Positions 1-33,330 of a stretch of 33,330 nucleotides of DNA are shown one piece after another. The translations under genes and the position numbers were made by a program. A model generated the notes under the pieces. It saw nothing but the letters and a program-made list of their open reading frames with translations. It was not told the DNA's origin and searched no databases. The stretch is from a virus. The stretch covers positions 1 to 33,330 of IMG/VR virus record IMGVR_UViG_3300021069_000006. One strand, 5' to 3'. Numbering within the stretch: the first letter of the stretch is position 1; each line of letters starts with the position of its first letter.

Positions 1-2062
1 TATCAAAATCATCTATTAATAATCTATGAAAACCATTAAATACTCCTACATTATTAATAATTTTTGTATATCCAGAATCATTATATACTGAATAATGGTA
101 TTTACTACTATCATAAAACACAACAGACTCATCTTCCCCATTCATGTGAAGGAGTAAAAGAATATTATCTCCCAATAAACGAGAATCCAAACTTAATTCC
201 ATATCAAAATAAATATTAGGAAGCATTAAAGGATCAAAAGGATTAAAATTCTTAGACCATAAAGCTACATCATTAACTTTAAATACATCCATTGCTCCAT
301 AATAATTGTTGATAGTGACTTGCATCATATAATTTTCAGATCGGTTTTCAATGAATTTAAAAGGAATATTAAATTCTTCCTCTAAAACAATACCATTGAA
401 ATAACATTTTATCGTGTCTTTCATTCTCACAAATGCGATATGACTAAAGGAACCATTTGCTGCAACCAATGCTGAATAAGGAAGTATCCCACTATAAAAA
501 TCTGTTGTTCTACCGCTCTTTATTCCATAACTTACACCATCTGGCCCACCATTACCTCCAGAAAACGCCCAACCTGTATGTGTTATGGGATCAAAAACAT
601 CCCCTTTGTGTTGAAGAATAAGTCTATATTGAGGAATATTATCTGTAATTTCATAATGAGAAGTTTCATCAAGAACTTCTGGAAATGTAAAAGCGATGTT
701 GTCCACACTTATAATTTTTTGATACCATGTTTTTGTTACAGGATTATATTCATAACCTCCCCAAGCATCTCTGTTACACATAGTAACTGTCAAAACTGTT
801 TCAGTATTACTTTCAATTAATTTTGGCCCAGGATTAATAAAAATAGAATCTCCACTTATATTATTTTCTCCTGAATCAACTGTTTCTGATCCTGTTCCAG
901 AAATGATAGTAACATATTTTCCTACTAATTCATCAATTTCCCAGGATTGAGTTTCATCAATTAATTCAATTCTTGAATTGAACTCTGATTCTTTTGACAC
1001 AACACCTGACAAAATTACTGTTTCAATATCATCCCTTGTTCCAAGATAAGCTGAAATTATATATTCCATCCTGGCATGGGCATTCATAATATCATCTTTA
1101 GGATCATAAGTTATTACTGCTGTATCAACATTATATAATCCAATCAAACTATTATTATACGATCCATCATAATTATACTTATTACTCTCTCTGAGTATGA
1201 AAAAATAATTACTACTTAAATACCCATTGTAATAAGGATTACCATCTTCCAAATAAGGTTGTACTCCACATCCTGTAAGTAATGGAGCTTTCCACCAAAA
1301 ATCAATCGTAAAATCATCTACACCTAATTTACATCCTGGTAAATATTGTGTTTTAAAAATATTAACAGAAGGATCAAATGCGTCTGACATGTTATTGATA
1401 AAAGATGATCTACCCTCTGCTTTTTCACTTGAACTTATCCATCCTAAACACCACTTTTCCGCAACACTTCCTATTGATCTATCCATAGCATAACTCAAAT
1501 TATATCCTGCAATTTGACATACAGTATGATCATAAATACTATCATCTTTGATAAAATCAACAAGTGATGCGTATGAGTCAGCCATTCGACCTGTATTAGT
1601 TGTAAACCAAGGACTTATTGAAGAATCCACATCAGGCAAATCTGTGTAATATCTCCAATTACTGTCATTAGGAAACATATAAAATTCAGGACGTAATGAT
1701 GTGTGATTGTCATTAAAAAGGAGTAATAATTTGGTATGATTACTCAATGGTTCTGGCGGAGCCATGACTTTATAAAAAGTCACATTAATTGTATGATTCT
1801 TTTTTACTCCAACAAAGGTGACATATCCTTCAAGTCCAGGAATGCCTCCAAGTTCCTTTATAAAACTAACTGAAATGGTGTGATTCTTTTTGATGTCTCT
1901 AAAAACAACATTGCCAATAGTATTATCTTGTGGAGGCCATATTAAAGCAGGAACAGTTTTCCTTGATAATGCTAAATGTGTTCCAGCATTAGGAGTTCCT
2001 GTTTTCAATAAAGGAAGAATTAAGGAAACAGTATTATAATTTATTGCAATTTTATTGGACAT
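1..2062 (-). CDS. Tail-tip/receptor-binding protein with LamG-like domain (partial, runs off left edge)
   Basis: An ATG at 2062 opens a frame with no stop down to base 1, so at least 687 residues are present and the C-terminus is missing. An AAAGGTG Shine-Dalgarno site precedes the start, which follows the stop of the upstream repeat protein by 9 bases. Residues about 55-95 contain two stubs ending KKNHTISVSF and KKNHTINVTF, which match the ends of the InlB-like repeats in the upstream gene. From about residue 250 onward the sequence resembles a concanavalin/LamG fold: FTIDFWW, then near residues 530-545 SHIAFVRMKDTIKCYFNG. A second LamG start (LLLHMNGEDESVVFYDSS) lies near residue 630. Such domains bind carbohydrate or protein in phage tail-tip and fibre proteins. 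Position after the tape measure fits an adsorption role. The exact role is inferred. Confidence 0.75.
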   Translation of the reverse strand, partial: MSNKIAINYNTVSLILPLLKTGTPNAGTHLALSRKTVPALIWPPQDNTIGNVVFRDIKKNHTISVSFIKELGGIPGLEGYVTFVGVKKNHTINVTFYKVMAPPEPLSNHTKLLLLFNDNHTSLRPEFYMFPNDSNWRYYTDLPDVDSSISPWFTTNTGRMADSYASLVDFIKDDSIYDHTVCQIAGYNLSYAMDRSIGSVAEKWCLGWISSSEKAEGRSSFINNMSDAFDPSVNIFKTQYLPGCKLGVDDFTIDFWWKAPLLTGCGVQPYLEDGNPYYNGYLSSNYFFILRESNKYNYDGSYNNSLIGLYNVDTAVITYDPKDDIMNAHARMEYIISAYLGTRDDIETVILSGVVSKESEFNSRIELIDETQSWEIDELVGKYVTIISGTGSETVDSGENNISGDSIFINPGPKLIESNTETVLTVTMCNRDAWGGYEYNPVTKTWYQKIISVDNIAFTFPEVLDETSHYEITDNIPQYRLILQHKGDVFDPITHTGWAFSGGNGGPDGVSYGIKSGRTTDFYSGILPYSALVAANGSFSHIAFVRMKDTIKCYFNGIVLEEEFNIPFKFIENRSENYMMQVTINNYYGAMDVFKVNDVALWSKNFNPFDPLMLPNIYFDMELSLDSRLLGDNILLLLHMNGEDESVVFYDSSKYHYSVYNDSGYTKIINNVGVFNGFHRLLIDDFD

Positions 2063-2071
2063 CACACACCT

Positions 2072-3448
2072 TTAGTCATTTATGAACAAAGTTCCTGATG
2101 CAGGTAAATCATAATTAACTCCATCAATAATTATATCCTGAATAATATAATCTTCATCGGGAGTTATTATATATCCTTGACTTACTCCATAATTAACCGT
2201 AGTTGTTCCTAAAGGAGTTATAGTTCCATGTAATCCTGATGTAGAGATGATTTGATAAGTAATCAAACCAAATACTGCTGCAATTGTGTGGGAAATCTGA
2301 ATATTTGTGAATGTATAGGATAAAACTTTTCCAACTGAAACACCATCAACTAATACATCATTAAGTTGATAGGATTCATTTACAGTCAAAGTAAATGTCT
2401 TATTTGCTCCTTTTACAGCAGCAATACTTCCTGAAGGAGTTATTGTACCACCTGTACTTGCGGAGGCTGTGATCAAATAAGAATCAAAAAGTTTAAATGC
2501 AACTGAAATTGAATGTGCAGTTTGAATATTTGAGAAAGTATAGGAAACTGGACTGCCTATGGAAACACCATCCACAGTCACAACATCAATTTCATATCCT
2601 GCATAAGATTGAAATGTAAAAGTTTTGGATTGTCCAAGAGTTACTGAAATACTTCCTGAAGGTGATATTGTTCCACCTGTTCCTGCTGAAGCTGTAATTA
2701 CCTGTGCAGTATTCGTAAATGAAGCAGTAATGGTGTGATTTGCAGTTATATTTCCAAAAGTATAAGAAGATCCTGTACCAACGGAAATACCATCTACAAG
2801 TACGTTTTGAATAGTATATCCTGTATTTGGAGCCATTGCAAATGTCTTGCTTGTTCCAAAAGTTGCTGCAACACTTCCTGAAGGAGATATTGTTCCACCT
2901 GTAGATGCTGAGGCTGTGATAGCATAAATAGGAAGTATAAAAAATGAAGCAGTAATGGTGTGATTCGCAGTTATGGTTCTAAAAGCATAGAGGCCACCAG
3001 GATATTGTATATTGTATTGTAAAGTAACTGAAACACCATCTACAAGCACATTTTGAACACCATATCCTGTATTTACCTGAATCGGAAACACCTTATCTGA
3101 TCCCGCATGAACTGAAATACTTCCTGAAGGAGTTATTATTCCACCTGTAGAAGCTGAAGCTGTGATGGTTAAATATTCAAGACAAAAATTTATGTGTAAA
3201 GATGGATTTAGTGCATTATCATTACGATAATAATATCTTCCTAAAAAAGAACCGTATCCAACTTGATTATTACCATAATCTATACCATCCTTACTCATAG
3301 AACAAAATATATATCCTGCATCGGCTTTATAGTAAACCCATTTTGATGTACCAATAGGTATATTGATTGATGAAATTGGTGTGGTATATTGAGCGTCAGC
3401 ATAAAGTGCGCCACCAGAACTATAAGATACTGATACTATATCTCCCAT
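2072..3448 (-). CDS. Tail-associated protein with tandem InlB-like B-repeats
   Basis: This 458-residue protein is built almost wholly of tandem beta-rich repeats of about 70-75 residues. The pattern is ITASASTGG(T)ISPSGS, then an aromatic-rich strand, then VLVDGVSVG, then YTF.NI...HTI.ASF. Five clear copies start near residues 95, 175, 250, 325 and 397, and residues 1-90 look like a diverged sixth. The fifth copy is cut short at DLPASGTLFIND. This pattern matches the divergent InlB B-repeat (Flg_new) family found in bacterial and phage surface proteins. A role as a tail-tip or fibre spacer or adhesin is inferred from this and from its place downstream of the tape measure. The Shine-Dalgarno site is weak (AGGA). 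DNA copies of the repeats are also very similar, which would favour recombination. Confidence 0.75.
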   Translation of the reverse strand: MGDIVSVSYSSGGALYADAQYTTPISSINIPIGTSKWVYYKADAGYIFCSMSKDGIDYGNNQVGYGSFLGRYYYRNDNALNPSLHINFCLEYLTITASASTGGIITPSGSISVHAGSDKVFPIQVNTGYGVQNVLVDGVSVTLQYNIQYPGGLYAFRTITANHTITASFFILPIYAITASASTGGTISPSGSVAATFGTSKTFAMAPNTGYTIQNVLVDGISVGTGSSYTFGNITANHTITASFTNTAQVITASAGTGGTISPSGSISVTLGQSKTFTFQSYAGYEIDVVTVDGVSIGSPVSYTFSNIQTAHSISVAFKLFDSYLITASASTGGTITPSGSIAAVKGANKTFTLTVNESYQLNDVLVDGVSVGKVLSYTFTNIQISHTIAAVFGLITYQIISTSGLHGTITPLGTTTVNYGVSQGYIITPDEDYIIQDIIIDGVNYDLPASGTLFIND

Positions 3449-3453
3449 AATAT

Positions 3454-3885
3454 TTATCCTAAATTAACAGCGATAGATACGAATTTTAAAGACATACCAT
3501 TAACCGTAGCATAATTCACACCAAAATCACTACATCCTACTACAACTTTATTAGGATGAGAATCATCATAAATAATGGCTGCTCCTGTATCGGCAATATC
3601 TCCACCGGATGCAAGCCATTCAGCATTTTGCCAAGTCATTATAGCTTTATCAGTGGTATTATTTTGAACAAGTTCGCCTGAAAGAAGGACTTGACCACCA
3701 GCCAAATATCCATTACCAACTGCAATTTCACCAGAACTTACAATTGACCAATATCCATGAATATCAGGATCAAAAGCAAATGAAGTGTTTACCAAAGCAA
3801 TCTTGAATGAATCAGTGTCCATGTCAATTTCTTTGTTCATTAAAGCACGTTTAAAATTATTACTGAGAGTATTTGCAATCGCCAT
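3454..3885 (-). CDS. Small virion (tail) protein of unknown role
   Basis: The product has 143 residues, with no signal peptide or membrane segment. It begins MAIANTLSNNFKRALMNKEI, followed by TDSFKIALVNTSFAFDPD and, near the middle, GNGYLAGGQVLLSG. I recall this layout (LSN.FK..L, then FK.AL..S.F..D, then GY.aGG..L) from small uncharacterised proteins beside tail genes in prophages, but I cannot name a characterised homologue. An AAAGGAG site lies 8 bases before the ATG. It sits between two other putative tail-tip genes with 5-12 base gaps, so it is surely part of the same transcript. A structural or minor tail role is an inference from position. Confidence 0.6.
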   Translation of the reverse strand: MAIANTLSNNFKRALMNKEIDMDTDSFKIALVNTSFAFDPDIHGYWSIVSSGEIAVGNGYLAGGQVLLSGELVQNNTTDKAIMTWQNAEWLASGGDIADTGAAIIYDDSHPNKVVVGCSDFGVNYATVNGMSLKFVSIAVNLG

Positions 3886-3897
3886 GATATTTCTCCT

Positions 3898-4863
3898 TTA
3901 AGCTGATTCACCAATTAAATTAACTGTCATTAAATTATTTGCTTGACTTACTGCTCCTGCTGGAACAGATTCTTTTACCCAAATTGATTTTGCTGCATGA
4001 ACTGTATTAAAAGTAATTACGTCTCCTGAAACCCAGGAACCTGCCCAACCTGCTTTATTCAAATTGAAATAATATCCAGTTGTGTTTACAGGAACAAAAT
4101 TTGAAGTAATAACTCCTGTTCCAATTGCTCCTGTAACTGCTCCTGTAACACCAAATGTGGTTGAATTTGTGAAAGTTAAAGTCCAACTTTCCGTTATCGT
4201 TCCTATATTATAAAGAGTTACAGGATAATTTGTTTCATCATAAGTTCCTGCACTGCTGATTTCAGACCAATTAGACAAAACTGGAGCAATATCACTCAAA
4301 GGAAGAATTGCACTTACTCTGGAAACATTTTGTAAAAAGGTTAATCCTGTTTCACCAGAAATAATACAAGTTGCGATGCTGCCATTCCATGTAGGAGTTC
4401 CAATAATTTCAACTTCTGATTGCTGTACGCCACTCGCCACGATTACAGAACAGCCAGAGGGTAATCCAGTGGGTTGTTTAAAGAGTACGTCAAAACTGCT
4501 CTCTGTAGGGCCAAAATTGGCATTCAAATAACCTGATCCATACCAATCTATGATGTCATCTGCTGAGGATTGATTATCTATGTCAGTTCCAGCAGCAATT
4601 TGGAAATAATCTTCACCAGATGAAACATTTGCAATATAAATTTTGGGATTTAATAATGCAAGATCATTTGGATTTTCATTCTTGATAAAGCATTTTCGAT
4701 ATAAATCAATTCCTGATTCACGTTCTGAAGACTGAATATTTCTGAACAAGTTATTCAGGGAACCATCAGTGATAAGGTTTGTACTTATCCTTCCTCCATT
4801 AGTCAAGGAGTCATTGACATAAATCGGTTTATAAAACTTGATCTGTTCACTTGTTATTGCCAT
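3898..4863 (-). CDS. Putative tail structural protein, unknown family
   Basis: The 321-residue product starts MAITSEQIKFYKPIYVND and continues with NGGRISTNLITDG and LFRNIQSSERESG. It then becomes Thr/Ser/Gly-rich and is predicted mostly beta from residue 80 onward. The first 70 residues resemble proteins next to tail genes of Mu-like prophages, from memory only. There is no enzyme motif. It lies 9 bases downstream of the tape measure stop, with an AAGGAG site before its ATG. In long-tailed phages this position is used by distal tail or baseplate-hub proteins, so a tail-tip component is likely. The specific function is unknown. Confidence 0.55.
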   Translation of the reverse strand: MAITSEQIKFYKPIYVNDSLTNGGRISTNLITDGSLNNLFRNIQSSERESGIDLYRKCFIKNENPNDLALLNPKIYIANVSSGEDYFQIAAGTDIDNQSSADDIIDWYGSGYLNANFGPTESSFDVLFKQPTGLPSGCSVIVASGVQQSEVEIIGTPTWNGSIATCIISGETGLTFLQNVSRVSAILPLSDIAPVLSNWSEISSAGTYDETNYPVTLYNIGTITESWTLTFTNSTTFGVTGAVTGAIGTGVITSNFVPVNTTGYYFNLNKAGWAGSWVSGDVITFNTVHAAKSIWVKESVPAGAVSQANNLMTVNLIGESA

Positions 4864-4872
4864 AATAACTCC

Positions 4873-7800
4873 TTATGCCGTCATAAGCCGCATTCTTCTC
4901 ATTGAGGAAGTTAAATCGTTAAGGACATTGGACTCTCCATATACTCTATGAATCCTGTCACCTACATTTAAATTAATTGTATGTAATTGTCCAGAGAATA
5001 ATGATTCAGTAGTGTTTTTTGTTTCCTGAACATTCAAACTCTTACCTGCTGAGGAATTTAAATTATTCCATTGTCTCAGTGCATTTACACCTATTTGTTT
5101 TACTGCTTCTTTTCTCAGAACAAACTCTCCTGGCTCAAGTTTGGCGTTTACAATATCTCCGCCACCATATCCAGGAAGTTGTCCTGAGAATGTTCCACCA
5201 GTTTTAAGTTTTTGTATAAATCCTCCAACTCTTGAGGATATATAACCACCTGTTCTTGCTCCTGCTGATTCTGATGATCCTGAATCAGCAGGTCTTCCTA
5301 CTTCAACATATTGAACTGTCACTGTCACAGTTCGTTCAATGGAATTTATTGATGCAATTATGTTACCAATAGTGGTAGCAAAGTCTGCAATGGTTTCTCC
5401 TATTTTGCCCCAAAATCCTACTGTAGCTGAAGGAGGTTTTGCTACACCAATATTTGCAAGTTCGCCATTTATTGTTTGTATAGTTTCTGATATAGGAGTG
5501 ATAGATTTTGCTTCTTTCCCAAAAATATTTCCAGTAAAACTCACAGTTACTTCCGGCTTTGCTTTTGTAAATTTTGTTTGAAATTCAACTAATAATTTAT
5601 CTATGGTTTCTCTAATTCTGGTATCATCAATCTCTAATCCTTTTCCATTTTTAATTTCATCAACTTTTTTAACAATTTTTTCAAGTTCATTCACAACTCC
5701 GGTTACTGCATCAATAACAGGTTTTGTTTTTATTTGAAGTTCTAAATCTTTAAGTCCTGTTAATCTTTTTTCCAATTCATTAATGGATAACTGTAAATCA
5801 TCAAATTTCTTTTTATTTGATTCAATAGATTCTTTATTTTTTGCAATTTCATCATCAATTATTTTCTTGAATAATTCGCCACCTTTGTTAAAAAGATCAT
5901 TCTTTAAATCCATCATTTCTTTTGTTGATTTATATGTGGAACCATCAGCCCTCTTTGACTCAGCAGGTAAAGCCTGGATTGCTGCTAAAAATTTACTAAA
6001 ATCCTCTTTGATTAATGTGTCTCTTGCTTGGTAATATAAGTTATCAACATTTAAAAGATCATCATCCAATTTCTTTTGGCTGGTCATTATTGATTGATTA
6101 TTTTTTCGTATAGCTTCTGCGATAGTATCAGACATTGCTATCTTACTTTTTTCTAACTCAGCAATCCTAACCATTGACTCATTATTTTCTTTTTCATAGG
6201 CAGCCAATTGCGCTTTCTGTGCAGTCATTAAATCTGTATATGCTTTCTCTCTATTTGCATAGGATTCAAGTAATTTCTTTTCTGTTTCTGCAAAAGTTGC
6301 TTGTTCTTCCTTACTGGAATTTTGTACCAATTCTCTTATTTGTTCGTATGTTCCTGAAACAATTTCATATTTTTTTCCTTCAAATATTGTCCAACTTGCA
6401 TTTTGTGCCATTAATTCTTCATCAGTTTTTGAAGTAAGTATTTTAAATGTTATAATTTGTTCATCAATATTCTTTTTTATGTCTGTAATCCTGGTTGTGT
6501 ATTCAGCCCTTGCTGCTTCCGTTTGTGTTGTTAATTCGACTTTTAAGGCATCAGTTATCTTTGTGAGAGCGTCTTTGTTATTAATCACATCTTGAGTAAT
6601 AAGAACATAAGTACCATCATAAAATTTAGCTGTGGAGAGTTTTCTTTCATCAAGTGCTGCACATAAATCTGCTGTTTCTTTAACAAGGGCTACTCCACCA
6701 AAAGTAACATCCTCAAGAACAGTATTATTCTTCCTTGTTGAAAAGTTTAGTAAAGCTGTCTGTTTTTCTTCAAAACTTTTATTGGCATTGGCAACATCTG
6801 CATCATAAGTTTTTTTGATTGCTTCTACTTGAGTTTCATATAATGCTTGGGCTACTTGTAGATAATTTTTTACTGTGGTTACGCTATTATTTCCTTGTTC
6901 TGTTAAATTTGCAAATAATTCAACTTGATTACTTTGTTGAAAATCAAAAGTTCCTTTAGCTAAATCCTTTAAATTCTGATTATAAGTGGTTTCAATGCCA
7001 AGTTTTAAATTTGTCAATCTCATTGTTTCATTGAAATCTCTTTCATTTATTTCCAATTCATCAAGGAAATGTTTTTCTGCCATTTGCAAAGCCGAGTCTT
7101 GATATACTGAAGTTGCAGCACTTTTCTTCGCAAGCATGTCAATAGCATTTAATTTTTCAGCATCAATTAGAGCCATCTCAGCATCAAATGCAGCTTTGGA
7201 TTTTGTTGTTTTATCTGTATATTTTTGATTTAATAATTCCTGCTCCTGCTGAGTAATTGTTTTTAAATAAGCAAGTTGTTGATCATATATTTTATTACTT
7301 TCTGTTAATAATATTTTTCCTTGAGCAAGTTGTTGATTTATTGCATCAGTTCTCGATTTTGTTACTGCATCAATTAATTCTTTTTCCTGTTCAGCCATAC
7401 CTGTTATATCTTTGCCTGAATCAACCATTTCCTTTACATATAAACGATACGCTGCAAGTCTTTCCTCAGCTACTCTTACAGCCACACTCGCTTCTGTCTG
7501 TAGTAATTTTATTTTTTCATCATTGAAATTTGTTAATAAGGATAATTCTGTAGCGGCATTTGTTTTATATGTTGTTAAAAGGTCAGCCAAATTTACCATT
7601 AATTTATCAGTATATTCCTGATTCTTTTGCAATTTAATGTTTATTACGTCTTGTTCATATTCCTTATTTAGAGTGAGTAACTTTTTCTCTTCTTCTGATC
7701 GAGCTAAATTGATTTCTTTTATTTTTGCGGAAATACCTTCCTCAGTTGATATAGACCATAAAATTTTCCATTTAGCAAAACTTGATAATGCTTCTCGTTC

Positions 7801-10800
7801 TTTTGTTAATTCCGAATCTAAATAAGCTAATTTATCATTGATTGCTTTTTTCTCTCGTTCAAAAATTTGATCTTCCGTTTCTTTATTTAACTCATTTTTC
7901 TTGGTTTCAGCATCAGCTAATTCTTTGGCATACGAGGATAATAAGTCTATTTTTTTAAGATTGTAATCCAAATGAATTTTATAAATTTCACCTTCATTTT
8001 GGGAATTACTTCTGACTTTGGAATAATGGGATTCTTTATAAATTGCAATGGCTTGTAATTCTTCGGCAGTCATTTTATCAATTGCGATTTTGTGTGCTGC
8101 AACTCTTTGATTTATTGATACAGTTTCATTATAGCTGAGTTGTTGTCCTTTTAAGTCATTCATTTCAACAAATTTATTTGTGAGTTCCGTTATTTCTGCA
8201 TAATAGGATTTAATGCCATCTTTTGAATCATTATATATTGTTCGAGACATTTCTCCTTTTTTCTTTTCCGCTTCCAAAGCCTTTAGAGAAGCAGCTTCTT
8301 GATTTGCAATGGATTGTGTAATATCTCTTCCTGCATTAATATACGCTTCAGCTAATTTCTGCGCTCCTTCAATTATTGGAGGTAAGTTTGCCATCCAACG
8401 CACAAAATGTAATCCTGATGTTGTTGTCCAATCCAAAACAGCCGATCCCATTCCTGTAAATATACTCCAAGTCCAGGATAACATATCCTTTGTTACTTGT
8501 TTAAAATGCGCCCAATCATAATGGAAAACTAAAGTATCTGTTAATGCTCCCACACTTGCTATAGTTTCAGTGACAAATCTATCAACTTCCTTTGTCACTA
8601 AAGGAAGACCTTGCGCCCAATTGGTTAAATATTTAAAAGGATTTATTGTTGTAAGAAAAGCATCAAATGAACTAAATTCTTTTTCAATATCACCGACTGT
8701 GTTTGTTACTTCATCTGCGGCATGGGCTGTGCCTGTAAGAAAAATACCCATATAATTTAATCCACTGGTAGTTGCCCACTCCCAAAAAGACATAGCGGAA
8801 CCAGTGACTTGTGTAACTACTTCTCCTGATTTTTGAATTGTTTCTTCTTGAGCAGTTCCTAATTCATTCAGATTTTGTTTAATATCAGATGTTGATTTAC
8901 TTGAGGATGTTGAAACTTCATTTAAATTTTGTTTTAATATAGATGTTGATTCAGTTGAGGATTCAGAAATACTTTTATAATGATTATTTATTTCAATCGT
9001 CATTTGACGATAAGTTTCTTTTGTTATTTCTCCATTTTTTAAATCTTCTTTTGCTTTTTTTAAGGAAGCTGCATTCTGTTCCTCTGTCGATTTTCCAATA
9101 GCTTCTCCAGCTTTAATATAAGCATCAGCCATTGACACAATTGCATCTCGAACATCATTTGTATTTTTAATTGAATCTTCATTAAATTTTCGTGTTGCTT
9201 CAAGTCGTTTCTCAATTTTATCATAAGAATCATTAATTGCTTTATAAATATCCTCATAAACTTCTTGTGTTAATTTTCCATTTTTCATTTCCTCATTTAA
9301 TTTTTCTAATGATGTTGCTCTTTGTTCTTCTGTTGATTTATTAATATCCTGACCTGCTTTAACAAATGCTTCTGCTATTCGTTCAATAGATTCTTGCATT
9401 TTTTTAGTTGTATTATCTGTTGTTTCAAATAACTTTGCTAAAGCATTTATTATAATAGCAATAGGATGTAAAATTGTAGCAATTGCTTCTCCAATTTGTT
9501 TAAAAGCAGTTACTACAAACCAAACAATGCCACTTAATATGGTTTTTAATGCTTGTAAAGTATCAGTTACGGCATTTGATTGTGTTGTTAAATCAACCAA
9601 AGCCCCAATACTTTCTCTAATAGCTTCCGCCAATTTTACTTGACGTAATTTTTCCATTTCATTAACTAATTCAGAGTAAGAAAGATATAAAATATCAACA
9701 ACTCCTGCATTTTTAGCGAGTTCCTTTGCTAATTCAGGATATTCTGATATTAATCTTTTTACCATAATTTCATGTTCTTTTGATCCTTCTGTTGTTGCTT
9801 CAAGTTTACCTTTAAATAAAGTTAAAACATCTGATGCTTGATTTGCAGCATTAGCTAATTCATAATGCTTTTCAATTGCTTTAACTAAATGACTATCCCA
9901 AGCCTTTAATGCCGCAACAATCACCAAAACTACTGTAGCAAATGCCACATAAGCATTATCATTTAGTAAAATAACTATTGCACCTAATTTTGTAAGAAAT
10001 GCGTCCAATGTACCTAATAATATAGCAAAACCTGCCTTAACACCATTTAGTAAAATAGGGGACAAAGCCAAAAATGTGTTCATTGAAAATAATACACCTA
10101 CAACAGAAGTTAAAACGGAAAATAAAGTTCCAAAAACACCAAAATCTAAATTGAGAAATGCTTGAAACGCATCAACCACCCAAATTAACGCATTTGTTAT
10201 TTTCTTTAAAACTCCTGTTAATCCTTCTTCACCAAGTGATGCCAATAAAACACTAACTTTTGCTTTTAAATTATCCCACATTGCAGATAAGCCAAGTAAC
10301 TGCTCAGAAGACATTTCAGCAGCTACACCTGTTTTCTCAAATGAGGACATCGCCTCATTCCATTCACCTGAAGTATATGCCTGTATTAATATTGTGGCTA
10401 CCTGTGCGCCACGAATTCCAAATAATTCAAAAGCCTTTGCTGCATCAACAGTTTTTGTATCAGTATCATACAAAGCCATTGATAAATTTCTCAATGCTCC
10501 TTCATATCCAACAGTTAAAGGACTAATCTTATTAAGAGCAATACCACTTGATTCATAAGCATCACGAAGTTTTTCACTTGGAGCAATCATTTTATCAAGA
10601 ACTTGTCTTAATCCTGTTCCAATGGTACTTGCTTTCATTCCTCGATCAGCGAGTATCATCAAAGAAGCAGATGTTTGTTCTAAAGACAATCCTGATTGTG
10701 CGGCAATAACTCCTACATAATTTAAGGATGTTCTTAATTTGTCAACAGAAAGTTTTGAATCATTAATAGCGATAGCAAGAATATCAGAAACTCTTCCTGC

Positions 10801-12882
10801 TTCTAAAGCACCAATTTGGTAAGATGTCATTGTTGATGTAAGAAGATCAACAGTCAATTCCATCTTCTCAAGAGTGCCTGTGGCAAGATTGGCAGCAGCT
10901 TTAATTGAACTTATAGACTCACTGACACTTAAACCAGCTTGGGCCATTATTTCAAGGCCTTTGCCTATTTGAGATGTGCTAAATACGGAACTGGATGCCA
11001 TATTTTTAATCATCTCAGACATTCCGCCCATTTCCGCAGAAGTTGCCCCTGTAATAGCTTTTAAACTATGCAAAGTCTGGTCGAATTCAACCGATGTTTG
11101 TATAGCTTCTTTTATGCTTTGAATAAATCCTGTAATCAGTAAAGAAGCAATTTGAAATTCAGCTAAGGTTCTTATCCTATTAACTAAATTATCAATAAAT
11201 CCTGCAAATATATTTATGAAACTTCCTGCTTCACCAAATACTTTGGCTGCTTCTGCCCATACCCTATTTGCTTCACTCTGAGCAGTTCCAGCCTCACTTG
11301 TAGCTCTGTAAACCCTTCCGTAAGCATTTACAAAGTTATCCGCGCCCTGTGTGGCTGATGATTGTGATGAATTTGTTTCCTGATAAGCAATCTGTAATTG
11401 TTTGGATGCTGAGACAAAAGCTGTTGTGGCTGAGGAACTTTGATTTATCGACGCTTCATAAGCCAATATATTCTGTGCAGTATTACTACTTTCGGTAGAG
11501 ATTCCATTAAGAATTGCAGGAACACTTCCTAAAGTTAAAGCAAAGTTTTCGCTGTTTTGTGTTATTTGTTTAATATAATCATCTAAATTTCCTATACTTT
11601 CTGCTGCAATAACATTTTGTTGTGTTAATAAAGTGTGTTGTTGTGTTAAAAGTTGTACATTTTGTGCGTATATTTCAATTGCATTTGCTATTGATGTTAT
11701 AGAGGATAAATTTAAATCTTGAGTTTCTATTGCTTTTAATAAAGCACTGGCATAACTACCACCATAAAGGTCAGTGAGTAATTGAAGTTTTTCTTTTAAA
11801 GTATCATATAGGGTTATTGATTCCTGTACACCTAATCTTTCAAGACTTCTATCCTGAGACATAGCCTGAATTGCAGGTCTATGTGTCGTTATAGCTCCAA
11901 TAACTTCCTGTAACTTGGATATACTTGAATCATACTCCCCATTTAAAACTTGAAGTGTTGTTGTTTCATCAAGGAGTTGTTTGGTTAATATTGCCTTATC
12001 AGCAGCTACTCTTGTTACTACAGCACTATTTTCCTTCTGATTTTCAATACTTTGTCGTTCTACTATTGATGCTGCTTGAAGTGCATCTTTTAATCTACCA
12101 ACATTGGTTAAATGTTCATATAAATTGGGTATCCCTTTTTGTATTGCTTCATTGTTTCCTGTATTTTCATTTAACCATTCATTTGTTGCTTTAGCTGCTG
12201 CTTTACTTTCTCTTGCTATGGACTTAATGAATTCTACTTGATTAAAAATCATTGTTCCAGCAGTCTTTACATTTTCACCTAAAGCAAGATACCCTTCTCG
12301 TATTGGTGTAATTTCTCCGCCCAATAACTGCAATGCTCTGTGCATTAATGTTGTGGAATCAGATGCCTCAGTTTGAGCAAGGGAATATATTTTTGCAGTT
12401 TCAGGAAAGGAGTTTAAATGATCACTGATTTGTATTATGGCTTGTGTGAAAGGAATTAATTTTGGGGAATTCTCTCCTACTTTATTACTCATGTCAATTA
12501 AGGATTGACATGCAGATTCCCCATAATTCTGAAGAACCATTAAACCTTGAGCTAAATTTGATGACTCAAGTCCTGCTTTAGTTAAATCAATTCCTAATAT
12601 TGAAGAGAAATTTGATAATTCCTCAATACTTGGTAGGACTAATCTTGCAGCACTGGCTATGTCTAATAACTTTTGTTCCCATAAACCAGTTGGAACTATT
12701 CCTGAAGTTATTGTGGCAATAAATTCTTTAAGAACAGCCGTAGGATTAACCAGTTGACTCATAGCACTGGCTGCACCTGCACCAAGTCTTGCAAAATCAG
12801 CAAGCATTTGATTAATACTGCGGGTGACATCTGATTCATCCGCAGTAAAAATAGTATTGAGGGTATTATCTTGATCAGCCAT
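4873..12882 (-). CDS. Tail tape measure protein (2669 aa)
   Basis: A giant protein that sets tail length and is packed in the tail tube. Residues about 590-830 match the TP901-type tape measure core (FDQTLHSLKAITGATSAEM to FELFGIRGAQVATIL). Hydrophobic helices lie at about 905-995 and 1110-1155, as expected for the segment that may enter the host membrane. Long charged coiled-coil regions rich in Lys, Glu and Ala fill about 1550-2480. The C-terminus carries the typical glycine-rich tape-measure ending (PGYGGGDIVNAKLEPGEFV, about 2570-2590). Three diverged copies of a repeat with the pattern AGxxIxxSxxxQxAASL lie near 1170, 1265 and 1525. By the usual rule of about 0.15 nm per residue the tail would be near 400 nm. 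It starts 9 bases after the frameshifted chaperone stop, with an AGGA site 11 bases upstream. Confidence 0.95.
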   Translation of the reverse strand: MADQDNTLNTIFTADESDVTRSINQMLADFARLGAGAASAMSQLVNPTAVLKEFIATITSGIVPTGLWEQKLLDIASAARLVLPSIEELSNFSSILGIDLTKAGLESSNLAQGLMVLQNYGESACQSLIDMSNKVGENSPKLIPFTQAIIQISDHLNSFPETAKIYSLAQTEASDSTTLMHRALQLLGGEITPIREGYLALGENVKTAGTMIFNQVEFIKSIARESKAAAKATNEWLNENTGNNEAIQKGIPNLYEHLTNVGRLKDALQAASIVERQSIENQKENSAVVTRVAADKAILTKQLLDETTTLQVLNGEYDSSISKLQEVIGAITTHRPAIQAMSQDRSLERLGVQESITLYDTLKEKLQLLTDLYGGSYASALLKAIETQDLNLSSITSIANAIEIYAQNVQLLTQQHTLLTQQNVIAAESIGNLDDYIKQITQNSENFALTLGSVPAILNGISTESSNTAQNILAYEASINQSSSATTAFVSASKQLQIAYQETNSSQSSATQGADNFVNAYGRVYRATSEAGTAQSEANRVWAEAAKVFGEAGSFINIFAGFIDNLVNRIRTLAEFQIASLLITGFIQSIKEAIQTSVEFDQTLHSLKAITGATSAEMGGMSEMIKNMASSSVFSTSQIGKGLEIMAQAGLSVSESISSIKAAANLATGTLEKMELTVDLLTSTMTSYQIGALEAGRVSDILAIAINDSKLSVDKLRTSLNYVGVIAAQSGLSLEQTSASLMILADRGMKASTIGTGLRQVLDKMIAPSEKLRDAYESSGIALNKISPLTVGYEGALRNLSMALYDTDTKTVDAAKAFELFGIRGAQVATILIQAYTSGEWNEAMSSFEKTGVAAEMSSEQLLGLSAMWDNLKAKVSVLLASLGEEGLTGVLKKITNALIWVVDAFQAFLNLDFGVFGTLFSVLTSVVGVLFSMNTFLALSPILLNGVKAGFAILLGTLDAFLTKLGAIVILLNDNAYVAFATVVLVIVAALKAWDSHLVKAIEKHYELANAANQASDVLTLFKGKLEATTEGSKEHEIMVKRLISEYPELAKELAKNAGVVDILYLSYSELVNEMEKLRQVKLAEAIRESIGALVDLTTQSNAVTDTLQALKTILSGIVWFVVTAFKQIGEAIATILHPIAIIINALAKLFETTDNTTKKMQESIERIAEAFVKAGQDINKSTEEQRATSLEKLNEEMKNGKLTQEVYEDIYKAINDSYDKIEKRLEATRKFNEDSIKNTNDVRDAIVSMADAYIKAGEAIGKSTEEQNAASLKKAKEDLKNGEITKETYRQMTIEINNHYKSISESSTESTSILKQNLNEVSTSSSKSTSDIKQNLNELGTAQEETIQKSGEVVTQVTGSAMSFWEWATTSGLNYMGIFLTGTAHAADEVTNTVGDIEKEFSSFDAFLTTINPFKYLTNWAQGLPLVTKEVDRFVTETIASVGALTDTLVFHYDWAHFKQVTKDMLSWTWSIFTGMGSAVLDWTTTSGLHFVRWMANLPPIIEGAQKLAEAYINAGRDITQSIANQEAASLKALEAEKKKGEMSRTIYNDSKDGIKSYYAEITELTNKFVEMNDLKGQQLSYNETVSINQRVAAHKIAIDKMTAEELQAIAIYKESHYSKVRSNSQNEGEIYKIHLDYNLKKIDLLSSYAKELADAETKKNELNKETEDQIFEREKKAINDKLAYLDSELTKEREALSSFAKWKILWSISTEEGISAKIKEINLARSEEEKKLLTLNKEYEQDVINIKLQKNQEYTDKLMVNLADLLTTYKTNAATELSLLTNFNDEKIKLLQTEASVAVRVAEERLAAYRLYVKEMVDSGKDITGMAEQEKELIDAVTKSRTDAINQQLAQGKILLTESNKIYDQQLAYLKTITQQEQELLNQKYTDKTTKSKAAFDAEMALIDAEKLNAIDMLAKKSAATSVYQDSALQMAEKHFLDELEINERDFNETMRLTNLKLGIETTYNQNLKDLAKGTFDFQQSNQVELFANLTEQGNNSVTTVKNYLQVAQALYETQVEAIKKTYDADVANANKSFEEKQTALLNFSTRKNNTVLEDVTFGGVALVKETADLCAALDERKLSTAKFYDGTYVLITQDVINNKDALTKITDALKVELTTQTEAARAEYTTRITDIKKNIDEQIITFKILTSKTDEELMAQNASWTIFEGKKYEIVSGTYEQIRELVQNSSKEEQATFAETEKKLLESYANREKAYTDLMTAQKAQLAAYEKENNESMVRIAELEKSKIAMSDTIAEAIRKNNQSIMTSQKKLDDDLLNVDNLYYQARDTLIKEDFSKFLAAIQALPAESKRADGSTYKSTKEMMDLKNDLFNKGGELFKKIIDDEIAKNKESIESNKKKFDDLQLSINELEKRLTGLKDLELQIKTKPVIDAVTGVVNELEKIVKKVDEIKNGKGLEIDDTRIRETIDKLLVEFQTKFTKAKPEVTVSFTGNIFGKEAKSITPISETIQTINGELANIGVAKPPSATVGFWGKIGETIADFATTIGNIIASINSIERTVTVTVQYVEVGRPADSGSSESAGARTGGYISSRVGGFIQKLKTGGTFSGQLPGYGGGDIVNAKLEPGEFVLRKEAVKQIGVNALRQWNNLNSSAGKSLNVQETKNTTESLFSGQLHTINLNVGDRIHRVYGESNVLNDLTSSMRRMRLMTA

Positions 12883-12891
12883 AGCAAAATC

Positions 12892-13643
12892 CTATATATG
12901 AATATTGAGATTTCCAGCCCAGGTTTGATGAGAACCCATCATTTCCTGAGTTTTGGTAATACGTTCCTCTTCAGACATTTTCTCATATTCAGCAGGATCA
13001 CCAAATACAAAATTGCTATGTTTTTTGGAAGGAGTGCTTTTTACATCTTTTCCTACTTCTTTATCTAAATCAACTCCATGAATTGCAGCATTAAATCTAT
13101 CTTCCCTATACTTATTATTCTGATACTTTTCAAAAAGGAAGAATGTCTGTGCAATTGTTAATCCTCCGTCTCTCCAAGATTTCCTGAAAAAGTCTTCGAG
13201 TCGGTATCCGTAAACTTGACAGACGATAGTGATGGCCTCTCCAAAGGTGATTCCTTCTTCATCGTCTGAGGAAGTTTCTTCAGGAGGCTTGCGACGTTTT
13301 TTGAGATCAACGCATAATTCATCTCATAAAGAACATTGGCAATCACAGTAAGTTGATTATTTGTAATTTCAGTAAGGAGTTTTTCTGAGTCCTCTTCAGG
13401 ATCAGTAACAAGGGCAAGTATTTTGGCGAGATTATTTTTGATGATTGAAACAAAAAGGGCTACAAACTGCATATCACCTGCATTTTTATTTGCAAGAAAT
13501 ACACCTAATGCTTCCTGAAATAAATCTGTAACCTTCATTTGATCGACTACTGAGAGAGGATAGAGAGTAATTTTTCGGAGTTTTCTTACTCCGATTGTGA
13601 CTTCCTGAATATCAGGATTGAGGATTTCCATTTCGTTTTCCAT
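12892..13643 (-). CDS. Tail assembly chaperone, long frameshift product (gpG-gpT type)
   Basis: The frame downstream of the short chaperone has no start codon of its own but is open from the slip site to a TAG at 12892-12894. At 13302-13296 the minus strand reads A AAA AAC in the zero frame, a classic -1 slippery heptamer. Slipping there joins about 116 residues of the short protein to 134 further residues (RRKPPEETSSDDEEG at first, then VCQVYGYRLEDFFRKSW, ending TWAGNLNIHI), giving about 250 residues. This layout just before the tape measure gene is the well-known gpG/gpGT arrangement of lambda-like and many other long-tailed phages. Both forms bind the tape measure during tail assembly. The coordinates span the whole fusion including the slip. 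Only the efficiency of frameshifting is unknown. Confidence 0.85.
13158..13643 (-). CDS. Tail assembly chaperone, short form (gpG-like)
   Basis: A 161-residue, mainly helical, acidic protein (MENEMEILNPDIQEVTIG at the start, then KLRKITLYPLSVVDQMKV). This start is typical of tail assembly chaperones of siphophages, which coat the tape measure before tube polymerisation. It lies between the tail tube gene and the tape measure gene, the conserved place for this function. An AAAGGAG site is 8 bases before the ATG. Residues 115-116 are coded by the slippery AAA AAC. Without slipping, translation continues to a TAA at 13158 and adds 45 residues of low conservation appearance. No enzyme motif is seen. 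Confidence 0.85.
   Translation of the reverse strand: MENEMEILNPDIQEVTIGVRKLRKITLYPLSVVDQMKVTDLFQEALGVFLANKNAGDMQFVALFVSIIKNNLAKILALVTDPEEDSEKLLTEITNNQLTVIANVLYEMNYALISKNVASLLKKLPQTMKKESPLERPSLSSVKFTDTDSKTFSGNLGETED
13296..13302 (-). promoter_or_regulatory. Programmed -1 ribosomal frameshift site (A AAA AAC)
   Basis: The minus strand reads tcA AAA AAC gtc in the frame of the short chaperone, a perfect X XXY YYZ heptamer. The -1 frame is open for 134 codons past it, up to the stop just before the tape measure gene. A small potential stem (TTCCT with AGGAA) lies about 30-55 bases downstream. I do not see a strong pseudoknot. Confidence 0.85.
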
Positions 13644-13668
13644 TGTACTTCTCCTTTAAAAGGATTGT

Positions 13669-13688
13669 GGGGGGATTTTACTCCCCCC
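13669..13688 (-). terminator. Strong G6/C6 hairpin between tail tube and chaperone genes
   Basis: Six G and six C residues form a perfect 6-bp stem with an 8-base loop, placed 16 bases after the tail tube stop and 25 bases before the chaperone start. The tract after it on the minus strand is not a clean U run (ACAATCCTTTT). It may therefore be a leaky terminator or a 3'-end stabiliser that raises tail tube mRNA over downstream mRNA. Confidence 0.5.
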
Positions 13689-13704
13689 AGGATACTACGT
13701 TATT

Positions 13705-14289
13705 TTACGTCCAAACAATCCTGCCAAGCGGTTTTGCATCCCATACAGCATTTCCACCGGTTACTTCTGAATCTGCACGTTTTGCTTCAAACACAATTGG
13801 TGCAGCAGCAGCATCCTCAGCCTTCAGATCAAGTTCCATACTTGCGGAGACCTGCGCTCTTGGGAAAATGATGTGCATGTAATTGGTGCCATTTGGATAG
13901 GTGTAAACAGCCTCCATACGAACATAATCTGGAGCTACACGACCACCAAGGGCAAGTTCACCAGAATGTGCCAACGTCAATGCAGCAGGGTCTTTGCCGT
14001 ATGCAAGGGCAATGTTGGCTGGAGTCATTTCTTTAAAAGCACACTCAAGGGAAGCTCCCTCTCTCAGTGCTGTAGTAAAATCCTCAAGTAGAGGGAAACC
14101 TGATTCAAGTTTGAACCAGTCTGCTTTACCAGTGAATTTCGTATTTGCCAAAGCACCTATTGAATCGGCTGCTACCAATTGAGGATGAATTTCTGCAATA
14201 TGTGTTGCTGAAACACCAACTCTGATTTGAGCCAATCCTAATGCAATAGTGCTTGTGTTTTTGGTCGTGGGCCCGCTGCGTCCTGCCAT
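13705..14289 (-). CDS. Major tail (tube) protein
   Basis: The 194-residue product has no membrane segment and is predicted beta-rich. It starts MAGRSGPTTKNTSTIALGLA and has many Ala/Gly residues with a TKFTGKADWFKLESGFP stretch and a C-terminal AKPLGRIVWT. Its place directly upstream of the chaperone pair and tape measure is the conserved slot of the tail tube subunit, which polymerises around the tape measure. The gene has visibly higher GC than its neighbours, as also seen for the capsid gene here, consistent with high expression. An AAGGAG site lies 9 bases before the ATG. A strong hairpin follows the stop. The call rests on position, size and composition more than on a recognised motif. 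Confidence 0.8.
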   Translation of the reverse strand: MAGRSGPTTKNTSTIALGLAQIRVGVSATHIAEIHPQLVAADSIGALANTKFTGKADWFKLESGFPLLEDFTTALREGASLECAFKEMTPANIALAYGKDPAALTLAHSGELALGGRVAPDYVRMEAVYTYPNGTNYMHIIFPRAQVSASMELDLKAEDAAAAPIVFEAKRADSEVTGGNAVWDAKPLGRIVWT

Positions 14290-14301
14290 GATATATACTC
14301 C

Positions 14302-14934
14302 TTATTCAATAATGTTTAAATTAGCAAACACTCCAAAATATTTTATAGCAGCTTCATTGTAAGCTAAAGCAGCTTCGATCTCTGTATAAAATGATCCAAG
14401 ATGCTTACCTACTCCATCAATTTGAATCCATGCACGAAAAAATTTCTGCCTATTCCTAATTGAGGAAACCCCTTTATATTTTGAAAATGTACCTTTTTGT
14501 TTTTTACTGTTAAACTGATTTTGTTGATTGTTACAAAAACGAAGATTACTTCTTCTATTATTCAAAGTATCTCCATCCTTATGGTCAATCCACTTTCTGC
14601 CCATAATAAGTTGATGAAGAAAATAAAATCCTTCTTTAGACTCACCTGAAATACGAACGTGTTTTCTTCCAGGATAATCAAACTTATAGGGACTCACAAT
14701 TTTATAATCATCTTGATCCACTATTGCAAAGGTTATTTTGTTTCCAGACCTGTCATACAAAATTATATGACAATCTTTATCACAAAATTCAAATTCTTGA
14801 GGATCACTTCTATTTCTTGATATTGGCAAAATTCTTCCATGCCTTCTCATTTGTAAATAGTGACGATTACAATATACTAACTTTGCAACTTTCTCATCAC
14901 ACTCATGCACAACGCACTTAGTATTTGTTGACAT
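14302..14934 (-). CDS. HNH homing endonuclease with AP2 DNA-binding domain
   Basis: The 210-residue protein has an N-terminal Cys/His cluster (CVVHEC near residue 7, YCNRHYLQMRRHG near 21), seen in many phage HNH proteins. A core HNH motif follows near 115-140 (IDHKDGDTLNNRRSNLR, then N..QN). Residues about 148-205 form an AP2 domain (KYKGVSS, RAWIQIDGVGKHLGSF, EAALAYNEAA, FG..A.LN). HNH-AP2 proteins are site-specific nucleases that spread by copying themselves into cleaved sites. This one stands alone between the Zn-finger gene and the tail tube gene. It has its own AGGAG site, and no sign of an intron splits either neighbour. It is best read as a selfish insertion not needed for the virion. 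Confidence 0.9.
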   Translation of the reverse strand: MSTNTKCVVHECDEKVAKLVYCNRHYLQMRRHGRILPISRNRSDPQEFEFCDKDCHIILYDRSGNKITFAIVDQDDYKIVSPYKFDYPGRKHVRISGESKEGFYFLHQLIMGRKWIDHKDGDTLNNRRSNLRFCNNQQNQFNSKKQKGTFSKYKGVSSIRNRQKFFRAWIQIDGVGKHLGSFYTEIEAALAYNEAAIKYFGVFANLNIIE

Positions 14935-14987
14935 TTAGAAACTCCTAATTGTAATTCGACCTTTTGAAAGATGGGAGGAAGATAAGT

Positions 14988-15209
14988 TTACTCATCTTTT
15001 ACAAAAAAGGGAAAGTAATTTAATTGATTTTTATGTCTGCAACTTCTGCGTAAACATTTCAGAATTATATTTCCTTGAATGAGCATTTCAATTGGAGGTT
15101 CACCAATTTCTTCAAGATTTTTTCCAAATACAAATTTCCAAAGTCCATTGGGAAGTCTTTCAATCAACCGTTTACCACACTTTTCACAATTAATAAATGT
15201 TTTATTCAT
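14988..15209 (-). CDS. Small zinc-finger protein (Com-like)
   Basis: The 73-residue protein has two cysteine pairs: CEKCGKRL near residues 8-15 and LKCLRRSCRHKNQ near 51-63. A CxxC with CxxxxC pair of this type binds zinc. The layout recalls the small Com-type regulators and zinc-ribbon proteins of Mu-like phages, which carry CxxCGKxL then an IKC..C...N end. Its ATG overlaps the stop of the tail terminator gene (ATGA), so translation is probably coupled. The function is unknown. Regulation of a nearby mRNA or an assembly role are both possible. Confidence 0.65.
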   Translation of the reverse strand: MNKTFINCEKCGKRLIERLPNGLWKFVFGKNLEEIGEPPIEMLIQGNIILKCLRRSCRHKNQLNYFPFFVKDE

Positions 15210-15655
15210 ACCTTTGATGCCATTTTTGCTGTGATTGAAAGGATTACAAATTTAGATTGGTCAGGAGCTTCCATCTGATTTCCTTCTGAACAATTAGTTA
15301 CCACCATACATCCATTCTGTGTTTGTGTAACCGAGTCGTAAAAAGGAATCCTCATAAATCCATCGGTTTGTGTAGTATCACTCACAAAATATCCTGCCAC
15401 CAGATCAATTAATTCAGTTAATTGTTCCCCTTCATAATCTCTCCTGGTTACACAATATAAATCAAATCCGTAATCTGATAAAGTAGATCGACTTAAAGGA
15501 CTTTGAATTACTGCTACCCACCTATTCACTGATTCATCTGGAGGAAGAAAATTATCAAAAAGAAGATAAATATTATTTCCTGTGAATAAATTATCAATAA
15601 CATATTTTTTTAAGGAATAATAAAAATTCCTTTTTTGTGCAGTTGAATCAAGCAT
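15206..15655 (-). CDS. Putative tail terminator / tail completion protein
   Basis: The product has 149 residues, starting MLDSTAQKRNFYYSLKKYV, with alternating helices and strands (NRWVAVIQSPLSRSTLSDYG, then LYCVTRRDYEGEQLTELID). The size, the fold type suggested by a helix followed by a beta sheet, and the place between a gp10-like neck gene and the tail tube gene all fit tail terminator proteins (gpU/gp17 group). These cap the tail tube and join it to the head. No unique motif confirms this. AAGGA lies 9 bases before the ATG. The gene overlaps its upstream neighbour by 8 bases and its downstream one by 4. Confidence 0.6.
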   Translation of the reverse strand: MLDSTAQKRNFYYSLKKYVIDNLFTGNNIYLLFDNFLPPDESVNRWVAVIQSPLSRSTLSDYGFDLYCVTRRDYEGEQLTELIDLVAGYFVSDTTQTDGFMRIPFYDSVTQTQNGCMVVTNCSEGNQMEAPDQSKFVILSITAKMASKV

Positions 15656-15863
15656 CAGGATAATTCCTTACTGAATTAACCATCTCATCTAAGGATTTAA
15701 TAAGTTTTGTGATAGAATCAATTACACTTTGAAATCCTGGTTCTTGTTCACTATCAAATGTAATTTCTGCATGATCAAGATAATCCAAAAACATTTCCAT
15801 TTCCTTTAAAGGAATTTCAATAACCAGCGAAATATCTTTAGGATATGCTTTAAGTAATTCCAT
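15648..15863 (-). CDS. Small acidic helical protein, unknown
   Basis: The ATG at 15863 overlaps the stop of the upstream gp10-like gene as TAATG and has AAGGTG 5 bases upstream. A GTG six bases earlier is less likely. The 71-residue product (starting MELLKAYPKDISLVIEI) is acidic and helical at its C-terminus. It has no motif I recognise. It is tightly packed between two connector genes, so it is probably made in step with them, but I cannot assign a function. Confidence 0.55.
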   Translation of the reverse strand: MELLKAYPKDISLVIEIPLKEMEMFLDYLDHAEITFDSEQEPGFQSVIDSITKLIKSLDEMVNSVRNYPDA

Positions 15864-16438
15864 TACCACACCTTATGAATTTTATTAATTGCTTCTTTTC
15901 TTCGTTTATCAAGAAATTCAATCCTATATTCATCAACTGTTGGTTGAAATACAGGTCTTGGTGGTTGATTCCTAACAACCATGCCATTCTTTGAAAAAGC
16001 ATTTCTTCCTTTTTCTCCATACCAAAAATACATAAAAACAGGAGTTAATTTCTTATTTGATCCCCAGGAACTTGTTCTCATAGGAACAACATCTTTTTGA
16101 ACTCCAACTGAATATCCTTTTGGAGTCTCTCTAAGAGAAATACTTGTCATCAATGATCCCCAAAGTTTCCAAAATCCTTCAAAGGAAGCATTTTTAGCTT
16201 TCCATTTTTTATAACTTGGAGAAAGTTCTGCATAGGCAGCAGAATATTTACTGGTAGCCATATTAAGGATTAATATTGTTTTAAACTCTCCAGCACAATT
16301 TCGGGTCATATTCTTTGCTTCTTCTGTAAAAGCATTACCTATCCTATTTGCACTCACAAAGAATTGCGCTCTTAATTGAGAAAGAGTTGAATCCTTCTTA
16401 TAATTTGCGTTTCTCATTGTAACAAAAGGATCACTCAT
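15863..16438 (-). CDS. HK97 gp10-like neck / virion morphogenesis protein
   Basis: I place the start at the ATG at 16438, which has AAAGGA six bases upstream and overlaps the preceding gene by 8 bases. An ATG 33 bases earlier lies inside the preceding gene. The 191-residue product is basic. It has an N-terminal helix with AQFFVSANRIGNAFTEEA and a central LSPSYKKWKAK. The C-terminal RPVFQPTVDEYR is typical of gp10-like and virion-morphogenesis proteins, which usually carry a PRPF.P...... motif before the last helix. These proteins act at the head-tail joint. The position upstream of the tail terminator agrees. The glycan block lies immediately upstream. Confidence 0.7.
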   Translation of the reverse strand: MSDPFVTMRNANYKKDSTLSQLRAQFFVSANRIGNAFTEEAKNMTRNCAGEFKTILILNMATSKYSAAYAELSPSYKKWKAKNASFEGFWKLWGSLMTSISLRETPKGYSVGVQKDVVPMRTSSWGSNKKLTPVFMYFWYGEKGRNAFSKNGMVVRNQPPRPVFQPTVDEYRIEFLDKRRKEAINKIHKVW

Positions 16439-16838
16439 CACATTTCCTTTGGGAAAAAACCCAACCATCAAGTAATACTTCCATCCTGACAGGAGGTATT
16501 GGATAAAGATGATCTTTGTCGAGTCTTACTTCCTTCCTAAACATCCTGGGACATATTGTAACTTTTGTATCATAATCCATTTTATAGAAAGAAAATACAT
16601 CATAATTTTCACATTTACTTCCTATAAGCATGGATGATAACAAATTAGGTTCAATGTATTCGTCATCATAAAAAACAACAAACCATTCTGTCTTTATCTT
16701 TTCGTAAACTATATCCCCAAGTTTGTCAATGAAAATAATTTCTTTTAAATCAACATCCTCATGTCTGAATGATCTGGATGTTTTTGCACAATTGGCAATG
16801 GGATTACCAGATTTCTTGATAAACAAGGTTAATTCCAT
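16431..16838 (-). CDS. Short GT-A glycosyltransferase-like protein
   Basis: Residues 35-70 of this 135-residue protein (LKEIIFIDKLGD, then TEWFVVFYDDEYIEPNLL) look like the nucleotide-sugar and metal-binding part of a GT2-type enzyme. DDE at 58-60 stands where the DxD motif would be. A normal GT2 domain needs about 220 residues, so this is a minimal or truncated form lacking much of the acceptor half. It could be a helper subunit, a remnant, or an enzyme with a minimal fold. AAGGAG precedes the ATG, which lies within the end of the radical SAM gene (10-base overlap). It is the last gene of the glycan block before neck genes resume. Confidence 0.55.
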   Translation of the reverse strand: MELTLFIKKSGNPIANCAKTSRSFRHEDVDLKEIIFIDKLGDIVYEKIKTEWFVVFYDDEYIEPNLLSSMLIGSKCENYDVFSFYKMDYDTKVTICPRMFRKEVRLDKDHLYPIPPVRMEVLLDGWVFSQRKCDE

Positions 16839-18034
16839 TGTTTGTACTCCTTTTCCAATTGGTCTCTATAATAAATTATTTGTTCTGAAGAAAGGTCTTT
16901 TGTCCTCACTGTTGAAGAATACTCTCCAGGAATACCTCGATACCACATAGGATCAGAATTATAATCAAATGTTATTCCGTATTTATTAGGATTATTGAAA
17001 ATAGGTGATCCTGGTAATGGTTGAAAAATGGCAACGGATATATCATCTGGTTTTGCTTGTTTGATCCATTCTTCAGTTTCTTGAACTGTATCCTTTGTTT
17101 CGCCAGGAAGTCCTACAATAAGAAAAGCCTTTGATCTGATACCATGTTTTCGTAAATTGGTTACTGCTATTGTATTCACAACATTTGTGCTTTGTTTCAT
17201 ATTCAATTTAAGTATTTTATTGGAACCACTCTCAACACCTATTCCTACATCAGTTACTCCCATCTTTGCAAGATTTTCACATACTTTATTATCACCCAAA
17301 AGGTCAGCACGACAAAAACATCTGAATTTATAATCTCGTACTTGCAATCTTTCAGCCAAAGCATTTAATCTGCTTTTATCAATTGCAATGGTGTCATCAT
17401 AAATTGAAAATGCTTTATACCCATATTTTTCTTCCAGATATTCCAATTCAAGGATAGTTCTATCAGCATTTTGAATAGAAAATTTCTTGCTTATTTTTGC
17501 GCAGAATGAACAGGAAAAGGAGCAACCCCGTGAAGCAATGATTGGTGTGGATTGTCTTCCTTCTATTTCCTGATAATATTTCTTGATAGGAAGAGCATCT
17601 CTATCAGGAAATGGTGTATGAGGATTTTCCAAAGTACCATGTATTATGGAATCATTAGTATATTTTTTCTTTAATAAATATTGTGTTAATGGTATTTCTC
17701 CATATCCTTTTATTACAACATCAATACCATTTTCCAGACATTCAAGTTTTTTATGTGTGGGATGTACTCCACCAGCTATGACGGTTTTGCCAATGCTTTT
17801 ATAGAAAGCAGCCAGTTTATATGCTTCTTCACGTTGCGGAGTCGTAAAGGACAAACCAATAATGTCAGATTTGGCCATTTCAGGAGTATGTCCTTCCAGA
17901 GCCATATCAAGACATTGTGCTTTTAATCCATATATCTTCAAATAAGCACTTAAATACATTACTCCTAAAGGAGGAAACATTGTCTGATCTATTAAAAAAG
18001 GACTTGAAGGAACAACCAGTGTTATATCAATCAT
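16829..18034 (-). CDS. B12-binding-type radical SAM enzyme
   Basis: The start chosen is the ATG at 18034, which overlaps the methyltransferase stop (ATGA) and has GGGAGG four bases upstream; a longer frame upstream lies inside the methyltransferase gene. The product has 401 residues. Residues 1-150 look like a cobalamin-binding domain (PPLGVMYLSAYL near 21-32, VIAGGVHPTH near 85-94). Residues 160-370 form a radical SAM barrel with CSFSCSFC at 171-178, the CxxxCxxC that holds the 4Fe-4S cluster. Further barrel motifs are GIGVESGS and GLPGETKDTVQET. The family includes methylases of unreactive carbon and magnesium-protoporphyrin cyclase relatives. The DxHxxG cobalamin-ligating motif is absent (DMALEGH instead), as in many methylases of this class. 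In this block a sugar or peptide C-methylation is plausible but inferred. Confidence 0.85.
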   Translation of the reverse strand: MIDITLVVPSSPFLIDQTMFPPLGVMYLSAYLKIYGLKAQCLDMALEGHTPEMAKSDIIGLSFTTPQREEAYKLAAFYKSIGKTVIAGGVHPTHKKLECLENGIDVVIKGYGEIPLTQYLLKKKYTNDSIIHGTLENPHTPFPDRDALPIKKYYQEIEGRQSTPIIASRGCSFSCSFCAKISKKFSIQNADRTILELEYLEEKYGYKAFSIYDDTIAIDKSRLNALAERLQVRDYKFRCFCRADLLGDNKVCENLAKMGVTDVGIGVESGSNKILKLNMKQSTNVVNTIAVTNLRKHGIRSKAFLIVGLPGETKDTVQETEEWIKQAKPDDISVAIFQPLPGSPIFNNPNKYGITFDYNSDPMWYRGIPGEYSSTVRTKDLSSEQIIYYRDQLEKEYKQWN

Positions 18035-18582
18035 TTTCCCTCCCAAATAGGAAGTTGCCAAAAATCTTTTCTTCGTTTTTCTACCCACACAAATGATCCT
18101 ACCTGACCGTCCATGTGATGAAAAATCTTGTTTACACCTTCTGTTACTTCATGAAATCCATATCCATAGTCATGAAAACAGAATATTCCTCCCATCTTTA
18201 GAATATCCCACCAACAGAATATGTCACAGATAACTCCTTTATATGTGTGCATGGCATCAATAAATACCAGATCAACTGATTCAGGTTTAAAGGAGTCAAC
18301 TATATGAACAGAACTGCCAACGTGAGGATATACAGGAAGTCCTTTAGTGTTTTCAATGAATTCTTCCAAAACAGTGAAATGATCTTCCTGACTTTGACCA
18401 TCACCTATATTGGTTCTGAAATAATCAACACAATGAACTTCCTCGGCAACTGCTCCCATACACACTGCTGATCTGCCTTTAAAACTACCTACTTCCACAC
18501 AAACCTTATCAACAGCCAATTCTTGAAGTTTTGCTCCTTCATCTGGCTCAAACCATCCGGTAACTTCCAGCCATTTATTCAT
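18031..18582 (-). CDS. Class I SAM-dependent methyltransferase (Methyltransf_24-like)
   Basis: I prefer the ATG at 18582, which overlaps the stop of the upstream gene as ATGA. An ATG at 18597 would add five residues, and neither start has a strong Shine-Dalgarno site. The 183-residue product has motif I VCVEVGSFKGRSAV (27-40), an acidic strand end CVDYF, and VDLVFIDAMHTYKGVICDI near 103-121, followed by GGIFCFHDYG. These features match the Methyltransf_24 group, which often sits in polysaccharide and antibiotic-sugar clusters and O-methylates sugars. Translation is coupled at both ends to radical SAM genes. The acceptor is unknown. Confidence 0.85.
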   Translation of the reverse strand: MNKWLEVTGWFEPDEGAKLQELAVDKVCVEVGSFKGRSAVCMGAVAEEVHCVDYFRTNIGDGQSQEDHFTVLEEFIENTKGLPVYPHVGSSVHIVDSFKPESVDLVFIDAMHTYKGVICDIFCWWDILKMGGIFCFHDYGYGFHEVTEGVNKIFHHMDGQVGSFVWVEKRRKDFWQLPIWEGK

Positions 18583-19292
18583 TGTGATTTTATCCATTCA
18601 TCCATAGGTATTCCCCATCCAATGTGAGGACATCGTTGACAAGTATCTGTATTTCTGATTCCATTACGAAGATCATCACAAATTTTCATACGATAATCTG
18701 ATTTAATTACTTCATGAAAAGTAATTTTATTCAAATCAGCAATAATATTCCTATATTCATAATCCATACAACAATAAACCAATTCTCCACGGTGATTGAT
18801 CATAGTATAAATTGAAGGAGCGGCACATGGCCCTTTTGCAGTTGTAGGACAACTATAAATTTTCTTTCTTGAATCCAAAGCAATTCTTTGAACATTAAGT
18901 CCTGATATTTTTCTAAGACGTTTTTCCTCAGAATCAGAATAAACTGATACTGTCCATCCAATTCTACCAGGGCCAATATTACTTATTTCTTTATAAAGAT
19001 ACTCATTCAAATACCATCCATTCGTAAATATTTGAATATCAGCTTGAGTATTCAGCATTACACGTTCACACAACCAACAAAATCTTGGGTCAATCAATGG
19101 TTCATTATAAATATTGAAATAAAAATTACCTTTCCAATCCATTATTCCCATTTGAATGATAACATCAAGTATGATCTTTGTTGGTAAAAATATAGGATCA
19201 GCTTTTGCATCAGTTGGACATTCAGGATGAATTGCTGACATATTACATCTATTTGATAATTCAAAAGCAATATTCTCTGGAAGATGTTTCAT
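18579..19292 (-). CDS. Radical SAM/SPASM-like protein with altered Fe-S motif
   Basis: Two adjacent ATGs exist. I choose the second (19292), with AAGGA six bases upstream; the first overlaps the GT2 stop as ATGA. Of 237 residues, the N-terminus reads IAFELSNRCNMSAIHPECP. The usual CxxxCxxC is replaced: C16 is present, the second position is Ala20 and the third is Pro23, with Cys25 just beyond (CX8C). The rest follows the radical SAM barrel (GNFYFNIYNEPLID, then IQIFTNGWYLN). The C-terminal third is rich in cysteines (CPTT, GPCAAP, YCCMDYEY, TCQRCPHIGW), as in SPASM auxiliary cluster domains. It is either a variant radical SAM enzyme or one that has lost canonical cluster binding. Its substrate is unknown. 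Confidence 0.75.
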   Translation of the reverse strand: MKHLPENIAFELSNRCNMSAIHPECPTDAKADPIFLPTKIILDVIIQMGIMDWKGNFYFNIYNEPLIDPRFCWLCERVMLNTQADIQIFTNGWYLNEYLYKEISNIGPGRIGWTVSVYSDSEEKRLRKISGLNVQRIALDSRKKIYSCPTTAKGPCAAPSIYTMINHRGELVYCCMDYEYRNIIADLNKITFHEVIKSDYRMKICDDLRNGIRNTDTCQRCPHIGWGIPMDEWIKSQ

Positions 19293-20035
19293 CATCTATC
19301 CTTCCAATAATCAGAATTTACTGCTTCAGCGTATTCTGCCTTAATTTGAAAATCATAAAGATCAGAAGGAAGACCAAGAGCTTTTCTTGTTGCCAAAGGA
19401 CGTAACCATCTACGTTCAATCCAATCACGATCTCTGGAATCATCTTTGGCAAAATGTTCTATGTAAATTTCTTCATGTGGTGGAATATTGTGAATTTTTT
19501 CGTATCCCATAGGAACTCTGTGAGGGCTTTGAACCCAGTGAAGTTTGTGGGATTTTCGGAATAATCTTGGTTGGTAATCAGGATATTGTCCAATTTGATG
19601 ACTTTCCATAGGCCATCCTTTTTCATCCAATTGTGCAAAAGGACTTCCTTCATATCGAAAACACTCAGTTGTTATTCTTGGAATATGAACAAGGTCAGCA
19701 CCTTCAGGAAGTTTATTTGTTTTATCCACTTCTGAAAGGAATTCTTTTAATTTAGGACTCATTCGTTCATCAAAATCCAAAGAAAAGAAAATTGACCCAT
19801 GAGGAACATAGGACATCATGATATTTGCTTGTGAAATCTCAGCATCATGATACCAAGGAAGATATTCATGAATAAAAACTTCCACTTTTGGAAACTGTTT
19901 TAATTCTTGGACAGTAAAATCACTACTCCTACCATCAATCACTCTGATTTTCTCTACCCAGGATTCATCGTGGAAATCAGACAAACAGCGTTTCACAGAA
20001 TGTTGTTCATTAAGACATTTCATCGTAACGTACAT
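19292..20035 (-). CDS. GT2-family glycosyltransferase
   Basis: The 247-residue product begins MYVTMKCLNEQHSVKRCLS, the typical nucleotide-binding start of a GT2 (GT-A fold) enzyme with N-E at the beta1 end. It continues with VIDGRSSDFT at 32-41 and a DxD-type motif FFSLDFDER at 83-91 that binds the metal and nucleotide-sugar. The second half has aromatic and histidine-rich strands (YQPRLFRKSHKLHWV, then VPMGYEKI) usual in the acceptor half. AGGAG lies 7 bases upstream. It overlaps the following radical SAM gene. Donor and acceptor cannot be told. Transfer to a virion protein or a cell-envelope glycan are both possible. Confidence 0.85.
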   Translation of the reverse strand: MYVTMKCLNEQHSVKRCLSDFHDESWVEKIRVIDGRSSDFTVQELKQFPKVEVFIHEYLPWYHDAEISQANIMMSYVPHGSIFFSLDFDERMSPKLKEFLSEVDKTNKLPEGADLVHIPRITTECFRYEGSPFAQLDEKGWPMESHQIGQYPDYQPRLFRKSHKLHWVQSPHRVPMGYEKIHNIPPHEEIYIEHFAKDDSRDRDWIERRWLRPLATRKALGLPSDLYDFQIKAEYAEAVNSDYWKDR

Positions 20036-20049
20036 GATTGAACTCCTTT

Positions 20050-20211
20050 TTATTCGTTTAAGGATTTAAAGAAATGCCAAACAGCACATTCATCCTTTTT
20101 ACAAAGTCTATCGGTTACTACACAAAATTCCTCATTCCAAGGGCAATATAAAGAAATTCTCTTGAATCTTTCATCCTCAATTCTTATGTAATCCTTCTTT
20201 TGTTCGGTCAT
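20050..20211 (-). CDS. Small Cys-rich protein, 53 aa
   Basis: Starts at an ATG that overlaps the stop of the GT4-GT9 gene (ATGA) and ends with TAA 14 bases before the GT2 gene. The product begins MTEQKKDYIRIEDERFKRI and has four cysteines in the pattern CPWNEEFC, then LCKKDECAVWHFF. Such spacing could hold a zinc ion. It fills the only gap in the glycan block, and the coupling at its start argues that it is translated. No family is recognised. A small partner of one of the enzymes is one possibility. Confidence 0.6.
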   Translation of the reverse strand: MTEQKKDYIRIEDERFKRISLYCPWNEEFCVVTDRLCKKDECAVWHFFKSLNE

Positions 20212-22235
20212 GTCATTAATTCTCCCAATATTTTAATGAGTATTTCTTTAATTTTTAAAGGATTAATGGTGTTAATACAGGGACTTAAACAGTTTGTGTT
20301 TTGTCCATGACAATTAGTTAAGGATGCACATACATCAAGTTTATTTGGTTCAAGATTATACCAAGGTTGATTTCCATGCACAGGGCCAACTACACGGGCG
20401 GGTGCGGGGCCATACAGAACAATGCAAGGGGTGTTTACTGCTCCAGCAAGGTGGCTTGGAAAGGAATCAACAACAATAGCTGCTGTTGCTTTTTTCATCA
20501 CCCACGCCATTTCAATAAAAGAAAGAATTCCTCTTAAATCAATTGCTCCTGGACAATATAAATCTGTCTTTAATCCTATTTGAATTACTGGAAGTTTTAA
20601 TCCTTTAATCACAATTCCCATGTGATTATAGGTTCTGTATTTAGGATCACCACCTGTTGTGTGAACCACTATGTATGGTTTGTTCTCAGTATGGACAAAG
20701 AAATCGTCAGGTTGTTCACAATCAATAAAGAAATCTCCTGGTTCAACTTTGCAGAAATAAGGATACATATCTGCAAGTTTTACATCCAGATTATTAAATC
20801 CACCTTTAAGAATATGTTCACCATGAGGATTATATACGAATTGATATTTTGTTCTTAATTCAGGATTCCAATCAAGTATTTTGGCAATATCATAATTATT
20901 TTCCAAAATTCCATGAAACTTTTCCTGAGTCATATAATCGAGAGGCAAATTTCCATGTTTAAGTCTGATATTTTTCAAACATCTGGTAGTCATCAGAACA
21001 TCACCAGCGGAAGAATGCTGAATAAACAAAATTCTCTCTTTCTTATGCTCTGAGACGACTTCTAAGCGTTCTTTAAGAAAAGGTAATACATCGGTGTACC
21101 CCTTTGACCACTCTTGAATAGCTGCTGCTCCAATTGCAGACAAACCCTTAAAGGATTCGATGTGTGAGACCATGCCAGCCATCTCAAAAGCAATATCATC
21201 TGGAGTACAGCATTTTGCATCAATCCAAGTTTGTCCTTGTGAAGTTTGAATTGGAATATAGGAAGGAGAATTACATTCAACTTTATTTCCCCCTACAAGT
21301 TCAATCAATTCTTTATGTGCTGTTGAATCAGATGCTATTACAGGAACTCCACAAAGCATTGCTTGTATTGTAGTCCAAGACAGTCCTTCCTGCAGGGAGC
21401 AATTTATAAAACAATCTAAGGAATTATAAATATCAGGCATTTTTTCAAATGGAGAATATGATCCTTCTGGTTTCACAAGAAGGCTTCCCGAATCAAGCCC
21501 ACACATTATTGCATATTTTTGAAGATTATAGACACCATCCTTAAAATTTGTGTGCATATAAAGAACAATTCTTTTATCGGTATAGTTTCTGATTAAGGAA
21601 AATGCTTTGATAATCTTCTGCGGGTCTTTTCTGATTTGATTTGGGCCAATAAATCCAAAAACAAAAGTATCAGGAGAGATTGTTGGAAACAGTATTGATC
21701 TTGCTTCTTGACGTTTTTCTTCTGAATATGGAAAGAATAATTCCTTTTGTGGCATATCTGGTCTGAAATATCTCAAATTAGGAACATGATCTTTCAACAT
21801 ATCAAATCCATATTGAGAATATACAAAAGGCATATCAATCAAATTTGCATATTGAACAGATTCTTTATCCAGGAATTGAAAATCATAAGGAAAAAGGTGA
21901 ATTATTTTGAATTTCTGTTTTTGTTGAATCTGTTTAACATATTGAATTATATCAATATATCTCCAAATATCAATACCAACAAAGATAACAAAGTTGAATT
22001 CATTATTGTCGAGGATATGAAGAAGTTTTTGTCTTCCCCAAAAATCTTGGGTTTTTAAATCATCGGAAGGAATTATATTATATGGATTTATTTCAAATGG
22101 AGCTATGGGGATATTTACTGAAGGGCAAAAAACTGCTAATTCGTGATCATGAATCTGATCTATAATACTTTTCATCATGAGAGAATTGCCTGAAAAACCA
22201 TTAGGATTCTCACCAACAAGTAATACTTTATTCAT
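20208..22235 (-). CDS. Fused GT4-GT9 glycosyltransferase
   Basis: Two GT-B enzymes are joined in 675 residues. Residues 1-390 form a GT4-type domain: VLLVGENPNGFSGNS at the start, FGFIGPNQIRKDPQKIIKAF near 193, and EGLSWTTIQAMLCGVPVIASD near 285, where the second Glu of the usual EX7E is Gln. Residues about 395-675 form a GT9 (heptosyltransferase-like) domain: RILFIQHSSAGDVLMTTRCL, then VVHTTGGDPKYRTYN, then VDSFPSHLAGAVNTPCIVLYG. A C-terminal cysteine cluster (C...NC...NCLSPC) follows, as in many GT9 enzymes. Such fusions would let two sugars be added in sequence. A good AAGGA site precedes the ATG. It is the first gene of the block, 31 bases after a head-completion gene. Confidence 0.85.
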   Translation of the reverse strand: MNKVLLVGENPNGFSGNSLMMKSIIDQIHDHELAVFCPSVNIPIAPFEINPYNIIPSDDLKTQDFWGRQKLLHILDNNEFNFVIFVGIDIWRYIDIIQYVKQIQQKQKFKIIHLFPYDFQFLDKESVQYANLIDMPFVYSQYGFDMLKDHVPNLRYFRPDMPQKELFFPYSEEKRQEARSILFPTISPDTFVFGFIGPNQIRKDPQKIIKAFSLIRNYTDKRIVLYMHTNFKDGVYNLQKYAIMCGLDSGSLLVKPEGSYSPFEKMPDIYNSLDCFINCSLQEGLSWTTIQAMLCGVPVIASDSTAHKELIELVGGNKVECNSPSYIPIQTSQGQTWIDAKCCTPDDIAFEMAGMVSHIESFKGLSAIGAAAIQEWSKGYTDVLPFLKERLEVVSEHKKERILFIQHSSAGDVLMTTRCLKNIRLKHGNLPLDYMTQEKFHGILENNYDIAKILDWNPELRTKYQFVYNPHGEHILKGGFNNLDVKLADMYPYFCKVEPGDFFIDCEQPDDFFVHTENKPYIVVHTTGGDPKYRTYNHMGIVIKGLKLPVIQIGLKTDLYCPGAIDLRGILSFIEMAWVMKKATAAIVVDSFPSHLAGAVNTPCIVLYGPAPARVVGPVHGNQPWYNLEPNKLDVCASLTNCHGQNTNCLSPCINTINPLKIKEILIKILGELMT

Positions 22236-22266
22236 TTTTGAATTTCCTTTTAAGGATTGAAATAGT

Positions 22267-22884
22267 TTATCTTCGGTCTGGAATCAACTCACACACATCG
22301 ACTCCATCATATAATCGTTTCTTAACTGCTTTCACCATGTACCATTCACCAGAAACAGGAGCATACCTATCAAGTTCCTTTACTCCATAATATTCAGGAA
22401 CATATAAGTCTTGTCGATCTGTTGATACGGCTCCTATTTCTTGATCAAGAGCAATACCGCTTCCTAAAAGAACTTCTGTTTGAAGTGCATAAGCATTGGC
22501 TCTGATTACTTCAAATTTAGGAGTTTTCTGGTACTTAGGATTCCAACCAACTTCTCCTGATATTCGTAAAAGTTCTCCAGAGACATTACATTTATACAAA
22601 ACAACTTTATTCTCAATTACTTCATCCTCAAACATATTAGGAGTTTTATTCATAATCAAGTATGGTATGGATGATATAATTAACTTGATCACTGATCCAG
22701 GAGTTACTAAAGTGTCATAGGAAAGAGTTGCTTCAAGAAAGAATTCTCGTATAAAAGGCTTTGTTGCTTGAGCATTGCCTTTATATACGAGTTTCTCGTG
22801 ATCGGGTAAAGTTACAGGAAGAAGTATATCGTAAAATATACCAACATCCCAAAGTGCTTCTTTAATATCAGGACCGATTGACAT
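22267..22884 (-). CDS. Putative head-closure / head-tail connector protein
   Basis: The 205-residue product is beta-rich, with VTLPDHEKLVYKGNAQATKP near residue 24 and a C-terminal SGEWYMVKAVKKRLYDGV. The latter resembles the last strand of head-closure or stopper proteins (typically G..y.V..v...y.g...). It lies after the putative adaptor and before neck and tail genes, apart from the inserted glycan block. The Shine-Dalgarno site is weak (TGGAAT), and the start lies only 2 bases after the upstream stop, so translation is probably coupled. The assignment is mainly positional. Confidence 0.5.
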   Translation of the reverse strand: MSIGPDIKEALWDVGIFYDILLPVTLPDHEKLVYKGNAQATKPFIREFFLEATLSYDTLVTPGSVIKLIISSIPYLIMNKTPNMFEDEVIENKVVLYKCNVSGELLRISGEVGWNPKYQKTPKFEVIRANAYALQTEVLLGSGIALDQEIGAVSTDRQDLYVPEYYGVKELDRYAPVSGEWYMVKAVKKRLYDGVDVCELIPDRR

Positions 22885-22886
22885 TG

Positions 22887-23348
22887 TTATTCCATATCCG
22901 ATGACATAACTGGTATATTAGGATCATAGGAAATATCTACTCCTAAATCATCATAAGCAAAACCAGCATCAATCTTTGTGCAAAACCAATCAACGGCATT
23001 GGTGATAAATAACTCAGGATTATCTGCTATAAAAGAAGTCCACTCTCTATCCATCGTATCAATAAGGGATTTGTAATGAAGAAATCTTTGATCTAAGGAT
23101 ATTACATCATATTTGAATTTATGCGCCGATTCTGACATCAGATAAAAAAACAAATGTCTTTTGGATCGGGTTTTAATCCAATATTCCATAGTCAAAGTCT
23201 GTTTGGAATCAGTTCCAGAAATAGGAAATACCCATCCTGTTTCTCTGGAAGCATCATTCACAGAATTTTCATAATCTTCCGTAACCAGATACTTGGATAA
23301 ACCTTTCATCTCAATCGGTAATAAATCAAGCAAATCATCCTGAATCAT
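22887..23348 (-). CDS. Putative head-tail adaptor (connector) protein
   Basis: The 153-residue, mostly helical acidic protein has DLLPIEMKGLSKYLVTEDY at the start, then RETGWVFP and a helix-rich C-terminal half. Acidic helical adaptors of this size sit just after the major capsid gene and attach below the portal. It lies one base after the stop of the small gene upstream, with AAAGGTG before the ATG. Position and size support the call. No signature motif is seen. Confidence 0.5.
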   Translation of the reverse strand: MIQDDLLDLLPIEMKGLSKYLVTEDYENSVNDASRETGWVFPISGTDSKQTLTMEYWIKTRSKRHLFFYLMSESAHKFKYDVISLDQRFLHYKSLIDTMDREWTSFIADNPELFITNAVDWFCTKIDAGFAYDDLGVDISYDPNIPVMSSDME

Positions 23349-23349
23349 T

Positions 23350-23601
23350 TTACACCTTTACTTTTCTCTTTTTGATAGCAAATTTCTTTCCAGAACTCAA
23401 TGTAATTGCTTTATCAGAATCAAATTCAGAACCCTCGAAGTCATCTCCAAAGGAAATGACCTCGATTGCTTTTGATCCTGATTCAACTTCTTGAAGAAGT
23501 TCTTTCGGCATATTTGCTTTATCAAATACGGTTCCTTTAAGATAAAGATTAGGGCCGCATTTCAAAGTTGAGTTTAATTTAAAGGTAATACTTTTCGACA
23601 T
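23350..23601 (-). CDS. Small head protein, unknown
   Basis: The product has 83 residues, basic at the C-terminus (KKRKVKV) and beta-rich, with LKCGPNLYLKGTVFDK near residue 13. Small proteins of this look between capsid and adaptor genes are common in phages of this type, but I cannot name the family. A strong AGGAGG site lies 8 bases before the ATG. It starts 19 bases after the capsid gene, so it should be well expressed. A minor capsid or accessory role is a guess. Confidence 0.55.
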   Translation of the reverse strand: MSKSITFKLNSTLKCGPNLYLKGTVFDKANMPKELLQEVESGSKAIEVISFGDDFEGSEFDSDKAITLSSGKKFAIKKRKVKV

Positions 23602-23620
23602 TCGATTGTCCTCCTAAGGA

Positions 23621-24892
23621 TCAAATATTCGGTTTTGTAGAAGTGACGGTAAGATTATAAATTGCGTCACGTTGATACATAACCGGCAAACCCTTGTCCT
23701 GTACTCTCAAAAAGATTCCATCAGGATCCCAAGTTTCATGGCGATCAGTTTGCATACCATAAGAACGATTGAGTCCATAAGGAGCTTTCATATACTCTGC
23801 AATAGACTTTCCTTCTACTTTCGGAGCAAACATGATGAACTTGTTTGAAGGAAGGAAGGTTTTTCTCATAAACACAAAATCCTCACCAGCTTTGAAACTG
23901 GCAGTAGGAGCCGTGCCTACAGTAATAGTTCCTGCTTCAGTTTGGATAGATGCAATGAGTTCATCCTCCCAAGTTCCGGCAGACACATCAACAAACCGAA
24001 CATAAGCACCAACTTCAAAATCAGAAACATCCTCAACTGAAACAACAGTGGTGGAAGCTCCTGTAACCGCAGCCGTAAGATATGCTCTGACTTCGTACTG
24101 TTCATCATAAATTTCAAGTCGAGGAATATCAAGCAATGACTGGATTATTTGAGGATTCACACCAAGCAGTTTGTTTTTGTTTCCAGAATAAAGACTACCA
24201 TCACCAAAAGCAGACTTATGCAATAATGCCTGAATGGTTACATCTTGTGCCAGATACTTAAGAACCGTACTGGTACACATTGCAACCTCTACATAGGCAC
24301 CAGTAGAATCTTTGATGGTCTTCTTGGCATCAATAATATCACCGAGAATATCAACCGTGGCACTTGCGCCTGTAGCATCCCACATAAAATTTGTGGTCAG
24401 AGTTACGTTATTGGCAGCAGGAAGTCCATAATCCACATGAGCTTTCATCCCACCAGTAACTTCATAAGTAAAGGAACCATCAAACATCATCTTGGCAAAC
24501 ATCCACTCTTTCCTACGCATAGAACGATAGGTAAGTTGTGCAAGTTCTCTTGCAAGTCTGGTTTTTGCATCAAGATATTCAAAATTTGTTCCTGGTTTGC
24601 GAAGATTGTTGAGGAACTCTTCATCAAAATACATCTTTTCTTTCCAGGTTGCAGCCGTTGCACTGTGTTTGGTTACTCCATAAGGAGCGGTTCTTGGAGA
24701 AGGAGCACCAGGAGGAACAAAAGGAGCAAGTCCTCTTCCGCCTTCTTGAGACTCCCATTTGATTGAATCGGAAATGGCATTCATCTCTCCAAACATATTC
24801 ATAAGTTTCAATTCAGGAGGGGTCGTAAACCTTGTGATGAAATCCTGAAGAACTTCTAATCTCAGATCAGCAATATCGCCTATACCACGCAT
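23621..24892 (-). CDS. Major capsid protein, E-type (HK97 fold) with inserted beta domain
   Basis: The 423-residue product shows the start of the lambda gpE-like capsid family (Phage_cap_E): a helical N-terminus, then IKWESQEGGRGLAPFVPPG at residues 44-62 and LTYRSMRRKEWMFAKMMF near 118. The C-terminal half has IMFAPKVEGKSIAEYM and WDPDGIFLRVQDKGLPVMY, typical of the shell fold. Residues about 264-345 form an extra beta-rich module (STTVVSVEDVSDFEVGAYV, then IQTEAGTITVG), an insertion not found in lambda gpE (341 residues), which explains the greater length. The gene is GC-richer than its neighbours. A good GGAGGAAGG site precedes the ATG. The domain could project from the capsid surface. Confidence 0.9.
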   Translation of the reverse strand: MRGIGDIADLRLEVLQDFITRFTTPPELKLMNMFGEMNAISDSIKWESQEGGRGLAPFVPPGAPSPRTAPYGVTKHSATAATWKEKMYFDEEFLNNLRKPGTNFEYLDAKTRLARELAQLTYRSMRRKEWMFAKMMFDGSFTYEVTGGMKAHVDYGLPAANNVTLTTNFMWDATGASATVDILGDIIDAKKTIKDSTGAYVEVAMCTSTVLKYLAQDVTIQALLHKSAFGDGSLYSGNKNKLLGVNPQIIQSLLDIPRLEIYDEQYEVRAYLTAAVTGASTTVVSVEDVSDFEVGAYVRFVDVSAGTWEDELIASIQTEAGTITVGTAPTASFKAGEDFVFMRKTFLPSNKFIMFAPKVEGKSIAEYMKAPYGLNRSYGMQTDRHETWDPDGIFLRVQDKGLPVMYQRDAIYNLTVTSTKPNI

Positions 24893-24907
24893 AATTCACC
24901 TTCCTCC

Positions 24908-25579
24908 TTATTTATAGGTATATAGACCAATGGCAGTTAAGGACAAATCGACAACAGCCGCAGCGTCCACATTAACCAATCCAGCAGTATATAATACATA
25001 ATTCTTCAGGAGTAAAGTTGCTCCTGCACCAACTGCATTAGCTCCTACACCTGTATCAACTGATTTTCCAAGGATACCAACACAAGCATCATATCCTTCA
25101 GCAGCAACAAAAGCAAATCTCGCAGTCGTAAAGGGAGTTGCTCCTGCATTTGAAGTGGCAGTAATCTTCGCCATGTGCGTATTGCTGACACGATCAATGG
25201 CTGTAATAGCCCCCAGGTTCTCACCAGAGGTAGTATTATCAATAACCATAATATCATCGCCAACTTTGAACTTGTAACTGTCATCCATTCCTACATACAA
25301 AAGCGGAGAACCATTTACAGTTGGCTGTACCAAATACGCACGTCCAGGAGCTATTTCAGTTCCGGTAATTGTAGAAGGAGAATAAGGAAAAAACTTTGCA
25401 GTATTTCCAGTTGCCAAAGCAGAAGTATTTTTCGCCAGTGCAGTTCCAGCTTTCAGAATACCATAACCAGCCGATAGCTGAATAGGAATCTGCATAACAA
25501 TGGCCTCATCAGAATAGAACAATCTTCTGTAATCGGTCTGCATAGGGCCATAAAGAATATTCGGGGAATCACCTTGCAT
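24908..25579 (-). CDS. Head decoration / capsid-associated protein
   Basis: I set the start at the ATG at 25579, nine bases after a GGAGG site. A TTG start at 25588 would touch that site. The 223-residue product is Ala/Gly/Thr-rich and beta-rich, with IPIQLSAGYGILKAGTALAK near residue 30 and YKFKVGDDIMVIDNTT near the middle. A long hydrophobic C-terminal part follows. Proteins with such an AG-rich sequence between protease-scaffold and capsid genes are usually head decoration (gpD-like) proteins. The start of the sequence (QGDSPNILYGPMQ) and lack of catalytic motifs agree. The role in cementing the shell is inferred. Confidence 0.7.
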   Translation of the reverse strand: MQGDSPNILYGPMQTDYRRLFYSDEAIVMQIPIQLSAGYGILKAGTALAKNTSALATGNTAKFFPYSPSTITGTEIAPGRAYLVQPTVNGSPLLYVGMDDSYKFKVGDDIMVIDNTTSGENLGAITAIDRVSNTHMAKITATSNAGATPFTTARFAFVAAEGYDACVGILGKSVDTGVGANAVGAGATLLLKNYVLYTAGLVNVDAAAVVDLSLTAIGLYTYK

Positions 25580-25594
25580 AATAATCAACCTCCT

Positions 25595-26734
25595 TTATTT
25601 TTTTATTCCTGTAAGAGCGAAAAGATCATCAGCAATTTTCTTGTTTTCAATATCGAGAACAGTTTTGCTTTCAATATCCCTCTGCGAAAATCCTGTGCCC
25701 TGAACAGCAGATTCAGATTTTGTGGTAAGGAAGTCAGTCCAATCTTTCAATTCCTCAACAATTGCAGCAGAGAAAGTATTCTTGTCAAGAACTTCATCCT
25801 TAACGAACTTGGAATAATCCACATTCTTTTTGACTTTTCCAAACATTCTTTCAGGAATTTCACTCTTGGTCAAAAGCTGCATCCAAATTACTTCTGATTC
25901 CGCAAACATTTCTCTCTCATTTCTAAGAGCATCCTTCTTTGCAAGCTCCTGAATCTTCGCATCACTTTCAGACAGTTTGCCTGTGAGGGCAACAATCGTG
26001 CTGGATAATTCAGTCTCTTTGGCAGAAAAGGAACTTACAGCCTTATCCGTAGCAGACTTTACAATATCTGCGTATAGATCAGGATGATCTTTCTTAAATT
26101 GTTCCATATCCATAATTTTGTGTTCCTCCTTTGAGGGCAATTCTTTTTTATCAATTAATTCGTAATCCAAGGCAATTTCTTCCTTAGAAAAAGCAGAGGC
26201 ACTGGTTTTGTCATCCCATCCAAAGACACAAACAGAACCTTCCATATACTCCCATTCTCTCCATACGGTTCCTGGGCCTTTTAAAGCAAACCCGTTCACC
26301 ATAGTTTCAGTGCCCTCCAGAATTCTTTCAACTCTTTTAGGAACACCACGGAGACTGGACTGAAATGGAAATCCTTGTTTGGAAAGTTTCTGGAACTCCT
26401 TGCTGACATCAGTATCAACAAATATCGTAGATTCAGGATCAATAGTTAATTGTCCGTCTTGTACAAGAGGTTTTCCAGAGAACGCAACTTTGCGGGAAGT
26501 TTCATGATCTTCCAGTATTGGATATTTCTTCTTGGAGAATTTCGCTCCAGTCAAATCCATTACAAGATCATCCCAATACCAATGATTTTTAATCACACCG
26601 CCAGAATAGACTACCATATTGAGTTTGGTAGCTTCAGAACCATCCTCATTTAGACTGAAAATGGTTTCAGCATGACATCCTTTATCAATTAACTGCATAG
26701 CCCCCTTGGGGACAAGTTTGTTTTCAATGGTCAT
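25595..26734 (-). CDS. Prohead maturation protease fused to scaffold
   Basis: In this 379-residue product, residues 1-200 look like a head maturation serine protease: PILEDHETSRKVAFSG, with the candidate catalytic His at 77, and FPFQSSLRGVP, with candidate Ser at 126 or 127. Residues about 210-375 are helical, charged and acidic with coiled-coil character (AKETELSSTIVALTGKLSES), as in scaffolding domains, and end in KKIADDLFALTGIKK. Fusion of protease and scaffold is known in other phages. Such proteins direct shell assembly and then cleave themselves and capsid parts. GGAGGAAG lies upstream of the ATG. The gene stands between portal and decoration genes, the expected place. Confidence 0.8.
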   Translation of the reverse strand: MTIENKLVPKGAMQLIDKGCHAETIFSLNEDGSEATKLNMVVYSGGVIKNHWYWDDLVMDLTGAKFSKKKYPILEDHETSRKVAFSGKPLVQDGQLTIDPESTIFVDTDVSKEFQKLSKQGFPFQSSLRGVPKRVERILEGTETMVNGFALKGPGTVWREWEYMEGSVCVFGWDDKTSASAFSKEEIALDYELIDKKELPSKEEHKIMDMEQFKKDHPDLYADIVKSATDKAVSSFSAKETELSSTIVALTGKLSESDAKIQELAKKDALRNEREMFAESEVIWMQLLTKSEIPERMFGKVKKNVDYSKFVKDEVLDKNTFSAAIVEELKDWTDFLTTKSESAVQGTGFSQRDIESKTVLDIENKKIADDLFALTGIKK

Positions 26735-26781
26735 AATATCTTCCTCCTTTTAAAGGATATAAATAATCCCTTACATCCTTA

Positions 26782-28455
26782 TTAAGCAGATTTATTTCCT
26801 TTGTCAACAACTTTTTTTACAGTTAATTTTTTTTTCTTTTTTTCAACAGCATTTTGTGTTGGTTTTTCAAGTGATTTTTCTTGATTAACTTCTTGAGGAT
26901 TTGCCCCCATTGCTGCGGCATCTGACTCTATCACAAGTTCTGGATACCTTTCATCCTCAGAGGCTTTAATAAGTCTCATCCTACCATATCCACTTATTCC
27001 CATTTTCTTGGCAATATATGAATTTGGTATTCCTAAAGATTCACTCATGTTTCCATGTTTAACTCCAAGGAAGGCTCTTGCCTGGGCCTCGGTATCACTT
27101 GTTTCAGAAACAGGATATGAAATATCAATAAGGAACTCTGGTTTTCTTGGTATTTTTTTAAATATTGGTTCCTGACTTTCATTAAATCCTACTGCTTCAT
27201 TTACTTTAAAAGTTGCAGGAAATCCAGTTATCTTATTTTTCAGATAAAATATTGCAGACCAGAGATCATATTTCAGGAAACGATCAAAATAAGCGATCTC
27301 ATCAGATGTTCTATCTGTCATGGGGCCACGGCTTGCCTTAACCGATGCAAATGTACCCTTAGAAGAGCCTGTGAGCACGTCAGACGGCTCGTTAAGACCG
27401 GAGGCTACCATCTCCATGATGTCTGTGTCGGCATTGCTTATATTGGGCAAATTGGGCGTAATTGCAACAACCTTGATTCCTGGAGGAATTACAAGAGTTC
27501 CTCCAGGAGTTTTCTTTGCCATTATTCCTGTTTTTGCTCTTTGTTCTGGTGTCAGTGCAAGCCAAAGTTTAAATGTTCGAGGGTCTTCAATCTGGAACAC
27601 CCAAAGGTAACTTCCAGATGATCTCTTATGATCTATCTCATATTTCTTCAAGTTCTCATAGTGGTTTAACCATTCAAGTGTTGTTCTCAGGTATGAGACA
27701 GCCCTTCGGGTCATAAAACCTTTGTCCCAAGCAACAATGAATTTGTAATAATAACCTAATTGCTTCCAAGGGTTTCTTTTTGTTTTTCGGCTGTTGGTTT
27801 GCAGTTCAAAAGATATGCCTTGTAAATTTGGTATTTCAGCAAGTTCAGGGAATCTCGCAATATTAATTGAAGGAATTTGCTCAGTTTGTTGATCATAATT
27901 TTGTATTTTATTGTTAGAAACATTATAAAACAAAGGAAACAAGGGTTTAGAAGGATGGAAAATAATACCCGAACCATCATCACCTCCACCTGTCACAGTA
28001 GAAGGATCAATGAAATCAATTTCAATAAACCCATCTTCATGACAAGTTAAGCAAAGAAACAATTCACCTTCTATATTGCTCCTTGCTACGAATTTTGGAA
28101 AGTAATTGTAAAGTCTGTTTCTTGGATCATATTCTATTTCTCGAATTACTTCATTGATTTCGTGAATTTCAGAACTGGTTTCAAAACCCATTCCTGTGAG
28201 TCTGCCCATAAGACCACGAACAGAAGTATTTATTTGAGGATTTTTGTGGAATTTTTCCCAACAATGTTTTTGGAGTTCTTCACGGGAGAATTGTTCTGAG
28301 GCTATTTCTGAATAGGAAGTAAATCCATCAGGATCAACAGATTCACCATTAAATGTTTCTACTTGCCAAGGCATTGAGAACTTCATGCCCCGTAACTCAT
28401 CATCATTCAGTTTTTTGAAGTAATCATCATTTAACTCAGGAAGTGTTGATTTCAT
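26782..28455 (-). CDS. Portal protein
   Basis: I use the ATG at 28455, which has AGGTG nine bases upstream; a GTG at 28467 lies within that signal. The 557-residue product shows FVARSNIEGELFLCL near residue 125 and, near 375, GLNEPSDVLTGSSKGTFAS, with SASRGPM-like residues nearby, a typical portal core. The C-terminus is low-complexity and Lys-rich (VEKKKKKLTVKKV) and is coded by long A runs, which could allow slippage. The portal forms the dodecameric ring through which DNA is packed. Location after the terminase and before the protease is standard. The gene starts just after the putative non-coding RNA. Confidence 0.9.
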   Translation of the reverse strand: MKSTLPELNDDYFKKLNDDELRGMKFSMPWQVETFNGESVDPDGFTSYSEIASEQFSREELQKHCWEKFHKNPQINTSVRGLMGRLTGMGFETSSEIHEINEVIREIEYDPRNRLYNYFPKFVARSNIEGELFLCLTCHEDGFIEIDFIDPSTVTGGGDDGSGIIFHPSKPLFPLFYNVSNNKIQNYDQQTEQIPSINIARFPELAEIPNLQGISFELQTNSRKTKRNPWKQLGYYYKFIVAWDKGFMTRRAVSYLRTTLEWLNHYENLKKYEIDHKRSSGSYLWVFQIEDPRTFKLWLALTPEQRAKTGIMAKKTPGGTLVIPPGIKVVAITPNLPNISNADTDIMEMVASGLNEPSDVLTGSSKGTFASVKASRGPMTDRTSDEIAYFDRFLKYDLWSAIFYLKNKITGFPATFKVNEAVGFNESQEPIFKKIPRKPEFLIDISYPVSETSDTEAQARAFLGVKHGNMSESLGIPNSYIAKKMGISGYGRMRLIKASEDERYPELVIESDAAAMGANPQEVNQEKSLEKPTQNAVEKKKKKLTVKKVVDKGNKSA

Positions 28456-28564
28456 TATAATTTTCACCTATATATAAAACTACTAAAAAAAGAATAAAAT
28501 TCAGGCGTTGAGTTCTGCTGGTTGGAGGTTGGAAGACTTGGATTAGAAATCTTTTTATTTTTAA
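28456..28564 (-). other. Spacer between the putative RNA and portal gene
   Basis: AT-rich leader of the portal gene. It contains the tandem words GGTTGGA GGTTGGA (plus strand, near 28520-28532) and the portal Shine-Dalgarno site at its left end. No gene is seen in it. Confidence 0.4.
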
Positions 28565-29160
28565 AATATTTTAATATATATATCAGGATGAATTAGAACT
28601 TGATACAAATATTAAAATCATTAAAACCAACAAAATCCTACCGCACAACATTCAACATCTTATTATCGCTTTACCAGTGCACCTTGTGTCGTCCAGCTTT
28701 CGCTTATGGACTGTGGAGGCCAACCCACTCTGCTCCCTCTATACTGGCGGAAGGACACCACCTGAATTCCCATGAGTTTGTTAAGCTGTTAGGATTTCAG
28801 GCCCAACTTATTCGCATTTTTTAGCACTGTATATTCCATAATCAGTAATGAATCAATATTTCTGCTATGGAAGACCGCCTGATCGTAGTCCGGTCAAATA
28901 AGACTTACTAACTTCTGTACTGTTACATGGCTATCGACCAGTAAGGCACAGATGAAGAGACTTTGTGAATTTATTATTCCTGAGAATAAAGTAAACTTTG
29001 TAAAATCTCTTCTTTGTCCTGAAAAGAAAAGAAACTTCGTAGAACTACACCTACTATCTCTTTTCTTTTTAAAACAAAGAGATTAATTCCGACGTCTGAA
29101 AATTAACCCACCCATTGTGCTTCGGCGTGTACGGAGCCTGTGTAAATTAACGTACACCTT
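28565..29160 (-). ncRNA. Putative large structured non-coding RNA (about 600 nt)
   Basis: The gap between terminase and portal has no coding frame of note, and its middle is less AT-rich than the flanks. A near-consensus promoter sits just upstream. Perfect complementary pairs I can see (plus coordinates) are 29127-29133/29151-29157, 29056-29063/29076-29083, 28954-28960/29006-29012, 28974-28979/28984-28989, 28873-28877/28891-28895, 28834-28840/28866-28872, 28796-28801/28761-28766, 28754-28758/28686-28690, 28736-28739/28716-28719 and 28707-28711/28691-28695; the last is capped by a GAAA (GNRA) tetraloop. A pair 28674-28678/28743-28747 would cross the 28686-28690 helix and form a pseudoknot. 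Size, phage setting and ornate fold recall the ROOL and GOLLD RNA classes, but I cannot assign a class. The ends are estimated from the promoter and a final long hairpin. Confidence 0.65.
28569..28617 (-). terminator. Long AT-rich hairpin at the 3' end of the putative RNA
   Basis: 28569-28585 and 28601-28617 pair over 17 bp with one mismatch and one G-U. The tract after it on the minus strand (TATTTTAAAAA) holds only a short U run. It may end or protect the RNA 3' end. Read-through into the portal would still be needed if no other promoter exists. Confidence 0.35.
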
Positions 29161-29166
29161 AAAATG

Positions 29167-29195
29167 ACTATACATACGGTTTTACGAGTTGTCAA
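29167..29195 (-). promoter_or_regulatory. Near-consensus sigma-70-type promoter after the terminase gene
   Basis: The minus strand has TTGACA at 29195-29190, a 17-base spacer, then TATAGT at 29172-29167. The -35 is perfect and the -10 has five of six consensus bases. Transcription would start near 29160, just before the first helix of the putative RNA. The promoter begins 3 bases after the terminase stop. Confidence 0.8.
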
Positions 29196-29198
29196 GAG

Positions 29199-31124
29199 TT
29201 ATTTGTAATTTCCGATGAGATTCTTCGCTCCTTGGAACAACCCAAAGCTCTGACCAGTCAAATCTCTTGATCTGAAGTCAGAAGCAGTCAATAAACGTCC
29301 TCCAAATATGCACCAGATACTTGCAAAAACACAGTCATCCTGAATACCTCTGACTTCCATTTTCTCTGAGGAACCAAACCATTTAGAATCCGGGTCATGA
29401 TCAAAATTTAATAATTCCTCACGATAAATATCTCGATTCTTCGATCCTGAAATATAAATCTCAGGACTTTTCAGTCTTCCCTCTTTAATTGCATTGTAAT
29501 ACTCCTTAAATGCTTCTCTTTGTCTTTCATAATTAGGAAACACTGGTTCAAATCCAATATTTTTCTCTTCAGACCATTTACCCATATCCCAAATACCGTA
29601 TCTTTCTGAACAAAGAGTATCAATTCCTGAATATTCACTATCTATTTCTTCAAGGATGTCTTTAATATTGTCAATTGAATTTTTCTCAGCAACATTTAAA
29701 GACAAAAGAAAGTAAATATACTTGGGAGAAAGACTGTCTGCTGAATATGGATTGTCTCTGCTACCGATCAAACCCTTTGCAAAGGCCACCACGATTGATC
29801 TTGCTTTACCCTTGATAGAATATGGGTCGGCCATGTCAATACCTGTGAGGATGCTCCAATCTGTATTAAACTTGTTGCCAATTTCAATTAATTTATGGTT
29901 CAACATCTTTGCATTTCCACCATAAGTGTCTTTCAACGAATACAAGGAATCAATTTTTTGCAATCTTTCAGATAAATTTGAATATTTTTCCAATAGGATT
30001 GGTTTGTTTTTCTGTCCATCCATTAATTGACGCTTAGTTAAATCCTCAATAGTTTCTTCAACTTTAATCCTATCCAAAAGGATTTCAGAAGTAGTCTCAT
30101 GATTCAGGATATATCCATCACTTCCAATCAATCCTATTTCCTCAATCATCTCCTTGGAAAAGACTTTTACGTTTCCTGAATTCCATTTATTCAGGAAGTA
30201 TCTTTCAAAATCACCAGCAGGAAACTTTGTTTCGTAATCCTTTAGTTGATCCAAATCCATATTAGGGTTCCAGTAATCCTCAAGATCACCTCTTCTGGAT
30301 GATCTATAAGAGAAAAACACAGTCTTACTTTTTCCTGAAATAAAATTTGAATAAAGTTTGTAAAGTATGTGATCTTTTGCAGATACAGTAGAATCAATAA
30401 CTCCCATAGCATTGGGAATAGTTCTGATTGATCCATCAAGTTGAACAAAGAATTTAGGATTCTTCATATCGAATATTTCTGAGAACGTATATCCTGTAAT
30501 ATTTGAAACAATACCAGAGAAGGATGAAATTGATCGAATAATTGATTTAACATTTCCTGCTGAATCAACCAACCTGATTTCCTTCTCCTGTAAATTTCTA
30601 TCACCACCAATCATATTATGCAAATGTGGAGAATTCAGGATAATATCTCGGATAATATCATAGTGAACAAATTTAGTTTGATCCTTACTATTCGCTCCTA
30701 ACATAATCTGCTGTCTTGGCCAGTTAAAAAACTTCCATAATTGAACCAGACAAGCAAGGAGTGATTTACCGTCACCACGAGGCCAGCAAAAAACAATAAG
30801 ACGATAAAGGAATCTATTGTTCTTCATCTGTAATGCTTCACGAAGAACATCACATTGTTTCTCCCACATTTCCTTAGAAGAACGATTAGTCTTAGGATTA
30901 ACAACATCAGACAAAGCTCCTAATCGAACCCAGGTAGCCATATCATCACCCTCAGCATAAACAGGAACATGAACAAAATCATTACACCATTTGATCATTC
31001 CTTCAGCACCATCTTTGTAATTCTTAGGAATATACCTTTTCACATTAACAGGAAGTTTATCCTTAGCCTCAGACTTCTTTGCTCTCTGCTCCAGATTGAA
31101 CTGATTCCTACGTTTAACTCTCAT
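29199..31124 (-). CDS. Terminase large subunit (TerL)
   Basis: The 641-residue product has a packaging ATPase half with Walker A WPRGDGKS at 114-121. A region near 210-220 (NITGYTFSEIFDM) stands where Walker B is expected, with Glu216 as likely catalytic residue but without the usual Asp before it. The nuclease half (about 400-620) shows DWSILTGIDMADPYS, an acidic strand start, then YSGIDTLCSERYGIWDMGKW, and near the end RGIQDDCVFASIW with the final acidic residues. TerL drives DNA into the prohead and cuts it. The ATG directly follows the stop of the small membrane protein gene (TAAATG). The upstream GGAAGA is a modest Shine-Dalgarno site. Confidence 0.92.
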   Translation of the reverse strand: MRVKRRNQFNLEQRAKKSEAKDKLPVNVKRYIPKNYKDGAEGMIKWCNDFVHVPVYAEGDDMATWVRLGALSDVVNPKTNRSSKEMWEKQCDVLREALQMKNNRFLYRLIVFCWPRGDGKSLLACLVQLWKFFNWPRQQIMLGANSKDQTKFVHYDIIRDIILNSPHLHNMIGGDRNLQEKEIRLVDSAGNVKSIIRSISSFSGIVSNITGYTFSEIFDMKNPKFFVQLDGSIRTIPNAMGVIDSTVSAKDHILYKLYSNFISGKSKTVFFSYRSSRRGDLEDYWNPNMDLDQLKDYETKFPAGDFERYFLNKWNSGNVKVFSKEMIEEIGLIGSDGYILNHETTSEILLDRIKVEETIEDLTKRQLMDGQKNKPILLEKYSNLSERLQKIDSLYSLKDTYGGNAKMLNHKLIEIGNKFNTDWSILTGIDMADPYSIKGKARSIVVAFAKGLIGSRDNPYSADSLSPKYIYFLLSLNVAEKNSIDNIKDILEEIDSEYSGIDTLCSERYGIWDMGKWSEEKNIGFEPVFPNYERQREAFKEYYNAIKEGRLKSPEIYISGSKNRDIYREELLNFDHDPDSKWFGSSEKMEVRGIQDDCVFASIWCIFGGRLLTASDFRSRDLTGQSFGLFQGAKNLIGNYK

Positions 31125-31298
31125 TTAAAGTATCTTCCTTGATCTGTTAAAAAGTTTACTCTTCTTCCTGAAAAATCTATCCCAAACAATATAATTCTTC
31201 ATCCTTCTTTTAGGAGGATTAAATTTATAAGGATGTTTACTCAATTCACAAAGGATGAATATAAAAACAGCAATAAACAATAAAGATATTTCAATCAT
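31125..31298 (-). CDS. Small membrane protein
   Basis: The ATG at 31298 lies nine bases after an AGGAG and overlaps the end of the zinc-ribbon gene. A TTG nine bases earlier is adjacent to that site and so unlikely. The 57-residue product starts MIEISLLFIAVFIFILCEL, a single hydrophobic helix of about 17 residues, followed by a very basic tail (KRRMKNYIVWDRFFRKKSK). One transmembrane segment with a cytoplasmic basic tail is likely by the positive-inside rule. Function unknown. Its place between a zinc-ribbon gene and the terminase gives no clear hint. Confidence 0.6.
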   Translation of the reverse strand: MIEISLLFIAVFIFILCELSKHPYKFNPPKRRMKNYIVWDRFFRKKSKLFNRSRKIL

Positions 31299-31542
31299 AT
31301 TTTTCAACTCCTATAGGAATAGTAGTTCCACACCTGAAACAAACATAACTTAATCTATCCTTGTTCAAATTAGGACTTCCACAACAAGGACAACTCCTAC
31401 CAAGTAAATCCTGATCCAATACAGGATGAATCTTTCCAAAAGGAATATCCATAAGTTCATCAGGATTAATCCCACCTGAAACAATATCCATAGGATTTTT
31501 ATTTTTAGAACCAACTCCTGCAATACTCTCAATTTTTTCCAT
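31291..31542 (-). CDS. Zinc-ribbon protein
   Basis: The 83-residue product carries CPCCGSPNLNKDRLSYVCFR at its centre: CxxC...CxxC (SCPCCGS, then VCFRCGT), the classical zinc ribbon. The N-terminal 50 residues are mixed and hydrophilic, with IPFGKIHPVLD before the first cysteines. GGGAG lies nine bases before the ATG. It may bind DNA or act as an adaptor in packaging, given its place beside the terminase genes, but no family is recognised. Confidence 0.65.
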   Translation of the reverse strand: MEKIESIAGVGSKNKNPMDIVSGGINPDELMDIPFGKIHPVLDQDLLGRSCPCCGSPNLNKDRLSYVCFRCGTTIPIGVEKYD

Positions 31543-31697
31543 AACAAAATCTCCCTTTTAAATTCAACTCCTTTTGCCCTAATCAAAAAAGACCTATACA
31601 AACACCCTCACCCAACCTGTACCGACCTGAGGACGTGCGTACAATGGACTCAAAATTCAAGAACCACCTATTCTGAAGCAAACCATAACCTAAGTTT
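31543..31697 (-). other. Spacer with no clear gene
   Basis: About 155 bases between the first gene of the operon and the zinc-ribbon gene. No open frame with a start and Shine-Dalgarno site is seen. A GTAC...GTAC pair near 31610-31633 brackets a short GC-richer stretch. It may hold a leader or a regulatory signal, but nothing firm is visible. Confidence 0.3.
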
Positions 31698-32228
31698 TCA
31701 ATCATTCATACTTTCTAAAAAATTCATTCCTCCTGATTCAACCACATCGTAATAGTTCCTATCATTAAAATGTCCTACAAAACGATCCTTTTTCTTACGT
31801 CCATCCTGAACAATAAATCCTAAGTTCTGCCAAGTCTTTTCAATCACAGCAATGGTTTTCCTGATTTCCTCAAAGATAGGATTAATACTACGTCCAAGTT
31901 TACTCCTAACCATAACCTCCGACTCGGTAAACTCCTGCATCTTTAGCCTACATAGGATTTTGTACAAAGGAACAAGGTGCATACCTATCCTGAAAATAAC
32001 ATCCTCACCTATCTCCCCAGGAAACGTCCTAACCATCAGATCAAACACAGAACCCATATAGGAGGATACAACTGAACAAGGTTGTCCAAGAGAGGGAGTA
32101 GAACAAAGCTCAGTACAACCACAAGCTGAAGGATCACACTTTTGTACAGCATTCCAATAAACCAGATCATATAACTTATCTTTACTATCTTTAATCTGTC
32201 CTGTTTTACATATTAATCCTGTTTTCAT
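31698..32228 (-). CDS. Putative terminase small subunit
   Basis: The 176-residue first gene of the operon has an AAAGGAGG site 8 bases before its ATG. The N-terminal third is cysteine-rich (QKCDPSACGCTELCSTPSLG, near residues 29-48), which may bind a metal. The C-terminal half has RSINPIFEEIRKTIAVIEKTW near 112-132 followed by LGFIVQD. This resembles the P27-type small terminase ending, where a helix with Glu and Ile is followed by an LGL/LGF turn. Small terminases bind the packaging site and load the large subunit. Size and position just upstream of packaging genes support this, though the extra cysteine region is unusual and no similarity could be tested. Confidence 0.5.
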   Translation of the reverse strand: MKTGLICKTGQIKDSKDKLYDLVYWNAVQKCDPSACGCTELCSTPSLGQPCSVVSSYMGSVFDLMVRTFPGEIGEDVIFRIGMHLVPLYKILCRLKMQEFTESEVMVRSKLGRSINPIFEEIRKTIAVIEKTWQNLGFIVQDGRKKKDRFVGHFNDRNYYDVVESGGMNFLESMND

Positions 32229-32258
32229 ACAATAACCTCCTTTAAATTAAATAAATCC

Positions 32259-32323
32259 TTTTTACATTCACAAAAAAACAAAGTCAAGCAGTAAAATTAA
32301 ATCAGAATCCAAGGATAAGTCAA
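32259..32323 (-). promoter_or_regulatory. Candidate promoters of the late operon
   Basis: Two possible sigma-70-type promoters read toward the first gene. One has TTGACT at 32323-32318, a 16-base spacer and TTTAAT at 32301-32296. The second has TTGACT at 32287-32282, a 17-base spacer and TAAAAA at 32264-32259. AT-rich DNA makes chance matches common, so only one, or neither, may be used. Confidence 0.4.
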
Positions 32324-32337
32324 TAAATCAATCCTAT

Positions 32338-32445
32338 AAGCCGAAATAAAACAGGATGAAATAATTCAGCAAATAAATCAATCCTACAGGACAGATTAAG
32401 CCAAAATAAAACAGGATGAAATAATTCAGCAAATAAATCAATCCT
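32338..32445. repeat. Two 48-bp direct repeats with a 60-bp period
   Basis: Positions 32338-32385 and 32398-32445 are identical except for one base (AAGCCG versus AAGCCA at the start). A partial third copy of the last 14 bases lies at 32322-32335. Each copy contains ACAGGATGAAATAATTCAGC and ends in AATCAATCCT. They lie just upstream of the candidate operon promoters, so operator or replication roles are possible. Confidence 0.85.
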
Positions 32446-32645
32446 GAAATTTAAAATAAAAACAATCCTAAACAATTTACAGGAGTTCAATAAAACAAAG
32501 AAGATAATGAGATAGGATGAGTTAATTTGACAGGAAATAAAATTTAAGTAAAAATCTCAGGATGAATGTAAAGAAAATACAATAAAATCAACAGGATGAT
32601 TTTTCCGTACCGTATATGAAGATAACACAAAAATGACATAAGATA
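32446..32645. other. AT-rich non-coding stretch without a gene
   Basis: No open frame with a start signal is seen. The word AGGAT/ATCCT recurs several times, as in the flanking repeats. No other structure is evident. Confidence 0.4.
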
Positions 32646-32850
32646 AAAAAGTTAAATCCTACCAGATTTAGGATAAAATTATGCTTTGCATTAATCCTTA
32701 TAAAAAGTTAAATCCTACCAGATTTAGGATAAAAATTATGCTTCCTATAAAAAGTTAAATCCTACCAGATTTAGGATAAAAATTATGCTTTGCACCAGAT
32801 TTAGGATAAAAATTATGCTTTGCACCAGATTTAGGATAAAAATTATGCTT
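32646..32850. repeat. Five direct repeats with internal dyads (iteron-like)
   Basis: The unit ACCAGATTTAGGATAAAA followed by (A)TTATGCTT starts at 32661, 32717, 32764, 32794 and 32824, with spacings of 56, 47, 30 and 30 bases. The first three copies are preceded by AAAAAGTTAAATCCT, so each contains a dyad ATCCTA-N7-TAGGAT; the last two lack the left arm. Such arrays serve as iterons at replication origins or as operator clusters. No adjacent replication gene is in view. Confidence 0.85.
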
Positions 32851-32910
32851 GGTACCCGTTATTGAATACAACACGGGATGGGATCAGATGAAACAAGGGG
32901 GGAGATTAAT

Positions 32911-33311
32911 TTATCTTATCTTATACTTTGTTATGCTTATCTTATACTTTGTTATACTTTGTTATGCTGTGCTGTGCTTATCTTATACTTTGTTATGCTT
33001 ATCTTATCTTATGCTGTGCTTATCTTATCTTATACTTTGTTATGCTGTGCTGATGTTATGTTATGCTGTGCTGTGCTTATGCTGTGCTTATGCTGTGCTG
33101 ATGTTATGTTATGCTGTGCTTATCTTATCTTATACTTTGTTATGCTGTGCTGTGCTTATGTTATGCTGTGCTGTGCTGTGCTGTGCTGTGCTTATGTTAT
33201 GCTGTGCTGTGCTGTGCTGTGCTGTGCTGTGCTGTGCTGTGCTTATGTTATGCTGTGCTGTGCTGTGCTGTGCTGTGCTTATGTTATGCTGTGCTGTGCT
33301 TATGTTATGCT
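32911..33311. repeat. Degenerate 5/6-bp satellite array
   Basis: About 400 bases consist almost entirely of short words: TTATC, TGTGC (as GCTGT), TTATGC, and TTATAC followed by TTTG. The plus strand is T-rich and A-poor. The right half is mostly GCTGT runs broken by GCTTAT and GTTATG. Two forward frames stay open and give monotonous Cys/Leu/Tyr/Ala translations, which I regard as non-coding. The word TTATGCTT also ends each of the five repeats just upstream, so the array may have grown from that sequence. No other gene is seen from 32851 to 33330. Confidence 0.85.
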
Positions 33312-33330
33312 TATATATGTGATTGCATGA

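Follow-up and report, generated by a model that had tools for sequence, protein, structure and literature searches.

What occupies the gap between the terminase and portal genes in the 33,330-base virus record IMGVR_UViG_3300021069_000006, the whole of which was analysed here and is referred to as the window, and what might it do at the head of a set of virion genes? On the minus strand, which carries all the features of this locus, the gene for the terminase large subunit (29199..31124; phrog_9 match, E 5e-12) ends in a stop codon at 29199-29201, and the portal gene, identified as lambda-family through a weak Pfam match, occupies 26782..28467 with a likely ATG at 28455. An earlier note, made from the sequence of the window, had placed between them a large structured RNA of about 600 bases with its own strong promoter, made apart from the operon and belonging either to a known class of ornate RNA or to a new one. 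The promoter is where that note put it, with a -35 box TTGACA (29190..29195) starting 3 bases past the terminase stop and a 17-base spacer leading to a -10 box TATAGT (29167..29172), and this TTGACA-17-TATAGT is the sole promoter-like site on the minus strand within 28300-29300. The region was also rightly described as having no gene, as no ORF is conserved in the terminase-portal gap and those that occur differ between homologues in frame and sequence. The entire structured RNA is about 676 nt long and runs from its predicted AAGG start to the end of a U-tract (28485..29160), filling the gap downstream of the promoter and upstream of the portal ribosome-binding site.

A terminase search returned 80 relatives. 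In four of them, labelled L001-L004, with terminases 73-81% identical, the gap to the portal measures about 580-820 bases, whereas most other relatives, with terminases 58% or less identical, have a leader of 35-170 bases and no such RNA. L092, with a portal 90% identical, and the 3′ fragment L093 came from pattern scans and a search with the portal, and a final terminase-alignment search added L122, with 67% identity in the terminase and 71% in the portal. Removal of near-copies left six distinct full-length RNAs (window, L001, L092, L002, L004 and L122), all from uncultured tailed phages and essentially from one sequence collection; the lengths are about 676 nt in the window, 608 in L001, 623 in L092, 590 in L002 and 746 in L004. 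The flanking genes are terminase and portal each time, and the portal adjoins the RNA in every homologue. Pattern-scan matches beyond this clade (L088, L089, L091 and L104-L114) were rejected as chance matches in apparently coding DNA. Searches of INPHARED found no cultured relative, blastn giving only weak matches and tblastn no match for the terminase. In other relatives (L043, L067, L037, L048, L053 and L062) the terminase-portal gap is an insertion hotspot for unrelated ORFs, read by eye as AP2/HNH-like endonucleases in L043 and L067 and as methyltransferase-like in L037, with a JAB-like protein, also by eye, as a further type.

Elsewhere in the window, a cassette between the head and tail genes (16829-22235, minus strand) encodes a B12-binding radical SAM protein, a methyltransferase, a SPASM protein, an unassigned 247-aa protein that is glycosyltransferase-like by eye, and a 675-aa glycosyltransferase of group 1 and heptosyltransferase family 9; it may serve to modify sugars on the host surface and points tentatively to a Gram-negative host. 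Also on the minus strand are a 2669-aa predicted tape-measure-like protein (4873-12882) and a 458-aa protein built of ITASASTGG..SPSGS repeats that weakly matches the InlB repeat (2072-3448). The very end of the record (32900-33311) holds a long array of degenerate TTATGCTGTGCTG-type repeats with periods of 5, 21, 31 and 41 bases. It could represent the end of a genome, a regulatory region or an artefact of assembly. Several further short tandem repeats are found at 32322-32850.

The homologues share a common fold of about ten helices, two of which, PK1 and K, are pseudoknots. At the 5′ end, hairpin P1 (29127..29157; GUGUACG/CGUACAC) keeps all 7 of its pairs in each of the six homologues, with double changes at 6 pairs, and its loop holds one half of PK1, in which UACA.CA.GGCU (29135..29144) pairs with AGCC.A.UGUA (28924..28932); PK1 forms 8 of 8 pairs in all six, again with double changes at 6, these counts and those for K being descriptive because the strands were picked by eye and bulged bases left out. 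Helix H (28943..29122; AAGCACA/UGUGC(C)UU) closes a length-variable, non-conserved domain that includes a long A/U-rich hairpin at about 29005-29082. It is irregular, mostly of 5-7 pairs, perfect in L122 (AAGUUC/GAACUU) and weaker in L002 and L092, and is on the whole weaker than the other helices. Helix A joins GUCUUAUU (28897..28904) to AAUAAGAU (28657..28664) through 7-9 pairs in all six sequences, with double changes at most pairs. Crossing it is the second pseudoknot, K, in which UCAGGCG (28876..28882) pairs with CGCCUGA (28501..28507) in a conserved 3′ island (CCAGCAGAA..CGCCUGAAUUUU); all 7 pairs form in five homologues and 6 of 7 in L002, which has one mismatch, and double changes occur at two of the seven positions (A-U/G-C and U-A/A-U). 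Because this island pairs back with 28876-28882, the RNA extends to 28485, and the boundary at 28565 proposed in the earlier note falls about 80 bases short. Where that note had seen one possible pseudoknot, two supported ones are found.

Within the region spanned by helix A, hairpin B (28834..28872) has double changes at 4 of its 7 pairs, and helix C joins CAGUGC (28824..28829) to GCACUG (28675..28680) with hardly any variation, CAGUUC/GAACUG in L001 being a compensatory change. Hairpin D (28761..28801) shows double changes at 5 of 6 pairs, and in L004 its loop carries an insert of about 130 nt. Hairpin E (28734..28755), of the form UCCUUC CGCCAGUAUA GAGGGA, is the most conserved island and is paired in all six sequences; it is not proven by covariation because its variation is one-sided only. 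A pairing between the hairpin E loop and UUACUGG was rejected, being broken in L092 and in L004 by changes that are not compensated. Hairpin F (28713..28728), with a palindromic GGCC in its loop, has double changes at 2 of 4 pairs and is absent from L122. The GAAA-capped hairpin of the earlier note is real: it is hairpin G (28691..28711), whose segments G1 and G2 covary in five homologues, as in the compensatory change between AGC/GCU and GAC/GUC. In L122 hairpin G is short (AUCC/GGAU) and lacks the tetraloop, and the GAAA cap is therefore not essential to the family.

Complementary pairs can also arise by chance in ordinary intergenic A/T-rich DNA, and for this locus such an explanation could point to the A/T-rich composition of the region and to a free-energy excess that is modest on its own. 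The minimum free energy lies below that of dinucleotide shuffles, z being -2.75 for the region and -4.65 when all 676 nt are folded, and ranging from -2.5 to -5.2 across four homologues. It is covariation that carries the finding, folding energy alone being weak evidence. In the 3′ domain (28649-28911), for which eight helix segments were defined (A-G2), 99.0% of base-pair cells are paired across five sequences and two-sided changes occur at 19 of 42 pairs, values that 0 of 500 shuffles reach, and sliding the partners by 1-3 columns lowers pairing to 38-50%. With six sequences, 98.7% of the base-pair cells of the 264-position domain are paired and 20 of the 42 pairs show compensatory changes, against 37-49% paired in the slid controls and 0 of 500 shuffles reaching most measures, these figures coming from a covariance-model alignment that leans to the model. 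The sixth sequence, L122, came from the search with the terminase, independently of its RNA, yet it fits the five-sequence covariance model at 126.6 bits (E=7e-36) and brings new compensations in P1 (GCAUACG/CGUAUGC), PK1, A (AAUCUGUAC/GUACGGAUU) and K (ACGGGCG/CGCCCGU), and it is the nearest to an independent test of P1, PK1 and K. Covariation above shuffles and slid controls, together with this out-of-sample fit, refutes the explanation by chance, which keeps practically no probability. The earlier note had staked its claim on helix covariation among homologues, and the outcome is decisively in its favour; that this is a real, conserved and new structured RNA can be regarded as close to certain.

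The question then becomes whether this RNA belongs to a class already described. When all 4227 Rfam families were searched by covariance model, none reached its gathering score in the window or in ten related loci. Relaxing the threshold to E<=10 for the RNA region (HEARO, OLE and raiA included) and to E<=3 for four homologue loci brought up nothing credible. Weak matches of miRNA families to the long A/U hairpin were dismissed as composition noise. The ROOL model (RF03087; gathering score 99.1 bits) has no match in the window at E<=10, and as a positive control it scores 130.4 bits on the ROOL already known from L. salivarius pMP118. Like ROOL, which measures 574-659 nt, the phage RNA is of similar length, is carried by phages or prophages, contains multiple pseudoknots and has a non-conserved linker region. 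In ROOL, however, a long stem closes the 5′ and 3′ ends, whereas here the 5′ end forms hairpin P1 and the 3′ island pairs with the middle; this missing stem and the null result with RF03087 exclude ROOL identity. ROOL is also often, though not obligatorily, near tRNA genes, and ARAGORN found none in the 33-kb window. GOLLD, which like ROOL counts among the nanocage RNAs that assemble as homo-oligomers, is likewise a large, phage-borne, ornate RNA, but its model has no match in the window or homologues (a known-member control having been run for ROOL only) and there are no tRNA neighbours here. The resemblance to ROOL and GOLLD is thus one of size, carriers and ornateness, and not of topology or sequence (PMC12286853). 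OLE, too, is an ornate RNA of about 600 nt, but it is cellular and protein-binding and gives no Rfam match here; it undergoes kissing of palindromic loops (PMC12286853), which the conserved GGCC of loop F resembles, as a resemblance only, loop F being missing in L122. Of the two possibilities left by the earlier note, membership of ROOL, GOLLD, HEARO, OLE or another Rfam class has not stood, and novelty has: judged by these model searches, the RNA belongs to a separate, new family of large structured phage RNAs, non-coding and 590-746 nt in length where measured.

The same searches bear on the idea that the element is a self-splicing intron, or what is left of a mobile element that entered the leader. 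The gap does take insertions in relatives (L043, L067 and L037), and the window contains an HNH_3 gene elsewhere. The intron models for groups I and II nevertheless gave no match at E<=10 in the region or at E<=3 in the four homologues, so that the hit which the earlier note named as counting against its proposal is absent. The order of helices (A5′, K5′, B, C[D-G], A3′, K3′) differs from that in a group I core, and the element never interrupts a gene and was found in one place in one clade, all of which makes such an origin very improbable.

The earlier note is also borne out in placing a strong promoter at the 5′ end of the RNA, since in the window, L001, L092, L002 and L004 the start AAGG (AAGA in L004) lies 6-7 bases past the -10 box, and the predicted 5′ end coincides with the expected transcription start of TTGACA-17-TATAGT. 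The promoter, though, is not confined to phages with the RNA. An exact TTGACA occurs in 29 of 46 gaps of RNA-less relatives against 1.8 expected from dinucleotide shuffles, and TTGAC[AT] in 40 of the 46 against 3.6, with TTGACA usually 5-35 bases past the terminase stop. As it stands at the same place in most relatives without the RNA, the promoter predates the RNA and is that of the portal operon. In five homologues the stretch from the RNA core to the portal contains no good second promoter, and the promoter at the RNA 5′ end is common to the RNA and the portal operon. The RNA is therefore predicted to be the first thing transcribed from the operon promoter, and the proposal that it is made apart from the operon has to be given up.

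In a quick portal tree built before L122 was found, the carriers of the RNA form one clade with support of 100, for which a single gain is the simplest account. A covariance-model search of 85 loci and 50 virus records found no copy elsewhere, many of these records being fragments in which absence is not proof. The promoter is thus ancestral to the phage group, and the RNA arose within the leader of the portal operon, probably in a single gain. Two RNA-less relatives, L063 and L015, have in this gap a pair of TTGACA promoters separated by a terminator-like hairpin, an arrangement from which a short non-coding transcript may arise at the same place.

At the other end of the RNA, the U-tract AUUUUAUUCUUUUUUU (28485..28500) directly follows the K helix and is a possible terminator. 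It has 7 U in 8 in five homologues and is weaker in L122. The K helix and U-tract together are arranged like an intrinsic terminator with a 5′ arm about 370 nt upstream, and no local terminator hairpin was found at the RNA 3′ end. T-rich tracts occur in the leaders of RNA-less relatives too. Release of the RNA may occur by termination at the U-tract once the closing pseudoknot helix has formed. In another member of the group, L074, the leader (3529-4018) contains a small zinc-finger-like ORF and a terminator-like hairpin with a T-run just before the portal, suggesting control of transcription into the portal in other members also.

What such an RNA would do can be read in more than one way. 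The reading that we place first, with about an even chance of being right, is of a discrete late RNA made from the structural-gene promoter that is set free and acts in trans through its shape. The RNA would be the first and most abundant product of that promoter and would end at the U-tract beside the K helix, coupling the complete fold to release; it would accumulate in free form late in infection and act in trans as ROOL- and GOLLD-type RNAs are thought to, and the virion genes would be expressed from transcripts that read through the RNA end. This is consistent with a predicted 5′ end exactly at the promoter start site in five homologues, with a conserved 3′ island whose pairing crosses helix A and which the U-tract immediately follows, and with covariation above controls, the fit of L122 and the lack of a conserved ORF. 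The core is fixed and its arms vary freely, as in the H domain and the loop D insert of L004, from which we infer a closer likeness to large trans-acting RNAs than to small leader sensors. Sister phages, moreover, dispense with it. Precedents exist in phage ICP1, whose most abundant transcript is a non-coding RNA of about 800 nt beside the lysis cluster, and in GOLLD RNA, which accumulates during lytic growth in one prophage (PMC7567579). The ICP1 RNA, likened here by description alone, is similar in size, neighbours a late cluster and comes from a phage without tRNAs, but belongs to another phage group and has other neighbouring genes. Against a discrete trans-acting RNA are the unusual terminator, with its distant 5′ arm and no local hairpin, the T-rich tracts of RNA-less leaders, the weak U-tract of L122, and a location in an operon leader that suits a cis-acting element equally well.

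Such a cis-acting element would be a conditional terminator or antiterminator in the leader of the structural operon, which we consider possible without favouring it. Here the K helix and U-tract would end transcripts about 30 nt short of the portal start codon, except when a phage protein, a ligand or a modified polymerase changed the fold, and the virion genes would in this way be turned on late. In outline this would be like lambda pR′-6S RNA-tR′ or an attenuator, with an RNA far larger. Lambda 6S RNA is 194 nt; it and its pR′ leader share with the phage RNA a non-coding transcript running from a late promoter to the first late genes with a possible terminator before them, but the covarying fold with two pseudoknots sets the phage RNA apart, and no Q-like factor was identified. 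The ancestral operon promoter, the abutment of the U-tract on the K helix and the position of the RNA between the same two genes in all homologues found favour control in cis, and since no other promoter is seen between the RNA and the portal, transcripts from the operon promoter must cross the RNA. Yet sister phages run the operon with a leader of 35-170 nt and no such element, and an RNA of about 600 nt with two pseudoknots would far exceed the known leader regulators in size. The putative terminator has no local hairpin, and no alternative antiterminator pairing is kept in all homologues; a local GACCG/CGGUC hairpin, an alternative to the possible terminator helix K, is present in the window and in L001 and L092, but its failure in L002 and in L004 led to its rejection. 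The strongest version, in which an RNA of about 600 nt with a double pseudoknot gates the whole virion-structure operon and its finished fold is the terminator just before the portal, seems doubtful; if true, the RNA would stand out by its exceptional size among phage switches that act in cis on late genes.

The position between the terminase and portal genes also brings to mind a packaging RNA, a part of the motor that binds portal or terminase. The phi29 packaging motor contains such an RNA, the pRNA of about 174 nt, and the two are alike in being phage RNAs in a packaging gene context. The pRNA, however, is about a quarter of the length and is required in phi29, whereas close relatives of the window phage do without the RNA, none being seen in relatives with homologous terminase and portal, many of whose records are fragments. 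As there is no Rfam match and the gene neighbourhood is the sole argument, a packaging role is scarcely to be expected and, like an intron, is unlikely. The discrete trans-acting RNA stays in first place, with control in cis as its main rival.

Very large structured phage RNAs are few, comprising ROOL, GOLLD and some unnamed examples, and their roles are not established. To these the new family adds a supported fold, a defined position heading a virion-structure operon, and sister phages that lack the RNA. With this natural pair of presence and absence, and a position from which two contrasting predictions follow, a free late RNA or an operon gate, the role of such RNAs can be put to the test. 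The finding also shows that phage families outside culture carry large RNAs absent from Rfam.
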